Below, in pieces: positions 1-64,000 of a stretch of 64,000 bases of DNA. The notes beneath the pieces were generated by a model that saw only the letters and a program-made list of their open reading frames with translations, was not told the DNA's origin and ran no database searches. A program made the position numbers and the translations under genes. This stretch comes from Fibrobacter sp. UWB10 (GTDB lineage: Bacteria > Fibrobacterota > Fibrobacteria > Fibrobacterales > Fibrobacteraceae). The stretch lies in the NCBI RefSeq assembly GCF_900182935.1, contig NZ_FXUE01000006.1:1-64000 (forward strand). The letters are read 5' to 3'. How positions within the stretch are numbered: position 1 is the first letter of the stretch; each line of letters starts with the position of its first letter.

Positions 1-1449
1 GAAGGTTACCCGGTTGCTGGCGCTACGGTTAACGTCAAGGATGTGAGCATCTTCCGTTACCTCGCTCTCGACCTCGAAATGTCTCACGATGACCTCTATG
101 CCAAGAAGAACCGTGGCTTCATCTGGGCTGTCAAGCTCACCAGCCGCTTCGGTGATACTCGCGAAGAGAAGATCGGTGAAGAACGTTATCGTCGTTTGAA
201 GATCGAACCTGAAAACGACTACCGCGCCGCTATGCGTCTCTACTTGAACCGTCAGTTCTTGGAAGCTGCATACGCCTTCGGTAAGGTTCAGACTAAGTAC
301 CCGGCATTCCACCTTGTGGACCAGGCCGCCTTCTATAAGGCAAAGTCTTTCGAAAACCTCCGCATGCACAAGGCTGCTAAGTCTGTGTACGAAGACGCTA
401 TCAAGCGCTATCCGCAGAGTGACCAGCGCGCCAAGTATCACTTCCAGTTGATGAACATCGACTATAAGGAAGGCAAGTACATCGACGCTATGGCCAAGTA
501 CCAGAATATTGCTCAGAAGTTCGGTGAAAGCGACGTGAAGGCTGACGCTGACTACGTTGCCGGCCAGATCAAGTTCGAACAGGGCCTCTATCAGGAATCT
601 GTCGACCTGCTCGCCGCCATCCTTCCGGGTAACGCCAACTACTTCTACGCCCGTTACACCATGGGTATTGCTTACAGCCGTCTCGGCAAGTTCGACGAAG
701 CTGAAAACTGCTTCCGCGACATTACCGAACAGCCGGTGTCCAACCAGTCTGAACGTGACTTGCAGGACGCTGCTAAGGTGAAACTCGGCCACATTTACTT
801 CTCTGGCGAAAAGGCCGATATTCCGGCTGCCGCTCAGATGTATGGCCAGGTGCAGCCCGGTTCTCCGGTGTACGACGAAGCTATGCTCGGTATCGCATGG
901 TCCTTCCTCAAGGTTAACAAACCGGACGAAGCCATCAAGCCGGCTCAGTGGATTATTAAGAATATGCCTGAATCCTTCCTCGTGTCTGAAGCATACCTCG
1001 TTCAGGGTTACTGCTACTTCATCAAGAAGGATTACAACAACGCTGTGAAGTCTCTTGAACAGGCTGAAAAGCGCACCGAACAGCCGGTTGTGACCGTTGC
1101 TGCTCGCGACAGTGCCCGTCAGGCTTTCGATGCCATGCAGGACGAATTCGACTCCGTGCAGGTCAAGGCACTTGATCTTGCTCGCCAGCTCCCGACTCCG
1201 CGTGTGCAGAGCAAGCGCGAAGCCTTGCAGCCGAGCTTCGACAAGGCTAACGCTGCTATCGAAGATTACGCCGCATTCACTCAGAAGGCTATTCAGAGTG
1301 ACCGTTTCGAATCTAACCGTAAGCGTATTTTGGATGACGCTGGCTTTACCTTGGCAACCGTCAAGACTAAGATGGGTCAGGGTGCCGCAAGCTCTGAAGC
1401 CGCTCAGGAACTTGAAAGCCTGGATGACGAGTTAGACGATTTGGAATAA
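1..1449 (+). CDS. TPR-repeat protein, 5' end cut by the window edge
   Basis: The frame is open from base 1, so the gene begins upstream; the first in-window start-like codon (GTG at 43) is probably internal. The first ~50 visible residues contain a short beta-rich stretch (PVAGATVNVKD). From about residue 65 onward there are tandem helical repeats of TPR type, with spaced A-x-x-Y/F and Y-P positions. The last ~100 residues are charged and probably helical, ending in an acidic tail (SLDDELDDLE). TPR proteins of this kind are scaffolds in envelope complexes. The next gene is another large TPR protein and then a TolQ/ExbD/TonB-like set, so a structural role in the same complex is inferred. Codon use is strongly biased (lysine almost always AAG), suggesting high expression. 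A clear intrinsic terminator follows. The exact function is not recognised. Confidence 0.8.
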   Translation, partial: EGYPVAGATVNVKDVSIFRYLALDLEMSHDDLYAKKNRGFIWAVKLTSRFGDTREEKIGEERYRRLKIEPENDYRAAMRLYLNRQFLEAAYAFGKVQTKYPAFHLVDQAAFYKAKSFENLRMHKAAKSVYEDAIKRYPQSDQRAKYHFQLMNIDYKEGKYIDAMAKYQNIAQKFGESDVKADADYVAGQIKFEQGLYQESVDLLAAILPGNANYFYARYTMGIAYSRLGKFDEAENCFRDITEQPVSNQSERDLQDAAKVKLGHIYFSGEKADIPAAAQMYGQVQPGSPVYDEAMLGIAWSFLKVNKPDEAIKPAQWIIKNMPESFLVSEAYLVQGYCYFIKKDYNNAVKSLEQAEKRTEQPVVTVAARDSARQAFDAMQDEFDSVQVKALDLARQLPTPRVQSKREALQPSFDKANAAIEDYAAFTQKAIQSDRFESNRKRILDDAGFTLATVKTKMGQGAASSEAAQELESLDDELDDLE

Positions 1450-1464
1450 ACAATGAATGAAGTT

Positions 1465-1501
1465 AGACCTGGCTTTTAAAAACCAGGTCTTCCCCTTTTT
1501 T
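1465..1501 (+). terminator. Intrinsic terminator of the first TPR gene
   Basis: An 8-bp stem (AGACCTGG / CCAGGTCT, 1465-1472 with 1483-1490) with a 10-nt loop is followed by a pyrimidine/T tract. It begins 15 nt after the stop codon. Confidence 0.85.
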
Positions 1502-1525
1502 ATCTCAATAGGTGGAAAGAGAAAA

Positions 1526-4500
1526 ATGAAAAAATTTTTGCTTGTTGGTGCAATCGTCTGCTCGCTCGTAGGCACCTCTTTTGCAGCGTCAGATCCTTGT
1601 AAAGACAAAGTCAATGAAGCCAAGAAATTGGCGGCCAAGTGTAAGGCCATGCCGAAGGGACCGGAAAAGACCCAGTGCGCAGGCTCCTACAAGGTTCTCA
1701 AGAACCAGGCCGAGCAGGCTTGCCGTTCCGGTGGCCTCGATGAAAAGGGCATGGAAGATGCCATTAGACAGTGGGAAAAGCAAGTAAACAACTGTAAGGG
1801 CAAGCAGAACAAGCGTTGCGCATCTGCTCTCCAGCAGTTGGGCCACTATCAGTTCCAGCTCGAAGAAAAGCACTTCCTCGATAAGAACGCCCAGTATGAA
1901 GAAGATGTAGCATGGTGCGCCGACCGCGATAACAAGCCGGCAAAGTGCGCCAACATCGATCAGCTCCCGAAGGCTGATCACCAGAAGTCCTTGGGTTACT
2001 TCCTCGAATATATCGACAAGTATCCGAAGGAAGACAAGACTCCGACCGTTATTTACCAGGCTGCTGCTGTGCAGGAAGCTAGTGGTGAAGACGAAAAGGC
2101 ATACAAGCTCCGTATGCGCTTGGTCGAAAACTTCCCGGACAACGGTCTTGTGCCGAAGGCTTGGCTCCGTATTGCGGAATACCACTTCATGAACCGCAAG
2201 TTCCGTGACGCTATCAAGGCGTACAAGAAGGTGACCGGCTTCGAAACCCTTACGGGTAAGGAAGCTGCCCTTGCCATGTACCACTTGGCAGAATCTTACT
2301 ACAACATTGCTGAATACGAAACTGCTGCAGTCAAGTACTATGAATACATCATCGGTGCTGACAAGGGTAAATATCCTGCTGACTTGCGCGCAGAAGCTAT
2401 GGACTTCATGGCAGCCTCTTTCTCTGACCTTGAAGGTGGTGGTGTTGCCGAAGCTGAATCTTTCTTGAAGGACAAGAAGGTTCCGTTTAAGGATTCCGTG
2501 TACTATCGTATCGGTATGAAGAACAAGGACCACGACCGTAACGAAGAAGCCGTGCAGTCCTTCAAGCGCTTGATGAACATCAACCCGGATTACATCGACG
2601 CTCCTCTTGCTGATATTGCGATGATCGAAATCCTCATCATCCAGCAGAAGTTTGAAGAAGCTCAGCAGCATCGCTACACTGTGGTGAAGCGCTATGACCG
2701 TAACTCTTCTTGGTACAAGAAGAACCAGAAGTATCCGGAATCTGTGAAGAACGCAGAAACCGCTATCCGCGGCGCTATGCTCGACATTCCGCAGTATCAC
2801 CATGCTCGCGCTGCCAAACTCACCAAAGAAGGTGACCTGGAAGCCGGTAAGAAGCAGTATGCAGAAGCCATCAAGGCTTACGAAGCATTCCTGAAGCGCT
2901 ATGCCAAGGAACCGACTTGGGACGAATACAAGGTTCACATCAACCTCGCTCTCGTTTACCAGGAAATGGGCCAGTTTGCTAACGCTGCCAAGATGTTCAA
3001 CTGGATCGTCGATACTGATACCACTCGCTACGGCCGTCGCCCGATGGGCTCCGAAGCTCTCCTGAAGAAGGAAGAAGCTGCATATAACGCCGTGCTCATG
3101 ATGGACCAGTCTCGTGAAAACGCCAAGAAGAAAAAGTATGGCGACGATGCTGTGAAGGCTTACAAGTCTGAAGAAACCAAGGCTTACTTCGATCAGGTTA
3201 ACAAGTACATGGCCAAGTTCGGCCAGAACAAGGAAGCTGCAGAACTTGCATACAACGCCGCTATCGTTCATTACGATGCCAAGCAGTTCAAGGTGGCTGT
3301 GGGCGTGCTCCGCAAGCTTAAGCAGGACTTCCCGAAGCATCAGTACATTTTGCTCATCAGCCGTATGCTTGCTCAGTCTCTCTTGGAATCTGGCTCTTAC
3401 GACGAATCCCTCACCGAATTCGAATGGCTGTATAAGCAGTATACTCAGGTCAAGGAAACTCGTAATGACTCCATGGCCAAGGAAATCGAAAAGGCTATCG
3501 CTTACGTGCTCTTCCAGATGGCAGAACAGTCCGTTAAGCAGAACCAGTATCAGAAGGGTGCTGAAGCTTACCTCGCTCTCGTGAAGCGCTACCCGCTCAT
3601 CGACATTGCTGACAAGGCCGTGTTCGAAGCCGGTGCCGCCTATGAAAAGGATCAGCAGTTCATCAAGGCTGCCGAAACCTTCATGATTCTCCCCAAGCAG
3701 TATGCTAAGTCTCCGCTCACCATCAAGGGTATCGTCCGTGCTGGTGACGCTCACAAGAAGGCTGCTAACCTGAAGAAGAACGATCAGAAGTACTTCGAAC
3801 AGGAATACCGCGAAGCTGCTCAGACCTACTTGTTCATCACGAACAACTTCCCGCAGGATTCTATGGCCTTCATGGCTATCGGTTCTGCAGCTCAGGTCTA
3901 CGACACCATCGCCGACAAGAAGGCTGCTGCTGTGACTTACGAAATTGCTTACAAGCGCTATCCGAAGGATGAACGTACTCCGGGTTACTTGTACAGCGCC
4001 TGCTTGAGCTACGATGAAGCCAAGATGACCGACGAAGCAATCCGCTGCTCTAAGGACCTCGTTCGCGACTACCCGAAGAGCTCTTACGCTCTCGACGCTG
4101 CGTTCAGCATCCCGATGGCATACGGCAATGCTAAGAAGTGGGAACTCGCTGCTTCTGAATATCACAGCTTCATCAAGGCCTACGGTAACGACGATAAGGA
4201 AAAGCTGATTGCTGCCTATATCGGTGCTGCTCGTGCCTACATGGAACTTAAGGAAGAAGAAAAGGCTGTTGAAGACTACCGCAAGACTCTCGAAGCTTAC
4301 GACAAGTACGGTCTGCAGATCAAGAATGCTGACCCGGGTGTTCCGGCTGAAGCTGCCTTCTACCTCGGTGAACATGAATACCACAAGATGGACCCGTATG
4401 TCCTGAAGGGTAAGGAAAAGGAAAAGGCCAAGATTATCAAGCAGTTGGTCGATATCCTGCAGAAGGCTATGAGCCAGTACTCTAAGTCTGCAACCTACGC

Positions 4501-5413
4501 ATCTGAACGCTGGACCTTCAAGGCCACCAACAAGATGGGTATGCTCTTCGTGACCATGGCTGCCAAGATCCGCGAACAGGAACTCAATGGCAAGAAGGAA
4601 GAAGAAAAGTTTGCTGAACGTATCGGTATCGTGCAGCAGCTCCCGAGCTACTATGAACAGGCTCGTCCGATCTTCCAGAAGAACATTGACCTTGCTCGTG
4701 ACCAGGGCTTCTACAACCAGGATGTGATCGAAGCTGAAGAAGGCTACATTGAAATGTACTACCAGGGCTGCGCTGTGTTCGTCGAAGTGGCTGACGCTTT
4801 CGCTAACTCTCCGCTGCCGGACTCTGCTTCTATCGTGAAGGAATACGTTGAATACGAAGGCATGGCCAAGGAAGACGCCGTTGAAGCTGTCCATGAAGAC
4901 TTGGAAGCTTACCGCGAAGAATTGACCAACCGTTCTAACGGTGCTAAGGAACTCGCTGTTCCGCAGTGCGCAACCGGTATTAAGGCTGCTGCTCACTACG
5001 GTATCGAAAACCAGTGGACCGAAAAGCTCTTCGAACTCCTCAAGACTCTCGATGAAAACAACGAGACCTTGAACACCAAGATCGAAAAGTTCGACCCGTC
5101 TACCTTGTTCTCTGACCCGGCTTACTTCAAGACCAAGGCTCGCTTGGAACAGATTGCTAAGTCCGAAGTCATGACTCCGGAAGAACAGATCACGACCTAC
5201 CGTGAAATCATCAAGGATGCCAAGACTGAAAACGAAAAGTTGAAGGCTGAACTTGCTGACCTCCAGAAGCAACTCGCTGGTGGCTCTGCTTCTACTACTT
5301 CCTCTTCCATGAGCTCCATGGACGACGAACCGGAAGCTGCCGCTGAACCGGAAGCTGCTCCTGCCCCGAAGGCCAAGAAAAAGGCCTCCAAGAAGAAGGG
5401 CAAGAAAAAGTAG
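1526..5413 (+). CDS. Large secreted TPR-repeat protein (1295 aa)
   Basis: The start is placed at ATG 1526, not the upstream in-frame ATG at 1457, because 1457 lies in the preceding terminator, a purine-rich GGAAAGAG sits just before 1526, and the protein then begins with a clean signal peptide (MKKFLLVGAIVCSLVGTSFA). The mature part has a Cys-containing N-terminal segment, then well over a dozen TPR-like helical pairs to about residue 1150. A predicted coiled coil follows near residues 1220-1255, then a Ser stretch and an Ala/Pro/Lys tail ending in KKKASKKKGKKK. Such a basic tail could contact peptidoglycan or acidic polymers (inference). It is followed by tolQ/exbD/tonB-like genes and is probably a periplasmic scaffold for that machine. 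Codon bias is very strong, suggesting an abundant protein. Confidence 0.85.
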   Translation: MKKFLLVGAIVCSLVGTSFAASDPCKDKVNEAKKLAAKCKAMPKGPEKTQCAGSYKVLKNQAEQACRSGGLDEKGMEDAIRQWEKQVNNCKGKQNKRCASALQQLGHYQFQLEEKHFLDKNAQYEEDVAWCADRDNKPAKCANIDQLPKADHQKSLGYFLEYIDKYPKEDKTPTVIYQAAAVQEASGEDEKAYKLRMRLVENFPDNGLVPKAWLRIAEYHFMNRKFRDAIKAYKKVTGFETLTGKEAALAMYHLAESYYNIAEYETAAVKYYEYIIGADKGKYPADLRAEAMDFMAASFSDLEGGGVAEAESFLKDKKVPFKDSVYYRIGMKNKDHDRNEEAVQSFKRLMNINPDYIDAPLADIAMIEILIIQQKFEEAQQHRYTVVKRYDRNSSWYKKNQKYPESVKNAETAIRGAMLDIPQYHHARAAKLTKEGDLEAGKKQYAEAIKAYEAFLKRYAKEPTWDEYKVHINLALVYQEMGQFANAAKMFNWIVDTDTTRYGRRPMGSEALLKKEEAAYNAVLMMDQSRENAKKKKYGDDAVKAYKSEETKAYFDQVNKYMAKFGQNKEAAELAYNAAIVHYDAKQFKVAVGVLRKLKQDFPKHQYILLISRMLAQSLLESGSYDESLTEFEWLYKQYTQVKETRNDSMAKEIEKAIAYVLFQMAEQSVKQNQYQKGAEAYLALVKRYPLIDIADKAVFEAGAAYEKDQQFIKAAETFMILPKQYAKSPLTIKGIVRAGDAHKKAANLKKNDQKYFEQEYREAAQTYLFITNNFPQDSMAFMAIGSAAQVYDTIADKKAAAVTYEIAYKRYPKDERTPGYLYSACLSYDEAKMTDEAIRCSKDLVRDYPKSSYALDAAFSIPMAYGNAKKWELAASEYHSFIKAYGNDDKEKLIAAYIGAARAYMELKEEEKAVEDYRKTLEAYDKYGLQIKNADPGVPAEAAFYLGEHEYHKMDPYVLKGKEKEKAKIIKQLVDILQKAMSQYSKSATYASERWTFKATNKMGMLFVTMAAKIREQELNGKKEEEKFAERIGIVQQLPSYYEQARPIFQKNIDLARDQGFYNQDVIEAEEGYIEMYYQGCAVFVEVADAFANSPLPDSASIVKEYVEYEGMAKEDAVEAVHEDLEAYREELTNRSNGAKELAVPQCATGIKAAAHYGIENQWTEKLFELLKTLDENNETLNTKIEKFDPSTLFSDPAYFKTKARLEQIAKSEVMTPEEQITTYREIIKDAKTENEKLKAELADLQKQLAGGSASTTSSSMSSMDDEPEAAAEPEAAPAPKAKKKASKKKGKKK

Positions 5414-5431
5414 CGGTAAAAACAATTTTAC

Positions 5432-5465
5432 GGGGAACCTAGTTCATAGGGTTCCCCTATTCTAT
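5432..5465 (+). terminator. Intrinsic terminator after the large TPR gene
   Basis: GGGGAACC (5432-5439) pairs with GGTTCCCC (5450-5457), followed by a T/A-rich stretch. The T tract is imperfect, so termination may be partial. The rest of the 187-nt gap to tolQ shows no clear promoter consensus. Confidence 0.65.
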
Positions 5466-5600
5466 AAGGGTAAAAATGGCGTTTTTTGAGTAGTAAACAA
5501 GATTTTACCGGCTCGACTACACAATTTTGCCCTAAAAAAGATTAAATATGAACAAAGATTTTTCAAAATAAACCAAAACACTCAATCAAGGAGTACTCTA

Positions 5601-6221
5601 ATGTCTAAAATGCTTCAATCCTTCAGCCCGGAATCTGATGGTTACCAGTTCATGTGGATCATCCTCGTGGTGTTCATGATTGGCCTCGGCTTCTCTGTTG
5701 AACGCTTCCTTTACATCATGGTGAAGAGCGCTAAGGGCCGTAAGGATTTCTTGGCCAAGTTCGGCACTCACATTTCTGCTCAGCGCTATGATGAAGCTCT
5801 CAGCTATGCCAACGCAACCAAGCTCCCGATCGCTCGCGTGATGGCCGCAATCGTTGCTGCCCGTAACGGTGGTCGTGAAACCATGTCCGCTGCTTGCGAC
5901 GCAGTGTTCCTGACCGAAGCTCCCCGTCTTACTCGTTATATCAGCATCATTCAGGTTATGGCTTCCATCTCCACGTTGCTTGGACTTATGGGCACCATTT
6001 ACGGTCTGATCTACACCTTCGATGCTGTGGCTAACAAGCCGGCTGCTGAACGTGCTAAGGCCCTTTCCGATGGTATTGCTATCGCTATGGGTACTACGCT
6101 CCTTGGCCTTCTCTCCGCTGTGCCTCTTCTGGTCATCGTTGGCCTCCTCAACATGAACTCCGAACGCCTCATCCAGGAAATGGAAGAAAAGGGCCTCAAG
6201 ATTATCAACTCCCTCGCTTAA
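5601..6221 (+). CDS. MotA/TolQ/ExbB-type proton channel subunit (206 aa)
   Basis: This is an inner-membrane subunit that would form the proton-conducting pentamer with ExbD/TolR-type partners and drive an envelope machine. One membrane segment lies at about residues 17-40, followed by a cytoplasmic loop, then two more at about 113-140 and 155-185. The last contains the family signature MGTTLLGLLSAVP, with the conserved Thr pair that lines the proton path. Length is normal for a compact ExbB/TolQ/AglR. An AAGGAG Shine-Dalgarno sits at 5588-5593. Two exbD-like genes and a tonB/agmX-like gene follow with short gaps, giving the order known for Agl/Glt and Exb/Tol modules. Assignment to TolQ, ExbB or AglR cannot be made from sequence alone. 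Confidence 0.92.
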   Translation: MSKMLQSFSPESDGYQFMWIILVVFMIGLGFSVERFLYIMVKSAKGRKDFLAKFGTHISAQRYDEALSYANATKLPIARVMAAIVAARNGGRETMSAACDAVFLTEAPRLTRYISIIQVMASISTLLGLMGTIYGLIYTFDAVANKPAAERAKALSDGIAIAMGTTLLGLLSAVPLLVIVGLLNMNSERLIQEMEEKGLKIINSLA

Positions 6222-6259
6222 TCGAAGATAGAGAGATAATTTTAACGGAGTTATAAAAC

Positions 6260-7147
6260 ATGGCAAGACAACTTAAGAAACCAGCCAAGCCTGAAGAACC
6301 GGACCTGTTGCCGGCGATGGGCTTGTTCACTATCCTGATTCCTATGCTGTTGTCTATGACCGCCTTCTCCAAGCTTGCTATCGTTGAAATCAACATGCCG
6401 GAACGCAGCATGATGAATATGGACAACGATACGCCTCCGGAACCGGACCAGCAGGCTCTTAACCTCTCGCTCGCTATCACTGGTGATTACCTGGTGATCG
6501 GTGCCCGCGGTGGTTTCCAGCCGAACGTTTACTTCAAGGAAATGTGGACGTTCCGTTGCAAGTCCGATGCGCAGCTCATTACGTATGCGCCGGAAGATGT
6601 GAAGTCGGCCGTGGAAAGCGGTCATGGTCCCAAGTGCAAAGACGGATCCGAAATGGATAAAGAAAAGTATCTTTATGAAATCGAATCCATCGAACTCTGG
6701 GCCATCAACAAGGAATCCGAAGAAGACCCGGGCCGCGTGATTTGGGCCGTGTATTCTTCTCAGTCCGAAAATGTGCCTGACAGCGCATATGTGGACGGTA
6801 ACAACGCATTCCTCGCTGCTCCTGGCGAAGGCGCTATGGGTCTGACCCCGCCGCCGATGCTCAAGAAGCCGAGCGCAGGCGCTGTGCTTGCAACCCTCAC
6901 TCCGAACTCGGCTCGTACGCTGAAACCGGATGTGGCTGCAAAGAACATCATCTACCCGCTGTCTGCTTACGACTTGATCGCTAAGGACCTGATTCAGATC
7001 CATACGCAGTTCATTGACCTCGAAGACGTCGATAACATCATCATCGTTGCTAACGACGACACCCAGTTCGATAAGATCATTCAACTTATGGACCGTGCTA
7101 AAGAGGCCGGTTTCAGCAAGATCAACCTTGCTAAGCTGGGAGGTTAA
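6260..7147 (+). CDS. ExbD-like protein 1, long form lacking the membrane Asp (295 aa)
   Basis: A short basic cytoplasmic N-terminus (MARQLKKPAK) leads to a single hydrophobic segment at about residues 15-42 (LLPAMGLFTILIPMLL), then a large periplasmic part. That is the ExbD/TolR layout, but the protein is about twice the usual length and the membrane helix has no acidic residue where the family has its proton-binding Asp. The C-terminal ~80 residues (VAAKNIIYPLSAYDLI... IIIVANDDTQFDKIIQLMDRAKEAGFSKINLAK, quoted in part) match the ExbD periplasmic fold. The inserted middle region (about 70-200) has two Cys and is unrecognised. It lies 38 nt after the channel gene and 2 nt before the second exbD, almost certainly in one operon. 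An asymmetric, non-protonatable partner in a heterodimer is inferred. Confidence 0.8.
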   Translation: MARQLKKPAKPEEPDLLPAMGLFTILIPMLLSMTAFSKLAIVEINMPERSMMNMDNDTPPEPDQQALNLSLAITGDYLVIGARGGFQPNVYFKEMWTFRCKSDAQLITYAPEDVKSAVESGHGPKCKDGSEMDKEKYLYEIESIELWAINKESEEDPGRVIWAVYSSQSENVPDSAYVDGNNAFLAAPGEGAMGLTPPPMLKKPSAGAVLATLTPNSARTLKPDVAAKNIIYPLSAYDLIAKDLIQIHTQFIDLEDVDNIIIVANDDTQFDKIIQLMDRAKEAGFSKINLAKLGG

Positions 7148-7149
7148 TA

Positions 7150-7644
7150 ATGGCTAGAAAAACTCGTAAATTTAGCGAAGACGTACCTTTCTCTTTGACG
7201 TCCATGATGGACATGATGACCATTATTCTGGTGTTCATGATCAAGAACTTGGACGCTGAAGGTCAGCTTTTGACCCAGGCCGAAAACCTCATCCTTCCGG
7301 TGTCTACCTCTAAGGTGCAGCCGAAGGAAGTGGCTCTGACGGTCGTGGTCGATAACAACTACGTTGTGGTCGATAACGCAAAGATCGTTCCTACCGAAGA
7401 CGTCTTGAAGCAAGAAGATCTTCTTGTGACCAAGGTGGACTCCGTTCTTAAGGAACGCCGCGCAACGGAACAGGAACACGCCCTGAAGATGGGTCTTCCT
7501 GCTGACGAAGCCGGTAACATCATTGTGCAGATCGACAAGAACATCCCTTACGATGCAATGTATAAGGTCATGGCTACTTGTGGCTTCTCTGGCTATACGC
7601 ACATTGCATTCGCCGTTATGCAGAAGAACGGAGGGGAGGAATAA
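7150..7644 (+). CDS. ExbD/TolR-like protein 2 with the membrane Asp (164 aa)
   Basis: The N-terminus is basic (MARKTRKFSEDVPFSLTS). The single membrane helix MMDMMTIILVFMI (about residues 20-33) carries an Asp at the position expected for the proton-relay residue of ExbD/TolR/MotB-type stators. The periplasmic domain ends with VQIDKNIPYDAMYKVMATC, the usual ExbD C-terminal fold. Length is normal. A GGAGG ribosome-binding site overlaps the end of the preceding gene, and the two N-termini (MAR-K/Q) suggest they arose by duplication. It should form the active proton-coupled subunit with the channel protein at 5601. Confidence 0.9.
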   Translation: MARKTRKFSEDVPFSLTSMMDMMTIILVFMIKNLDAEGQLLTQAENLILPVSTSKVQPKEVALTVVVDNNYVVVDNAKIVPTEDVLKQEDLLVTKVDSVLKERRATEQEHALKMGLPADEAGNIIVQIDKNIPYDAMYKVMATCGFSGYTHIAFAVMQKNGGEE

Positions 7645-7646
7645 TT

Positions 7647-8585
7647 ATGGCTAAAAAGAATACTCCCGAAATGGATCCGTTAGTAGCGTCCCTGATGCCG
7701 GAATCCGACAAGAAGATGGGTGCTATTGCCGGTATCTCTTTAGTCGTAGCTTTGGCTATCTGCCTTTGGGCTTCCATGTACGAACAGGTGGTGGACGAAG
7801 TCGTGTTCGACGACTCTGCCGCTGCTGATCTTACTGCTTCTATGACCATCGATGAAAAGAAGGAAGAGAAGAAGGAAGAGAAGAAGAAGGAAGAACCCAA
7901 GAAGCCTCGTAAGAAGGCTGGTGGTGGTGGCAAGCCGCGTGGTAAGGGTCAGCCCAACGCTCCCCAGACTCGTGGTGTGCTTAAGCTCTTGACTGCTCAG
8001 ACCAAGAATGCCTCTGCAGGCGCCTATGACCTCATGAAGAACCAGAAGTTCTCTAAGGACATCGACAAGGTGCTGAAGGACGTGGCTGGCCTCCAGACGA
8101 CGGGTAAGACCGTTCTCGGTGGTCGTCGCGGTAAGGCTGATGGTGGCTTTAACGAAGGTTATGCCGAAGGTGGTTCCGGTGGTATCGGTGACGGCCTGGC
8201 TGGTCTTCTCGGCGGCGGTGGCGGTGGTATCGCTACCAAGGCTAAGGGCTCCATTAGGACTCCGTCTGAACGCGATATCGACATGGGTGCCGGTGGTGGA
8301 TCTCGTTCCGCTGCAGACATCATGAAGGTTGTGCGTCAGCGTACTCCGGGTCTGCGCCACATCTACAACAAGTTCCTGAAGAAGAAACCGGGCTTCCAGG
8401 GTAAGGTTACCTTGAAGTTCACGATCGCTCCGGGTGGCGAAATCATCAGCATCTCCATTGCTTCTTCTACGACCGGTTACGGCGAATTTGACGGCGAAGT
8501 CAAGAACGCTGTGAGCCGCTGGAAGTTCAGCAAGGTGAAGTCTGGTAACACCACTGTTACGATCCCGTTCACCTTCTCCGAATAA
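7647..8585 (+). CDS. TonB/AgmX-type energy transducer (312 aa)
   Basis: The start is set at ATG 7647 because GGAGGGGAGG immediately precedes it; an upstream in-frame start at 7578 would overlap exbD by 67 nt. Features in order: a cytoplasmic N-terminus, one membrane helix (about 24-44), a charged Lys/Glu/Pro stretch (about 70-95), a Gly-rich basic segment, a long Gly-rich linker, and a C-terminal domain (about 220-312). That last domain (VVRQRTPGLRHIYNKFLKK, later GKVTLKFTIAPGGEI) matches the AgmX/PglI and TonB C-terminal family. TonB-type domains reach across the periplasm to outer-membrane partners. Together with the channel and two ExbD proteins it completes a full energised complex, and the two upstream TPR proteins are likely periplasmic partners. 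Confidence 0.88.
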   Translation: MAKKNTPEMDPLVASLMPESDKKMGAIAGISLVVALAICLWASMYEQVVDEVVFDDSAAADLTASMTIDEKKEEKKEEKKKEEPKKPRKKAGGGGKPRGKGQPNAPQTRGVLKLLTAQTKNASAGAYDLMKNQKFSKDIDKVLKDVAGLQTTGKTVLGGRRGKADGGFNEGYAEGGSGGIGDGLAGLLGGGGGGIATKAKGSIRTPSERDIDMGAGGGSRSAADIMKVVRQRTPGLRHIYNKFLKKKPGFQGKVTLKFTIAPGGEIISISIASSTTGYGEFDGEVKNAVSRWKFSKVKSGNTTVTIPFTFSE

Positions 8586-8600
8586 TTCGGCGAAAACTTG

Positions 8601-8635
8601 AAAAAAGACCGGACTACCAAGTCCGGCCTTTTTTG
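8601..8635 (+). terminator. Intrinsic terminator of the Tol/Exb/TonB-like operon
   Basis: CCGGACT (8609-8615) pairs with AGTCCGG (8620-8626) across a 4-nt loop, flanked by an A run upstream and a T run downstream. Confidence 0.9.
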
Positions 8636-8761
8636 TATGTAAAGGCCTATTTCCTCCGCTTGGCCTTTTTGTATAAAAAATTTGGCTTTTGTTTAAAATT
8701 TTATTGCGTTTTTCATTTAATTAAACTAACTTTAAAGCAGAATTTTCCAAGGAGTTATCCT

Positions 8762-10069
8762 ATGAATATAAGAACTGCTGCTGCCGTTGGTGCCGCTTTT
8801 GGTATTCTTGGCGTGGGTTCCGCTTTTGCAACCTTTGCTCGCGTTGAATCTATGGGTAAGAACACCACTTACATCATGGACGATGTAAGCATCTTTGACA
8901 ACCCCGCAAACGCATCCCTTTACTCCAATTACTTGATCGGTGGTTTTGGTGCATACACCGACAACAATATGACTGCTGGCGGAAACGTTGACCCGCAGCA
9001 TCCGACTTTCGGTGGTATTTTCTCTATTTCTTTCGGTGAAGACAACAATCCCGATCCGAAGTTCACGATCGGTGGTCTCTTTGGCCGCATTAACACCGAA
9101 CTTGCCATGTACTTGCCCGATTACGTGCAGACCGGCAAGAACACTTACACGGTTGTTCCTGAAACCGTGACGAACTTTGACGGCTTCTTGGGCGGCACGT
9201 TCTCTAGCGGCGACGCTTGGGGCTTGCATGTTTACGTTGCTCACCAGGATGGTGGCGATGTGGACGAAAGCGGTACCTATCAGCCGGATAGCAAGGCTTA
9301 TGCCTCTATCGTTCAGTTTGATGGTGGTGTGAACTTCCAGGTGGGTAGCGGAACTTCTTACGAAGCATCTGTCGGCCTTGCTCGTGTTCAGTACGGCCCG
9401 GAACGTCACAGCTTCTTCGATGATGGAGACTTCTCTTTCCTTGCTAAGGCTCGTGCCTTCTTCACTCTCGAAGCTATCGATGGTGAACTCGTGCCGGCAG
9501 TCTCCATGAAGCTCGCTCAGGCTCCTGGTATCGATGACAAGCGTGCTCAGGCTGGCATGGGTATCAATGTGGCCATGGACCGCGGTTTCTTCTGGCTCGG
9601 CCTTGACTTCATTTGGAACCAGCTGAAGTCTCATGACTGGGTTTACGACAAGACTGTAGATGACGGTGCATGGGTCTATGACTCTCGCAACGAAGACGAT
9701 CCGAACTGGGACAAGCGTTCCGACATCGGTGGCAAGATCAGCTTCGGTATCGAACGTAACATTTGGTGGGACTGGTTCGTTATCCGCGTGGGTGGCCAGA
9801 AGTCCATTCTCTACACCGATTGCAGCGTGAACGAAAAGAACAAGTACACCGAAACACGCTATGGTCTTTGCAAGGACGACGGTACCTTCTTCACCACGAA
9901 TCCGCTTGCTGACGGCACTGCCGACGATCACGTTGGATTCGGCTTCGGTATCAATATCGAAGAACGCCTGAAGATTGATGTGACCGTTGCTGAAGACTTG
10001 CTCTTCCGTAACCCGTTCCAGGGTGAAGGCCGCCTCTTCTCTAGAGTGGATGCTACCTACTCGTTCTAA
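8762..10069 (+). CDS. Outer-membrane beta-barrel protein (435 aa)
   Basis: The start is ATG 8762, preceded by AAGGAG at 8749-8754; the upstream in-frame extension from 8633 runs out of the previous terminator and is not plausible. A signal peptide occupies about residues 1-24 (ending GVGSAFA). The rest alternates short amphipathic strands with Gly/Asp/Asn-rich turns, and the chain ends in an aromatic residue (DATYSF), as expected for BAM-inserted barrels. No enzymatic motif is visible. It resembles Fibrobacter-type outer-membrane proteins of unknown role. A 176-nt AT-rich leader/promoter region precedes it, and a strong terminator follows, so it is probably monocistronic. Confidence 0.78.
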   Translation: MNIRTAAAVGAAFGILGVGSAFATFARVESMGKNTTYIMDDVSIFDNPANASLYSNYLIGGFGAYTDNNMTAGGNVDPQHPTFGGIFSISFGEDNNPDPKFTIGGLFGRINTELAMYLPDYVQTGKNTYTVVPETVTNFDGFLGGTFSSGDAWGLHVYVAHQDGGDVDESGTYQPDSKAYASIVQFDGGVNFQVGSGTSYEASVGLARVQYGPERHSFFDDGDFSFLAKARAFFTLEAIDGELVPAVSMKLAQAPGIDDKRAQAGMGINVAMDRGFFWLGLDFIWNQLKSHDWVYDKTVDDGAWVYDSRNEDDPNWDKRSDIGGKISFGIERNIWWDWFVIRVGGQKSILYTDCSVNEKNKYTETRYGLCKDDGTFFTTNPLADGTADDHVGFGFGINIEERLKIDVTVAEDLLFRNPFQGEGRLFSRVDATYSF

Positions 10070-10102
10070 TTCATACAGATTTATTCGGACTTGAATACGA
10101 AG

Positions 10103-10130
10103 ACGCCCCTTTCGATAGGGGCGTTTTTTG
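10103..10130 (+). terminator. Intrinsic terminator of the outer-membrane protein gene
   Basis: ACGCCCCT (10103-10110) and AGGGGCGT (10117-10124) form a hairpin followed by six T. Confidence 0.92.
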
Positions 10131-10145
10131 TTTATGCATTCTTTC

Positions 10146-10151
10146 TACATT
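10146..10151 (+). promoter_or_regulatory. -10 element (TACATT), leaderless type
   Basis: The hexamer lies in TTCTACATTATA and ends 6 nt before the ATG at 10158. There is no Shine-Dalgarno between them, so transcription would begin at or next to the start codon. Confidence 0.6.
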
Positions 10152-10157
10152 ATAGCT

Positions 10158-10526
10158 ATGAAATTTTTCTCTATAGCTACTCTATTCCTTGCCGTTTTCC
10201 TGTTCGGTTGCGCCGAACCGACAGAACGCATTGAGAACAAATTAACTGATTATTTGCAGGATGACTTGAAGTTCATGGTGGCAGAGACTATGAAGGCTTC
10301 CAAAAGCCGCGAAGGGCTCCTGGATACTCCGTATTACCGCGTGAAGGACTTTAGGCTCTTTGATGGCGCCGAAGCCCGTATTTATGCGGCATACGCCGAG
10401 GTCGATTTCTTTATCTACAAAGACATCTCCATGCACGAAAAACGCAAGTATCGTTATGACGTGAACACCCGTGGCTGGGACCGCTACAAGAAGGAACTTA
10501 AATTCGGCAAGGACACGCTGAGATAG
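10158..10526 (+). CDS. Small lipoprotein of unknown function (122 aa)
   Basis: The N-terminus MKFFSIATLFLAVFLFGC is a lipoprotein signal with lipobox LFGC, so the mature protein would begin at Cys18. The rest is a small, charged alpha/beta domain with no recognised motif. The start at ATG 10158 is preferred over the upstream in-frame ATG at 10128 because 10128 falls in the preceding terminator and a -10-like hexamer ends 6 nt before 10158. No terminator of its own is seen before mreB. Function unknown. Confidence 0.75.
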   Translation: MKFFSIATLFLAVFLFGCAEPTERIENKLTDYLQDDLKFMVAETMKASKSREGLLDTPYYRVKDFRLFDGAEARIYAAYAEVDFFIYKDISMHEKRKYRYDVNTRGWDRYKKELKFGKDTLR

Positions 10527-10597
10527 GACTCCGTTCACGGTATTGCAGATTTTAAATTTTTTTTTGCCTACGGCATTCTGCTATCGGACAACTTTTT

Positions 10598-10603
10598 TAT
10601 ATT
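10598..10603 (+). promoter_or_regulatory. Probable -10 (TATATT) of the mre operon
   Basis: TATATT is preceded by a T run and lies 37 nt before the mreB start, leaving a short leader that contains AAGGA. Confidence 0.5.
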
Positions 10604-10640
10604 TCTTTACGGAAGTTAAATCTTAAACAAGGATTGGATT

Positions 10641-11663
10641 TTGTTCGGCCTCTTTTCTTGCGATATCGGTATTGACCTTGGCACGGCGAATACGCTTGTT
10701 CATGTGGCGGGTCAGGGAATAGTCATCAATGAACCTACGGTTATTGCGGTGGACAGCAAAAATAACCGTGTTTCTGCTATCGGTTTCGAAGCAAAGAAAA
10801 TGCTTGGCCGTACGCCTGGCGAAAGCCGTGCCGTGCGTCCGATGCGCGATGGCGTGATTGCCGATTTTGAACTGGTGGAAAACCTGCTGCAGACCTTTAT
10901 TAAGCGCGTGCAGAAGTACCCGCTGTGGATGGTGAAACCCCGTGTGGTGGTCGGCGTTCCGAGTGGCATTACCGAAGTGGAAAAGCGTGCCGTGATCGAT
11001 GCTGCTAAGCAGGCCGGTGCCAAGGAAGTCCACCTGGTGCATGAACCGATGGCTGCTGCTATTGGTATGGGCATCCCGGTTGAAGACCCCATTGGTAACA
11101 TGGTGATCGATATTGGCGGTGGTACTTCCGATATCGCCGTAATCGCTTTGAATGGCACCGTTTGCAACGCCTCTGTGCGTGTGGGCGGTGATGAAATGGA
11201 CGAAGCCATTGTTCGTTACCTGCGCACCATGTACAACCTTTGCGTGGGTGACAGCACTGCAGAACAAATCAAGATCCAGATTGGCTCTGCTAGCCCGCTG
11301 GAAGAAGAACTGACCATGGAAGTGAAGGGTCATGACTTCTTGGCTGGTATGCCGCGTACCACGACGATTAACAGTGCCGAAATTCGTGAAGCCTTGAATG
11401 AACCTGTGACCGCTATTATCGAAGCGGTAAAGCAGGCCTTGAGCATTACTCCGCCGGAACTCTCTGCCGATATTTTCGACAAGGGTATCATCATGACGGG
11501 TGGTGGTTCTCAGTTGCGCGGCTTCGACGAACGTATCCGTAAGGAAACGGGACTTTCGGTGAACGTGATTGATGAAGCTCTGACTTGCGTCTGCAAGGGT
11601 GCCGCTCGCATTCTCGAAGATTTGGACAAATACCGCCCGGTTTTGATAGCATCTTCGAACTAA
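10641..11663 (+). CDS. mreB: Rod-shape actin homologue MreB (340 aa)
   Basis: MreB is an actin-fold ATPase that forms membrane-bound filaments directing lateral wall synthesis. The first phosphate loop IGIDLGTANTLV is near residues 9-20 and the second, MVIDIGGGTSDIAVI, near 154-168. The connecting segments VVGVPSGITEVEKRAV and MTGGGSQLRGFDERI are canonical. Length matches the family (about 340-350). The start is TTG at 10641, with AAGGA 8-12 nt upstream; no ATG alternative exists before the conserved N-terminus. It is the first gene of mreB-mreC-mreD-mrdA-rodA, all on the same strand. Confidence 0.97.
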   Translation: MFGLFSCDIGIDLGTANTLVHVAGQGIVINEPTVIAVDSKNNRVSAIGFEAKKMLGRTPGESRAVRPMRDGVIADFELVENLLQTFIKRVQKYPLWMVKPRVVVGVPSGITEVEKRAVIDAAKQAGAKEVHLVHEPMAAAIGMGIPVEDPIGNMVIDIGGGTSDIAVIALNGTVCNASVRVGGDEMDEAIVRYLRTMYNLCVGDSTAEQIKIQIGSASPLEEELTMEVKGHDFLAGMPRTTTINSAEIREALNEPVTAIIEAVKQALSITPPELSADIFDKGIIMTGGGSQLRGFDERIRKETGLSVNVIDEALTCVCKGAARILEDLDKYRPVLIASSN

Positions 11664-11677
11664 CACGATAGGGTTCG

Positions 11678-12505
11678 ATGCTTAGGGCGATTCGCTTTAT
11701 TGTCGACTTGTTTACACAAAGGCACGGTATTGTTGCCTTTGTGTTTTTCTTGGCACTAGGACTTCTGATGAGACAGGCTCCGAATCCAATCCGCGAGAGC
11801 ATTGTTTCAACAGCGGTGTCGACGTTGTATTTTCCTGCGCAGCGTATTGTGTCTGCGGTTGGACATTTCAAGACGGTTGCTCTTGAAAATGAACAGCTGA
11901 AAGAAGAAAACGCGCGCCTGAGACAAGAAACGTATCATGCGCGTGAAGGCCTGCAAGAACTAGCTCGACTGCACACGCTAGTCCGGTTTGATGACAAGTG
12001 GGATTTCCCGATTGTGACGGCTCGTGTGGTTGGTCATAATCCTGGGCGATTTCTTACGACGATGGTGATTAACCGCGGTACGGAACATGGTGTGAAAGAA
12101 AACATGCCGGTGTTCTCGATGAATGGTCTTGTCGGAAAAATTTCGAAAGCGACCATGAGTCATTCCCGCGTTCAGTTGCTGGTTGACCCGAATCTTAAGT
12201 TGTCTGTAATGGACCGTCGCACTCGTGTGGTGGGATTCCTTGAATCGATGGATGGCCGCCGCCTGATGGCTATGGTTCCGACTCATGCCGGAATTCATGC
12301 GGGCGATACGCTTGTGACTTCGGGCCTTGGCGGTATTTTCCCGAAAGGAATTCCTGTGGGAACCGTGAGGGATGTTCGCAAGTCTGACCTCGATGTGATG
12401 CGCTTGATGGATGTTGAACCGTTCCAAGAATTTTCGATTCTTGAAGAAGTGTTTGTGATGGAAAAAGAACCTGATTGGATTATCAAGGAGTTGCTCGATG
12501 AATAA
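11678..12505 (+). CDS. mreC: Rod-shape-determining protein MreC (275 aa)
   Basis: MreC is a bitopic protein that links MreB to the PBP2/RodA synthase. One membrane helix lies at about residues 20-38, then a coiled coil (about 65-95, ENEQLKEENARLRQET), then the beta-rich periplasmic domain with GLVGKISKATMSHSRVQLL and TSGLGGIFPKGIPVGTV, both hallmark MreC motifs. It begins 14 nt after mreB and its stop overlaps the mreD start, so it is translationally linked to the operon. Confidence 0.95.
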   Translation: MLRAIRFIVDLFTQRHGIVAFVFFLALGLLMRQAPNPIRESIVSTAVSTLYFPAQRIVSAVGHFKTVALENEQLKEENARLRQETYHAREGLQELARLHTLVRFDDKWDFPIVTARVVGHNPGRFLTTMVINRGTEHGVKENMPVFSMNGLVGKISKATMSHSRVQLLVDPNLKLSVMDRRTRVVGFLESMDGRRLMAMVPTHAGIHAGDTLVTSGLGGIFPKGIPVGTVRDVRKSDLDVMRLMDVEPFQEFSILEEVFVMEKEPDWIIKELLDE

Positions 12506-12989
12506 TTTAGGGTGGCTTAAGGTTCTTGTGATGTTTATACTTGTATTCGCATTGCAAATGACAGTTGCGGAATGGCTTGGCTTTTTTGACATTTCGCCGG
12601 ATTTTGTTGTGATTTTTATTGTGGCGGTAGCCATTAGAATGGGGCCTACTGCGGGCTGCCTGTGGGGCTTTGTTGCTGGCTTTACGCAAGATGTGTATGC
12701 GCCGGTAGAATGGCTTGGTGCAAATTCCATTTCGATGACGGTGCTTGGTTTTGCGGTTGGTCAGCTTGAAGAACGTTTCTTGTCGCTGAACTTGCCTGCT
12801 AAAGTGGGCGTTCTCGGCCTTGGCTTTTTTGTGTGCGACATGATTTACTTTGCGATTACAGGACTTTCTAAAGATGTCGTCACGAACCTGTTCTTGACAA
12901 AATCGCTGCCTGAATGCATTTATACGATGCTGATTGGTGGTATTTTCTTCTACTTGGATTTGGGCAAGAAGAACAAGAAGCATGCTTAA
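12498..12989 (+). CDS. mreD: Rod-shape-determining membrane protein MreD (163 aa)
   Basis: This small polytopic membrane protein has about five hydrophobic helices, and its length is typical of MreD. Family-like signatures include PDFVVIFIVAVAIRMGPTAG and GFVAGFTQDV, where the conserved glycine-Asp loop follows a helix. The ATG overlaps the mreC stop by 8 nt. Position between mreC and the PBP2 gene is the classic arrangement, which supports the call beyond the weakly conserved sequence. Confidence 0.92.
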   Translation: MNNLGWLKVLVMFILVFALQMTVAEWLGFFDISPDFVVIFIVAVAIRMGPTAGCLWGFVAGFTQDVYAPVEWLGANSISMTVLGFAVGQLEERFLSLNLPAKVGVLGLGFFVCDMIYFAITGLSKDVVTNLFLTKSLPECIYTMLIGGIFFYLDLGKKNKKHA

Positions 12990-14841
12990 GGGAATGTCTG
13001 AAAACGAGACCCTGCAAAACAGGAACTGGAATGTATTGATTTACATGACCGGTGTTGTGGTCTTGTTTTTTATTCTTTTGATGCGCCTGTTTTCGTTGCA
13101 GTTTACCCATTACGATGAAAACCTGCAACGTTCTGAAAACAACCGTATTCGAAAGGTTGTCCTTGTGGCCGAACGCGGTTACATTTACGACCGCAATGGC
13201 GAAGTCCTGGTGCGTAACCGTCCTTCGTACCAGATTGCGCTTAGCTCCATTAACATGCCGCGCAAAAAGAGCGAGCGCGATTCCCTGTTCATGAAATTGC
13301 TTAGCATTAAAGATACTGCGGGAGAACGCTTGTTCGATTCGCTTTCGCTGGATACGGCGTTTCAGCGTTCCCGTTGGATTAAGAACAGGCCGATTCGCTT
13401 GCTTGAAGATGCTTCTGCAGAACAGGTGGCGATTATCGAAGAACGCTCCGAAGAACTGCCCGGCGTAATGACGGTAATCGAATCGCGTCGTGAATACCCT
13501 TACGGAACAATGGCTTCGCATGCGCTTGGGTACACGAGTGAAATTTCGGAAGAACAGCTCAAGTTGCCCGAATACGAAGGTTATACGCAGGGCGACCGAA
13601 TTGGCCAAAAAGGGCTTGAACAGTTTTACGATAAGGAATTCCGCGGCGTAAACGGCATGAAGCTTGTGGAAGTGAATGCCTCTGGTCGTGAGGTGGGCAC
13701 GGTCGACGGTGTCGAAGGCACAGAACCTGTGCCGGGATTGCGCTTGGTGTCGACCATCGATTTGCGCTTGCAGAAGGTTGCCGAAGAGGCAATTCCCGAT
13801 TCTGCGAAGGGTGCGCTTGTCGCAATCGACCCGCGTAATGGTGAAATTCTGGCAATGGTTTCTTCGCCGAGATTGGATCCGAATATTTTCTCTTTGAAAA
13901 AGCGTGAGCGCAACAAGGGTTGGGCTCACGTGGCGCTCGATTCCATGAGGCCGCTTACAAACCGCGCTATTTCGGGAACATACCCGCCGGCATCTATTTT
14001 TAAATTGGTGACAGCTGGTGCTGGGCTAGAAAATGGAATCCTGACCGAGAACAAGTATTATTCCAAACCTTGTACGGGCGGTTACCAGTACGGGGCGCGC
14101 TACCAGAAATGTTGGGGTACGCATGGTAACTTGAATGTGGTGCACGCAATCCGTTTGAGTTGTGACGTGTTCTTTTACCAGGCCGGCCTTGATATCGATA
14201 TGGCTCGTATCAATGAATTCGGCAGGCGCTTTGGCTTGGGCGAAAAGCCGCTCGGAGTGGATATCCCTGGCGAAAAGGCGGGGTGGCTTCCGGATTCAAC
14301 GTCTTTCAATGAACGTAACAAGCGCTTGGGTTGGCGTTGGGCTCGTGGTTTGATTTTGAACTTGTCGATTGGCCAAGGGCAGATTGTGACGCCTTTACAG
14401 CAGGCAACCTTGATTGGTTCCTTGGCAACTGGAAAGGGCGTCTATAGACCTCACTTTATGAAGGAATTGCGTGATTTCCAGGGCAATGTGGTTCGTCGCT
14501 ATGAGCCTGAAATTATTCGCCCGGGAAACATGAAACCCTACACGCATCGCATTTTGCTTGCGGCCATGGATTCCGTGGTGAACCATCCAGGCGGTACGGG
14601 TAAGCGCGGTGCTCTTCCGAATGTTCGCGTGGGTGCAAAGACGGGTTCTGGCGAATGGAAAAAAGGCGAAAAGACTCACGCTTGGTATGCTGCCGTTGCT
14701 CCGCTTTATGCTCCGGAAATCGCTGTGGCTGTTATTATGGAAGCCGCTGGTGGTGGCGGTGCCGTGTCGGGCCCGATCGCTAAAAAAGTGTTGGAAGCCT
14801 ATTTTGAAAACAAGGCGAAGGAAGAGGAGGGCGTAAAGTGA
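12982..14841 (+). CDS. mrdA: Penicillin-binding protein 2, transpeptidase of the rod complex (619 aa)
   Basis: This class B PBP crosslinks new peptidoglycan during elongation. There is one N-terminal membrane helix (about 20-42), then the pedestal domain (GYIYDRNGEVLVRN; EFRGVNGMKLVEVNASGREV), then the transpeptidase domain with SxxK as SIFK within TYPPASIFK, the second motif SCD (usual SxN/SSD position) and KTGSG. The start is uncertain: ATG 12982 (overlapping mreD by 8 nt) is chosen, with ATG 12994 as the alternative; the extra GTG-started extension from 12934 overlaps mreD too far. It overlaps the rodA start and should work with RodA as its paired glycosyltransferase. Confidence 0.95.
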   Translation: MLKGMSENETLQNRNWNVLIYMTGVVVLFFILLMRLFSLQFTHYDENLQRSENNRIRKVVLVAERGYIYDRNGEVLVRNRPSYQIALSSINMPRKKSERDSLFMKLLSIKDTAGERLFDSLSLDTAFQRSRWIKNRPIRLLEDASAEQVAIIEERSEELPGVMTVIESRREYPYGTMASHALGYTSEISEEQLKLPEYEGYTQGDRIGQKGLEQFYDKEFRGVNGMKLVEVNASGREVGTVDGVEGTEPVPGLRLVSTIDLRLQKVAEEAIPDSAKGALVAIDPRNGEILAMVSSPRLDPNIFSLKKRERNKGWAHVALDSMRPLTNRAISGTYPPASIFKLVTAGAGLENGILTENKYYSKPCTGGYQYGARYQKCWGTHGNLNVVHAIRLSCDVFFYQAGLDIDMARINEFGRRFGLGEKPLGVDIPGEKAGWLPDSTSFNERNKRLGWRWARGLILNLSIGQGQIVTPLQQATLIGSLATGKGVYRPHFMKELRDFQGNVVRRYEPEIIRPGNMKPYTHRILLAAMDSVVNHPGGTGKRGALPNVRVGAKTGSGEWKKGEKTHAWYAAVAPLYAPEIAVAVIMEAAGGGGAVSGPIAKKVLEAYFENKAKEEEGVK

Positions 14842-16091
14842 AGTCCGGACGATTCCTGGACCAGTCACTCAAATTTGACTGGTTGTTCATTGTACTGACG
14901 CTTGCGTTGATGACCTGCGGTGTCTCGCTTGTTTATTCGGCGACGGTAAACGAGGAAGTCATAACATTCGATTCCTTCTGGTTCAAGCAGATTGTGTACT
15001 TTATTTTTGGCAGCGTGTTTGCGGGTGCCCTTATCTTTGTGCGCATTGACTGGTTGAAACGGGCGGCGTTCCCGCTATATGCGGTAGCCCTTATTTTGCT
15101 TGTGGTGGTGCTCTTTTTTGCGGGCGATGTGGTAAAAGGCGCTGGCCGTTGGATTGACCTTGGCGTGTTCAAACTGCAGCCTTCTGAATTTGCAAAGATT
15201 GCGTATCTCTTGACGTTCTCTTATTGGCTTTCGAAGCATCCGGTAAGTTTGTTCAAGATGAAAACCTTCGTGGTGCCGTTTTTCTTGTTCATTGTTCCGT
15301 TCGCATTAGTGCTTAAGCAGCCAGACTTGAGTACGGCACTTGTGTTTATTGCGGTAACGATGGTGGGATTCTTTTTTGCTGGCCTTACGCTTACCGACAT
15401 GTTCCTGATTGTAAGCCCGGTGTTTTCGGTGCTGTTCTCGCATTCGCAAGAACTCTTGTTCGAATTCCTTTGGGGAATTTTGATTTGCGTGGTGGTGTTC
15501 GCTCTTTTCCGCCGTAGACTTCCTAAGGTATTGTCGGCCATTTTCTTGATGGCTAACATTTTTGCCGGCTACGCAAGTACGATGGCTTGGAACATGTTGG
15601 AACCTCACCAGCAAAAGCGCGTGAACACCTTCCTGGATCCGATGAGTGACCCCTTGGGCGATGGTTACCAGGTGCTGCAGTCGCTTACTGCAATCGGTTC
15701 GGGCGGCTTAACCGGCAAGGGCTTTGGAAACGGAACGCAAACGAATCTTGCCTTCTTGCCTGAAGAACATACGGACTTTATTTTTAGCGTGCTTGGCGAA
15801 CAGTTCGGTTTTCTTGGTTGCGCTTTCATTTTGTGCCTTTATGCCCTGTTCCTGTGGCGTGCGACCTCGATTAGCAAGCAGTCGTCGGACCCGTTCGTGA
15901 CGCTGATGGTCATGGGGGCGTCTACGATTTTCCTGTTCCACATTATGGTGAATATTGCGATGACGATTGGCCTTATGCCGGTGACAGGGCTTCCCTTGCC
16001 GTTCCTATCTTATGGCGGATCGTTTGCGCTTACCTGTATGGTGCTGGTCGGATTCTTGCTTTGCCTGCGATTCCAGGCACGAAGAAGATAG
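14838..16091 (+). CDS. rodA: RodA, SEDS peptidoglycan glycosyltransferase (417 aa)
   Basis: This SEDS-family membrane enzyme polymerises lipid II in the elongasome with PBP2. About ten hydrophobic helices are visible. Conserved motifs include AGRWIDLGVFKLQPSEFAKIA, KQPDLSTALVF, and GDGYQVLQSLTAIGSGGLTGKGFGNG (in part), then LPEEHTDFIFSVLGEQFGF and GLPLPFLSYGGS. The start is GTG at 14838 with a strong GAGGAGG at 14824-14830; the upstream stop codon overlaps it (GTGA). Length is normal for RodA. Confidence 0.96.
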   Translation: MKSGRFLDQSLKFDWLFIVLTLALMTCGVSLVYSATVNEEVITFDSFWFKQIVYFIFGSVFAGALIFVRIDWLKRAAFPLYAVALILLVVVLFFAGDVVKGAGRWIDLGVFKLQPSEFAKIAYLLTFSYWLSKHPVSLFKMKTFVVPFFLFIVPFALVLKQPDLSTALVFIAVTMVGFFFAGLTLTDMFLIVSPVFSVLFSHSQELLFEFLWGILICVVVFALFRRRLPKVLSAIFLMANIFAGYASTMAWNMLEPHQQKRVNTFLDPMSDPLGDGYQVLQSLTAIGSGGLTGKGFGNGTQTNLAFLPEEHTDFIFSVLGEQFGFLGCAFILCLYALFLWRATSISKQSSDPFVTLMVMGASTIFLFHIMVNIAMTIGLMPVTGLPLPFLSYGGSFALTCMVLVGFLLCLRFQARRR

Positions 16092-16098
16092 TTCTGTT

Positions 16099-16125
16099 TG
16101 CCCCCAAAATTTAGGGGCAGATTTT
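16099..16125 (+). terminator. Possible terminator after rodA
   Basis: TGCCCC (16099-16104) can pair with GGGGCA (16114-16119) over a 9-nt loop, followed by GATTTT. The T tract is short, so read-through into comF is possible. Confidence 0.5.
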
Positions 16126-16186
16126 CACACTTTTTGCAAAGCTGGCGTATATATACAAGGAGCTTCTTTGGCTCCGAGGAGTTTAT

Positions 16187-16900
16187 ATGCGCTGGATTGA
16201 ACGTGTAGAACGATTTGTCTTTGGGGCGGAATGTCTTGGGTGTGGAAATCCTTCGGGAAAACTTGATCCATGGCTTTGCCCTGAATGCGTAAAAGAATTG
16301 GAGCGTGAGTCGAGGATTGATGTTAACCCTGGGCCCGAGGCTTACAGTTTATACCCGATGCGGCCTTTGACGCGTAAACTTGTTCATGCGTTAAAGTATA
16401 GGGGCATTTCGGGAATGGCGACCTATTTGGTAAAACATTCGGCGTCGGTACGGTGCGGGGCGGTGGCCGAGGATTTCGCGATGCTACCTAAACCTTTGTT
16501 CTTTGTGCCGGTTCCCCTTCACCGGGCAAGATTCCGGGAACGCGGCTATAATCAGGCTGAAAAAATTGCGGCGGCGCTTTCGCTTGCGTTTGGAGGGAAG
16601 GTTTGCCGTTGGCTTAAAAGAAAGACCTTCGTCGTGTCTCAGACTAAACTTTCAAAAGAACAGCGAGAACGTAATGTGGCCTACGCTTTTGAATGCGTGC
16701 TCAAAAATGTGCCAGCGACGGGAACGGTTGTGCTGGTAGATGACGTGTTTACGACAGGGGCGACGACTTCGGCATGTCTTGCTGCTTTCGGACGGGATTT
16801 CCCGCTGCCGATTAAGGTTTGCACGTTGCTTTATGACGAGCCTGCCTCGGCAGCGGCGGACTATGCGGCAGACAATCGCGTTGAATGGGAAGTGAAATAA
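16187..16900 (+). CDS. comF: ComF family phosphoribosyltransferase-like protein (237 aa)
   Basis: ComFC relatives are cytoplasmic proteins required for DNA uptake and transformation in several bacteria. The N-terminus has a zinc-finger pattern (C-x2-C ... C-x2-C: CLGCGNPSG, LCPEC). A middle segment PVPLHRARFRERGYNQAEKIA is diagnostic of ComF, and the C-terminal part carries the PRPP-binding loop VVLVDDVFTTGATTSACL. Length is typical. ATG 16187 has GAGGAG just upstream, and a TATATA hexamer at 16148 could be its own -10. The gene is followed by a symmetric terminator. Confidence 0.93.
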   Translation: MRWIERVERFVFGAECLGCGNPSGKLDPWLCPECVKELERESRIDVNPGPEAYSLYPMRPLTRKLVHALKYRGISGMATYLVKHSASVRCGAVAEDFAMLPKPLFFVPVPLHRARFRERGYNQAEKIAAALSLAFGGKVCRWLKRKTFVVSQTKLSKEQRERNVAYAFECVLKNVPATGTVVLVDDVFTTGATTSACLAAFGRDFPLPIKVCTLLYDEPASAAADYAADNRVEWEVK

Positions 16901-16901
16901 A

Positions 16902-16925
16902 AAAAACTCCTATGAAGGAGTTTTT
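16902..16925. terminator. Bidirectional terminator between comF and tRNA-Ser
   Basis: The near-perfect palindrome AAAAACTCC / GGAGTTTTT has a 6-nt loop. It can end comF (+) and the tRNA transcript (-). Confidence 0.85.
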
Positions 16926-16927
16926 AG

Positions 16928-17008
16928 CGGAGGAAGAGGGACTCGAACCCCCAAGCCTTACGGCGGCGGTTTTCAAGACCGCTGACTTACCAATTAGCCT
17001 ATTCCTCC
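16928..17008 (-). tRNA. tRNA-Ser (anticodon TGA)
   Basis: On the minus strand the acceptor stem GGAGGAA pairs with TTCCTCC. The anticodon loop CTTGAAA is closed by GCGGT/ACCGC, the D-loop contains TTGGT, a short extra arm GCCGTAAGGC is class-II like, and a T loop TTCGAGT is present. The extra arm and the TGA anticodon together give serine. CCA is not encoded. At about 81 nt it is compact for a Ser tRNA. Confidence 0.93.
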
Positions 17009-17093
17009 AAGGCTTTCCAAGGATAGAAAAATTCGCCTAATTCTGTCAATAAAAGTTGAGAATAATGCGAAGTTTATTTAAATTTTACAATGT

Positions 17094-18230
17094 ATGACGG
17101 AACTGGACGAAAAACAGGCAGTAGAGTCCCAAAGAATATTGGATCTATTGTTCGCTTACATGCCGAAGATTGCGGCAGAGCGAAAAATGGATGGCTTGCT
17201 TATTCTGATGGCTGACCTGGGTCGCTCGATTGTATCGGCGGACCGGTGCTCCCTGTGGCTTGTCGATAATGACCGTGGTGAATTGTGGACAAAGGTTGCT
17301 CATGGCGTAAGCGAACTTCGCATTCCTAAAGATGCAGGCTTTGTTGGCTATTCCGTAAGGACTGGCGAACCGCTTTTAATCAAAGATGCTTACCAAGACC
17401 CGAGGTTCGACCATAGGAGCGATGAAAAGACTCATTATCGAACAACGTCTGTGATGACGGTTCCGCTCATGGATTCTGCCGGAAACGTAATGGGTGTGTT
17501 CCAGGCTATTAACAAGCAAGGTCAGAACGAATTGGGCGAAGCGGCTGTATTCTCGGTCCAAGATTTGGAACGCCTTCGCTTGACGGCTGTGTATTCGGCT
17601 AAGACTGTCGAATCGGCCATGTTGAACATGGAACTGGAAGCGACTCAGCAGGAAATTATCCATATCTTGGGTGAAGTTTCTGAATATCGTAGCGAAGAAA
17701 CGGGCGACCACATTCAACGTGTCGCTGAGATTTCCGGCATATTGGCGAGGTATTTCGGCCTTCCGGACAAAGAAGTGGAACGCATTCGCCTTGCCGCCCC
17801 GATGCATGATTTGGGCAAGGTCGGTATTCCTGATGCCATATTGAACAAGCCGGGTCGGTTTACCGAAGAAGAATATACCGTCATGAAGAAGCATTCCGAA
17901 ATCGGATACAACATGCTTTGCGGCTCCAAGCGCAAACTGTTGCGCTTTGCGGCATCGATTGCCCGTTCGCATCATGAACGTTGGGATGGCCATGGCTATC
18001 CAGATGGCATTGCTGGCGAAGATATTCCGCTTGCAGGCCGTATTTGCTCTGTTGCCGACGTTCTGGATGCTCTTTCTAGCCCGCGTTGCTACAAGCAGCC
18101 TTGGCCCGAAGACAAAGTGAAGGCTGAATTCTTGAAACAGCGTGGCAGCCAGTTCCAACCGGAACTTGTAGATGTCCTGATGGAACATTGGGATGAAATC
18201 TACAGCCTCTACCGCCACGACCCCAATTAA
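17094..18230 (+). CDS. GAF plus HD-GYP protein, probable c-di-GMP phosphodiesterase (378 aa)
   Basis: The N-terminal GAF sensory domain spans about residues 15-170 (RCSLWLVDNDRGELWTKVA; PLLIKDAYQDPRF). A helix leads to an HD-GYP domain (about 195-370) with HDLGKVGIPD (238-247) and HHERWDGHGYPDG (293-305), the metal-binding and GYP signatures of active c-di-GMP hydrolases. There is no membrane segment, so it is cytoplasmic. The start ATG 17094 has no Shine-Dalgarno; TAAATT at 17079-17084 is a possible -10 only 9 nt before it. It is flanked by tRNA genes and not in an operon. The GAF ligand is unknown. Confidence 0.93.
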   Translation: MTELDEKQAVESQRILDLLFAYMPKIAAERKMDGLLILMADLGRSIVSADRCSLWLVDNDRGELWTKVAHGVSELRIPKDAGFVGYSVRTGEPLLIKDAYQDPRFDHRSDEKTHYRTTSVMTVPLMDSAGNVMGVFQAINKQGQNELGEAAVFSVQDLERLRLTAVYSAKTVESAMLNMELEATQQEIIHILGEVSEYRSEETGDHIQRVAEISGILARYFGLPDKEVERIRLAAPMHDLGKVGIPDAILNKPGRFTEEEYTVMKKHSEIGYNMLCGSKRKLLRFAASIARSHHERWDGHGYPDGIAGEDIPLAGRICSVADVLDALSSPRCYKQPWPEDKVKAEFLKQRGSQFQPELVDVLMEHWDEIYSLYRHDPN

Positions 18231-18280
18231 AATTTTTTTAACACCGTGCTTTTGAAAAGCTAGTTTTGTAAAAGAAAAGA

Positions 18281-18311
18281 AAAAGACCTCGATAAAATCG
18301 AGGTCTTTTTT
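18281..18311. terminator. Bidirectional terminator between HD-GYP gene and tRNA-Phe
   Basis: GACCTCGAT (18285-18293) and ATCGAGGTC (18297-18305) have a 3-nt loop, with A runs to the left and T runs to the right, so it can work in both directions. Confidence 0.9.
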
Positions 18312-18313
18312 CG

Positions 18314-18386
<73 letters not shown>

Positions 18387-18559
18387 GACTTGGTAGGCCA
18401 AATATAGAACACTTTGTGAGCCCTGTCAAGGGTAAATAGAATATTACTGATATTTTTCCCTTTTTTTTGAATAATCTTCTAAATTTAGTAGCTGGGTGCT
18501 AAAGAATATGACTCTGGAATTTGGGATTTCCGAGCAACGTTTTATCATAGGGTAGCAGT

Positions 18560-21097
18560 GTGTACGTATTCAACAAGATAAAAGGCCTTGCTTTCATTGG
18601 CGGACTCGGTTTGGTTTTCTCGGGCTTCGTTGCCTGTATGGAAGATTCCACTTCAAACAAAAATTCCGATGAACCCCTTCCTGTAAGGGTTGATACCGTG
18701 GTTCATGTTGATTCGGTTACCGGTGATACGGTTACGACAATTGTAGAAACTCCGGGGCATAAGGATACTGTCCGTACGATTGACCCGGTTACGGGTGATA
18801 CGTTATGGAAGATCGACACCGTTTATGTGCCTGCTGATACGACTGTTGAATGGGTCGGAAACTCTGCGTTGAGAATTACCGAAGTTTCCCCTGTGAATTT
18901 GACTTGGCTCGATGAAAATGGTGATGATCCGGGTTGGATTGAAATTTACAATGCCGGAGATGTTGCTGCAAACCTTAAAGGCTATGCTCTTGTTGAAAGT
19001 CGTGAAAAGCCGCGCAAGTGGGTCTTTGGTGATGAACTGATTGCGGCCAAGTCTTTCCGCACGGTATTCTGCGACAAGAATAACATTGCTGCTGTGGCAC
19101 CTTCGGATGATTCCACGATATACAAACTTCGTACCCATACAAACTGGAAACTCAATAGGAGCGGTGGAACGGTTTACTTAATTGACCAGTATTATTCCAT
19201 CCGTGACTCGGTTGCATATCCGGAACTTTCTACGGGCATGAGCTGGGGCATTGTTGACGGTGGTGTGTGGAAGTACTTTGAAGATCCGACTCCCGAAAAG
19301 CCGAATACGGAAGCCGTCGCCTACGATGGCGTTGCTCCCAAGATTTCGTTTGATAAGAAGGGCGGCTTCTACAATGAACCTGTGACCTTGAAGGCTCCGA
19401 ATGTTCCGGAAGGTGTTTCTGTTCGTTGCACGAAGGACGGCTCTATTCCGACCAAGTCTTCTGAAGCATTCAAGTCTGACATGAAGATTGAAAATAGTAC
19501 GGTTCTCCGTTGTGCTGCATTCAAGGAAGGTCTCCTTTCTAAGGAAGTGGTCACCAACACCTACTTTGTCGGTGAAATGGCAAAAATGCCTGTGGTGGCT
19601 GTGAGCGTGGATCCGGACTTCTTTGAAAAGTACTACAAGAAGACAAATGGTGGAGAACCGGATATGGATCACGACCAGATGTATGCTCCGAATGAATCTT
19701 ATCCGAACGATTCCGGTGAACTTCCGGTTCATGTGGAATACTTTGAAAACGGATCCAACAGCAAGGAAAGGGCCTGGGAAGCCGATGGCGGAATTTCCTT
19801 GATGGGTGGCTGGAGCCGCATGGAACGCAAGAAGTCTGTCGCTATTGTGATGAAAGAAGAATACGGTGGAACCTGGCTGAAGTATCCTTTGTTCGAAACG
19901 CGTAAGGGCGTGAACGACAAGTACAAGGGCTTTAACCTGCGTAACAACGGTAACCGTTTCGTGAGCGATTACTTTGCTGATGCTGTGGGTGGTGCTATTC
20001 TTGAAGGCAGCGGTGTTGATTACCAGCGTAGCCGCCAGGTGGTGGTATTCTATAACGGTAAGTACTACGGCATTCACGATATGCGCGAACGCTTTAACAA
20101 GAACTTTGTTGAAACAAATTACGGAATCGATGCTTCTTCTGTTACGTTCCTCAAGCATTTGGGTGTAAAGGTCGAAGCTAGCAACGGTACCCCTGACGAA
20201 TATATCGCCATGCTGGAATATGCCGCAGACCACGACTTTGCTGCAGATAACGATGCTTACAACTACATGACGACGCTCATGGATATGGGCAACTTTGCCA
20301 ACTACATGCTCGCCGAAATGTACGTTCACAATGGTGACTGGCCGAACAACAACGTTCGCGTTTGGAAGGCCCCGGATTCTCCGCTTTGGAAGTTCATGGT
20401 TTATGACCTTGACCATGGCTTTGATTGGGAATGGGGTGTCGAAGGTTTTGGCAAGCACGAAAATATGTTCCAATGGGTTAAGCAGGGTGGACGTTCTAAC
20501 GGTTCTTGCTACACAAGTAGCAGCACTAAGTTCACTGGAGACAAGGCTCATTGCTTCCATGTCCTTTACACTCGCTTGATTGAAAACGCCTATTTCAAAC
20601 GCCTGTTCTTGAACCATGCTGCCGTAATGCTGAATACTTTCTTGAATGCTAAGAACGTTGAGAAAAATAGAGCGTTCCTTGCTGGCATGCTCAATCAAGC
20701 GGATATTGATAGAGATATGGAAGTAGAAGCATACAAAGAAAGAAGATCCACTTATGGACATTTTGATGCGAAGGGCGAAAGGCTTACTACTTGGGCGGAA
20801 AGCCGCGATTCGGAATTCCTGTCTGAAATTCAGGAAGAATTCGGCGTGGGTAGCCTAGTTTCTGTTACGATTACGGCTACGGAAGGTAAAGGCTCTGTCC
20901 TTATGGATGGCATGGTCCTCCCGAGTGCTAGTTACAAGGCTAAGTTCTTTGCCGGAAATACAATGGAGCTGACTGCTATTCCTGCTGCCGGTGCCGTATT
21001 TGGTGGCTGGACGGGTTGCGAACCTGTGCCTAACGTACCGGAAAAGTGTATTGCAACGGTTGCTGAAGGAGCTTCTGTAACGGCAACGTTCAAATAA
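18560..21097 (+). CDS. CotH-kinase-like surface lipoprotein with lamin-tail domain (845 aa)
   Basis: The start is GTG 18560; the N-terminus is a lipoprotein signal with Cys26 (FVAC). Domains in order: a low-complexity linker rich in Val/Asp/Thr (about 40-95), a lamin-tail-like domain (about 101-250: LRITEVSP, DPGWIEIYNAGDVAANLKGY), a chitobiase/beta-hexosaminidase C-terminal-like module (about 258-337), a CotH domain (about 345-760, with YGIHDMRERFNKNF and VYDLDHGFDWEWG-type motifs), and a divergent InlB-like repeat at the C-terminus (ending VTATFK). CotH proteins are atypical kinases that phosphorylate spore-coat proteins in Bacillus; here the substrate is unknown and outer-surface display is inferred from the lipobox. 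A terminator follows directly. Confidence 0.87.
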   Translation: MYVFNKIKGLAFIGGLGLVFSGFVACMEDSTSNKNSDEPLPVRVDTVVHVDSVTGDTVTTIVETPGHKDTVRTIDPVTGDTLWKIDTVYVPADTTVEWVGNSALRITEVSPVNLTWLDENGDDPGWIEIYNAGDVAANLKGYALVESREKPRKWVFGDELIAAKSFRTVFCDKNNIAAVAPSDDSTIYKLRTHTNWKLNRSGGTVYLIDQYYSIRDSVAYPELSTGMSWGIVDGGVWKYFEDPTPEKPNTEAVAYDGVAPKISFDKKGGFYNEPVTLKAPNVPEGVSVRCTKDGSIPTKSSEAFKSDMKIENSTVLRCAAFKEGLLSKEVVTNTYFVGEMAKMPVVAVSVDPDFFEKYYKKTNGGEPDMDHDQMYAPNESYPNDSGELPVHVEYFENGSNSKERAWEADGGISLMGGWSRMERKKSVAIVMKEEYGGTWLKYPLFETRKGVNDKYKGFNLRNNGNRFVSDYFADAVGGAILEGSGVDYQRSRQVVVFYNGKYYGIHDMRERFNKNFVETNYGIDASSVTFLKHLGVKVEASNGTPDEYIAMLEYAADHDFAADNDAYNYMTTLMDMGNFANYMLAEMYVHNGDWPNNNVRVWKAPDSPLWKFMVYDLDHGFDWEWGVEGFGKHENMFQWVKQGGRSNGSCYTSSSTKFTGDKAHCFHVLYTRLIENAYFKRLFLNHAAVMLNTFLNAKNVEKNRAFLAGMLNQADIDRDMEVEAYKERRSTYGHFDAKGERLTTWAESRDSEFLSEIQEEFGVGSLVSVTITATEGKGSVLMDGMVLPSASYKAKFFAGNTMELTAIPAAGAVFGGWTGCEPVPNVPEKCIATVAEGASVTATFK

Positions 21098-21120
21098 TAG
21101 CGCTTTGTAAGTTTTTGGAA

Positions 21121-21155
21121 AGGAACCTGTGGCTTGATAGCCGGGTTCCTTTTTC
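21121..21155 (+). terminator. Intrinsic terminator of the CotH gene
   Basis: The outer stem AGGAACC/GGTTCCT encloses an inner GGCT-TGAT-AGCC hairpin and is followed by a T run. Confidence 0.9.
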
Positions 21156-21161
21156 TATATT
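21156..21161 (+). promoter_or_regulatory. -10 element (TATATT) of menG, leaderless type
   Basis: It sits in TTCTATATTTGG, starts right after the preceding terminator's T run and ends 7 nt before ATG 21169, with no room for a Shine-Dalgarno. It is one of the clearest examples of the recurrent motif. Confidence 0.7.
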
Positions 21162-21168
21162 TGGCGTC

Positions 21169-21849
21169 ATGCGAAGCCCTGTGCGCAAGATGTTTGACGA
21201 AATTGCCAACCGCTATGATTTTTTAAATCATACGCTCAGTTGCTTTCAGGACATCTTGTGGCGCCGCAGTTGCTGTCGCGAACTGAAACGGCAAAACCCC
21301 GGCAAACGTCTGCTAGACTTGTGTGGGGGCACGGGCGATTTTGCGGTTACTTACGAAAAATTCAATGGCAAGCCAGATGTCGCCGTTTTGGGCGACTTTT
21401 CGTTTGGTATGCTGAAGGGTGCTGCAGGCAAGAAAATGACAGCGGTTCCCTTGCAGCTCGATGCCATGAAAATGCCTTTTGGTGATGCCTCGTTCGATGT
21501 GGTGTTGAACGGCTTTGGAATGCGAAACTTGCCCGATGCCGAAGGTGGCTTGAAGGAATCTGCCCGTGTGCTCTCAAATGGGGGGTACTTGCAGGTATTG
21601 GAATTTTTTTCTCCGAGAAACGCATTCAACAAGTTTTTCTACAAGAGACTTGCACCGCTTTTTATTCCGGTGCTGGGAGCCTTTTTTAGCAAGCGGGAAG
21701 CTTACGAATATTTGGTGAATTCTGTGCTTCGTTTTTTGCCGGTCAAGGATTTTGTCGCAATGGCGGAATCGAACGGCTTTGAACTGGTGCACGTGAAGCC
21801 GTGCTTTTTCGGGGTGGCCTACCGCGTATTATTGAGGAGACGAACATGA
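21169..21849 (+). CDS. menG: Demethylmenaquinone methyltransferase MenG/UbiE (226 aa)
   Basis: This SAM-dependent C-methyltransferase makes the last methylation in menaquinone synthesis. The N-terminus VRKMFDEIANRYDFLNHTLS is the family signature. The SAM site is LLDLCGGTGDFAV, followed by LQLDAMKMPFGDASFDVVLNGFGMRNL, another UbiE hallmark. The start at ATG 21169 is chosen because the longer frame from 21115 lies in the preceding terminator. The stop overlaps the next start (ATGA), so it is coupled to the UbiX-like gene. Confidence 0.95.
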   Translation: MRSPVRKMFDEIANRYDFLNHTLSCFQDILWRRSCCRELKRQNPGKRLLDLCGGTGDFAVTYEKFNGKPDVAVLGDFSFGMLKGAAGKKMTAVPLQLDAMKMPFGDASFDVVLNGFGMRNLPDAEGGLKESARVLSNGGYLQVLEFFSPRNAFNKFFYKRLAPLFIPVLGAFFSKREAYEYLVNSVLRFLPVKDFVAMAESNGFELVHVKPCFFGVAYRVLLRRRT

Positions 21850-22475
21850 GGTTCATTTTGGGGGTAACCGGTGCAAGCGGCGCCATTTACGCGACAAGGA
21901 CCGCAATGCATTTAAAACGTTTAGGACACCATGTGACCGCTTTGGTGACGCCGCCGGGTAGGGGAGTCGTTGCCTACGAAGGTCAGGACGAACTGTTCGA
22001 TTACGTGGATGATGCTCCTGACGTGAAGAACTTCTTTGCCGAATGTGCAAGCGGTTCTGCCGATTATGCGGGTATGGCTGTGGTTCCGTGCTCCATGGGT
22101 ACGATTGGTCGCATTGCTGGTGGAACGTCTGACAATTTGCTGATTCGCGCAGCCGATGTTTGCCTCAAGGAACGCCGCCCTTTGGTTGTGGTGCCGCGCG
22201 AAACCCCCTACAACTTGATCCACTTGGATAACATGACCCGTTTGACTCGTCAAGGCGGGATTGTGATTCCGGCGTCGCCTCATTTTTATGACCACCCGAA
22301 GACAATCGAAGAATTGGTGGATACCGTAGTCGCGAAAATCCTGATGCACTTGGGTGCAATGAGGGACGCTGCCGACATTGTGAAGCCTTGGAAGGGAATC
22401 TCGATACCTAAAGTGGTAAAACAGAAAACGCCTTCTGTGAAGCACTTGGCCAAGGTGAGAGCTAAAAAGAAATAA
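21846..22475 (+). CDS. UbiX-family flavin prenyltransferase, probably MqnM-type (209 aa)
   Basis: UbiX enzymes prenylate FMN to make the cofactor of UbiD-type decarboxylases. Family motifs are seen: ILGVTGASGAIYA at the N-terminus (flavin binding), AVVPCSMGTIGRIAGGTSDNLLIRAADVCLKERR (quoted short: VVPCSMGT, DNLLIRAADVCLKE), VVVPRETPYNLIHLDNM and VIPASPHFYDHP. The ATG overlaps the menG stop, and GAGGAGA precedes it. In genomes using the futalosine route, UbiX-like MqnM, UbiD-like MqnL and UbiA-like MqnP replace the classical late steps; the adjacent UbiA gene fits that, but no ubiD is in the window. Confidence 0.9.
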   Translation: MRFILGVTGASGAIYATRTAMHLKRLGHHVTALVTPPGRGVVAYEGQDELFDYVDDAPDVKNFFAECASGSADYAGMAVVPCSMGTIGRIAGGTSDNLLIRAADVCLKERRPLVVVPRETPYNLIHLDNMTRLTRQGGIVIPASPHFYDHPKTIEELVDTVVAKILMHLGAMRDAADIVKPWKGISIPKVVKQKTPSVKHLAKVRAKKK

Positions 22476-22477
22476 GT

Positions 22478-23371
22478 ATGCTTAAAAAGGTTCTTGAATT
22501 CGGCCACATGGTGCGCTTTAGTCATTCGCTTTTCGCGATGCCTTTTGCGATTGGCTCCATGTGGGTCGCGGCAAACGGTTTTCGCGGCATGGCTGCCGCG
22601 GAGGCGGTCAAGATGATTGCGCTTATTGTGGGCTGTATGGTGACCGCCCGTAACAGCGCCATGAGTTTCAACCGCATTGCCGACGCCGATATCGATGCCA
22701 AGAACCCGCGTACTGCAAAGCGTCACCTGCCTGCAGGGCGCCTGAGCAAGGCGTCGGTGATTGCCTTCCTTGCCGTAAACGGAGTGCTTTTCGTGCTGTT
22801 TGCGGCGCTGTTACAACCGCTTGCCGGTCTGCTGGCGTTACCGGTGTGGCTCTTGCTGCTTTCTTATTCTTACTGGAAACGCTTTAGCTGGCTTTGTCAT
22901 TGGTTCTTGGGGTTTGCGATTGGCATGAGCCCACTTGGAGCCTGGATAGCCATTCGCGGCGAATTTGCTGTATTCCCGATTTTCTTGCTTGTGATTCTAA
23001 TGCTCTGGATGGGCGGCTTTGATATTATTTATGCGACTCAGGACGAAGAAATTGATCGCCAGATGGGCCTACATTCGGTGCCTGCCCGTTTTGGCCGTAA
23101 ACGCGCCTTGCAGATTGCTTTCTGGAGCCATGTGGCTATGCTTGCCTTGTGTGTGGCTTTCGGCGTGTTCTGGGGCATGGGAATCCCCTGGTGGGTGGTA
23201 ACGGGACTCATGACCGCTGCAATCCTCTACATCCATTTATTCCGCAAATCCGATGACCTCGATGCCATGAACCGCGACTTCTTTTTGGCGAATGTCGCTA
23301 TCAGCGTATTGGTGATGGCGGGGCTCATCGTGTGGATTTGCATGGGAGGCGATGTCAATGCCCTTTACTAA
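22478..23371 (+). CDS. UbiA-family aromatic prenyltransferase, probably MqnP-type (297 aa)
   Basis: This integral membrane enzyme attaches a polyprenyl chain to the aromatic quinone precursor. The first Asp-rich motif NRIADADIDAKNPRTAKR is at about residues 66-83 and the second, YATQDEEIDRQMGLHS, at about 185-200; both bind Mg-prenyl diphosphate. About eight to nine hydrophobic helices are present. The start at ATG 22478 lies 2 nt after the UbiX-like stop. Position with menG and ubiX argues for a menaquinone role (MqnP of the futalosine pathway) over ubiquinone; this is inference. Confidence 0.9.
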   Translation: MLKKVLEFGHMVRFSHSLFAMPFAIGSMWVAANGFRGMAAAEAVKMIALIVGCMVTARNSAMSFNRIADADIDAKNPRTAKRHLPAGRLSKASVIAFLAVNGVLFVLFAALLQPLAGLLALPVWLLLLSYSYWKRFSWLCHWFLGFAIGMSPLGAWIAIRGEFAVFPIFLLVILMLWMGGFDIIYATQDEEIDRQMGLHSVPARFGRKRALQIAFWSHVAMLALCVAFGVFWGMGIPWWVVTGLMTAAILYIHLFRKSDDLDAMNRDFFLANVAISVLVMAGLIVWICMGGDVNALY

Positions 23372-23591
23372 CGGTCCGTTCAAGAAGCCCTTCACCATCG
23401 AAGACAAAATCCAGATGTTCGACCGCATGGGCGCTACCGCCGCCGTAATTGCGCTGATCATTATTATGCTCATTGAGTCGGGACATGTGGGCGAGTACAA
23501 GAACCTTGCCGACATGGGCCTTACAGCGATGATCGTGGTGCTTGCCGTTTCTCTGGTCGGCAGCCTCTTCTATAAGACAAGAAGAAAGTAA
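23352..23591 (+). CDS. Small membrane protein of unknown function (79 aa)
   Basis: It begins inside the end of the UbiA gene (20-nt overlap) with GGAGG just upstream, a usual sign of translational coupling. Two hydrophobic helices are visible (about 28-43 and 55-73) with a charged N-terminus (FKKPFTIEDKIQMFDRMG) and a basic end (YKTRRK). No family is recognised. It may be an accessory subunit of the quinone-pathway membrane enzyme or an unrelated passenger. It ends 19 nt from the convergent birA stop, with no terminator between them. Confidence 0.7.
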   Translation: MSMPFTNGPFKKPFTIEDKIQMFDRMGATAAVIALIIIMLIESGHVGEYKNLADMGLTAMIVVLAVSLVGSLFYKTRRK

Positions 23592-23610
23592 GGCTGAAAA
23601 GAATCGCTGA

Positions 23611-24507
23611 TTAAATTTCTAAGTCGGCGGAGTAGACGGTTTCGATAGTGCCGTCGTCGCATTTGAACAACAGGCTTCCATCATCTTGCATGTCAAGAAT
23701 GGAGCCTGTTTTTTTGATGGCGCCTGAGCCGCTGTCGCGATTTTCGTCGGTGCAGTGATTGTTGACGATAATGGTGCCCCGTGCGCCGATGAACTGGTCC
23801 ATGCGCTTCCAGGCGGCAACCCACGGGCGAATCCCGAAGGCTCGGAACTGCCCAATCGCGCGTTCCAGATTTGCAATGAGCATTTGCAAGAGTCTTTCGC
23901 GATTGATGTTTTGACCGCAGATGTCTTTCAGTGTTGTGACCGCGCGGCCCAGGTAGGCGTAATCTAGCGGACTGCTGTTTACGTTGATGCCCACTCCCAT
24001 GCTGACCGCTGGCTTCCTTAAGTCATGCTGACGCAGGTCAGCATCGGCTTTTTGTGTCGGAACCATAACGATCTCCGCCAGAATTCCGCAGAACTTGCTT
24101 TTCCCGCACAGAATATCGTTCGGCCATTTGACGGTGACTTTCCCGATGTTCTTGTTCCCGCGGCCTTGCGCGTTGGATTCGTCTTGCAGGCTTTTGAATA
24201 CTTCGGCAAAGGTAAGCGCTGCTACCTGCGTGATTTGCGGGGCAGATGCAAGCGGGATTCCGTCGAGTGGAATCAGAATGTTGAAGTAAAGGTTTAATCC
24301 GGCGGGCGATGCCCACGTGCGCTCATGACGGCCGCGCCCGGCTGTTTGCGTGTCGGCGACAAATAAGGTGCCGGGCGCAATTTCGCCTGCGGAGGCTCGG
24401 GCCTTCATTAGGCTATGCGTGCTTTCGAGGCTGTCAAAAAGAAATGCGGGCGAATTTCCGAAACCGCTGAGTTTCCAATCGCAGAAAGATTTTTCGAGGG
24501 AAAACAT
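23611..24507 (-). CDS. birA: Biotin protein ligase BirA, no DNA-binding domain (298 aa)
   Basis: BirA activates biotin with ATP and attaches it to carboxylase carrier domains. Motifs: TAGRGRHERTWASPAGLNLYF (in part GRGRHERTWASP, adenylate loop), KWPNDILCGKSKFCGILAEI and MGVGINVN. There is no N-terminal winged helix, so it is a class I ligase and not a repressor. A ~12-residue insertion (about QKADADLRQHDL) separates the ILAEI strand from MGVGIN. It is encoded by a palindromic repeat also found after azlD. It starts directly after the stop of the upstream secreted-protein gene, so the two share a transcript. Confidence 0.93.
   Translation of the reverse strand: MFSLEKSFCDWKLSGFGNSPAFLFDSLESTHSLMKARASAGEIAPGTLFVADTQTAGRGRHERTWASPAGLNLYFNILIPLDGIPLASAPQITQVAALTFAEVFKSLQDESNAQGRGNKNIGKVTVKWPNDILCGKSKFCGILAEIVMVPTQKADADLRQHDLRKPAVSMGVGINVNSSPLDYAYLGRAVTTLKDICGQNINRERLLQMLIANLERAIGQFRAFGIRPWVAAWKRMDQFIGARGTIIVNNHCTDENRDSGSGAIKKTGSILDMQDDGSLLFKCDDGTIETVYSADLEI
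24021..24056. repeat. Palindromic dispersed repeat, copy in frame inside birA
   Basis: The core ATGCTGA...TCAGCAT (arms 24025-24031 and 24038-24044) is preceded by AGTC and followed by a GGCTTTTTG tail. The same arrangement with one or two changes occurs at 38901. The length is 36 bp, a multiple of three, so birA stays in frame. Confidence 0.75.
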
Positions 24508-24933
24508 CTACTGGTCTTTCTGCTGGTCCTCAAGCATCTTGAGGGCTTCTTCGGGGAAGACGGCGAAGTATTCCTTCTTCTTGTCTTCGAAGAGCTGTAG
24601 CAGGCGTTCCTGTTCGAACTGCTCGCGGTCGATGTTCTGCATAAAGAATTCATCGCGAGCGAAATCGCGGGTGGTCATCTGCTTCTTGATGTCTTCGGAA
24701 AGATCGACTTCGTCCCAAAGAATGTAGTACGACCCGACTAGGCCGTCGGCGAAAATGTCCACGTTCAAGGTGACGGAATTGCTCTTGGTCGAGTCAACCA
24801 GTTGCACCTTGGTGTCACGCTTTTCAGGGCGGAACACTTCTACGTCGTTCACGGGTTTATCCAAATCCTGTGCCCAGCAGAAAGCTGCTGCGCATAACAG
24901 GAACATTACCTTATGTTTGAACGACAAAATCAT
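24508..24933 (-). CDS. Secreted protein of unknown function (141 aa)
   Basis: The start is taken as ATG at 24931-24933, because a -10-like TATATT ends 6 nt upstream; the longer TTG frame (24948) would lie within that promoter. An N-terminal signal peptide (KHKVMFLLCAAAFCWA) is followed by an acidic/charged domain and a Glu/Lys/Asp-rich C-terminal half likely to be helical (EQERLLQLFEDKKKEYF). No family is recognised. The stop is directly adjacent to the birA ATG. Confidence 0.7.
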   Translation of the reverse strand: MILSFKHKVMFLLCAAAFCWAQDLDKPVNDVEVFRPEKRDTKVQLVDSTKSNSVTLNVDIFADGLVGSYYILWDEVDLSEDIKKQMTTRDFARDEFFMQNIDREQFEQERLLQLFEDKKKEYFAVFPEEALKMLEDQQKDQ

Positions 24934-24939
24934 AGCTAC

Positions 24940-24945
24940 AATATA
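24940..24945 (-). promoter_or_regulatory. -10 element (TATATT), leaderless type
   Basis: On the minus strand TATATT is followed by the 6-nt spacer GTAGCT and then ATG 24933. No Shine-Dalgarno is present. Confidence 0.6.
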
Positions 24946-24950
24946 CAATG

Positions 24951-24974
24951 AAAAAGCCCCAAATAAAAGGGGCT
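24951..24974 (-). terminator. Intrinsic terminator of the first MATE gene
   Basis: AGCCCC/GGGGCT arms (24955-24960 and 24969-24974) with an 8-nt loop are followed on the minus strand by a T run. It lies 46 nt after the MATE stop codon. Confidence 0.8.
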
Positions 24975-25019
24975 AACAAAAAAGCGTGATGGAAAATACG
25001 GCTGTTTTTGAGCAAATTG

Positions 25020-26351
25020 CTATACGACGCCGTACTGTTTCCACTTGCCGCCACGCCAGCGGATATAATTCACGATAGAACGGTAGAATTCGTCGGCGGC
25101 CATGCCGAGCCAAATACCCACGAGACCGAGATCTAGACCGAAGGCGAGCAGGAGGGCGGTACCCAGGCCGCAGGTCCACATCATGGCAGAACCTACGATG
25201 GCGGGGAACTTGGAATCGCCCGACGCGCGGAGGGCCGAGGTGATGACCATGTTTGCGGCCTTGAACGGCTGCAGAATCACGTCGCACCACAGGCAGAGCT
25301 TGCCCAGGCGGATGACTTCGGGGTCGCTGGTGTAGAACGAAAGCAACTGGGTCCCAAAGAGGGCAACGATGATTGCCACAATGAGCCCGCTTGCGCTACC
25401 GGCAATCAGGCTTTGGTGCAGTCGGCGGTTCGCCTTGTCAAAGTCGTGGGCGCCCACAAGGTGAGCCACGAGAATCTGGTTTCCGCTACTCAAACCCACG
25501 CTCAAAATGACTGCGAGCATGGCGAAGTTTGCACTAAAGATGCGGGCGGTCATGGCAATAATGCCCAAGTGCACCACAATCGCTGTCAGCACCACCTGGA
25601 AAATCTGGAAACTTACGGGCTCGACCGCGGCCGGAAATCCGATGCGAATCCAGTCGGGCAGAATCACGCGGGAACGTTTGAAGTCGGTTCGGCGAATCTT
25701 GTGGTGGACCTTGATTCGCAAAATCAGGAACAGAATGCTTGCGGCAATCAGCCAAGAAAGCATGGTGGCAAGCGCCACGCCCTTCACGCCCATCTGCGGG
25801 AACCCGAGATAGCCGTTCAGGAAGATGACGTTCATGATGGCGTTCGAAATAATCGTGATGAAGTTTCCGAGCAGGTTCCATACGGTAAGACCGTGGGTCG
25901 CAATCAAAGACGTGAGACAGGATTGCAGGGCGCGGAACGCAAAACCGATAGAGACAATATGCAGAAAGTCGCGGGCGTGGTGGGCGGCCTCGCCTGTAAG
26001 CCCCATCCAGCTTACAATCTGGTTGTTTAGGGGGATTATAACCAGTGTGATTGCAACGCCTAACAAGAGGCTACCCAACAACACCATAGTTTGGGTGGTG
26101 CCAGCTTGCCTGGGGCGTTCTGCCCCAATGAACTGCGAGGCGATGCTCGCCCCTGCTTGGGCGAAGGCGTTAATAGCCATAAAGAGTGCGCCCAGCACAG
26201 GCATAAGTGCCCCCACGCCCGCTGCCGCCGATTCCGACGTACGCGACAAGAACCAGCTGTCCATCATGGGTTGGCACGTGGCGATACCGAAGGTAATGAA
26301 TAGCGGCCACGAAAGGCTTAAAAGGGATCTGTCCTTGACTTGCACTTGCAT
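25020..26351 (-). CDS. MATE-family efflux transporter 1 (443 aa)
   Basis: This inner-membrane antiporter exports cationic drugs or other small molecules using a Na+ or H+ gradient. Twelve hydrophobic segments are predicted. Family features are QPMMDSWFLSRTSESAAAGVGA near the N-terminus (usual MATE Q-x-x-D loop region) and a repeated architecture in the two halves. Length is typical (about 440-460). A -10-like TACAAT ends 9 nt before the ATG with no Shine-Dalgarno. The substrate cannot be predicted. Confidence 0.92.
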   Translation of the reverse strand: MQVQVKDRSLLSLSWPLFITFGIATCQPMMDSWFLSRTSESAAAGVGALMPVLGALFMAINAFAQAGASIASQFIGAERPRQAGTTQTMVLLGSLLLGVAITLVIIPLNNQIVSWMGLTGEAAHHARDFLHIVSIGFAFRALQSCLTSLIATHGLTVWNLLGNFITIISNAIMNVIFLNGYLGFPQMGVKGVALATMLSWLIAASILFLILRIKVHHKIRRTDFKRSRVILPDWIRIGFPAAVEPVSFQIFQVVLTAIVVHLGIIAMTARIFSANFAMLAVILSVGLSSGNQILVAHLVGAHDFDKANRRLHQSLIAGSASGLIVAIIVALFGTQLLSFYTSDPEVIRLGKLCLWCDVILQPFKAANMVITSALRASGDSKFPAIVGSAMMWTCGLGTALLLAFGLDLGLVGIWLGMAADEFYRSIVNYIRWRGGKWKQYGVV

Positions 26352-26360
26352 ACGCCGCCA

Positions 26361-26366
26361 ATTGTA
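26361..26366 (-). promoter_or_regulatory. -10 element (TACAAT), leaderless type
   Basis: In minus-strand TTCTACAATTGG, the hexamer ends 9 nt before ATG 26351, matching the recurrent TTCTAYATTTG pattern with one change. Confidence 0.55.
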
Positions 26367-26371
26367 GAAAT

Positions 26372-26393
26372 GCCCCAGCCTAAAGGCTAGGGC
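26372..26393. repeat. Short hairpin upstream of the MATE gene
   Basis: GCCCCAGCC and GGCTAGGGC are 9-nt arms with one mismatch and a TAAA loop. It lies between mltG and its downstream neighbour. On the minus strand there is no T run after it, so a terminator role for mltG is uncertain. On the plus strand an A/T run follows, but no plus-strand gene ends here. Confidence 0.5.
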
Positions 26394-26458
26394 TTGAAAA
26401 TTTTTTTTGTATACAACTGTATCTGGTGAATCACTTTTTAGGGTGATTTTGCCGGATT

Positions 26459-27466
26459 TTACTCTCCGCGGTTCTTGGCGGCAACGTCCTTGTACTTGTT
26501 GTGGTCGGCCAAGTTGGAGCTAAAGAAATGCGTCATGGAACCGTCGTCTTTTGCAACAAAGTAAAGGGCGTCGGTCGTGGCCGGGAACAGCGCAGCCTCA
26601 ATCGCCTTGCGGCCTGGATTCGAAATGGGACCCGGCATTAAACCCTTGAATTTGCGGGTGTTGTAGGGGCTATTGCTATTGAGCTGGCTCTTGTAAATCG
26701 GGCCGGTCAGGTTCCTGAAAATGAACCGCACCGTGGGGTCTGCCCCGAGCGGCATACCGATGCGTAAACGGTTATGGAATACGCCTGCAATCAGCGGACG
26801 TTCTTCGGGAATGCCGGTTTCTTCTTCGACCACGCTTGCAAGCGTCAGCACCTTGTGCCAGCTGCCAAGAGTCTTCCACATAGAGCCCGGACGCTTTTCC
26901 ATTTCGTCGCGGACCTTGAGGTTTGCGGCCACCATGTGCTTCAGGATTGTCTCTTCGTCGGCGTCAATCGGGAAGGGGTAGGTGTCGGGGAGCAGGTAGC
27001 CTTCCAGGGAGTTTGCTTCGACTCCGAGCGAGCGGGCGAACTTCGGGTCTTGGACGAGCTTGTTCCAGCGGTTCTCGTTAAAGTCAGGGTAAGCCTTCTT
27101 TAAATAGGCCGGGATTTCCCACGAGGCGCGGCCTTCGGGAATGGTTACGCGGCGTACGGCAACCTTGCCGCTTTCAATAATGGCGAGCACCTGCGGTAGC
27201 GTAAGGCCAGCCGGGATTTCGAACCAGCCTGCCTTGAGGTTCGGGTTCAACCTTTTCATGGTCAACCGGAAGGCGAGGTCGTCGCTCCAAATTCCGTTCT
27301 GTTTTAGAATCTGGAAAACCTTTGCGGGGGAGCTCCCCTTGGGGACCTCGATGAGGGCTGTTTCGGTGTTTTTTGCCAGCTCACCCATCCTGGACTTGAG
27401 GTTTACGGTCAAAAAAGTGCCCAAAAGTGCCAAAATGATGGCCAAAATAAGTAAAATCTTCTTCAT
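26459..27466 (-). CDS. mltG: Endolytic murein transglycosylase MltG (335 aa)
   Basis: MltG is anchored in the inner membrane and cleaves nascent glycan strands, setting their length. One N-terminal membrane helix lies at about residues 3-22, then a LysM-like subdomain, then the YceG catalytic domain. That domain contains LASVVEEETGIPEERPLIAGVFHNRL (quoted in parts: VVEEETGIPEE, catalytic Glu; IAGVFHNRL), GADPTVRF and GLMPGPISNPG, all diagnostic. TAAATT ends 8 nt before the ATG, with no Shine-Dalgarno. It fits functionally with the mre/rod operon 11 kb away. Confidence 0.95.
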   Translation of the reverse strand: MKKILLILAIILALLGTFLTVNLKSRMGELAKNTETALIEVPKGSSPAKVFQILKQNGIWSDDLAFRLTMKRLNPNLKAGWFEIPAGLTLPQVLAIIESGKVAVRRVTIPEGRASWEIPAYLKKAYPDFNENRWNKLVQDPKFARSLGVEANSLEGYLLPDTYPFPIDADEETILKHMVAANLKVRDEMEKRPGSMWKTLGSWHKVLTLASVVEEETGIPEERPLIAGVFHNRLRIGMPLGADPTVRFIFRNLTGPIYKSQLNSNSPYNTRKFKGLMPGPISNPGRKAIEAALFPATTDALYFVAKDDGSMTHFFSSNLADHNKYKDVAAKNRGE

Positions 27467-27474
27467 ATCGCAAA

Positions 27475-27480
27475 AATTTA
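27475..27480 (-). promoter_or_regulatory. -10 element (TAAATT) of mltG, leaderless type
   Basis: The minus-strand hexamer is followed by the 8-nt spacer TTTGCGAT and ATG 27466. Confidence 0.5.
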
Positions 27481-27513
27481 AAAGAAAATCTGACGAAAGT
27501 CAAAAATAAAAGG

Positions 27514-27519
27514 TATATT
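27514..27519 (+). promoter_or_regulatory. Probable -10 (TATATT) of the small secreted protein gene
   Basis: TATATT lies 44 nt before ATG 27564, leaving a short leader containing GAGGAAAG as a ribosome site. This is the normal, leadered arrangement, divergent from mltG. Confidence 0.55.
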
Positions 27520-27563
27520 CGTACTTGCATTGTCAAGTTTTTAACCTGTTTCTGAGGAAAGAT

Positions 27564-27998
27564 ATGAAAAAGGTGCTCTTAATTGCTCTTGCTCTGATGG
27601 TTAGCGTTTCTTTCGCTGCCGGCAAGAAGGTTAAATCTAAGCTGGGTGACGTGGACCTGACCAAGGAAAAAGATGGTGGTTCTGTCGTTTGTACCGCAGG
27701 CTTTAATGATGAACTGACGATCCTTAAGGACGGCGAAACGGAAGTGCTCGTGAAAGGTCCTTGCGGACAGGGCTGGGTTCAGAAGTCCAAGATTGAATAC
27801 GTTGCACAGGCTGCTGGTGACAAGTCCATGAAACTCGATCAGGTGGACGTGGTCGGCTGGCTCGATAACCCGAGCGCCGTGTTCGTGTTGGAAAACGATG
27901 ACCTCGACCTCGACGGTGTGAACATCGACCGTGACTTCAAGGAATACTTGCAGCACACGATGGACCGCGAACAGATGGAAATGCACAACAACGAAAAC
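27564..27998 (+). CDS. Small secreted protein, SH3-like (144 aa)
   Basis: The start at ATG 27564 has GAGGAAA at -13. A signal peptide MKKVLLIALALMVSVSFA is evident. The mature part is beta-rich with two Cys (VVCTAGFND, KGPCGQGWV) and resembles a small SH3-like domain (weak call). The C-terminus is acidic and helical (TMDREQMEMHNNEN). No function is assigned. A strong terminator follows; the stop codon ends at 28001. Confidence 0.7.
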
Positions 27999-28030
27999 TA
28001 ATTCGTTTTCTGTCGCAAACGCGTTTGGTT

Positions 28031-28058
28031 CCCCTGCAGTACGCAGGGGTTCTTTTTT
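28031..28058 (+). terminator. Intrinsic terminator of the small secreted protein gene
   Basis: CCCCTGC (28031-28037) pairs with GCAGGGG (28043-28049); a T run follows. Confidence 0.9.
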
Positions 28059-28161
28059 TGTGGGGTTCATTGTTCCGCATTTGGCGTGGTTAGTCTACGT
28101 GTGTAAACATTATCAATTTGTTATGTGCTTTCAATCACGTGGAAAATGAGTTCTGAAAAGC

Positions 28162-28167
28162 TAAATT
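28162..28167 (+). promoter_or_regulatory. -10 element (TAAATT) of the GH5 gene, leaderless type
   Basis: It sits in GCTAAATTTACACACATG, 7 nt before ATG 28175, with no purine-rich ribosome site between them. Confidence 0.55.
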
Positions 28168-28174
28168 TACACAC

Positions 28175-30706
28175 ATGAAAATTTCTAGAATCGTTAATCT
28201 TTTTGGCCTTACGGTGCTTGCCGCAGGGTTTATTTCTATTTCTTCTGCTGCCGTTACTCCGACCCGCGTTGGCCCGGTGAGCCAATACGGCCAGCTGCAG
28301 GCTGGTAAGAATTCGGATGGTCACGGTCGTATCTATGGCAGTTGCAAGGGTGTGACCGCCGGGAACGAAGTTGCTGTGCAGGGCATGAGTCTCTTCTGGA
28401 GCATGGCTAGCGGTAATGAAGGTCCGGCTTATTGGAACGGTGCAACGATTTCGGGACTTGTTGAAAAACAAAATATCCAATTGATTCGTGGTCCTGTCGG
28501 TGTTGATGGCGACTGGCAAAATGGAAACGGAAACTATTTTACGAATACGAATTTCCATAGGAATTTAATGGATTCGGTGGTAACGGCCGCCATTAAAAAC
28601 GATATCTATGTGATTATTGATTTCCATAGTCATTGTGCAGAACAGATTACGAGTAACGCACAGTCGTTCTTTAGCTATATGGCTGAAAAATGGGGCGGCT
28701 ATGACAATGTGATTTTCGAAATCTACAATGAGCCCAAGAACAATTGTTCTGACAGCTGGTTTGACCTGAGCGGAGCACAAAACTACTGGAAAGAAAAAAT
28801 TGTCCCGTATGCAAAAACGATTATCAAAACCATTCGCACTTATTCCGACAACCTGATTGTGGTGGGAACTCCATACTATGATCAGTATACAAATGCGGCT
28901 CTTGTTGAACCGCTCAATGATGCTAATGTGGCATATTCGTTCCACTACTATGCGGGTGATGACCCGTATCGTCACAAGACTGATGACCAGGGTGCTAGAG
29001 CCGAAAAGGCGATGCAAGGCGGACTTTCTGTCTTCGTGACCGAATGGGGTAATTCTGCGCCGAGCGGCGATGGTGGTTTTAATAAAGATTATAGCAGCAC
29101 TTGGTATCAGTGGATGACCAAAAATCAGCTGTCAGGTGCAAACTGGTCTGTATCGAATAAGAATGAAACTGCTTCCTATTTTAGTGGTGGCGCTTGGAAT
29201 TATTCGGAAAGCGGTAAATGGGTAAATGAAAATGTCTTTGCTCCGATTCGTAATCAGGTGTATACTGCCTGCTCTGCAACGCCTGCGTCATCTAGCTCCA
29301 GCGTAGCCTCTTCTTCCAGTTCTGTTCCGTCTAGCTCTAGTGTGAAGCGCGTGACCGTCTTTGAACTCACTAGTGGTAATGCGAACCAGACCGTTATTGC
29401 TGGCGATTCTATTAATCCAATTGTCTATCGCTTTAACGACAATGTGGTTGGTCTTAAATTGTCTGGCCTTCCGAAAGGCTTTGGTAGCGTACTTGATACG
29501 AGTGCTAGAACGTACTCCATTAAGGGTGCCTCTGAAGAATCCTTGCGCGATCATGAGTTTACCTACACGGTGGCTGTGACCGGAGTTGATTCGAATACGA
29601 CTGCAACGGGTAAGATTACCGTCAAGCATAAGCCTGTTACGACATCGATCGAAGTGGTGGAAAATGCTTCTCAGACTGTTGTTGCCGGTGACTCCATTTT
29701 GCCGATTGTATTCCGCTATCAATATTTGGATTCTATTGCGGCGAGCGGCCTTCCCGAAGGAACCATCAACTTGCAGATGGATAAGTCTACGAAGACGATT
29801 ACGCTTGCCGGTGCCGTCAAGGAAACCCTCCGTGACCATGAGTACACTTTGAAGCTGGATATCTTTGGACCGGACAACAATGCCTCTGCTACAGCGAAGG
29901 TGATGGTTGTGGCGCCTAAGTCCAGCAGTTCCGTGGAGTCCTCAAGCTCTGTCGTATCCAGCTCTAGCGAAGCATCCTCCAGCTCTGAAGAAGTTTCTAG
30001 CTCTAGTGCGGAATCTTCTAGTTCCGTCGAATCTTCTTCTAGCGAAATTTCTAGCAGCTCTGTTGAATCCTCGAGTTCTCAGCCGAAGTCGTCAAGCAGT
30101 TCTGTTGTGTCCTCCAGTTCTGTGCCGGAATCTTCTAGCTCTGAGCCGGAATCGTCCAGCTCCAGTGTCGAATCTAGCTCCAGTGTTGAAGAATCTAGCA
30201 GCTCCTCGAATGTCGATGTGTTGGTGGTTGGCAGCGTAGAACAGCTTGCGGTGCCAAACGGCAAATTTGAAGAAATCGTGTTCCGGAATGTGGTAACGGC
30301 TGTTCGCAATACTTATCACTTGCATTTCGTGACCATGGCGCAGTCCGGAAATGAGTATGTCGTTTCCGCAACTACGGTGCCGGACTACTTTAGGCCTGGC
30401 GAGTATGCGGACACCTTGACTATCAATGGTGAAAAGTATGAAATCAAGCTTACCGTAACCGAACAGACGACCTTTGCCGCAGCATCTGTGACAAGCCCGG
30501 TTCTGCTGATGGTGGAAAACCGCACGCTCCATGTGTCGGGTGCTGAAATGGTCCGTCTAGACGTGTTCGACATGCAGGGGCGCCCGGTGGAAAGCTTTAA
30601 GCAGGTAAAGGGCTCTGTAAGCCTCGAAAACCTTCGTCAGGGCAACTATATCGTGCGCGTGAGAGCAGGCTCTAACAGCCTAATTCGCCGAATTTCGATT
30701 AAATAA
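28175..30706 (+). CDS. GH5 family endoglucanase with poly-Ser linkers and T9SS-like tail (843 aa)
   Basis: This is a secreted cellulase of glycoside hydrolase family 5. The signal peptide covers about residues 1-25. The catalytic domain is about 30-365, with acid/base Glu186 in IYNEP and nucleophile Glu290 in VTEWGNS; HSH at 151-153 and HYY at 257-259 are typical of the active site. A Ser linker (370-390) follows, then two similar beta modules (about 394-485 and 490-580, each with NxxQTVxAGDSIxPIV and a LRDHEYT motif), a long Ser/Glu/Val linker (582-678), a third related module (about 680-765), and a C-terminal sorting domain (about 775-843: VRLDVFDMQGRPVESF, LRQGNYIVRV) like those of type IX secretion substrates. 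Surface location on cellulose is inferred. Confidence 0.94.
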   Translation: MKISRIVNLFGLTVLAAGFISISSAAVTPTRVGPVSQYGQLQAGKNSDGHGRIYGSCKGVTAGNEVAVQGMSLFWSMASGNEGPAYWNGATISGLVEKQNIQLIRGPVGVDGDWQNGNGNYFTNTNFHRNLMDSVVTAAIKNDIYVIIDFHSHCAEQITSNAQSFFSYMAEKWGGYDNVIFEIYNEPKNNCSDSWFDLSGAQNYWKEKIVPYAKTIIKTIRTYSDNLIVVGTPYYDQYTNAALVEPLNDANVAYSFHYYAGDDPYRHKTDDQGARAEKAMQGGLSVFVTEWGNSAPSGDGGFNKDYSSTWYQWMTKNQLSGANWSVSNKNETASYFSGGAWNYSESGKWVNENVFAPIRNQVYTACSATPASSSSSVASSSSSVPSSSSVKRVTVFELTSGNANQTVIAGDSINPIVYRFNDNVVGLKLSGLPKGFGSVLDTSARTYSIKGASEESLRDHEFTYTVAVTGVDSNTTATGKITVKHKPVTTSIEVVENASQTVVAGDSILPIVFRYQYLDSIAASGLPEGTINLQMDKSTKTITLAGAVKETLRDHEYTLKLDIFGPDNNASATAKVMVVAPKSSSSVESSSSVVSSSSEASSSSEEVSSSSAESSSSVESSSSEISSSSVESSSSQPKSSSSSVVSSSSVPESSSSEPESSSSSVESSSSVEESSSSSNVDVLVVGSVEQLAVPNGKFEEIVFRNVVTAVRNTYHLHFVTMAQSGNEYVVSATTVPDYFRPGEYADTLTINGEKYEIKLTVTEQTTFAAASVTSPVLLMVENRTLHVSGAEMVRLDVFDMQGRPVESFKQVKGSVSLENLRQGNYIVRVRAGSNSLIRRISIK
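29930..30207 (+). repeat. Serine-rich linker coding repeat
   Basis: This stretch of alternating TCT/AGC/TCC serine codons interspersed with Glu, Val and Pro encodes (S4-5)-V/E-x repeats. The varied synonymous codons suggest selection on the peptide against exact DNA repeats. Confidence 0.85.
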
Positions 30707-30740
30707 GCCGTTTTTGTCCAAAAAGACAAGTGATTTCGTG

Positions 30741-30765
30741 AACCCCGGTCTAGCCGGGGTTCTTT
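30741..30765 (+). terminator. Intrinsic terminator of the GH5 gene
   Basis: AACCCCGG (30741-30748) pairs with CCGGGGTT (30754-30761); TCTTTC follows. Confidence 0.8.
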
Positions 30766-30850
30766 CGTTTCTTACGGAAATGTTATAAAAATATTCCAAT
30801 TTGGACTAGGCTAAATCGTCTTTTCTAGCGCGGGGTCTCATTTTCGGGTA

Positions 30851-30856
30851 TATATT
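30851..30856 (+). promoter_or_regulatory. Probable -10 (TATATT) of the giant surface protein gene
   Basis: TATATTT lies about 77 nt before ATG 30934, leaving a ~70-nt leader. Confidence 0.5.
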
Positions 30857-30933
30857 TGTTTACATATCGATTTCTCGCAATCGATATTGAGGTTGTTTTA
30901 ACATGGAATTCACCTAAACCCCGGAGGTCCACC

Positions 30934-33900
30934 ATGAAAACCGCAATCCTTAGCTCTATTTTAACCGTTGGCTTAGGCGCTTCTGCTTGGGCTGAAGGAA
31001 CACCGCTTGATATTGCGGTTGGTGATTCCGTAATCATTGATGATTTTGCGGATGGTGACTATAACTCCAATTTGGGTCCATGGGTTTTCTCAAAGGCTGA
31101 AACATCTTCATTGGATACATCTATTGTAGATGAATCTGGTGTCAAGGCTCTTAAATTGGATTATACGGTTTCGTCAGGTTTTATAATGCCGAAGGATTAT
31201 CCATACGGGATGCAAATGTCTGAAGGCTATGTTGAAGCGAAAGTGCTTCTAGATGAAAGTCAAAATGCAATTGATTTGTCGAGTTGTACCGAAATTCGAT
31301 TTGATTATAAGCAACCGCAAAATTCGATGGTGATGATGATTACGCAGTCGTTTGCTGTGATTGACGGAAATGGTCAAGCGTATTCCAAAAGCCTGAATTC
31401 GGCCATGTATTATAATCAATCTTTCCAAACGGCAAGAATCAAATGGACCGATTTGGTTGGCGATGATGCTGCAGATGATGTTGCTAAAAATGTAGCGGCA
31501 TTTAGCTGGAAAATTTCGTCACCTTCTATGATGGGAATGTCTGCTCAGGGATCTCTTGAAATAGCCAATGTTCGCTGTGTCAACCTTCCTGTTTATACGG
31601 TGAAGTTCTATAAAGGCGAAGAACTGTTGCAATCAAAAAAATATCTTCAGGGAGAAACACCTTCTTATGATGGATGGTTCGAAGAGACGGATCGGTATCA
31701 TTATGAACTTAGAGGCTGGGAACCTGAAATTACTCCTGTGACAGCTGATGCCAGTTACAAGGCTGTGCTGGATAGTAGTCTCCGTCGTTATGAAGTCTAC
31801 TTCTACGATGCTAATGAAAATCAGCTGATGTATAGTTATTTGCCGTACGGAACGGTTCCGAGTTATACCGGTGTGAATCCGGTAAAGCTTCCTACTGTTG
31901 GATATTCCTACACCTTTAAGGGCTGGGGAACGCGAACTTGTGATTATGTGGAGTATAAAAAATGTTCTGATGACGATGAATATGATTGTGATTATTGGGA
32001 TGAAGAAATATGCTTGATAGAATACATACAAGATCTTCCTCCGGTAACAGGAGAAACGTCGTATTATCCGGTATATGATTCTACGGCAAATATCTATACG
32101 GTCAAGTTTGCCAATGTTGATGGAGAAATCCTGAGCAGTCAGGAATATGCCTATGGAACAAAGGCAAGCGATATCGTGCGCCCGGCAAATCCGACCCGAG
32201 AATCTAAAAATGGTATCGTATACACCTTTAAAGGTTGGGTTCCCGAAGTTTCAGATGTGTCTGGTCATGTGGTTTATGTCGCTAATTATTCTGCTGAGAC
32301 GGCGGATGGTGATCCTGCTGAAATATATACCGTGGCCTTTGTGGATGAAAATGGTGTTCTTGAAGTAAAGGAATACCAAGCGGGAGATTACCCTGAATAT
32401 ACGGGTTCTGCCGAACCGTCCAAGGAATCGTCGGTGATGTATGATTATATCTTCACTGATTGGCGCGATCAGAATGGTTGGTATATAGACGAAGTGGATG
32501 AGAATAAAGTGTATATGGCTCTCTTTGAAGAGCAGTACCGCAAATATTGGATTGTCTTTAAGGATGATGACGGTTCGGTTCTCGATTCTATCCAGTATGA
32601 ATATGACAGTTATATTGATGATGACGATGTAAGGGAACTTGCAAAGTCTTATGATGATGGCTATAGTCTGCAAAAATGGAATCCGGAATTGAAACGGGTT
32701 ACGGGTCGCGCCGTTTATCAGGCGGTGTATAGCTATGAAGCTCGTTTTGTGGCCGAAGATTTCTACCGGTCAGAATGGGTGAGCAAGGGTGAAACCCCGG
32801 AGTGTAGAGATTGCAACCCTGAAAAGATGCCTACGGCTGAATATACTTATGAGTTTATCGGTTGGGATAAATTGCCTGCACCTGTTACAGATACGGTGAC
32901 TTATACAGCTGTCTTTAAAGCGGTGCCTATACCTGCAGCACCTGTAACAAATATTGCCGTGGGTGACGCATTGTTAATCGATGATTTCGAAGACGGTGAT
33001 GAAATCTCGAAACAGGGTGGTGAATGGTTCGTCTATGATGACAGTGATAGCGAATACCATTATTCTTCGGAAATTTCCAAGACGGTTTCTGTAAAGGCCG
33101 ATGGTTCGAAAACCCTTGAAGTTGCGCACAAGAGAAGATGCAGTTGGAAAGGTGGCTACGATTGCGATGGCTGGCTTGGAGTTGGAGTAACCCTTTCGTC
33201 GGGAGGAACCCCGGTTGATTTGTCGCAGTGTAATGCTATCCAATATGACTATCGTGGTAGTGAACACATATTCAAAGTGGAAAGCGTCCTTGATGTTGAT
33301 TACAATAGTGTGAGGACTTATGTTGATTCAAGTGAAAACTGGAAGACTGTTACGATTTATCTTAACAAACTGAAATATGGTACGGTCGATGCAGATGTAG
33401 CCTTTAAGCAGGCTAAGCAGTTCATTTGGAGCGACATGATGGGCGAAGGTATTTTTGAACTGGATAACATCAAGTGTCTCCATAAGCCGACTTATGTTGC
33501 GAAGTTCTATTACGGAGAAAATCTGATTGATTCTGTAATGGTTGCCGAAGGGGATGAACCCGAATATGATGGCGCCTTCTCGCTTGATAGCGTTGCAGAA
33601 GAAATGTCAGACGATAAGTTTGAATATGTCGTGGATTGGACTCCTGAAATTGTCCCGGCGACTAAGGATGTGGCCTATACGGCCACATTCACCAAGCAAC
33701 CGCGTAAATTCTGGATAAGCTTTAGTACGGCAAAAGATTGGTCGGATACGCTTGTGGAATACGGGAAGACGCCTGTATACGAGGGGGACCTTACCAGGGA
33801 TCCGGATGAATCTTGTAAGGAATACATCTTTGACAGGTGGGTATCTTATGATTATGAAACGGATGAAGACGTTTATGGCTTATTCCCTGCGACGCGTGAT

Positions 33901-36900
33901 CGGTCGTATTCGGCTGAATATAAGTGTAAAATGCCTGTCATGATTACCATTACATTTATGGATGACGATGGGGAAACCGTTCTTTTGACCAAGGAATATC
34001 CTTATGGAAGTTATGTGGATTATTATTCTCCTGAGAAAGCTCCTACTGCGAGGTCTACTTACCGATTCTCTGGATGGAATCCCTATTTCCAGAGGTATGC
34101 GTATTCAAATATGACTTACACGGCCCAATTTGATGAGAATACACGTTATTACAGGGTGACTTTTGTGGATGCTGAAGGTGGGGGAATGTATTCGGATGAT
34201 TACGAATATGGAACCTTGTATAGCGCTATCACTCCGCCGTACTGGCAACCAAACAAATATTCTCAGGATGCTAATTACGAATTTACAGGTTGGTCGCCGG
34301 CGCTTACCGATGAAGATAGCGTAACGGGTGATGTAGTATTTGTTCCTCAATATAGCGCTGAGTATAAAGTTCGCTTTGTGGATTACGATGGATATTCAAT
34401 CGATGTTGATGGAGAGAGTTCGAAGTATTATCCTGAAGGAACGTTACTTAGCGAAATTGTCAAACCGGCAAATCCGACTCGTGAATCCTATAGTGACTCG
34501 GCATATGAATTTATGGGGTGGTTGCCAGAAATTAAAGAAGGCGATCGCTTGACTGGGCCGATGACATTCCTTGCGACTTATAGATCGCCTGATAATAAGT
34601 ATACGATTACCTTTATGGACGGAAATGAAATCTTGTGGCAGGCTGAAGTCGAAAAAGATTCTATGCCTAAATACGAAGGCTATGAAATTGATCCGTCTTG
34701 GAAGGATGATCAACAATACAGCTACAGTTGGAATCCTGAAGATGGATGGGATAAGGAAATTGTCAAGGTGACAGGTCCTGCCGTATATGTTGCAAAGATT
34801 AAACAGACTCCGAAGAAATACACAATCGTGTTCCTAAACGATGATGGAACGGTATTGAAGACAAAGGAGTATGAATTTGGTGAAACCATAACGGATGCAC
34901 CGACCGAGGCTGAGGTTATTGCCAATAAAACGGGTGAATTCCGCTATAGTGACAAATGGTGTATTCAAAACTCTTATACAGATTGGGTTTGCAAAGTCGA
35001 TGGCGGTAAGGAATGCATAGAATGGGAAGAAGTTCAGATAACTAATTTGAACTGCTATAATGGCTTGCAAACGGTGTCGGAAAATAGAACCTATGTCGCT
35101 AATATTGAATATAGGATCAATTTCTATGATGGCAATGGTAAACTCCTGAACGAGAATGATAATGGTAAGTGGAGTGATATTACCAGCTGGTATCGTTATG
35201 GAGATACAATCCGCTATTGTTACGAAAATGATCCGGATGAATGCTATGAAAATGATTTGCCCACGAAGGATTCTACGGCTCAGTATAGTTACTCGTGGAA
35301 TGGTATCAAATCTTATAACACGATAGCCGAAAATGCCTGGACGCCTTCTATTACGACGGTAACGGGATCGATAAATTATACTGCATTGTTTGATTCTACA
35401 TTGCGCCGTTATGAAGTTGCCTTTGAAGATGAAGATGGCTCGGAGCTTAAAGATGCGATTTCTTACCCGTATGGAACGCAACCTGAAGATATTGCAGTTC
35501 CTGAAACGCCGTCTAAGAGTCCGACAAAATCGGAGGTCTATACTTTTGCGGGCTGGAACTTGAAGGCTGTTACAGGAAATGTGACATACAGGGCGACTTA
35601 TACGGTTTCTCCGAGGCTGTACACGATTACCTTTGAAAGTGCGGATGGCGCTGTGCTTGAATCGGCGGATTATGCATACGGCACGCCGACATCAGATATT
35701 AATCTGCCTACGGCTCCGATCAATTCGGGATTCAAGTTTGCGGGCTGGACTCCTGAGGTTGCAACTGTGACTGAAGATGTGACCTACAAACCGCATTACG
35801 TTCCGAATGATGAATTCGTGGTCACCTGGCGTGATGAAGACGGAACACTCCTGCATACGGAAAACTATGCTGCAGGACAGATCCCCTCGTATGACGGAAC
35901 GCCGACAAAGGAATCTACGGCTCAGTATGACTACACCTTTAACGGATGGACGCCTGCAATTGCGGCGGTGTCTGGAGATGTGGAGTACAAGGCGACCTAT
36001 ACAAGTAAGGTCCGTAAATATACGGTCACGTTCGTCAATGAAGATGGATCTCCGCTTGGTACCGCTAAGGAATACGAGTACGGAACACCGGTAGAAAATA
36101 TTGTGGTTCCCGAAGTTCCTGAAAAGCCTTCGAATGAATACTATGCATTCACTTTTGCGGGCTGGACGCCGGCTCTGAGCGAAGTGACCGGAAATGTGAC
36201 TTACAAGGTTCTTTACGGCAATATGAAACGCTCCTTTACGGTGGTGTTCAAGAATAGTGCTGGCAATGTATGGAACGAATATACATACTATTACAACGAG
36301 GTTGTAAATGTTCCCAAATATGGTCCTGAGACTTATACTCCGGAATGCGAATATGACTTTGACAAGTGGGTAAGAGTCGCTGGCGAAAGTGATACCGTCA
36401 AGAGTGATATGGAATATGTGGCGACGCATTCTGGAGTTTGTCAAACTCGTGAGTATTTTGTCCAGTTCCATGATACGCTTCGCGATGAATGGGTGTCGTA
36501 TCAATTCTATCCTTATGGAACCAAGGCTGAGGATGTGAACGTGCCTACCGTATCGGGTTCGACGATTGGCGATTGCGAATACCGCTTTGTCAAGTGGTCT
36601 CCGGATCTTGCCGATGTAACTGGACATGTTAGTTATGAAACGGTTTATGAAAAGGTATGTAACGAACAGTTCGAGGTGACTTGGTTGGGCGATGATGGCA
36701 AGGAATTGCGTAAATCGAACTACAATAAGGGAGAAGTTCCTACCTATGGTGATACAAACCCTGCAAAGGCAAGTTCTGCCAAGTACGACTACAGGTTCGC
36801 TGGTTGGACGCCAGATGTGGTTGCTGTAACGGCAAACGCTCAATATAAGGCAAAATTCGATTCGACCATCCGCAAGTACGCAATTAAGTTTGTGAATTAC

Positions 36901-37770
36901 GATGGCGTAACGGTAAGGACCTCGGCTATGTACGAATACGGAACAAAGGCGAACCTGATTGTTGCCCCGACGATTCCGGATACAGTTGTCGGTAATTGCA
37001 CCCTTAAGTTCGACAAGTGGGATAAGGAATTCGCAGACGTGACGGGTGCCGCAACCTATGTTGCCCAGTACAAGTCCGTTTGTGGAACGAATCCGCCTGC
37101 AAGCTCCAGCAGCGTTGTGCCTCCTGCAAGCAGTTCTAGCGAACCTCCTGTCTCGAGCAGCAGCGTAACGCCTCCTGTATCCAGCAGTAGCGTGGTTCCG
37201 CCTGCAAGTTCCAGCAGTGTTGTGCCTCCTGCAAGCAGCTCTAGCGAACCGCCTGTGGTAAGCAGCAGCTCTGAACCGCCTGTGGTAAGCAGCAGCTCTG
37301 AAGTGCCTGTGGTATCCAGCAGCTCCGAACCTCCGGTTGTCTCCAGCAGCAGCGTTGTACCGCCTGCAAGCTCCAGCAGTGTCGTGCCTCCTGCAAGCAG
37401 TTCTAGCGTGCCTCCTGCATCGAGCAGCAGTGTAACACCTCCTGTGTCCAGCAGTAGCGTTGTGCCGCCCGCAAGCTCTAGCAGTGTTGAACCTCCTGCA
37501 AGCAGTTCGAGTGGTGGAACCACGAGCGTGAATGTTGCTCAAAACATGCTCAAGTTCGGCTATGCGAACAACCTGCTGACGGTGGTTCAGTCTAGCCCTG
37601 CGATAGTGCGTGTTCAGGTGTTCGACATGAGCGGTCATGAGGTGCTTGCCTTCTATGAACCGGTTGCGGGCTCCAAGGGCTTTAGCCTTGCGAGCTTGGA
37701 ACGAGGTAACTACATGGTGCGAGTCTCTAGCAAGACTCAAACGCGCTCGGCAAGAATCGTTGTGAAGTAA
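30934..37770 (+). CDS. Giant InlB-repeat surface protein with two CBM-like modules (2278 aa)
   Basis: The start ATG 30934 has GGAGG at -12; the frame from 30856 would add 26 residues before the signal peptide MKTAILSSILTVGLGASAWA. A first carbohydrate-binding-like beta module (from DSVIIDDFADGDYNS, nt ~31009-31590) is followed by about six InlB B-type/Listeria-Bacteroides repeats, each reading Y-x-V-x-F-x-D-x-D-G ... Y-x-Y-G-T ... F-x-G-W-x-P ... V-T ... Y-x-A-x-Y. A second CBM-like module (DALLIDDFEDGDE, nt ~32950-33480) and about sixteen further repeats run to nt ~37080. Then come a Pro/Ser linker and a T9SS-like C-terminal domain (VRVQVFDMSGHEV; LERGNYMVRV). No catalytic site is seen, so an adhesin or cell-surface binding role is inferred. 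Lysine and isoleucine codons are more AT-rich than in its neighbours. Confidence 0.9.
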   Translation: MKTAILSSILTVGLGASAWAEGTPLDIAVGDSVIIDDFADGDYNSNLGPWVFSKAETSSLDTSIVDESGVKALKLDYTVSSGFIMPKDYPYGMQMSEGYVEAKVLLDESQNAIDLSSCTEIRFDYKQPQNSMVMMITQSFAVIDGNGQAYSKSLNSAMYYNQSFQTARIKWTDLVGDDAADDVAKNVAAFSWKISSPSMMGMSAQGSLEIANVRCVNLPVYTVKFYKGEELLQSKKYLQGETPSYDGWFEETDRYHYELRGWEPEITPVTADASYKAVLDSSLRRYEVYFYDANENQLMYSYLPYGTVPSYTGVNPVKLPTVGYSYTFKGWGTRTCDYVEYKKCSDDDEYDCDYWDEEICLIEYIQDLPPVTGETSYYPVYDSTANIYTVKFANVDGEILSSQEYAYGTKASDIVRPANPTRESKNGIVYTFKGWVPEVSDVSGHVVYVANYSAETADGDPAEIYTVAFVDENGVLEVKEYQAGDYPEYTGSAEPSKESSVMYDYIFTDWRDQNGWYIDEVDENKVYMALFEEQYRKYWIVFKDDDGSVLDSIQYEYDSYIDDDDVRELAKSYDDGYSLQKWNPELKRVTGRAVYQAVYSYEARFVAEDFYRSEWVSKGETPECRDCNPEKMPTAEYTYEFIGWDKLPAPVTDTVTYTAVFKAVPIPAAPVTNIAVGDALLIDDFEDGDEISKQGGEWFVYDDSDSEYHYSSEISKTVSVKADGSKTLEVAHKRRCSWKGGYDCDGWLGVGVTLSSGGTPVDLSQCNAIQYDYRGSEHIFKVESVLDVDYNSVRTYVDSSENWKTVTIYLNKLKYGTVDADVAFKQAKQFIWSDMMGEGIFELDNIKCLHKPTYVAKFYYGENLIDSVMVAEGDEPEYDGAFSLDSVAEEMSDDKFEYVVDWTPEIVPATKDVAYTATFTKQPRKFWISFSTAKDWSDTLVEYGKTPVYEGDLTRDPDESCKEYIFDRWVSYDYETDEDVYGLFPATRDRSYSAEYKCKMPVMITITFMDDDGETVLLTKEYPYGSYVDYYSPEKAPTARSTYRFSGWNPYFQRYAYSNMTYTAQFDENTRYYRVTFVDAEGGGMYSDDYEYGTLYSAITPPYWQPNKYSQDANYEFTGWSPALTDEDSVTGDVVFVPQYSAEYKVRFVDYDGYSIDVDGESSKYYPEGTLLSEIVKPANPTRESYSDSAYEFMGWLPEIKEGDRLTGPMTFLATYRSPDNKYTITFMDGNEILWQAEVEKDSMPKYEGYEIDPSWKDDQQYSYSWNPEDGWDKEIVKVTGPAVYVAKIKQTPKKYTIVFLNDDGTVLKTKEYEFGETITDAPTEAEVIANKTGEFRYSDKWCIQNSYTDWVCKVDGGKECIEWEEVQITNLNCYNGLQTVSENRTYVANIEYRINFYDGNGKLLNENDNGKWSDITSWYRYGDTIRYCYENDPDECYENDLPTKDSTAQYSYSWNGIKSYNTIAENAWTPSITTVTGSINYTALFDSTLRRYEVAFEDEDGSELKDAISYPYGTQPEDIAVPETPSKSPTKSEVYTFAGWNLKAVTGNVTYRATYTVSPRLYTITFESADGAVLESADYAYGTPTSDINLPTAPINSGFKFAGWTPEVATVTEDVTYKPHYVPNDEFVVTWRDEDGTLLHTENYAAGQIPSYDGTPTKESTAQYDYTFNGWTPAIAAVSGDVEYKATYTSKVRKYTVTFVNEDGSPLGTAKEYEYGTPVENIVVPEVPEKPSNEYYAFTFAGWTPALSEVTGNVTYKVLYGNMKRSFTVVFKNSAGNVWNEYTYYYNEVVNVPKYGPETYTPECEYDFDKWVRVAGESDTVKSDMEYVATHSGVCQTREYFVQFHDTLRDEWVSYQFYPYGTKAEDVNVPTVSGSTIGDCEYRFVKWSPDLADVTGHVSYETVYEKVCNEQFEVTWLGDDGKELRKSNYNKGEVPTYGDTNPAKASSAKYDYRFAGWTPDVVAVTANAQYKAKFDSTIRKYAIKFVNYDGVTVRTSAMYEYGTKANLIVAPTIPDTVVGNCTLKFDKWDKEFADVTGAATYVAQYKSVCGTNPPASSSSVVPPASSSSEPPVSSSSVTPPVSSSSVVPPASSSSVVPPASSSSEPPVVSSSSEPPVVSSSSEVPVVSSSSEPPVVSSSSVVPPASSSSVVPPASSSSVPPASSSSVTPPVSSSSVVPPASSSSVEPPASSSSGGTTSVNVAQNMLKFGYANNLLTVVQSSPAIVRVQVFDMSGHEVLAFYEPVAGSKGFSLASLERGNYMVRVSSKTQTRSARIVVK
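37085..37515 (+). repeat. Pro-Ser linker, DNA tandem repeat within the giant gene
   Basis: Imperfect units of about 21-27 bp encode PPASSSS(V/E) and PPVSSSS. Nearly identical copies (for example GTGCCTCCTGCAAGCAG) recur several times, so slippage or recombination could change the linker length. Confidence 0.88.
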
Positions 37771-37790
37771 TTGTACCCTCCTAAAAAAGT

Positions 37791-37832
37791 AATCCCTGCG
37801 ACGTGTAACCCACGCTGCGGGGATTTTCTTTA
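37791..37832 (+). terminator. Intrinsic terminator of the giant gene
   Basis: AATCCCTGC (37791-37799) pairs with GCGGGGATT (37817-37825, one G-U); TTCTTT follows. Confidence 0.8.
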
Positions 37833-37876
37833 TGCATAAATTTATATATCTGCATACGTTTTTGACGAAAATTTCC

Positions 37877-37882
37877 TATATT
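37877..37882 (+). promoter_or_regulatory. -10 element (TATATT) of azlC, leaderless type
   Basis: In TCCTATATTTGC the hexamer ends 7 nt before ATG 37890. Confidence 0.65.
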
Positions 37883-37889
37883 TGCGCGC

Positions 37890-38594
37890 ATGAAATTTTC
37901 AAATGGTGTAAAAGACGGACTTCCGATTGGTCTCGGCTACTTTGCCGTGTCGTTTTCGTTCGGAATCGCCGGCTCCAAGTTGCTTTCTTGGCCGCTGGTC
38001 ACCTTTATTTCGATGACGAACTTGACTTCGGCGGGGCAGTTTGCGGGGCTGCAGATTATGTCCGATGCCGCGGGGACTTTTATTGAGATGGCGATTGCCA
38101 CGTTCTTTATCAATTTGCGTTATAGTCTGATGGCGATTTCTTTGTCGCAAAAGGTGGCGCCCTCGTTCGGTACGTTCAAGCGCCTGATGCTGGCAACGGG
38201 AATTACCGATGAAATTTATGCGCTTGCTGTAAGCCAGAGTGAACCTGTGACGGCGCGTTATTTTGCTGGCCTCATGGTTCTCCCGTATATCGGCTGGTCT
38301 TCGGGTACTTTGTGCGGTGCCATTTGTGGCGAAATTTTGCCTGGCGTTGTGACGAATGCCTTGGGCGTTGCTTTGTACGGAATGTTTGTGGCAATTGTTG
38401 TGCCGCAAATGAAGGCGCACCGCCCGACTTTGGTTGCGGTACTGATTGCAATTGCTTGCAGCCTTGCTTTCAAGTACGTTCCTGCGCTGAGCGGTGTGAC
38501 GGTCGGCTTTGCGATTATTATCTGTGCGCTCGTGGCCTCGCTCGTGGGAGCGGCAATCTTCCCGGTTAAGGACGAGGAGGAATCATGCACTTAA
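37890..38594 (+). CDS. azlC: AzlC-family branched-chain amino acid exporter, large subunit (234 aa)
   Basis: It has about seven hydrophobic helices and the family opening G-x-x-D-G-L-P-I-G-L-G-Y-F (KDGLPIGLGYFAVSFSFG). The early conserved region SAGQFAGLQIM and FINLRYSLMAISLS are typical of AzlC/YgaZ proteins, which with AzlD/YgaH export valine and other branched-chain amino acids. Length matches. azlD overlaps its 3' end by 10 nt. Confidence 0.92.
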   Translation: MKFSNGVKDGLPIGLGYFAVSFSFGIAGSKLLSWPLVTFISMTNLTSAGQFAGLQIMSDAAGTFIEMAIATFFINLRYSLMAISLSQKVAPSFGTFKRLMLATGITDEIYALAVSQSEPVTARYFAGLMVLPYIGWSSGTLCGAICGEILPGVVTNALGVALYGMFVAIVVPQMKAHRPTLVAVLIAIACSLAFKYVPALSGVTVGFAIIICALVASLVGAAIFPVKDEEESCT

Positions 38595-38902
38595 GAGATT
38601 ACTTCCTGTTCTTGCTTGTGATGGCGGGCGTTACCTATTTGCTGCGTGCGGTGCCGTTCGTACTCTTGAAGGGCAAAATCAAGAGTCGTTTCTGGCGATC
38701 CTTCTTGGCGTATGTGCCGTACACGGTGCTTGCTGCCATGACCGTGCCTGCGATTCTCTATTCGACCGACAGTAAGCTTTCGGGTGCCTGTGCCCTGGTG
38801 GCGGCTGTTGTTGCTTCGCTCCTTGGCCTTGGCTTGGTGGGTGTTGCCGTGGTCGCTTGCGTGACTGTCCTCGGCGTCGACGGCATCTTGATGCTTTTCT
38901 AG
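38585..38902 (+). CDS. azlD: AzlD-family exporter subunit (105 aa)
   Basis: This small protein with three to four helices carries the AzlD family opening (YLLRAVPFVLLKGK, with the R-x-x-P motif). Its start, with GAGGAGG just upstream, overlaps the azlC stop. The AzlC/AzlD pair forms the exporter. A palindromic dispersed repeat starts at its stop codon and may act as its transcription end. Confidence 0.9.
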   Translation: MHLRDYFLFLLVMAGVTYLLRAVPFVLLKGKIKSRFWRSFLAYVPYTVLAAMTVPAILYSTDSKLSGACALVAAVVASLLGLGLVGVAVVACVTVLGVDGILMLF

Positions 38903-38936
38903 TCATGCTGAACTTGGTTCAGCATCAGCTTTCTTG
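38901..38936. repeat. Palindromic dispersed repeat, copy after azlD
   Basis: AGTC then ATGCTGAA, a short loop, TTCAGCAT and CAGCTTTCTTG match the element in birA at 24021-24056 nearly base for base. The hairpin plus pyrimidine tract could serve as a terminator. Confidence 0.78.
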
Positions 38937-38946
38937 TTGTGATTTC

Positions 38947-38952
38947 TACATT
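38947..38952 (+). promoter_or_regulatory. -10 element (TACATT), leaderless type
   Basis: In TTCTACATTTGA the hexamer ends 6 nt before ATG 38959. It follows the palindromic repeat directly. Confidence 0.65.
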
Positions 38953-38958
38953 TGAACC

Positions 38959-39756
38959 ATGCAGCCCGAATTGTGGAAAAAGATTCAGGACATCTGCGAT
39001 AAGTTGTCCAAAGTCACCTACGAGAACCTGACGAAGATTATTCGTCTGGAATCCACGGGAAGTTCCACAGCCGCGCAAAAGCTCGATGATAGCTTTCAGA
39101 ATGATGTAGATGCCTGGATGGGCGGCGGTACCTGCTTTAGCATGACATGGCACTTGTATCAAGTGTTCAAGGATATGGGGCTTTCGCCACGATTGGTGAT
39201 GGGCCACAAGCGCAAGGAAAAGAATATCCACTGCGCATTAATATTGCCCGATCCCGATTCTCTCTATTCACTTCCTACTTCTAACTTCCTACTTCCTACT
39301 GAATATCTCTTCGATCCGGGCTACCTGATTTTTGACCCGCTCCCGATTCCCTTGCCGCCTCCGCAAGGCAAGGGCACAGCCTTTTTCCCGCTGGTCCCGA
39401 ATACGGTAAGGCTGGACCGCCCGACAGTGGACAGCATGGCCTTATGGACGGGCGGTGCGGGAGCGCCAATGAAGCTCCGCTTCGAATATCCTGTCGAGGG
39501 AGTCTCTGTCGAAGAATTCAAGCAGCACTGGAATGAAAGTTTTTACCGCGAAATGATGACTTATCCGGTGCTTAACCGCCTGGACCGTGAGCGTGGTGTG
39601 CAGTACTATTATCAGAAAGGCAACCTCGTGACTCGCGATGCAAATGGTTCTCGTATCGAAAAAATTGACGAATCTGCACGCGTTGAGACCTTGAGCCGCA
39701 TTTTTGAGCTAAAACCCGAGCTCATAGAGCGTGCAATGCGCATTTTACATAAATAA
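38959..39756 (+). CDS. Arylamine N-acetyltransferase-like protein with two insertions (265 aa)
   Basis: The order GGGTCFSMTWHLYQVFKDMG, then NIHCALIL, then YLFDPGYL matches the Cys-His-Asp triad of the NAT/transglutaminase-like fold (RGGxCFExN, HxxLxV, DVGFG in classical NATs). Catalytic assignment to Cys57, His93 and Asp121 or so is by pattern only. Between His and Asp the spacing is about 28 residues against about 15 usually, because of a low-complexity CT-rich insert; a further short palindromic insert (PLPPPQGKG) follows. Acetyl-CoA use is not certain. It may be a broader peptidase-like relative. It is preceded by the leaderless-type -10. Confidence 0.65.
   Translation: MQPELWKKIQDICDKLSKVTYENLTKIIRLESTGSSTAAQKLDDSFQNDVDAWMGGGTCFSMTWHLYQVFKDMGLSPRLVMGHKRKEKNIHCALILPDPDSLYSLPTSNFLLPTEYLFDPGYLIFDPLPIPLPPPQGKGTAFFPLVPNTVRLDRPTVDSMALWTGGAGAPMKLRFEYPVEGVSVEEFKQHWNESFYREMMTYPVLNRLDRERGVQYYYQKGNLVTRDANGSRIEKIDESARVETLSRIFELKPELIERAMRILHK
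39265..39301 (+). repeat. Low-complexity CTTCCTACTT tandem inside the NAT-like gene
   Basis: Three to four overlapping copies of ACTTCCTACTTC(C/T) encode SLPTSNFLLPT. The composition is unlike the flanking coding sequence. Confidence 0.75.
39349..39374. repeat. Short palindrome inside the NAT-like gene
   Basis: CCCTTGCC (39349-39356) and GGCAAGGG (39367-39374) are perfect 8-bp arms with a 10-nt loop, in frame and encoding PLPPPQGKG. Confidence 0.65.
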
Positions 39757-39760
39757 ATTA

Positions 39761-39766
39761 TATATT
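39761..39766 (+). promoter_or_regulatory. Probable -10 (TATATT) of the lipoprotein gene
   Basis: It is 50 nt before ATG 39816, with AAAGGAG in the leader as a ribosome site. Confidence 0.5.
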
Positions 39767-39815
39767 AAAGGGCGGATTACTGGCGTTGCCTATTGCAATG
39801 CCAAAAGGAGAAAAC

Positions 39816-40301
39816 ATGAAAAAATTTGCCCTTATGGCCGTTGCTACGATATCGCTTGCCTTTATGGCTTGCGGACCATCCAAGCTCGAAATCCAGGAAG
39901 CTTCGTCGCAGAGTGACATTATGCTCGAAGTCCGCCAAGTGCTGAACGACTCCATTAGCCTGTTCGTGGGCAATACTTTTTATCTGAACTCCAAACAAGT
40001 TATCACGGATAATATGTATCCGTTGCTGGTAAGCACACGTGATCCGTCGGAATTGGAAAAACCGACTGCAACCGATATTATTAACAGCGACGAAGAATTC
40101 TTGGAATATTTGCGCCGTAAATCCCCTGAAATGATTAACATCGGACTTGTCATTGGGGAAACCGCTTATAATGAAATCGGTTTCGAAGAAAATGATGCCA
40201 TCGGAAAGCTCACAAAGATTTTCAAGAAAATGGAAGGCGGTTCGCTTGTACTTTTCCATGAAAAAGGTGGCGAGCTGACTGACATGAAGAAATTGTACTA
40301 G
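39816..40301 (+). CDS. Lipoprotein of unknown function (161 aa)
   Basis: The signal MKKFALMAVATISLAFMACG has lipobox FMAC. The mature chain is a small alpha/beta domain (LEVRQVLNDSISLFVGNTFY; TDIINSDEEFLEYLRRKSPEM) with no recognised motif. The start ATG 39816 has AAAGGAG at a good distance; an upstream in-frame ATG at 39786 is not needed. A terminator follows. Confidence 0.75.
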   Translation: MKKFALMAVATISLAFMACGPSKLEIQEASSQSDIMLEVRQVLNDSISLFVGNTFYLNSKQVITDNMYPLLVSTRDPSELEKPTATDIINSDEEFLEYLRRKSPEMINIGLVIGETAYNEIGFEENDAIGKLTKIFKKMEGGSLVLFHEKGGELTDMKKLY

Positions 40302-40324
40302 TTGAGATTTTCTTAGAGCGACAA

Positions 40325-40349
40325 GATGTAACAGGCGTTACATCTTTTT
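40325..40349 (+). terminator. Intrinsic terminator of the lipoprotein gene
   Basis: GATGTAAC (40325-40332) and GTTACATC (40337-40344) with an AGGC loop are followed by five T. Confidence 0.92.
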
Positions 40350-40401
40350 GCATTTTTGGTTACCTTGTAAAAAATAACTTGCAGTATATAGGCTTTTCTT
40401 A

Positions 40402-40407
40402 TATATT
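40402..40407 (+). promoter_or_regulatory. Probable -10 (TATATT) of fibro-slime gene 1
   Basis: TATATTTT lies 35 nt before ATG 40443, with AGGAGG in the short leader. Confidence 0.55.
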
Positions 40408-40442
40408 TTGCTTGTTCATTATGGAATAATTAGGAGGTCCGT

Positions 40443-42608
40443 ATGAAAAGATGTTTGTTTGTTATGGCTGGTGCCGCTTTGGCGTGTTCTGCGGCATGGG
40501 CTGGCCCAAAGCAATTCAATGTGGTGATTCCGACTGATATGGAGGAATGGCTTGCTGCCGTTCCGATGATTAGCTTGGATAGTGGCAAAACGGCTGTGCC
40601 TATGAGGGCTGATCCGAATCGGTGCGGCTGGTTCTCGTATACGTTTGCCGACGGCCCGGTTTCTGACAACGTGTTTCTTCTGAGGGATGACGATGTAGAT
40701 CGCGAAGACATGCTCGGCATGAATGGCAACTGGGAAACGGCAGCCTCACCGACGCCGATTCCTTTGGGTATGGTTTTTGAATTGTATCAGAGTGATACTT
40801 TGTACTTTGTGCCCGATGAGGCGCAAAAGACAAACGAAAGTGGTTGGTACGAAACCGCTTCTCTCGTTGCTGGTATCGAAGGTGTTTGTTCTTATGTAGT
40901 TTCGACGATTATTTACGATTCTGACGCTAATTTGCACCCGGCTTTCTCTTGTTATTCTGCGGGTGGTGAAGGTTGCCAATTGGGTGCTCAGGATGTTGCT
41001 GCCAAGGATGCCCTGGCTGCAGTTAATAACTGTATTGGCGTGACTCCGGGAGTTGTAGAAACTACGTTGGATCCGACAACGAAAAAACCGAAATTGTCTG
41101 CTGAGGGCAAAAAGTGCTTTATTGACGAAAAGTACTTTAACCAGCTGTTCAATTATACTGAAAATGTAAACGAAAAGACTTGCTATGACCTGCCGCTGTC
41201 GCGTACAGAGAATGGTTGGTGGTCCTTTAATTCAGATTTCTTCACTTCGCCCAATACAAAGACTCAGGGTGGGTACTTCCCAGTAGAAGGTAAAGTTGAT
41301 GAAGGGACTTTGCGGGCTGATCCTAATCAAACTCCTCTTGCTGTCGCACGAACTCTGTACGATGCGGAGGGCCCGGTTTTCTATGGTCCTTCGCTTAGAA
41401 AACTCGATTCTCTTGAGGGTGTTCCCGTATTTGATTTGTTGTGCAAAGGCCCGGGTTGGAGCAAGGGACGCGATTGCTCTGGACAGTTTGATAATGGTGC
41501 AACCACCGAAGAATTTGTTCAAGCTGCTCTTAAGTTGCCGACAACACGTCCGGACAACTGTGTGCTAGGCTGGGGCTGTCCTGAAGACGCCCCCGAAGGG
41601 TGGCAATTCTATGAAGAAGGTACGGAATCCCCGATTCAGGGAGCTTATGTACCCGCATCAGGAAATTCCTATCGCTGGACAGGCAAGCGCAACCACCATT
41701 TCTGTCAGGAAACGCACACCAAGTTTATCCAGAAGCCGGGACTCCGCTTTAATGCTCGCGGTAGCGATGACATTTGGGTGTTTATCGACAATAAGTTGGC
41801 CATTGACTTGGGTGGCGTCCACTTGGATGCTCCGGGTTATGTAGACCTCGATGAGTTCGAAGGCGCAAGCGGTAAGCTGGTGACGGGTGAGCAGTACGAC
41901 TTGGATATCTTCTTCTGCGATCGACGCACCACTATGAGCAATCTTCAGATTAGAACGAATATCTTTATGGCGGAAATGGAGAAGAGTGCTATTTCGACAA
42001 AGGCAAAAAGGAATACGTCAAATCCGTCTGAAACCGAATATTGCATGTGTTATGCGAAAACGGGCGGCGGAGACTGCTCCTCTGCAATTGCCGGTGCTGC
42101 GGAAAAGTCCTATTGCTGCAATAATCCTGAAATGACTACGTTGCCGATTTCGTATACGTTGGTTATTGGCTCAAATAGCAATGGCACTGCTGTAGACGGC
42201 TTTGATAAAATTTCTACTCCGGGCGTTTATAAGGGCGGCATAGACCTTACGAATATCGCTTCGCCCAAGGTTGATCTGTCTAAGATGGCTTTGCCGGGTG
42301 GCCGTTACACTCTGTTTGTAACTATCGAAGGTAAGACCAAGAAAGTAGCCTCTTTCCGTATCGGTACTGATGCAATCAAGCCTGTTGCCCATATTGCAGG
42401 CGTAAGCTTTACTGTGAAGAACAATCTGCCGCAGGCCCTCACGATTACTGCGACCAAATCTGCAGCCAAGTTTGCGGTTATGGATTTGCAGGGTCGTGTG
42501 GTGCGTCAGGGCGTTACCGCTGGTGCTGAAACGGTGGTGCCGAACCTCAAACCGGGTTCGTACATCGTGAAGGTGGCCCGCGAAACCCGCCGCGTGAATG
42601 TCCGTTAA
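40443..42608 (+). CDS. Fibro-slime domain surface protein 1, with T9SS-like tail (721 aa)
   Basis: Signal peptide 1-20 (ending AAWA). The first part (about 24-145) is a beta module also present in the other two paralogues (MISLDSGKTAVPM, CGWFSY, LLRDDDVDREDM, NGNWETAA). The fibro-slime domain (about 146-510) follows, with the PA14-like core DDIWVFIDNKLAIDLGG (442-458) and FFCDRRTTMSNLQIRTNIFM (490-509). Then come a Cys-rich stretch, a small beta segment and a C-terminal sorting domain (about 650-721: FAVMDLQGRVVRQG, LKPGSYIVKV). Fibro-slime proteins are known from Fibrobacter cell-surface fractions that bind cellulose. Its stop overlaps that of the convergent MATE gene. Confidence 0.9.
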   Translation: MKRCLFVMAGAALACSAAWAGPKQFNVVIPTDMEEWLAAVPMISLDSGKTAVPMRADPNRCGWFSYTFADGPVSDNVFLLRDDDVDREDMLGMNGNWETAASPTPIPLGMVFELYQSDTLYFVPDEAQKTNESGWYETASLVAGIEGVCSYVVSTIIYDSDANLHPAFSCYSAGGEGCQLGAQDVAAKDALAAVNNCIGVTPGVVETTLDPTTKKPKLSAEGKKCFIDEKYFNQLFNYTENVNEKTCYDLPLSRTENGWWSFNSDFFTSPNTKTQGGYFPVEGKVDEGTLRADPNQTPLAVARTLYDAEGPVFYGPSLRKLDSLEGVPVFDLLCKGPGWSKGRDCSGQFDNGATTEEFVQAALKLPTTRPDNCVLGWGCPEDAPEGWQFYEEGTESPIQGAYVPASGNSYRWTGKRNHHFCQETHTKFIQKPGLRFNARGSDDIWVFIDNKLAIDLGGVHLDAPGYVDLDEFEGASGKLVTGEQYDLDIFFCDRRTTMSNLQIRTNIFMAEMEKSAISTKAKRNTSNPSETEYCMCYAKTGGGDCSSAIAGAAEKSYCCNNPEMTTLPISYTLVIGSNSNGTAVDGFDKISTPGVYKGGIDLTNIASPKVDLSKMALPGGRYTLFVTIEGKTKKVASFRIGTDAIKPVAHIAGVSFTVKNNLPQALTITATKSAAKFAVMDLQGRVVRQGVTAGAETVVPNLKPGSYIVKVARETRRVNVR

Positions 42609-43990
42609 TGCAGTTTCTTTAGTTCATGCCAAAGCATGGCCAACCCAATGAAAGCCGCACCTGTGTCGGCAATGGGCTGCGCCATGAATACGCCCTTGAG
42701 TTCAAAGAAGTGGGGCAGTATCAGCAAGAACGGAATAAGTAAAATTACTTGACGACAAGCGTTCAGGAACATAGCCCTGAACGCTTTTCCTGTACCCTGG
42801 AAAAAGTTCCCCGACACCATGCCGAAGGGAATCATAAAGAAGGCTGCCGCAAAAATGCGCATGGCCCAGGCTGAAAGTTTGATAAGTTCGGGGTCTTTTG
42901 GTGCGAAAGGCGTCACAAAGGTTTCTGCCTGCCACATGAGAATGCCCCAAGTCACGAACATAAATCCGCCTGCATAAATGAAGGCAAACTTGAGTGTTTC
43001 CTTGACGCGGTTGTTGAGTCGTGCGCCGTAGTTGTAGCCGATAATCGGCTGTGTGCCGTGAACGAATCCGAGAAGCGGCAAAATGATAATCGAAACGATG
43101 CTGTTGGTGATTCCGAATGCAGAAATTGCCATGTCGCCACCCGAAAGCGCGCCAGTTGTCTTGACGCTGATGTTTCCGTAAGTGGTTAGGCTCCAGGCCA
43201 AAATCGCATTCATCAAGCTGTTGCAAATCTGCATTACAGAAGGCGGCAAACCGAGAATATAAATCTTGCGGACATAGGCGGCGCGCAATTTCATGTGGCG
43301 CCAGCGAATGCGAATAGGTGTACCCTTCTTGATAAAGAATTGCGTAATCAAGGCCGAGGCCACCAGCTGCGAACTGATGGTTGCCCAGGCGGCGCCCTCG
43401 ATACCCCAGTGGAATTTCATGATAAAGAGGTAGTCGAGAATAATGTTCGTGACTGCACCCACGATTTCGCGGAACATGGCCGTTTTGGGGTGGCCCATCG
43501 AACGGATAAAGTGGTTCATGCCGGGGGCGATTGTCTGGAATACAGCACCGCACAGTAAAATGCGCATGTAGCTGCTGGCCACCGGCAAGGTCTGCTCGCT
43601 TGCGCCAAACAGCTTTAAGAGCGGCTCCATAAAGATTTCGCCCAGCGTGAACGCTCCAATTGCCATCAGAATCAGGAGCGAAAAGGAATTGTTCAGAATG
43701 ATGCTTGCCTGGATATACTTCTTTTGCCCGAGGCGGATTGCGAAAAGCGTGTTGCCGCCTACGCCCACCATCATGGACATGGCCATCATGAACAGGCAAA
43801 TCGGGAAGCAGAGCGTGATGCCTGCGATACCGAGACTGCCTACGCCCTGCCCCACAAAGAAACGGTCCACTACGTTGTAGAGGGCGTTTACCAGCATGCT
43901 GATGATCGCAGGAACCGAGAACTGCAAGACCAGTTTCGGGATACTTGCAGAACCAAAGGAATTAAGGCGCTCGGAATTCAGTTTAGACAT
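42605..43990 (-). CDS. MATE-family efflux transporter 2 (461 aa)
   Basis: It has twelve hydrophobic segments and the MATE hallmarks, with YNVVDRFFVGQGVGSLGIAGI (in part) near the N-terminus and GTQPIIGYNYGAR in the middle. Length is normal. It is related to but clearly different from the transporter at 25020-26351. Its start lies 33 nt after the FHA-GGDEF gene stop, so the two could be co-transcribed. There is also a -10-like TATTTT 10 nt before its ATG. Confidence 0.93.
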   Translation of the reverse strand: MSKLNSERLNSFGSASIPKLVLQFSVPAIISMLVNALYNVVDRFFVGQGVGSLGIAGITLCFPICLFMMAMSMMVGVGGNTLFAIRLGQKKYIQASIILNNSFSLLILMAIGAFTLGEIFMEPLLKLFGASEQTLPVASSYMRILLCGAVFQTIAPGMNHFIRSMGHPKTAMFREIVGAVTNIILDYLFIMKFHWGIEGAAWATISSQLVASALITQFFIKKGTPIRIRWRHMKLRAAYVRKIYILGLPPSVMQICNSLMNAILAWSLTTYGNISVKTTGALSGGDMAISAFGITNSIVSIIILPLLGFVHGTQPIIGYNYGARLNNRVKETLKFAFIYAGGFMFVTWGILMWQAETFVTPFAPKDPELIKLSAWAMRIFAAAFFMIPFGMVSGNFFQGTGKAFRAMFLNACRQVILLIPFLLILPHFFELKGVFMAQPIADTGAAFIGLAMLWHELKKLH

Positions 43991-44000
43991 TTCGGCGCCA

Positions 44001-44006
44001 AAAATA
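44001..44006 (-). promoter_or_regulatory. -10-like element (TATTTT) before MATE gene 2
   Basis: The minus strand reads TTCTATTTTTGG, ending 10 nt before ATG 43990. It matches the recurrent motif but with slightly longer spacing. Confidence 0.45.
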
Positions 44007-44023
44007 GAATTTTTCTTTACAAT

Positions 44024-44902
44024 TTAAAAGGCTACCTGATTTCGGCCACCCTCTTTGGCCACATAAAGCAGGCGGTCGCATTCGGCGATCAAATCCTCGA
44101 TTTTGCCGATTTTTTCGCCCTGACGGCTAGCAAGGCCTAAAGAAATGGTCACCGGGATAATTGTGTCTTTCCACGAAAAACGATGGCTTTCCACTGCCGA
44201 GCGCAGGCGTTCGGCGCTCTTTTTGGCGTCTTCGGGCCCAATGCCGCCCAAAAGCAGCACGAATTCTTCGCCGCCATAGCGGGCGAGCAAGTCGGATTCT
44301 CGCTTTTCTTCTTTAAGAATGCGGGCGATTTCTTTAAGAACCATGTCGCCGCACTGGTGACCCCAGGTGTCGTTCACGCGCTTAAAGTGGTCTGCGTCGA
44401 CCATGATGGCATGAACGTAATAGTTGTTGCGGCGGGCCAGAGCGAGTTCGCCGAGGCTTCGGTCTATAAACGTGCGGCGGTTGCTTATCTTGGTCAGCGG
44501 ATCCATGGTCGCGGCTTCGTAGAGCTCGCGGTCAAAAGCTTCTTCGCTTGCGTCCTTGAAGTCAACTTTCAGGACCATTTTTCCGATTTGCAGGCGGTTG
44601 TGGTCTTCGAGCTTACATTCTGTAATCGGGGAGCCGTCGACGAAGGTGCCATTGGTGCTGCCAAGGTCCTTGACTGTTACGTCGACACCGTCGAAGGTGA
44701 CGGCGCAGTGCCTGCGGCTGACCAGTTCGTCATCCAGGCGGATTTCAGCATCTTGCCCACGGCCAAGCACGACCGTTCCTTTTTCGAGCGGTATTTGCTT
44801 GAATAGGTGTTGCGGGTAGAGCACAATCAGATGTGGTCGCATGGGGGCGACGGGTAGCTTGATTGTGTTTCCGCTGGCAATTGTTTGGTCCATGTCCTGC
44901 AT
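44024..44902 (-). CDS. FHA domain plus GGDEF diguanylate cyclase (292 aa)
   Basis: The start is ATG 44902 because CCGGAG lies 5 nt upstream; the GTG at 44908 would abut it. An FHA phosphothreonine-binding domain (about 25-105: VVLGRGQDAEIRLDDELVSRRHC in part; DLGSTNGTFVDG) is followed by a GGDEF domain (about 125-292) with DPLTKISNRRTF, the signature ARYGGEEFVLLL and a typical C-terminal VAKEGGRNQV. GGEEF is an active signature, so it makes c-di-GMP, probably under control of a Ser/Thr kinase (inference). A TATTTT hexamer at 44932-44937 could be its -10, with a ~30-nt leader. Confidence 0.93.
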   Translation of the reverse strand: MQDMDQTIASGNTIKLPVAPMRPHLIVLYPQHLFKQIPLEKGTVVLGRGQDAEIRLDDELVSRRHCAVTFDGVDVTVKDLGSTNGTFVDGSPITECKLEDHNRLQIGKMVLKVDFKDASEEAFDRELYEAATMDPLTKISNRRTFIDRSLGELALARRNNYYVHAIMVDADHFKRVNDTWGHQCGDMVLKEIARILKEEKRESDLLARYGGEEFVLLLGGIGPEDAKKSAERLRSAVESHRFSWKDTIIPVTISLGLASRQGEKIGKIEDLIAECDRLLYVAKEGGRNQVAF

Positions 44903-45087
44903 AAGCACTCCGGTTTGTTTAAAAAAGTAGTAAAATAGCCCCTCTACTCTTGAAAAATTTTCTTTACTGTCTGGTCTGTAGATGCGTAAATTTTCGATTT
45001 TTTAAGGTTTTTATCGTTTGTTTATAACGCTGCCTTTTACGAAACGAAAAAAAAAGTAAAAAATGTTCTTTTTTGAAAAGAAAAGGA

Positions 45088-45093
45088 TAAATT
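45088..45093 (+). promoter_or_regulatory. Probable -10 (TAAATT) of fibro-slime gene 2
   Basis: GGATAAATTT lies 68 nt before ATG 45161. The same TAAATTT at the same relative place occurs before fibro-slime gene 3. The stretch from the FHA gene to here (44903-45087) is AT-rich and shows nothing else. Confidence 0.5.
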
Positions 45094-45111
45094 TACATTG
45101 GTTGTTGGCGT

Positions 45112-45155
45112 CCCAAAAAGGGTCGGTCTTTTTTGGTATGCCCAATTGGAAGGAA
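45112..45155 (+). promoter_or_regulatory. Conserved leader of fibro-slime gene 2
   Basis: The segment GGTCGGTCTTTTTTGG, TATGCCC, and TTGGAAGGAA is shared in order with the leader of gene 3 (50008-50043). GGAAGGAA serves as ribosome site. Confidence 0.55.
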
Positions 45156-45160
45156 GTCAT

Positions 45161-48100
45161 ATGAAGAGAAAAACAGAGATTTCTTGGTGGAAATGGGTCA
45201 TATTGGGCTGTATGCTTTTTGCTGGTGTGCAAAACGCTGTTGCCGCTTGTGCAGGTACGTTGCATTTTAAGAAACCCGATGATTGGCCAAGAAACTTTTA
45301 TATCGCCATGAACAATATCGATGCTCTTGTCACAGCGTCGTATTATAACGCTGCTACAGGGTATTACGAATACGATTTGGCCGATGCTGGTGGCGAAAAC
45401 ATCGAAACCTCATTTGCCCTTGAATCGTCAAAGTCGGCTCCGATGAATTTTATCCTGTCCAATGTATGGAACGGGATTTCTCAGAACGATCAAAGCTATC
45501 CGAAAAACAATCGTAATATTAGGTGCCCAGGCGCAGGAAAAGACGTTTATGTGCTAGAAAATCCGAAAAAAGCGGGTACCACATTGGTGACAAACACCGC
45601 ACCTGATATCAAGTATTTCTATGTCTTGGTTCCCGATGATGAATCCTGGAAGTCTACAGTTCCGATGTGGTCTCCTGACTCTACCTTTGCTAATGCTCAA
45701 CCGTTCAAGGTTGATCCGAATATGTGCGGATGGTATTATGCTGTTTGGATGGATGAACCGTTGCCGGAAAGATTGATCATCTTTAAGGATGATGACGTGG
45801 ATTTGGAAGAGGCTATTGGCATGAATGGTTGGGAAGCTGAAGTTGTGGTTCCGTTCCCGATGGATATGTTCTTTAGCATGTTTGAGGAATCTGATAGGGT
45901 TTATTTTATTGCAGACTCCGCAAAAGCTGAAGAAGCTGGCCTTACGACAACGTTCGTGGCTGTTGATCCGCAAATTGAAGGTAACTGCACGTATAAGTTG
46001 GCAGCTTTCCTTTACGATACCGATGCCAGTATGCATGGTGCCTTTACGTGTGATGCTTATCCGCGTGTGGCTTCGAACGGATGCTATTCGCCAACGGCGA
46101 AGTATAACTATCCGGGAGCTGGCGGCGACAATAGCGTGCCTTGTATCGGTGTAACCACGGGAATCGTTAACAGTATTTTGGACCCGACGACGAAAAAACC
46201 GACTTACAATACGTCAAGCGGGTGCTTTGTTTCTGCAGAAGCGTTCAATGTCATGTTTGAAGAAACCGCTGGTGTTAACGTAAAGCATTGCCGCGATGTG
46301 GTCTTTAGCCAGACCAAGGACGGTATGTGGGAATATGACAGCTATAATGAACCTGCGGGTGCGTTTACTCCGTTGAATGACCTTGCTACGGATGTGACAT
46401 GCACTGGCTATTGTAAACAGGCTGCTACCCCTAGACCCGGCAAGGGCAATGTGCGCTATGGTGTGGGCGAACAGGGTAAAACCGCGGCCCAGAATGGAAT
46501 TTCACGTAAGGCACAACTGGCTCTTGGTAATGTCACGGACTGGTCTGCTATTGAACCGACAACCGGTTTGCCCTATATCGACTTGTATCCGGTTTCTGAT
46601 GGCGAATTCAGCAGTGGTACCGAACCCAATGTTTATGACAATAGCACGTGGGATTTGCGTATCGAGAACGATAATAACCAGATGTTCTGCTTTGAATCTC
46701 ACGCCAACTTTACTTACCGTTCCGGCATGCAGTTCATGTTCCGTGGTGACGATGACATTTGGGTGTTTATCGATAACAAACTTGCGGTGGACCTTGGCGG
46801 AACCCATTTGGCTGCTCCTGGTTACGTAAAATTGGATACATTGAAGGGGGCTTCGGGTAATCTGCTTACTCCTGGTGAAACCTACGATATCGATATCTTC
46901 TTCTGTGACCGTCGTACCGACATGAGTAACGTGCGTATCAAGACGAATATGTATATCCAGCAGAAGACGGCTATTTCGGCCAAGGGTAAGAAGGTTCCGG
47001 GAAATCCGTCTGAAACAGATTACACCCTTTGCTTTACAAGAACTGGTGACGGTTCTTGCGATGCGGCTGCTGCCGGTATCGGAGAAAAGAAGACTTATTG
47101 CGGAGATTCTCTTGCGATGGAAATTGCCGCGGGCCGAATCAAGGCCACTTACACACTTGTTAGTGGTAAGAAAAACGGTGAAAATGTGGTTCCCGGATTC
47201 GATAACGTTTCTACGCCGGGTATCTATAAGGGTGGTATTGACTTGACGAATTTTGGTTTGCCTAAGATTGATAGGTCGAAGCTTTCTTTGGCAGGCGGTT
47301 ATTACACCTTGTTCGTGAATATTGAAGGTAAGTCTGCAAAGGTGCTTAGCTTCAAGGCCTCGGGTGAAGTGGATGTCATTTATAAGAATGGCCGCTCTTA
47401 TGTGTTTGACGATGAAAGTGGTGATCAGACACAGACGGGTGTGTATAATATACAGACCTCTGCTATGGGTGGCGAATACGTCCCGGTTTATATTTCGAAT
47501 GTGGCGCTTAATGGCGATTCTACGGAACTTGAAATTTATCCGGAAGATGCGGTTGAAATGCCCTATACGCTAACTTATACAGCCCCGATGGAAATTTACA
47601 CCAAGGAAATTGATGCAACTACGGGTCAAGAAGGGTATAAGAGAATCAATCCGGCTGTGCCACGTAAGATTGGTGCTTCTGGCGTCGATACGGTTTATGC
47701 ACATGTTGATATGCGAGATTTGCAGTCGCCGATTACGCCGTTTAACATTAGTGTTGCCGGTAGAGATCAGAATGCACTGACCATCAACTTCTACTTGCCG
47801 CAGATTACGTTCATCAGAGAGATTCCGGAAGATGGCGTTTCTATTGATCCTGTGATGGGCCAGGATTCCTTACCGGATGGTTCTTACGCAGAAAATTGGG
47901 TTGGCTCAATTAATGTGATGTATTTGGCTGTGCTGAAACCTGTTGGCAATGATAATTATGTTCCGTGTTTGGAAGAATGTAATGGAATCTATGTCTACAT
48001 GGGTTCTGAAACATCTCCGAAGATAGACTTTATTCCTGAAGATCCCGTGTATTTTGTAAATGGATACGCTACTATCTCGGTGCGCTCGTTGACCAAATAC

Positions 48101-49765
48101 CGTTGGGATAGGGATCCTTCTATTCATAGGCCGGCAACGATTGTTGCTCAGTACAATGACTATGTGAAGGCTGTTTATTATCCGATGTACTTCCGCGATC
48201 CTCCGGTACCGTTCCCGGTCTTGGCCGACGTGTTCGATGCTCACGGTTCTTTGCCGACTATGGAACATCGTATTCCGGCTCCGTACTTTAGTATGGATCA
48301 GGAATATCTGGATGGTATCGGCGACTCTGTTGCTGTGTACTACGATCGTCGAATCCATAAGGATTCCTTGCCGACAAAGATTTGTGTGATGTGGGATTCC
48401 ACTACGGCTGAACCCCATAATCCGTACGCAGAAGGTCTTTCTACAATGCCGAGGGATTCTGCAATCACTTGTAACGCCCTTGTTCCGCTCGATGCAAGCA
48501 ATATTGATTGCTCTGCCCCGTCGGATAGTGGCTATTGCACCAATGTGATTATGGTGGGTGGTTTGAAACTGTCCGAAGAAGTAAAGACGTCTGGTATTGG
48601 TAAGGTTCATTCCTTCGCCGAATTCGAAGATAAGGGTAAAAAGGTCAGACAGGGCTTTGATGGGGCTCTTACGGACCGTATGGCTCCTGTCCCGTTGCGT
48701 GCTGAAGTGCGTACCCTTAAGGATGGCGATCAGTTGTCTGACCTTGACAGCCTTGTGGTGGTGATGTCTGAACCGGTTAAGCTTGTTGCGACGACAAATA
48801 AGAAATCGGCTTTGGACTTCTACCTGAATTCTGCAATTGAATTGGATGAATCTTCTCGTTATGTATCTGCTTTGGCTGGTGCCACTTCGATTGTTACTGC
48901 TCAGAATGAGCCTTTTGTGAGTGCAACAGATGGCTTAGGCCGTATCAGGTACTTGTACTTGCGCGGTGGTGTTTCTCCGCATGTGGGTGACTATGTGCGC
49001 TTGAGCGGTAATCTGACGACGGTATTCTGGTCCGATACCGCAGATATTAAACCGGCGGGCACCAAAGCCGATTCGCTCCGCTCTGCTGCGGACGCCTCGT
49101 ACCATTGGAATTCTCCGACTGCTTACAATGAAACATTGCGCTTGCCGTCGATGTGGATTCAGGTGACTGGCGATGCTGAAATTGCCGTGAATGAAAACAA
49201 GTTTGCGTCTACATCGAATGCTCCGGCCGGAGAAAAGGTGCCGGCGGTATCGGTGAATGTGTATCGTACGTCTATGACCAAGGCTGAAATCCTTACGGCT
49301 GAAAATGGAAGGCCGGGTCATATTGTGAAGGCTGACATGTATGCCTTGTACAATGGTCTTTCCGATGAAGATCGCAAGAAAGTTGCTCCGCAGGATATCT
49401 ACTTCTACTACGAAGTCCAGTATTTCACCAACCTGGGTAACTTCGTTGCTAGCAAGACTCAGCGTATTTACTGCGATGACAGTAAGAATACTGAAATCGA
49501 TCCGGTGACGAAGCAGCGCATCCAGTACTTTAATGGAGGCCTCTGCACCGATGCTGGCATGGACCGCAACTTCTTTATCGGTTGGAACATGCGCTCTCAA
49601 AAGGGACGTGTGGTTGGCACGGGTGCCTATATTGTTAAGCTCAAGTCTTATGTGAAACTTGGTTCTTCTGGTAAGGAAGCAAAACAAGAAAGCACTTCTG
49701 TTTGGGGTGTCAAGCGTTCTCCGAAAGCGGACACTCGCTACATGAAGAACTTGACAGCTAAATAA
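45161..49765 (+). CDS. Fibro-slime domain surface protein 2 (1534 aa)
   Basis: The start at ATG 45161 is preceded by GGAAGGAA; the extension from 45098 is leader. A long N-region signal ends in GVQNAVAA. Modules: N-terminal beta segment, a second beta module shared with paralogues 1 and 3 (CGWYYAVWMDEPLPERLIIF), and a fibro-slime domain whose core DDIWVFIDNKLAVDLGG is near residue 530. A long C-terminal half has repeated beta modules (FRDPPVPFPVLADVFDAHG, APYFSMDQEYLDG), then a FlgD-like end (FIGWNMRSQKGRVVGTGAYI) and a short tail WGVKRSPK. There is no T9SS-like tail of the kind seen in paralogue 1. Colinear with the protein at 50050 over essentially its whole length. Confidence 0.9.
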   Translation: MKRKTEISWWKWVILGCMLFAGVQNAVAACAGTLHFKKPDDWPRNFYIAMNNIDALVTASYYNAATGYYEYDLADAGGENIETSFALESSKSAPMNFILSNVWNGISQNDQSYPKNNRNIRCPGAGKDVYVLENPKKAGTTLVTNTAPDIKYFYVLVPDDESWKSTVPMWSPDSTFANAQPFKVDPNMCGWYYAVWMDEPLPERLIIFKDDDVDLEEAIGMNGWEAEVVVPFPMDMFFSMFEESDRVYFIADSAKAEEAGLTTTFVAVDPQIEGNCTYKLAAFLYDTDASMHGAFTCDAYPRVASNGCYSPTAKYNYPGAGGDNSVPCIGVTTGIVNSILDPTTKKPTYNTSSGCFVSAEAFNVMFEETAGVNVKHCRDVVFSQTKDGMWEYDSYNEPAGAFTPLNDLATDVTCTGYCKQAATPRPGKGNVRYGVGEQGKTAAQNGISRKAQLALGNVTDWSAIEPTTGLPYIDLYPVSDGEFSSGTEPNVYDNSTWDLRIENDNNQMFCFESHANFTYRSGMQFMFRGDDDIWVFIDNKLAVDLGGTHLAAPGYVKLDTLKGASGNLLTPGETYDIDIFFCDRRTDMSNVRIKTNMYIQQKTAISAKGKKVPGNPSETDYTLCFTRTGDGSCDAAAAGIGEKKTYCGDSLAMEIAAGRIKATYTLVSGKKNGENVVPGFDNVSTPGIYKGGIDLTNFGLPKIDRSKLSLAGGYYTLFVNIEGKSAKVLSFKASGEVDVIYKNGRSYVFDDESGDQTQTGVYNIQTSAMGGEYVPVYISNVALNGDSTELEIYPEDAVEMPYTLTYTAPMEIYTKEIDATTGQEGYKRINPAVPRKIGASGVDTVYAHVDMRDLQSPITPFNISVAGRDQNALTINFYLPQITFIREIPEDGVSIDPVMGQDSLPDGSYAENWVGSINVMYLAVLKPVGNDNYVPCLEECNGIYVYMGSETSPKIDFIPEDPVYFVNGYATISVRSLTKYRWDRDPSIHRPATIVAQYNDYVKAVYYPMYFRDPPVPFPVLADVFDAHGSLPTMEHRIPAPYFSMDQEYLDGIGDSVAVYYDRRIHKDSLPTKICVMWDSTTAEPHNPYAEGLSTMPRDSAITCNALVPLDASNIDCSAPSDSGYCTNVIMVGGLKLSEEVKTSGIGKVHSFAEFEDKGKKVRQGFDGALTDRMAPVPLRAEVRTLKDGDQLSDLDSLVVVMSEPVKLVATTNKKSALDFYLNSAIELDESSRYVSALAGATSIVTAQNEPFVSATDGLGRIRYLYLRGGVSPHVGDYVRLSGNLTTVFWSDTADIKPAGTKADSLRSAADASYHWNSPTAYNETLRLPSMWIQVTGDAEIAVNENKFASTSNAPAGEKVPAVSVNVYRTSMTKAEILTAENGRPGHIVKADMYALYNGLSDEDRKKVAPQDIYFYYEVQYFTNLGNFVASKTQRIYCDDSKNTEIDPVTKQRIQYFNGGLCTDAGMDRNFFIGWNMRSQKGRVVGTGAYIVKLKSYVKLGSSGKEAKQESTSVWGVKRSPKADTRYMKNLTAK

Positions 49766-49786
49766 AGTCCTGTTCAGAAAAGTTTA

Positions 49787-49820
49787 GAAAGGGATGGAGT
49801 TAATCCATCCCTTTCTTGTA
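49787..49820 (+). terminator. Intrinsic terminator of fibro-slime gene 2
   Basis: GAAAGGGATGGA (49787-49798) pairs with TCCATCCCTTTC (49804-49815). Confidence 0.92.
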
Positions 49821-49974
49821 TGAAATGGATTTGTTGAAAACTTAATTTTACACTAGCTGTTTTTCTTGTGACAAAACTCACTAGGTTTCGTTTTTTTAAG
49901 TTTTTGGACACAAAATGGATGCTTTTTTTCCAAAAAATCACAAAAATAAAATTGGCTTTTCGCTTAAAAAAGAG

Positions 49975-49980
49975 TAAATT
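49975..49980 (+). promoter_or_regulatory. Probable -10 (TAAATT) of fibro-slime gene 3
   Basis: AGAGTAAATTTG, with TTGGCT 17 nt upstream as a possible -35. It gives a ~65-nt leader, like gene 2. Confidence 0.5.
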
Positions 49981-50007
49981 TGAGGGCGGTCTATGGGATA
50001 TCGTAAA

Positions 50008-50043
50008 GGTCCGTCCTTTTGTTATGCCCTGTTGGAAGGAAAA
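50008..50043 (+). promoter_or_regulatory. Conserved leader of fibro-slime gene 3
   Basis: GGTCCGTCCTTTTGT, TATGCCC and TTGGAAGGAA match the gene 2 leader (45112-45155) at the same distance from the -10. Confidence 0.55.
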
Positions 50044-50049
50044 CCATCG

Positions 50050-53000
50050 ATGGAAACTAAAATGAAAATGAATAAAATTAACCTCCTTGTTAAGTGGGCG
50101 TTGGGTGTTTGTCTGCTTTTCGTTGGGGCGCAGAGCGCATTTGCGTTAAACGGACAGGTTTGTGCCGAAGGTACCGTTTATCTCGATGCTCCTAAGAGTT
50201 GGACCACGGCTTATGCTGCCGGTGGTGGTAAGTTTGTTCCGTTTACAAAACAAGCTGACGGATGGTGGACTGTTAAGTCTTCTCTCATTGCCCAAGGACA
50301 GGATACATCGTTCTTTATCGCTTCGGTCAACAACGACTACTGCCAGTCTGCCGGCATTACGAATTCTGAATTTGACAAGACATCTTGTAATCAGCAAGAT
50401 GGTATTCCTTGTAGCAGAACAGGTGACCTCTACATTTTTGCAGATCCGACTAATCCGGAAAAAACCGTGGTTAGCGAAAATCCGCCTAACGCAAAGTATT
50501 TCTTTGTGATGATTCCGCCTGATATGGACGAATGGATGTCGGCTGTGCCGATGCTTAGTTTGGATGGTGGTCAGACCGGTAAAGCTATGACCGCTGTTGA
50601 TGGCATGTGCGGCTGGTATTCCTATGTATTCTTTAATGAAGAAATCACGGATAATGTGCTTCTTTATCGTGATGATGACCTTGACCGTGAAGACATGATT
50701 GGTGTGAACGGCAACTGGGAAACTGCTGCATCTGCTCAGCCTATCCCGCTCGCATCTGTTTTCACTATGGAAGACTCTTTGTTCTTTGTGCCGGATGAGG
50801 GACAGAAAACTACACCTGATGGCTACTATTACCATAAGGCCGATGTTGAAGGAATCGAAGGTAACTGTTCTTATACTATGGCTGCAGTTATTTATGATAC
50901 TGATGCGGACTTGCATCCGGCGTTCTCTTGCTGGTCTCAGGGTGGTGAAGGTTGCCAGGCTATGAGTGGTACCGCTGCTCAGGGTGTTGACAAGACTACC
51001 GCAATTGCAGCTATTAATGCCTGTATCGGTGTGACTCCGGGCATTGTTGAAAGCACTTTGGATGAAACTGTTCCGCAGAATCAGAGAAAACCGAAACTGA
51101 GTTCTGCTGGTAAGAAGTGCTTTATGGACGAAAAGTATTTTAACCAGTTGTTCAACTATACTCAGGGCGTAAACGAAAAGAGCTGCTTCGATATGCCGTT
51201 CCATCGTTCTACTGATGGTAAGTGGGAATTTGACTCTGACTTCTACACTAGTCCTGGTCTTGAAGTGCAGGGTGGCTTCTATCCGGTTGAAGCTTCTACT
51301 GACTCGTCCATTCTTGCTGCGGATCCCCTCCAGACTCCGGTTGCTAAGGCCCGTACTAAGCGTATGGCCGAAGGCCCGGTGTTCTATGGTCCGGCTCTTC
51401 GTGAAAATGATCCTGCAGAAGGTATTCCCAATATCGATGTTCTTTGTAACGGCCCGGGTTGGGATGGTGGTATTAAGTGTGATGGTCTCTTTGCCGATGG
51501 CGAAGGAACGGAAACTGTTGTTAGAGAGCATTTTGGCCTTGGTAACGATAACACCGGCTGTATCTTCGGATGGAGTTGTCCGAATGATGCTCCGAAGGGA
51601 TGGGCTTTCTTTGAAGATGGTACTGAAACTCCGGCAGAGGCTGGTGTTGGTGGCCAGGTTAACGGTTCTCCTCGCTGGACTTCCAAGACGGGCCGTAACC
51701 AGCAGTTCTGCTTTGAATCTCATGCCAAGTTCACCCATAAGCCGGGTCTGAAGTTCAACTTCCGTGGTGACGACGATATTTGGGTGTTCATTGATAACCA
51801 GTTGGCTGTGGACCTTGGTGGTACTCACTTGGCTGCTCCGGGTTATGTGAATCTCGATAAGTTCAAGGGTAAGAGTGGTGCGCTTGAAGCTGGTAAACAG
51901 TATGATCTGGATATCTTCTTCTGCGACCGTCGTACGACCATGAGTAACGTGCGTATCAAGACGAACATGTATATCCAGCAGAAGACTGCTATCGAAGCAA
52001 AACCGCAGAAGACGGGTTCCTCTGAAAAAGCTTATGAAATCTGCTATACCCAGAGTGGTGATGGCTCTTGCGCTGCGGCCATGACGGGTGATGAAGAAGA
52101 AAAGATCTATTGTGGCGATGATCTTAAGAATTCTAGTTTCAGCATTTCCTATACACTCGTTCAGGGCAATTTGGCTTCTTCTCCGGCAGTACCTGGCGTA
52201 GAAAATGTGTCTAGCGGTGTTCATAAGTGCGGTATCGATTTGACGAATCCGGCTAACCCGAAGATTGATCCTGAAGCTATTTGTGGCTTGGGTGGCGGCC
52301 GTTACACCTTGTTCGTGAACATTGAAGGCAAAACGAAGAAGGTCTACTCATTCCGTAGAAGTGGTGAAGTGGACGTTGTCTATGCAAACGGTGATGCTAT
52401 GGACTCTAACCAAGTTAAGATTGGCAGCTATACGATTGAGACCACTGCTATGGCGGGTACGAAAGTGCCGGTTTATGTATCTTCTTTGGCTCCTGTTGAA
52501 GGTACCGGTAAAGTTGAAATTTATCCGGACGATGCTGTGGGTGTTCAGTACACTTTGCAGGCTACCGATAACAGTGGCGTAGCGACAAGGCTTATCGAGT
52601 TCTGTGCCTATGATGGTGGTGATTCTTGTAAGCCGATTGGTTCTGGTACCCCTCGTACAATTGGAGCAAGTGGTGTCGATACGGTTTATGCAAAAATTCT
52701 TATGGATAATATGCAGTCGGACTACCAGACGTTTAAGATTAGCGTGTCTGGTCGACCGAATGCTCTTGCTGTTAGCTTCTACTTGCCGAAGATTTCGTTT
52801 ATCGAAGCGATTCCGGAAGAAGGTGCCGATGCAAAGTCTGTAACGGGTCAGAAAAAAGAAGCTGATGGTTCTTACGAAGAATTCTGGGTCGGCTCGATTT
52901 ACGATCTGTACCTGGCTGTATTGAAGCCGAATGCTGATGGAAAATCCTTTAGCCCGTGCTTGCAGGAATGTAATGGTCTCAAGATTCATAAGGGTAATTT

Positions 53001-54765
53001 GACTTCTCCGAAGATTGACTTTATCCCAGAAGAAGTTGAATTTAAGGATGGCTATGCAACCATTTCTGTCCGTTCGTTGACCAAGTATCGTTGGGATACC
53101 GATGAGACGATTAATAACCCGGCAACGATTGTGGCTGAATACAACGATTTTGTGCAGGCTGTTTATAACCCGATGTACTTCCGCGATCCTCCGGTACCGT
53201 ATCCGGTGCTTGCCGATGTGTTCGACGTGCATGGCGCTCTCCCTGCTGTGGAATACAAGATTCCGGCTCCGTACTTTAGCATGAATCAGGAATACCTGGA
53301 TGGCGTGGCTGACTCTGTTGCTATTTACTATGACCGTCCGATTCACAAGGATTCCTTGCCGACCATGCTCTGCGTGATGTGGGATTCTCTTTCTGCCGAA
53401 GAACATAACCCGGTTAAGGAAGGTTACTCCAACATTTCCAAGGACTCTCTGATTTCTTGTAACGAATTGATTAGTGTTGATGCAAGCAATATTGACTGTT
53501 CTTCTCCGATCGAATACAATGGAAAGGGCGGCTATTGCTCCAACTTGATCAAGATCGGTGGCCTTACGCTTTCTACAGGTGTAAAGACGGCTGGTGTGGG
53601 TAAGGTTCATTCTTATGCCGTATTTGAAGATAAGGGTAAGCAAGTGAAGCAGGGCTTTGCCGGTGCGTTGACCGATCGTATCGCCCCTGTGCCGCTGCGT
53701 GCTGAAGTTCGTACGATTAAGGATGGCGATGAATTGACCGATAATGATAGCCTTGTTATCGTCATGTCTGAACCGGTCCGTTTGGTAACGGATACTTACG
53801 CGAAGACTTCTGTTGACTTCTATCTGAATTCTGCTATTGAATTGGATGAAGCTGACCGTTATGTATCTTCTCTGGCGAACACTTCTGCCGTGGTAACTGC
53901 TCAAGTTAGCCCGTTTGTTAGTGGTGCTAATGGTGAAGGTCGTATCAGGTTCTTCTACAAGCGTGGTAATGTGTCTCCGCACGTGGGTGACTACTTACGC
54001 TTGGGCGGTAATCTCTCCAATATCTTCTGGACTGATGCCGATACGACTCACTATACTCAGCCGGGTAGCGATACTTTGCGTTCTGCTGCTGATGCTGCCT
54101 TCTACTGGAATTCTCCGACGGGCTACGATGAAACAAAGAGACTTCCGTCTGTGTGGATTCCGGTGACGGGTGATGCTGATATTGACGTGATTGAAAACAA
54201 GTTCGCTTCTACGGCTAATGCCCCGGCTGGTGACAAGGTTCCTGCTGTGTCGGTGACTTCTTACCGCACGACAATGACCAAGGCAGAAGTCTTTGCTGCC
54301 GAAGGTGGCAAGCCTGGTCACTTGGTCAAGGCAGACATGTACGCCTTGTACAATGGCTTGTCTGACGAAGAAAGGGCAAATGTGAAGGCGGAAGACATGT
54401 TCTTCTACTACGAAGTACAGTACTTCACTAACTTGGGTAACTTCGTCGCTGGTAAGTCTAAGAAGATTTACTGCGATGATAAGAAGAACACTGAAAAGGA
54501 TCCGGTGACGAACCAGACAATTCAGTACTTCAATGGTGGCCTTTGCACGGAATCTGGTAATGACCGTAACTTCTTCATCGGCTGGAATATGCGTTCTGAC
54601 AAGGGTCGTGTGGTTGGAACTGGCGCTTACATCGTTAAGCTCAATTCCTACGTGAAGCTTGGTTCTGCTGGTAAGGATGCCAAGCAGGAAAGCACCTCTG
54701 TCTGGGGTGTCAAGCGCTCGCCGAAAGCTGTAATGGATTACGCAAAGGCTCCTGCCGGAAAGTAA
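50050..54765 (+). CDS. Fibro-slime domain surface protein 3 (1571 aa)
   Basis: The start is ATG 50050, after GGAAGGAA, with the signal peptide ending GAQSAFA; the frame from 49993 covers the leader. Domain order follows protein 2: an extra N-terminal beta module, the shared module (MLSLDGGQTGKAM, CGWYSY, LYRDDDLDREDM), the fibro-slime domain with core DDIWVFIDNQLAVDLGG near residue 574 and FFCDRRTTMSNVRIKTNMYI, then the long C-terminal half with FRDPPVPYPVLADVFDVHG and a FlgD-like end. It matches protein 1 better than protein 2 does over the first ~560 residues but shares the C-terminal half only with protein 2. Cellulose or plant-wall binding is inferred from the family. Confidence 0.9.
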   Translation: METKMKMNKINLLVKWALGVCLLFVGAQSAFALNGQVCAEGTVYLDAPKSWTTAYAAGGGKFVPFTKQADGWWTVKSSLIAQGQDTSFFIASVNNDYCQSAGITNSEFDKTSCNQQDGIPCSRTGDLYIFADPTNPEKTVVSENPPNAKYFFVMIPPDMDEWMSAVPMLSLDGGQTGKAMTAVDGMCGWYSYVFFNEEITDNVLLYRDDDLDREDMIGVNGNWETAASAQPIPLASVFTMEDSLFFVPDEGQKTTPDGYYYHKADVEGIEGNCSYTMAAVIYDTDADLHPAFSCWSQGGEGCQAMSGTAAQGVDKTTAIAAINACIGVTPGIVESTLDETVPQNQRKPKLSSAGKKCFMDEKYFNQLFNYTQGVNEKSCFDMPFHRSTDGKWEFDSDFYTSPGLEVQGGFYPVEASTDSSILAADPLQTPVAKARTKRMAEGPVFYGPALRENDPAEGIPNIDVLCNGPGWDGGIKCDGLFADGEGTETVVREHFGLGNDNTGCIFGWSCPNDAPKGWAFFEDGTETPAEAGVGGQVNGSPRWTSKTGRNQQFCFESHAKFTHKPGLKFNFRGDDDIWVFIDNQLAVDLGGTHLAAPGYVNLDKFKGKSGALEAGKQYDLDIFFCDRRTTMSNVRIKTNMYIQQKTAIEAKPQKTGSSEKAYEICYTQSGDGSCAAAMTGDEEEKIYCGDDLKNSSFSISYTLVQGNLASSPAVPGVENVSSGVHKCGIDLTNPANPKIDPEAICGLGGGRYTLFVNIEGKTKKVYSFRRSGEVDVVYANGDAMDSNQVKIGSYTIETTAMAGTKVPVYVSSLAPVEGTGKVEIYPDDAVGVQYTLQATDNSGVATRLIEFCAYDGGDSCKPIGSGTPRTIGASGVDTVYAKILMDNMQSDYQTFKISVSGRPNALAVSFYLPKISFIEAIPEEGADAKSVTGQKKEADGSYEEFWVGSIYDLYLAVLKPNADGKSFSPCLQECNGLKIHKGNLTSPKIDFIPEEVEFKDGYATISVRSLTKYRWDTDETINNPATIVAEYNDFVQAVYNPMYFRDPPVPYPVLADVFDVHGALPAVEYKIPAPYFSMNQEYLDGVADSVAIYYDRPIHKDSLPTMLCVMWDSLSAEEHNPVKEGYSNISKDSLISCNELISVDASNIDCSSPIEYNGKGGYCSNLIKIGGLTLSTGVKTAGVGKVHSYAVFEDKGKQVKQGFAGALTDRIAPVPLRAEVRTIKDGDELTDNDSLVIVMSEPVRLVTDTYAKTSVDFYLNSAIELDEADRYVSSLANTSAVVTAQVSPFVSGANGEGRIRFFYKRGNVSPHVGDYLRLGGNLSNIFWTDADTTHYTQPGSDTLRSAADAAFYWNSPTGYDETKRLPSVWIPVTGDADIDVIENKFASTANAPAGDKVPAVSVTSYRTTMTKAEVFAAEGGKPGHLVKADMYALYNGLSDEERANVKAEDMFFYYEVQYFTNLGNFVAGKSKKIYCDDKKNTEKDPVTNQTIQYFNGGLCTESGNDRNFFIGWNMRSDKGRVVGTGAYIVKLNSYVKLGSAGKDAKQESTSVWGVKRSPKAVMDYAKAPAGK

Positions 54766-54787
54766 TCTAGCGACTAGATTTGAAAAA

Positions 54788-54816
54788 GGGAACGGATAAA
54801 ATCCGTTCCCTTTTTG
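54788..54816 (+). terminator. Intrinsic terminator of fibro-slime gene 3
   Basis: GGGAACGGAT and ATCCGTTCCC form a 10-bp stem with a 3-nt loop and a T run. A smaller ATCTAG/CTAGAT palindrome sits just before. Confidence 0.95.
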
Positions 54817-54817
54817 C

Positions 54818-54823
54818 TATATT
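54818..54823 (+). promoter_or_regulatory. -10 element (TATATT) of the SPOR gene, leaderless type
   Basis: It directly follows the T run of the terminator and ends 6 nt before ATG 54830. Confidence 0.65.
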
Positions 54824-54829
54824 GTTGGT

Positions 54830-55231
54830 ATGCGAAAGATTTTATTTGCTTTGAGCCTTTGCTCCTTAGCCTTTGCCGCTGAACCGACTGATTTGGATTC
54901 CCTTTTCCGCGGCAAGGAATACAAACCTGTTTTGAGCGCTTCTCTGCGAGACAGCTCCAAGAGCGATGCCGTTCCAGGAAAGACTGCTGCGAAAGCCTCC
55001 AAGTCCGATGGTTACTATATGCTTCAGTTTGAATCTGTAGCCGACTTTGATGCGGCTCAGCGCCGTCGTGCACAGCTTTCTGCAAGTACCGGATATGCAA
55101 TTCAGGTCGTATTCGATGCCCCGTTCTACAAGCTCCGTGGCGGTGGCTGGGGTAACAAGAAAACGGCCGAAGACAAGGCTCGCGAATTGTCGGCTTACAA
55201 CATTAATGCCTTCGTCGTCAAGGTCAAATAG
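54830..55231 (+). CDS. SPOR-domain periplasmic protein (133 aa)
   Basis: Signal peptide MRKILFALSLCSLAFA. The C-terminal ~75 residues (YYMLQFESVADFDAAQRRR ... YKLRGGGWGNKKTAEDKARELSAYNINAFVV, quoted in parts) match the SPOR fold, which binds denuded glycan strands at division sites. A short Ser/Lys-rich linker precedes it. There is no membrane anchor, so it is a free periplasmic SPOR protein. It is transcribed from its own leaderless-type promoter and ends in a bidirectional terminator. Confidence 0.85.
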   Translation: MRKILFALSLCSLAFAAEPTDLDSLFRGKEYKPVLSASLRDSSKSDAVPGKTAAKASKSDGYYMLQFESVADFDAAQRRRAQLSASTGYAIQVVFDAPFYKLRGGGWGNKKTAEDKARELSAYNINAFVVKVK

Positions 55232-55270
55232 CTGTAAACTTGAATGCCTTTGGCATCTTTTGAATAATGA

Positions 55271-55304
55271 AAAAGTTCCACCCAATGACGGGTGGAACTT
55301 TTTG
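55271..55304. terminator. Bidirectional terminator between SPOR gene and DUF4011-like gene
   Basis: AAAAGTTCCACCC (55271-55283) and GGGTGGAACTTTT (55290-55302) form a 13-bp palindrome between two convergent genes. Confidence 0.95.
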
Positions 55305-55326
55305 CTTTAATCTTATTTGGGCTGAG

Positions 55327-58300
55327 TTATTCTAACAGCCCCATAGCCTGCTTGAGAGCGAATTCGTCCATGTTTTGTGGCATGAGCGCGCGTTCTTCGG
55401 GTGCGACGAATGCGAGTTTGCGTTCGAAGTCCGGACGGTTTGCACGATTGCGTGCGACCGGCTCCTTGGCCTTGAGCGAATAGTAGAACGGGCCTGTCTT
55501 GATAAAGCGCTTCTTCTGCAATCCTTGACGGATGGCTTCGGTCAGCACTTGCTGGAGCACTGGACCTGCTCTGTCGACATGATGCAGTTCCAGAATTCGC
55601 TGTTTCAAGATTTCTTCGTGAATTGGAGCTTCGCTGTCGACATAGAACTTGAGCTGCGTGATGAGCGCTGCAATCGGAAGTTCTGCAATGGGCTTGTCGT
55701 GGGCGGTTCCTTCGATTTTCGGGTGCTGTACCACGTAAGGCTCGGTCATGGGCTTTGCGGCATCAAACACTTCGGAGCCGTCATCTTCGTCGGCTTCTAC
55801 CGTGGGCGGGGGAGCCACACTCTGTTCGATAGCGATGGTTGCCACCAGGTGTCCGACTTCGTCCTTGTTGGACATGTACCAGAACGGTAACCAAAGGTTC
55901 ATGACCTTCCAGCCGAGTTGCCTTAGAATAAGCGGGCGTACGTAGTCGCGGTCTTCGATAGAATCGCGGAAACGTTCCGTGGTGCAATCGTCTTCGATGA
56001 GCGACAAGAAATGCGTGGGATTGTTGGCGTCTATGACGACCGGACCCACGGGAATGCCGCCCTTTGAAGTGTGGGCTTGTACCAGAATGTTTTCGTTCTT
56101 GAGAGTCTCGATGACTTCGTCTCTGAGCGGAGAATCTGCGGGCTCGATTTCGATTACAGGGTCATACTGCCTTGACTGCAGGTGGTTGATCCATTCACGG
56201 AAAAGCGAATTCTTTTGCGATGCAATCTTTGTCTGGTCGGATTCTGTAATGAATGCGCGGAGTTCGCGCTTGGCGAGCGTAGAGCAAACTGCAATCTTGT
56301 GGTCGGCAGCAAGACCGCCTGCGCCCTCGGCTTCGATACAGACAAGGATTGTATCCCTGAATTGATCGATTGCTCTTTCGGGTGTTTTTACGAAATAGCG
56401 AATGTCTGCATTCGGTCTTGCAAAGAAATTGGCCGCCGGAGTTCCCGCGATAAGCTTTGCGCGGATGGCGTCTTCAATTTCTTGGCAGGTGGACTGGTGG
56501 AATGCGATGATTCCGAGAGTCCTTTCCGGATGGCGTTCGGCGTGGTGAATTGCCGTCAGGGCGATGGTTTCGATCTTGTCGGAAACTTCCTTGATTGAAA
56601 TGCCCTTGAACAGGTCGTTGTTCGGAGACGGCAACTGCTTGATTCCATGATTGTAAATGCGTTCGTTAGCGAAGCTTACAATGGCAGGATTGTTGAATTG
56701 CGTCGTGAACCAGAGTTCTCTGGTCGGAGCTCCCTGACGAAGAGCCGCGGTCAAGATGCTTTCTTGGAAGAGAGCGCTACGAGTAACGGATTCTTCGTGG
56801 AAAGCGTCAATCGGTAAGTAGTCGTGGCTCGGAGTGTGCGGGTCGCCAATAAGAATCGTCTTGGGTGCAGCAAACAGAATCGGCAAGGCTTCTGCCATTG
56901 AAATGGCATCGGCATCGAGAATGATTGAAATGTCGAAGGTCTGCTTGTTGGAAATGTTGAGTGCGTCTGCAAGCGGTACTACGGTGAGCACGCTTGAATC
57001 GGCTTCGACTGCGTTATGCAGTTCCTTGAAGTTTGCGCTTGAGAACTGGTCCAGGAGTGCCCTGTAGTCTTTGCTCTTTTGTGCCTTGGCTTTCGGGGAT
57101 TCCGAGAACAGGGTGGGGCAAACCTTGGTAGCCGCCTGAATCTGGGCTCCGGTCCAGTAGTGGGCAAGGGCGTTGCAGAAATCGGCGTCTGCGTTTTCGG
57201 GATCCTTGAGGTATTCGACTAAGGCCGTGTTGCAGTAGCTTTCCATTTTCTGGAAGTGCGCTGAAAGCTGCAGATGAATATCGAGGTGACTCCAGTTATC
57301 GTTCCACAACTGAATCTTGCCGAGCCACTTGTCGATGCTCAAACTTTCGAGAGGTGTCTCGAGTTCCATGTCCCTGTTAATCTGCTTGATCGAGGATTGA
57401 AGCTCGATGACAGAATTCCAGAGATTCGAAAGTTCCGGTTGAAGGTCCTTAAAGTTGTGCCATTGTTCAAGCAACTGTAGGAGCAGGTCGAGCCTGGGGT
57501 CGTCTTTATGCTTTTCACGGAATTCGTAAACATACTGAATTTTCTGATTCAGTTCGACCCAGTTAGAACCTTCGAAGTGCCAGTCACGCCCGAGCAAATG
57601 GTTGCCGAGTACGGCGCTTTCCTTGTAAGTCTTCTTGTTGGTTTGCAGTTCGAGGAGCGTGTCGATCAAATCCAAGAGCTTGGCGTCGGAGTCGACGGTC
57701 TTGGGTTTGCGAATCACCTGCAGCAAACGCTTGCGGGATGTGCGGTAGCGTTCCGAAAGGCCCTTGAGAGAAATGTGCTGGCATTCGGCAAAGTCGTCGC
57801 GTGCATTCTGGATGTTTTCGTCGACGGCATTGTCGGTATAAATGTCAGAAGTTTGCCTGCGGTACCGCACCCATTGGTCGCCTGCTTCGGGGAGGTACAT
57901 GAGGGTATCCCTGTAGGCGGTCCAGTTGTGGCTGCGCAACTGCCAGTCTTCGAACGTGGGAGTATTTTCGTCGAAATTATCGCGAAGAAGTTCAAGAATG
58001 TCGATCATGCCCGATAGGAAGATCCCGGTGGGGAAGAGCCCTGTCGATTCCATTTTCTTGATAACGGGTTCCAGTTCTTTTGCGCGGGTTGCCGCGCAGC
58101 GGAGTTCTTCGCAAAGGGTTTGTTGCTGGTCTTCTGAAAGGCTAGATACCTTGACCCCTTGGAATGCCTTGCGGGCATCGACTCCCTTTTTGTCGAAATA
58201 CAGTTCCGACAAAATCTGGATGTCTTTCTTGAGCTCTTGGTAACTGTTGAAGTCCAGTTGGCCTACACCGCGGAAAATACGGTCGGGGAATTTCTTTTTG

Positions 58301-59427
58301 GGCTGCTTGACGTCTTTGAATTCGCGCAGCAATTCCGGAAGTAAAACGTTGGTAGGCGGAATAGGCTTGTTTACTGCGTTGTAGTATTCCAGAAAACCGT
58401 TTCGCATGGCGCGAACTTTCTGTTCAAGTGCGTTGCGGTCGGTATCCGGGAAACTGCGGAAGGGCGGTTTCCAGGCATTCTGGAATGCACGTGCCGTAAT
58501 GGCGCGCTTGTGGACCACTAAAAGTTTTTTGCCCTGGGCGATTTCGTCGGCGACGATATTGGCGGCCACCTTCATTTTTTCGGTGCCGGGGAGTGCCTGG
58601 ATCGCGTAGGCGCAGGTTTGCTCGTTTTCGGCATCCACTGTCACTTTATTCGTGTGCGAATCAGTGGTGTAAAGGAAGTGGTGGTCTGCCGGCGAAAAGA
58701 CATTGTCGAAATCGTTTTCTTCGAACAGAGATTCTTGGGCCTGGAAACCTTCCTTGCGAAGGAGCGACGCCAAAATCGGGTTCCCTGCAATGCTCTTTTC
58801 GGAAAAGCCTAGGCTGCATCTTTTCTTGAGCTGCAGAAGGTTTGTGTTGAAAAATCCGAGGCATAGCCCGTGACGGGTAAAGCGCCAGTTTCGTTCGCCT
58901 GCAATGGCTTTTTCAAATTGTGAAAAATAGAGGAGCAGGCTGAACTTGCCGTTGATAATAGCATCTTCGGCAGAGGGCAGTGCAATCGTGTCCTTGAGGC
59001 GTTCTCGCAGGACGATATTTTCGATGGGGTTTCGATTCGAAATAGAAACAGTATTCTTGGTCGGATCGAAGTCGAGCGGAACCAAAAGGCTTGGGGCAAG
59101 GGCATTGCCGTCCCATTTCAAAAAGCCGAGAAGCAGGTAAAGATCTGTTTCGCCGTAATCGTCAAGTTTGTGACGAAGCACCGAGGTGATGGTGTCGAGG
59201 GCGGTAATCTTTTGCTGCGCCGTAAAATTCTGAGAAACCTGGAAAAAGGATTCCAGGGGAAGGGGCCCATGGGCTTGCAACCATTTTTCGTAGAAAAGGT
59301 CTCCTGCCTCGGCGATCAGGGGCGACTGGAAATCGTTTTTGGTCGAAAAACTAAGTAAACGGTCTTTGGAGTCAAAGAGGGCGGCTTCTTGCCGAATTTT
59401 GGCGACAATAGCAGAAGATGAAGACAT
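55327..59427 (-). CDS. DUF4011-type helicase/nuclease relative with degraded motifs (1366 aa)
   Basis: The order is recognisable: an N-terminal DUF4011-like domain (about 10-250: LLLGFLKWDG, APSLLVPLDFDP), an SF1 helicase-like core split by a long helical insert, a REase-like domain (about 1098-1190: SPLRDEVIETLKNENILV, RQLGWKVMNLWLPFWY) and a C-terminal DUF3320-like segment (about 1245-1325). The Walker A position reads LPGTEKMK (279-286) where GTGK[ST] is expected, Walker B reads ILDADA (about 836-841), motif III reads GDPHT in place of GDPxQ, and the motif VI region (about 1048-1056, TLAKREL) lacks the usual TRA(R/K). The nuclease Asp/ExK residues also appear missing. The protein is full-length with no frameshift, so a non-catalytic role is inferred. 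Confidence 0.78.
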   Translation of the reverse strand: MSSSSAIVAKIRQEAALFDSKDRLLSFSTKNDFQSPLIAEAGDLFYEKWLQAHGPLPLESFFQVSQNFTAQQKITALDTITSVLRHKLDDYGETDLYLLLGFLKWDGNALAPSLLVPLDFDPTKNTVSISNRNPIENIVLRERLKDTIALPSAEDAIINGKFSLLLYFSQFEKAIAGERNWRFTRHGLCLGFFNTNLLQLKKRCSLGFSEKSIAGNPILASLLRKEGFQAQESLFEENDFDNVFSPADHHFLYTTDSHTNKVTVDAENEQTCAYAIQALPGTEKMKVAANIVADEIAQGKKLLVVHKRAITARAFQNAWKPPFRSFPDTDRNALEQKVRAMRNGFLEYYNAVNKPIPPTNVLLPELLREFKDVKQPKKKFPDRIFRGVGQLDFNSYQELKKDIQILSELYFDKKGVDARKAFQGVKVSSLSEDQQQTLCEELRCAATRAKELEPVIKKMESTGLFPTGIFLSGMIDILELLRDNFDENTPTFEDWQLRSHNWTAYRDTLMYLPEAGDQWVRYRRQTSDIYTDNAVDENIQNARDDFAECQHISLKGLSERYRTSRKRLLQVIRKPKTVDSDAKLLDLIDTLLELQTNKKTYKESAVLGNHLLGRDWHFEGSNWVELNQKIQYVYEFREKHKDDPRLDLLLQLLEQWHNFKDLQPELSNLWNSVIELQSSIKQINRDMELETPLESLSIDKWLGKIQLWNDNWSHLDIHLQLSAHFQKMESYCNTALVEYLKDPENADADFCNALAHYWTGAQIQAATKVCPTLFSESPKAKAQKSKDYRALLDQFSSANFKELHNAVEADSSVLTVVPLADALNISNKQTFDISIILDADAISMAEALPILFAAPKTILIGDPHTPSHDYLPIDAFHEESVTRSALFQESILTAALRQGAPTRELWFTTQFNNPAIVSFANERIYNHGIKQLPSPNNDLFKGISIKEVSDKIETIALTAIHHAERHPERTLGIIAFHQSTCQEIEDAIRAKLIAGTPAANFFARPNADIRYFVKTPERAIDQFRDTILVCIEAEGAGGLAADHKIAVCSTLAKRELRAFITESDQTKIASQKNSLFREWINHLQSRQYDPVIEIEPADSPLRDEVIETLKNENILVQAHTSKGGIPVGPVVIDANNPTHFLSLIEDDCTTERFRDSIEDRDYVRPLILRQLGWKVMNLWLPFWYMSNKDEVGHLVATIAIEQSVAPPPTVEADEDDGSEVFDAAKPMTEPYVVQHPKIEGTAHDKPIAELPIAALITQLKFYVDSEAPIHEEILKQRILELHHVDRAGPVLQQVLTEAIRQGLQKKRFIKTGPFYYSLKAKEPVARNRANRPDFERKLAFVAPEERALMPQNMDEFALKQAMGLLE

Positions 59428-59433
59428 ACCCTG

Positions 59434-59439
59434 AATATA
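59434..59439 (-). promoter_or_regulatory. -10 element (TATATT), leaderless type
   Basis: On the minus strand TATATT is followed by the 6-nt spacer CAGGGT and ATG 59427. Confidence 0.6.
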
Positions 59440-59496
59440 CCTAATTTATTGCTAGTTGCGAAATTAGGTAATAAAAAAGGAGTGTAAAAGGCGTGT

Positions 59497-60393
59497 TTAC
59501 AGGCGCTCTGCAACCGTTGCTATCGCTTGTTCTAACGTTGTCGGTATAATATGTGACAAAAAACCGGCTTTATGAAGGATTTGCCCCAAAAGTTCCTGGG
59601 GAGTCTTGCCGTTTTCTTTTTCTTGACGGAGACTGTAGGCGTGCTCGCGCTTGGAGAGCTTTTTGCCAGTCGGGTCGACAATAAGTGGGTGGTGCAGATA
59701 TACTGGGCGCGTGTAGTGGGGTATATTTAGGTTGGGGTCGCCTTGGCAAGTTTCGGCAATTAATTGCGAAAGGGCTATTTGGCGGGCGGTAGAATTGCGG
59801 ATATCTTCACCGCGAACAATATGCGTGATTCCGTCGGTAAAGTCATCGATGCAGACGGCGAATTGGTAGGTCCAGAAACCGTCGCGGTCGCGAATAGGGA
59901 AATCTCCGCATTGATTTTTCGGATTTTCGCTAAAGTCACCGAGGCGCTCGTCGTGCCAATTAATTACTTTGTTTGGAATAACGATACGTAGGCTATGAGG
60001 TTCGCTGCAGGGCATTGTATGCGTACGGCATTTGCCTTGGTAAATGACTTCGCCGGTTTCGCTTACGGGATTTTCGGATTGCAATTGCTTGCGGCTGCAG
60101 GTGCAGGGGTACACAAGCCCTTGAGCGGTGAGTTTGTCGAGGACTTTCTGGAAAAAGTCAAAGTGCGAACTTTGAATGCTTTCGCTGTCGTACTGGAATC
60201 CGAACCAGGCGAGATCTTCGCGGATGCCGTTGATATATTCCTTGCGGGCGCGGCCTTGGTCGTGGTCTTCGATGCGAAGGTGAATCTTGAGACCCCATTT
60301 TTTTGCGGCCGCCCATACGTAAAGGGCTGAGAGCAGGTGCCCTTCGTGTAAAAAGCCCGTGGGGCTCGGCGCAAAACGGATGATTCCTGGCAT
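59497..60393 (-). CDS. gluQ: Glutamyl-Q tRNA(Asp) synthetase (298 aa)
   Basis: This GluRS-like enzyme glutamylates queuosine in tRNA-Asp; it has the catalytic core without an anticodon-binding domain. Class I motifs are HEGH (16-19, HIGH variant, within FAPSPTGFLHEGHL) and KKLSKRE (244-250, KMSKS variant). The zinc-site Cys97, Cys99 and Cys122 are present, and the protein ends soon after KLSKRE as expected. A TATCTT hexamer ends 7 nt before the ATG. Confidence 0.94.
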   Translation of the reverse strand: MPGIIRFAPSPTGFLHEGHLLSALYVWAAAKKWGLKIHLRIEDHDQGRARKEYINGIREDLAWFGFQYDSESIQSSHFDFFQKVLDKLTAQGLVYPCTCSRKQLQSENPVSETGEVIYQGKCRTHTMPCSEPHSLRIVIPNKVINWHDERLGDFSENPKNQCGDFPIRDRDGFWTYQFAVCIDDFTDGITHIVRGEDIRNSTARQIALSQLIAETCQGDPNLNIPHYTRPVYLHHPLIVDPTGKKLSKREHAYSLRQEKENGKTPQELLGQILHKAGFLSHIIPTTLEQAIATVAERL

Positions 60394-60400
60394 ACGTGGA

Positions 60401-60406
60401 AAGATA
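60401..60406 (-). promoter_or_regulatory. -10 element (TATCTT) of gluQ, leaderless type
   Basis: The minus strand reads TTCTATCTTTCCACGT then ATG 60393; the spacer is 7 nt. Confidence 0.6.
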
Positions 60407-60440
60407 GAAAAGAATTACGCTTCAAGAGCTTTTTTTAGAG

Positions 60441-60724
60441 CCACACGGATTGTACTAAAGTACTAAAAGTGTGCAAGGTTATGACGCAGCAGAAAACTTG
60501 TTTTCTGTTATGGCATAACCGTAGCCACGAACGCCAACGGCGTTAAATGCTCGGCTCGGTTATAGGCCTGCAAGCAGTCCTGCAACACTCGCCTTGCGCA
60601 TTTATTGGAAAACGCTAACGCGTTTTCTTGTTTTTCATAGAATTTTTAGCGTGAAATCAAATTTTAATTGGTTGAATATTTGTTTTTTATCAGAAATGCC
60701 GTTAGGCATTTCGAATCCGTGTGG
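60441..60724. repeat. Non-coding element with 11-bp terminal inverted repeats and internal hairpins
   Basis: CCACACGGATT (60441-60451) and AATCCGTGTGG (60714-60724) are perfect inverted copies. Inside lie CAGAAAAC/GTTTTCTG (60490-60507, itself within GGTTATG...CATAACC 60478-60520), AACGCC/GGCGTT (60530-60544), GAAAACGC/GCGTTTTC (60608-60627) and GAAATGCC/GGCATTTC (60693-60712), with loops of 2-4 nt. There is no ORF. As RNA the outer arms could extend by G-U pairs to about 16 bp. It could be a MITE-like element or a structured RNA. Confidence 0.65.
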
Positions 60725-60742
60725 TTTTATATGCTGATTTAC

Positions 60743-60748
60743 TATCTT
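60743..60748 (+). promoter_or_regulatory. -10 element (TATCTT) of the M16-like gene, leaderless type
   Basis: TACTATCTTTCA is followed by three consecutive ATG codons. The third (60757) is 8 nt from the hexamer, which fits the spacing in other genes. Confidence 0.55.
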
Positions 60749-60756
60749 TCATGATG

Positions 60757-62301
60757 ATGAAGTTTGATTTGAAAGTTCTCTTTTTGACGGCGACGTCGGT
60801 AGCGACAGTGTTTGCCTTGAATGCTTGTTCGGGTTCGCCGGAACCGCAGACGGAGCCTGTACCGGCTGCGCAGACTGATTCGGCTGCCCCTGTTGCAGAA
60901 AAAAATGCCGAACCGGCGATTCCTGCAAGCTATAAGGACATCCAGTTTCCAGAATACAAGTATGTAGCTCCGTACCCGAAGGATTTCCGCGTAGAGATTG
61001 CCCCGGGTATTTCGGGCTATATTGTAAGCGACCGCAGTTTGCCGCTCGTGAATTTTTCAGTCTATTTTGAACAGCCGCGCGCTCCGCTTTCGCTTAAAGA
61101 CGAAGCGGCGTCATCGATGGTGGGGAGCATGCTCCGTCGCGGTGGCGGTGGTGGCATTTCCGCCAAGGCTTTGGACGATTCCCTGGAATTCATTAGCGCA
61201 GGGTTGAGTTCTTCGGTCGGCACGTTTACTTCGATGTTCGATATCGATTGCTTGTCTAAGGACTTTGCTGACATGCTGAAGCTTTCGAAGCAAGTGCTGA
61301 CGGATCCTGCTTTTGACAAAGACCAGTTTGAAATTTTGCGTGCAAACTTCTTGACGGCCTACGATCGCCGTTATGACACGCCGGCAAAGGTACTTTCGGC
61401 GTTGAAGGCTAAAGTGAACTACGCTCCGAACCCGAGATTGTGGGATGCCAATGCCGAAGACTACAAGAAGGTGTCTGTGGCCGATGTCAAGCAATTGGCT
61501 CAAGGTGTGTATGGGAATGGCCGCGTGATATTTGCACTTTCTGGTGATGTCGACAAGGATTCGATAGTTGTCGTGCTCAAGGATTTCTTTGAAGGTTGGA
61601 AAACGGCCGTTTCGAAAAATGTGAAAAAGAATGCAAAGGCTGTGGCCCAGGAACCGACTCCGCTTACGTTTGTGAGAAAGCCCGGAATTTACGTGGTCGA
61701 CAAGGATATTTCGCAGGCAAATATTTCGATGAACCAGCCCTTTGTGCGTAGACCGCATGCAGACTACTATCCGGCAGCGGTGGCAAACTTTATTCTGGGT
61801 GGTGGTAGCTTTACGAGCCGCTTGATGAACCGCGTACGTAGCGATGAAGGCTTGGCATACAGCGTGTACAGCTCGGTAGGGAACGATTATCGCGACACCG
61901 CCATGGTAACGATTGCTTTGCAGACCAAGGTGGAATCGGTTGGATTTGCCCTGAAACTGATTCGCGAAGTGGTGAATGAATTTGCTGAACAAGGACCTAC
62001 AGAAGAAGAACTTTCGCAGGCTAAAAAAGCTTTGATTGAAAGCTTGCCGAGCCTGTTCGATAGTCCTGAAGCAACGGCGGTAATCTTTGCGAAGGGTGAA
62101 CTGCTGGGTAAGACCTACGACCACTACTTGGATTATGTAAAGGAAATTAATGCGGTGACGGCCGACCAAGTGAAGGCTATGGTCAAGAAGTATTTTGATA
62201 TGGACAAGATGACCACCTCGATTGTCGCTCCTGTTTCAAAACTTGAAGCCATCAAGCCGTTCACGGTGATTCCACAGGATAGTCTGGAGTTTAGGAATTA
62301 A
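60757..62301 (+). CDS. M16-like peptidase lipoprotein without the zinc motif (514 aa)
   Basis: The start is chosen at the third of three tandem ATG codons from promoter spacing and because the signal then reads MKFDLKVLFLTATSVATVFALNAC (20 of these visible residues fit a lipoprotein; Cys24). A Pro/Ala linker follows, then two M16-type halves (about 85-300 and 320-514). The first begins LPLVNFSVYFEQPRAP but lacks HxxEH; the position reads SSMVGSML. The second contains GGGSFTSRLMNRVRSDEGLAYSV, the R/Y signature of M16 C-terminal domains. It is therefore probably the non-catalytic half of an M16 pair or a chaperone-like protein. It overlaps the next gene by 1 nt. Confidence 0.87.
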   Translation: MKFDLKVLFLTATSVATVFALNACSGSPEPQTEPVPAAQTDSAAPVAEKNAEPAIPASYKDIQFPEYKYVAPYPKDFRVEIAPGISGYIVSDRSLPLVNFSVYFEQPRAPLSLKDEAASSMVGSMLRRGGGGGISAKALDDSLEFISAGLSSSVGTFTSMFDIDCLSKDFADMLKLSKQVLTDPAFDKDQFEILRANFLTAYDRRYDTPAKVLSALKAKVNYAPNPRLWDANAEDYKKVSVADVKQLAQGVYGNGRVIFALSGDVDKDSIVVVLKDFFEGWKTAVSKNVKKNAKAVAQEPTPLTFVRKPGIYVVDKDISQANISMNQPFVRRPHADYYPAAVANFILGGGSFTSRLMNRVRSDEGLAYSVYSSVGNDYRDTAMVTIALQTKVESVGFALKLIREVVNEFAEQGPTEEELSQAKKALIESLPSLFDSPEATAVIFAKGELLGKTYDHYLDYVKEINAVTADQVKAMVKKYFDMDKMTTSIVAPVSKLEAIKPFTVIPQDSLEFRN

Positions 62302-63335
62302 TGAAGATTCTTGGATACATAGCGAAGTCTTTGATTGTGGTCCTGTTGTGTGGGGTGTTTGCTTTTGCTGCAGATGCTCCCGCGACTGATACGCTCGCTC
62401 GCCACAACTTGGTCAAACGCCTCCAGAACGAAGATGATGTGCGCTCGCTGTGTTCTGGACTCAAAACGTGCATGGATATTGATTATCCGGGCTGTTCCGT
62501 GGGAGACAAGCATCCATGGCCCAAAGTAAAGTACAACGAAGAATTTTGCAAGCCTTACAAGGAACTTGAAAAACGTGGCTACAAGGTTGACCCTAAGGTT
62601 CCGATGGTTCCTGAAATTTACGCGAGACTTGGCCGCCAATACCGTGTGGAATACGTTTATGCGGGAACGCTCCCGCTTGATGAAAACGTAATCAAGTTCT
62701 TGTTTGACAATATGCCGTTTACGGCGCAGTTGATTAACGCTTACCTCGACGAAAACTACGTGCTTGAATACACGCACCCGAACAGACGATTCTTTAGTGG
62801 TAGTAATGGCCGCAGTCTTTCGGGCGAATTCTACTGGGCTTTGCAGGATAGTGCGGGACAAAAGCTTGGCATGCGCGACTTGTTCTTTGGATACGGCCAT
62901 GCGAAAATCCTAAAGTGGGCGCTCCATGGAACCGCAATCGCGTACTTGGATATGGATCCAATGCCTGGCAAGATTATTAAGTACAAATTAACTGCTATCG
63001 TGTTCCCGGGCAACTCGGTGCTCAATTCTATTATGCAGATGAAGGTGTTTAGAAGCGTTGTGAACACGAAAATCGAGCAGATTGTGAACGACATCAAGAA
63101 AGCGTCGGGAATGTACTTTAGCGGCAATAAGGAACCCATGCTTAAGAGTGCGACTCTCAAGTCCGAAGAAAACGTGCAGTACGTTTTGGATTTTGAAGAA
63201 GTCGTAAACGGTGCACATTGGGAACTTGGCGATTTTGAACGTCTGCAGAAAGCCCGCAAACAAAAGCGTGAGCAGGATATGCAGGCAGTGCCTATTATGG
63301 TGAAGGACCTTCAGGTTATCAAGGAAAAGAAATGA
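62301..63335 (+). CDS. Secreted protein of unknown function (344 aa)
   Basis: Signal peptide about 1-23 (ending GVFAFA). The mature part has five Cys in the N-terminal third (SLCSGLKTCMDIDYPGC, EEFCKPY) and an otherwise mixed alpha/beta fold with no known motif. The start codon overlaps the M16-like gene stop (TAATG), and its own end overlaps trmH-like by 4 nt, so the three genes form one operon. Confidence 0.75.
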   Translation: MKILGYIAKSLIVVLLCGVFAFAADAPATDTLARHNLVKRLQNEDDVRSLCSGLKTCMDIDYPGCSVGDKHPWPKVKYNEEFCKPYKELEKRGYKVDPKVPMVPEIYARLGRQYRVEYVYAGTLPLDENVIKFLFDNMPFTAQLINAYLDENYVLEYTHPNRRFFSGSNGRSLSGEFYWALQDSAGQKLGMRDLFFGYGHAKILKWALHGTAIAYLDMDPMPGKIIKYKLTAIVFPGNSVLNSIMQMKVFRSVVNTKIEQIVNDIKKASGMYFSGNKEPMLKSATLKSEENVQYVLDFEEVVNGAHWELGDFERLQKARKQKREQDMQAVPIMVKDLQVIKEKK

Positions 63336-63985
63336 CGAACGAAACTTTGGAATCCCTTTTGGAACGCGTGACGGAACGCCGTCGTGAACTTTTGACGTCT
63401 GTGGTGGATCGCCGTACCAGACACTTTTGCATGGTGCTCGAAGATTTGTTCGATCCGCACAACATTTCTGCTGTGATTCGTACTGCCGAAGTGTTTGGCC
63501 TTCAAGATGTTCACATTATCGAAGAAGACAATGCCTACAGTGTGAACAAGTCCATTCTGAAGGGCAGTTACAAGTGGATGAGCTTGTACCTTTACAAGAA
63601 GCGCATGCTTTGCATGGAAAAACTGCGCGCGAAGGGTTACAAGATTGCCGTGGCGAGCACGAATACCACCAATTCTGTTTTGGATTTGGACTTGAGCCAG
63701 CCTACCGCTTTCTATTTGGGTAGCGAATTCCACGGGAATCACCCCGATACTTTGGCCCATGCCGATTACGAATTCAAACTGCCTCAGTATGGTATTACCG
63801 AATCCATGAATGTGTCGGTGGCTGGCGGCGTTTTGATGACTTACCTAGATGTGTTCATGCAGAAGGATGGCCGCGAAAAGTTCTTGCTCCCTAAGGCAGA
63901 ACGTGATGCTTTGCTTTTGGACTGGCTTGACCGCCATGTGAACGGTATCGAGAACAACAGCCCGATTGTTCGAATCGACGAGTAA
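63332..63985 (+). CDS. trmH: SpoU/TrmH-family RNA 2'-O-methyltransferase (217 aa)
   Basis: This trefoil-knot (SPOUT) enzyme methylates a ribose of tRNA or rRNA with SAM. Motif 1 is LEDLFDPHNISAVIRTAEVFG (in part DPHNISAVIRTAE), motif 2 FYLGSEFHGNHPDTLAHAD (in part), motif 3 PQYGITESMNVSVAGGVLMT. The overall pattern and length best fit TrmH (Gm18 of tRNA). The assignment within SpoU-type enzymes is probable, not certain. The start overlaps the previous stop (ATGA). Confidence 0.88.
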   Translation: MTNETLESLLERVTERRRELLTSVVDRRTRHFCMVLEDLFDPHNISAVIRTAEVFGLQDVHIIEEDNAYSVNKSILKGSYKWMSLYLYKKRMLCMEKLRAKGYKIAVASTNTTNSVLDLDLSQPTAFYLGSEFHGNHPDTLAHADYEFKLPQYGITESMNVSVAGGVLMTYLDVFMQKDGREKFLLPKAERDALLLDWLDRHVNGIENNSPIVRIDE

Positions 63986-64000
63986 CCCCTTAATCAAGCC

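Follow-up and report, generated by a model that had tools for sequence, protein, structure and literature searches.

Fibrobacter BirA and TilS loops carry recurrent in-frame hairpins, probably copies of a dispersed CGTC-type REP

Introduction

CGTC-tagged REPs were described by Di Nocera, De Gregorio and Rocco (2013; PMC3733652) as palindromes with an unpaired (C/T)GTC tag, an 8–9 bp stem starting with AT and a loop of 4–5 nt. They are heterogeneous in their stems, mainly intergenic with some intragenic copies, and have no dedicated transposase. In the same paper RPE-4 and RPE-6 are equated with CGTC-4 and CGTC-1 respectively, REPs at about the same site are given for Xanthomonas recB only, with no recurrent genus-wide use of a loop, and Fibrobacter is unmentioned in the text. 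RPEs measure 105–146 bp (PMC2229807), and both REPs and RPEs are already known within genes (PMC3733652, PMC2229807). A search of the open-licence literature found no paper on palindromic repeats of Fibrobacter and likewise no match for VIPAKAGI, one of the inserted peptides discussed below. As far as this literature shows, the presence of such an element in Fibrobacter, its recurrent occupation of BirA and TilS loops across the genus, its antisense bias and the exchange of hairpins in place are new.

The DNA analysed here (the window) is a stretch of 64,000 nucleotides from Fibrobacter sp. UWB10 (contig NZ_FXUE01000006.1, positions 1 to 64,000). The host genome, 3.48 Mb in 10 contigs, is designated G000; other genomes and individual loci are cited by G and L numbers.

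Results

The gene birA (23611..24507, minus strand), present in single copy in G000, encodes a biotin--[acetyl-CoA-carboxylase] ligase of 298 amino acids that is without an N-terminal repressor domain and matches TIGR00121 in a profile search (E=1.7e-35). As the initial annotation had proposed, a palindromic unit lies within this gene and is read through in frame. From the window sequence, ATGCTGAC-GCAG-GTCAGCAT is a perfect palindrome at 24025–24044 (8-bp stem, 4-nt loop) preceded by a GTC tag (GTCAT begins at 24022), giving a core, GTCATGCTGACGCAGGTCAGCAT, at 24022..24044 on the plus strand within the surrounding sequence AAGTCATGCTGACGCAGGTCAGCATCGGCTTTTTG. The hairpin is antisense to birA and is translated as KADADLRQHDL. 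Core and T-rich tail (CGGCTTTTTG) together form an inserted stretch at approximately 24014..24056 (plus strand; exact ends uncertain), about 42 nt standing where the loop of G003 has 18 nt, a net gain of 24 nt (comparison L055/G003). The conserved native codons V-S-M adjoining the insert (window 24000–24008 and around, minus strand) read GTCAGCATG, which equals one arm of the inserted palindrome, possibly through microhomology or by coincidence.

The segment ILAE..GVGIN, in which the insert provides residues ~151–163 of a β-hairpin turn, is 34 residues long in the host protein, 26 in the 89% identical and palindrome-free orthologue of G003, 21 in short forms of the same genus and 22 in E. coli BirA, where the equivalent strand–turn–strand is ILVELTGKTGDAAQIVIGAGIN. 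The host loop is longer than these by 8, 13 and 12 residues respectively, which bears out the earlier figure of about 12 residues added between the ILAE strand and MGVGIN. As for the accompanying claim that the length is a multiple of three, the net gain does keep the frame, but 36 bp does not mark a natural boundary: tandem copies elsewhere are spaced by 41–42 bp, of which 41 cannot be divided by three. Divisibility by three of the net length reflects selection and is not built into the unit. An AlphaFold2 model with a fold like that of known ligases places the inserted residues in the turn that joins strands 137–150 and 164–174, with a mean pLDDT of 90 overall and 61 in block 151–160. Outside the loop, dN/dS was 0.05–0.09 against four relatives, and BirA is therefore under normal purifying selection; in the loop it was ~1 between two genomes of the same species, a value that rests on very few changes. 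Inspection by eye of another variable loop of BirA, at residue ~110, showed no obvious palindrome.

The only other GTCAT hairpin of the window, GTCATGCTGAACTTGGTTCAGCAT at 38902..38925 (plus strand; sequence reading), lies directly after azlD and has the form GTC-ATGCTGAA-CTTGG-TTCAGCAT, the G of its tag (38902) doubling as the final G of the TAG that terminates azlD. Seven other 5-mers run in the same way as GTCAT gave 0–1 hairpins each. The two copies had rightly been taken as near matches; they are of the same kind but of different sub-types, the azlD-side copy having an 8-bp stem and a 5-nt loop (or 9 and 3) and the birA copy 8 and 4. Elsewhere in the window, similar stretches ~5 kb apart at 40500–56000 (families D2–D20) are apparently tandem paralogous large genes, and a coding region at 29951–30202 contains serine-rich repeats; some serine-rich linkers of G063 overlap CCTCG-type hairpins (L218, L232).

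Genome-wide, the pattern CATGCTGA(N2-14)TCAGCAT gave 24 matches in G000 including overlaps (~19 distinct places), against one for the reversed control. A broad pattern with the stem free to vary gave 66 matches in G000 and 182 in G063 (two control matches in each), and the CCCGC version alone was present in 75 of 80 Fibrobacter genomes, where its control had no match. The unit is thus repeated, and non-repetition is excluded; the core was also sought in viral contigs, with no match. In a census of the copies in fetched loci, architecture was compiled for 48 distinct copies of G000 and 70 of G063. Stems were 8 bp long in 38/48 and 59/70 and 8 or 9 bp in 45/48 and 67/70, stem length being the only independent test of the stem format because the AT start was built into the search pattern. 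Loops measured 4–5 nt in 37/48 and 58/70; the rest were mostly of 3 nt on a 9-bp stem. The base preceding GTC was T or C in 40 of the 48 copies of G000 and in all 70 of G063; the exceptions, with A, are both window copies and six others. All CATGCTGA..TCAGCAT copies of G000 have GT ahead, although GT was absent from the search pattern. Self-complementary stems of one format include GCTGA, GCCGA, CCCGC, CCCGA, CCTCG and CCGG, and the tails are CAG, CTC and CGG in G000 and CTT and CTC in G063. Neighbours within 60 bp of each other had the same orientation in 4/4 cases in G000 and 8/11 in G063 (small numbers).

By greedy gene calls, most copies of both genomes are intergenic, in unidirectional or convergent gene pairs, and a minority lies in genes. 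In G000 the latter fall in birA, in genes for a DEAD/DEAH-box helicase and an APH-family kinase, near the N-terminus of an NfeD protein, twice in the C-terminus of a 159-aa protein and in a serine-rich linker. These repeats and in-gene copies support the view, first put forward for birA, of a dispersed REP/RPE-like element able to colonize coding genes, with the type to be amended: it is CGTC-tagged and not the classical GTAG/RAYT kind, and most of its copies lie between genes.

Across 77 Fibrobacter orthologues the length of the BirA turn was highly variable. A perfect 8-bp hairpin occupies it in 11 of them, or in 15 when imperfect or interrupted ones are included, and about five types can be distinguished: ATGCTGAC with a 4-nt loop (G000, G090 and G091), ATGCTGAA with a 5-nt loop (G071 and G016), ATGCCGAA (G009 and G064), CCCGC (G063, G069, G073, G004 and G066) and CCCGA (G065, G086 and G089). 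BirA proteins of other phyla are without the insert residues, and the objection that these might be shared across phyla fails. The carriers are dispersed over a BirA tree from which the loop was left out, with at least 10 gains or losses, two kinds of event that are inseparable by count, and an origin of the carriers in one clade was rejected (p-AU 7.5e-33). None of 300 loop shuffles reached the observed stem score. Over 30 birA loci, eight hairpins were found in 1.8 kb of loop versus none in 88 kb of flank, counts uncorrected for shared ancestry. The birA turn is a recurrently used site in Fibrobacter, not a one-off. In G083 (L128, a MAG contig) birA is without the MGVGIN region, one end of the deletion lying within the palindrome and the frame being broken, either by deletion through the repeat or by an assembly error.

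The tilS orthologues were taken up because an in-frame copy was seen in tilS of G003. Perfect hairpins, one to three each and all antisense to the gene, were present in 22 of the 50 fetched loci, in three loops after residues 119, 159 and 251 (numbering of the G000 protein); the open frames (L336–L385) range from ~340 to 604 amino acids, the longest (604) in G005. The G000 copy has a mutated tag and encodes KADADIHQHN. At the second site there is a clean filled/empty pair, G003 having GTACGAGAC next to AACATTTAC and G091 an additional 30 nt, ATTCCCGATCAAGTCGGGAATGATAATTTC. Comparison of the whole gene, not of the loops, with its flanks gave 34 hairpins in 63 kb versus none in 88 kb, again uncorrected for shared ancestry. 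Other peptides, LDPSTPLHSAQDD, GVAGLASEAPLEG, LKGSEATDPIPH and GVAGLASEAPLEGVMEDRATGCNQGETSPT, recur in the same TilS loops of many species; LDPSTPLHSAQDD, GVAGLASEAPLEGVMEDRATGCNQGETSPT and LKGSEATDPIPH look like further repeat families.

Palindromes of the BirA turn are antisense to the gene in 14 of 15 cases, the sole sense one being that of G063, and this bias, together with that of all tilS hairpins, is not predicted by simple neutral landing. Stop codons are not its cause, since the CCCGC core, on reading of its sequence, leaves every one of the three sense frames open but just two of the antisense frames. The bias is not universal: several in-gene copies of G063 are sense, some of them in serine-rich linkers, and for intergenic copies between unidirectional genes the ratio of opposite to same orientation is 10/12 in G000 and 7/23 in G063. 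In several places the flanks are kept and the hairpin is different. In birA, G069 and G089 share downstream GATGACAARTGAAAACGCGGGGAT, and G004 and G086 share GATGACAATGCAACAAGATGCG; at one intergenic site (L002/L035) the hairpin differs between G000 and G003; and in tilS of a single species (L338 of G000, L348 of G090) the flanks are the same and the hairpin loop, short in G000, is ~20 nt larger in G090. Such differences in place are compatible with slippage, with renewed insertion at one point or with gene conversion among the copies.

A possible transposase was sought with PF01797 in 80 genomes and found in 27; G063, which has the most copies by the broad pattern (182 matches) and a completeness of 100, has no PF01797 match. 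The only Y1 transposase gene of G000 (L155, G000:C2:304741-305097) is a lone IS200-type gene, whose product scores 146 bits against NF033573 (IS200; cut-off 55) and 35 bits against NF047646 (REP_Tyr_transpos; cut-off 80), and no hairpins were found around it in a 3.4-kb locus. An origin from a RAYT system was rejected, given the absence of PF01797 from G063, the solitary IS200-like character of the host Y1 gene and a tag that is GTC and not GTAG.

Discussion

We consider it probable that the birA insert is a copy of a dispersed CGTC-type REP, whose in-gene survivors lie in tolerant, frame-keeping loops, those of BirA and TilS having been filled repeatedly. The element is a hairpin of ~23 bp in which the GTC tag is fixed and the self-complementary stem varies, and a Fibrobacter genome contains from some tens up to almost two hundred copies. 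These copies would spread by a non-autonomous route, with no RAYT-type transposase associated, and would mostly land between genes; within genes they would survive only where the frame is preserved overall and the added peptide comes to lie in a tolerant loop, such as the ILAE–MGVGIN turn of BirA or the three loops of TilS, which have been filled time and again. Once in place, a hairpin might be exchanged for one of another type, partly deleted or tandemly duplicated. The data establish that the element is repeated, that it is read in frame, that the loops are occupied recurrently, that the remainder of BirA is under purifying selection and, by the model, that the insert lies in a loop; we infer both the neutrality of the insert and this mode of movement. 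An enzyme or intermediate for the movement was sought and none was found, which counts against the explanation, as do the strong antisense bias within genes and the divergence of tail and pair orientation from the published CGTC families.

The scattered carriers could also descend from one or a few ancestral BirA insertions, followed by many lineage losses and by conversion of the hairpin types through ectopic gene conversion. The flanking remnants that neighbouring species share around different hairpins (G069/G089 and G004/G086), like the differing hairpins of G000 and G003 at one intergenic place, are what such a history would leave. We regard it as unlikely, however, as loops in the second deep branch of the genus are short and show no remnants, the hairpin of G063 points the other way, a plain loop is common to G003 and G042 while the related G000 carries the insert, and tilS offers a clean filled/empty pair. 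Insertion might instead prefer certain sites for their local sequence, their transcription state or the secondary structure they form, so that the loops of BirA and TilS would be true hot spots. The dense occupation of these loops against hairpin-free flanks of 88 kb at each gene, an antisense orientation that is consistent in birA and tilS and mixed between genes, and the identity of the native V-S-M codons to a REP half-arm would all suit this proposal. Yet several sequence types occur at the site, among them CCCGC types that do not match the half-arm, a target motif shared by the sites could not be established, and selection alone can give the contrast between loop and flank, because the flanks hold conserved genes where insertions would be purged; true hot spots thus seem distinctly improbable.

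Repeated reoccupation of one loop would also be expected if the inserts were selected, the hairpin acting in the mRNA (stability, pausing) or the peptide tuning BirA at the loop equivalent to ELTGKTGDAAQ of E. coli, which lies near the BirA dimer interface. That most orthologues are without a palindrome and otherwise well conserved, that the peptide is wholly different by species and frame (IPAFAGMT, ADADLRQHD, VIPAKAGI) and that dN/dS in the loop is near 1, on its very few changes, make selection very improbable. A chance palindrome or an assembly artefact, in favour of which there is only the shortness of the unit, has a negligible probability: the same unit is present in G090, an independent genome of the same species, and in G091, no loop shuffle reached its stem score and the genome-wide controls gave 0–2 matches.

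There is some, albeit small, chance that a strand-specific process of insertion and exchange of transposase-less palindromes preferentially strikes the BirA loop and the three TilS loops, swapping whole hairpins in place. If so, these loops would be serially rebuilt from mobile hairpins, and their length and sequence would change at a pace well beyond that of point mutation. Across dozens of related species the same BirA and TilS loops are either occupied or vacant, which constitutes a natural replicated experiment. It allows two questions to be tested: by what means REPs that have no transposase move, and whether the peptides they add ever serve a purpose or are simply tolerated. For annotation, the differences in length among Fibrobacter BirA and TilS proteins should be read largely as repeat insertions, not as differences in domains.

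Among known systems, GTAG REPs with RAYT (TnpA-REP) transposases resemble the Fibrobacter element as short dispersed palindromes with an unpaired tag, but they are marked by GTAG and by a RAYT gene with the repeats on its flanks, neither of which was found here. Rickettsia RPEs (RPE-4/RPE-6 and the longer RPE-1) share with it the in-frame insertion of palindromic repeats into conserved protein genes, found here in birA, tilS, the helicase, the APH-type kinase and NfeD. They differ in their length of 105–146 bp, against a core of 23 bp that adds 8–13 residues, and in their host, and the tie to RPE-4/RPE-6 runs through the equation made in PMC3733652, not through a sequence match; protein-colonizing palindromes, best known from Rickettsia, are thereby extended to a gut genus of another phylum. 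The likeness to CGTC-tagged REPs covers tag, stem length, loop, stem variety, the intergenic majority and the intragenic copies, as well as having no associated tyrosine transposase, G063 likewise being without PF01797. On the other hand, CGTC-tagged REPs have a three-base tail that is mostly CCA (CAG/CTC/CTT in Fibrobacter), pairs that are predominantly head to head (rare in Fibrobacter) and a (C/T)GTC tag, where both window copies have AGTC. Because tail and pairing differ, we call the Fibrobacter element a variant of the CGTC-tagged REPs and not a member of one of their four published families.
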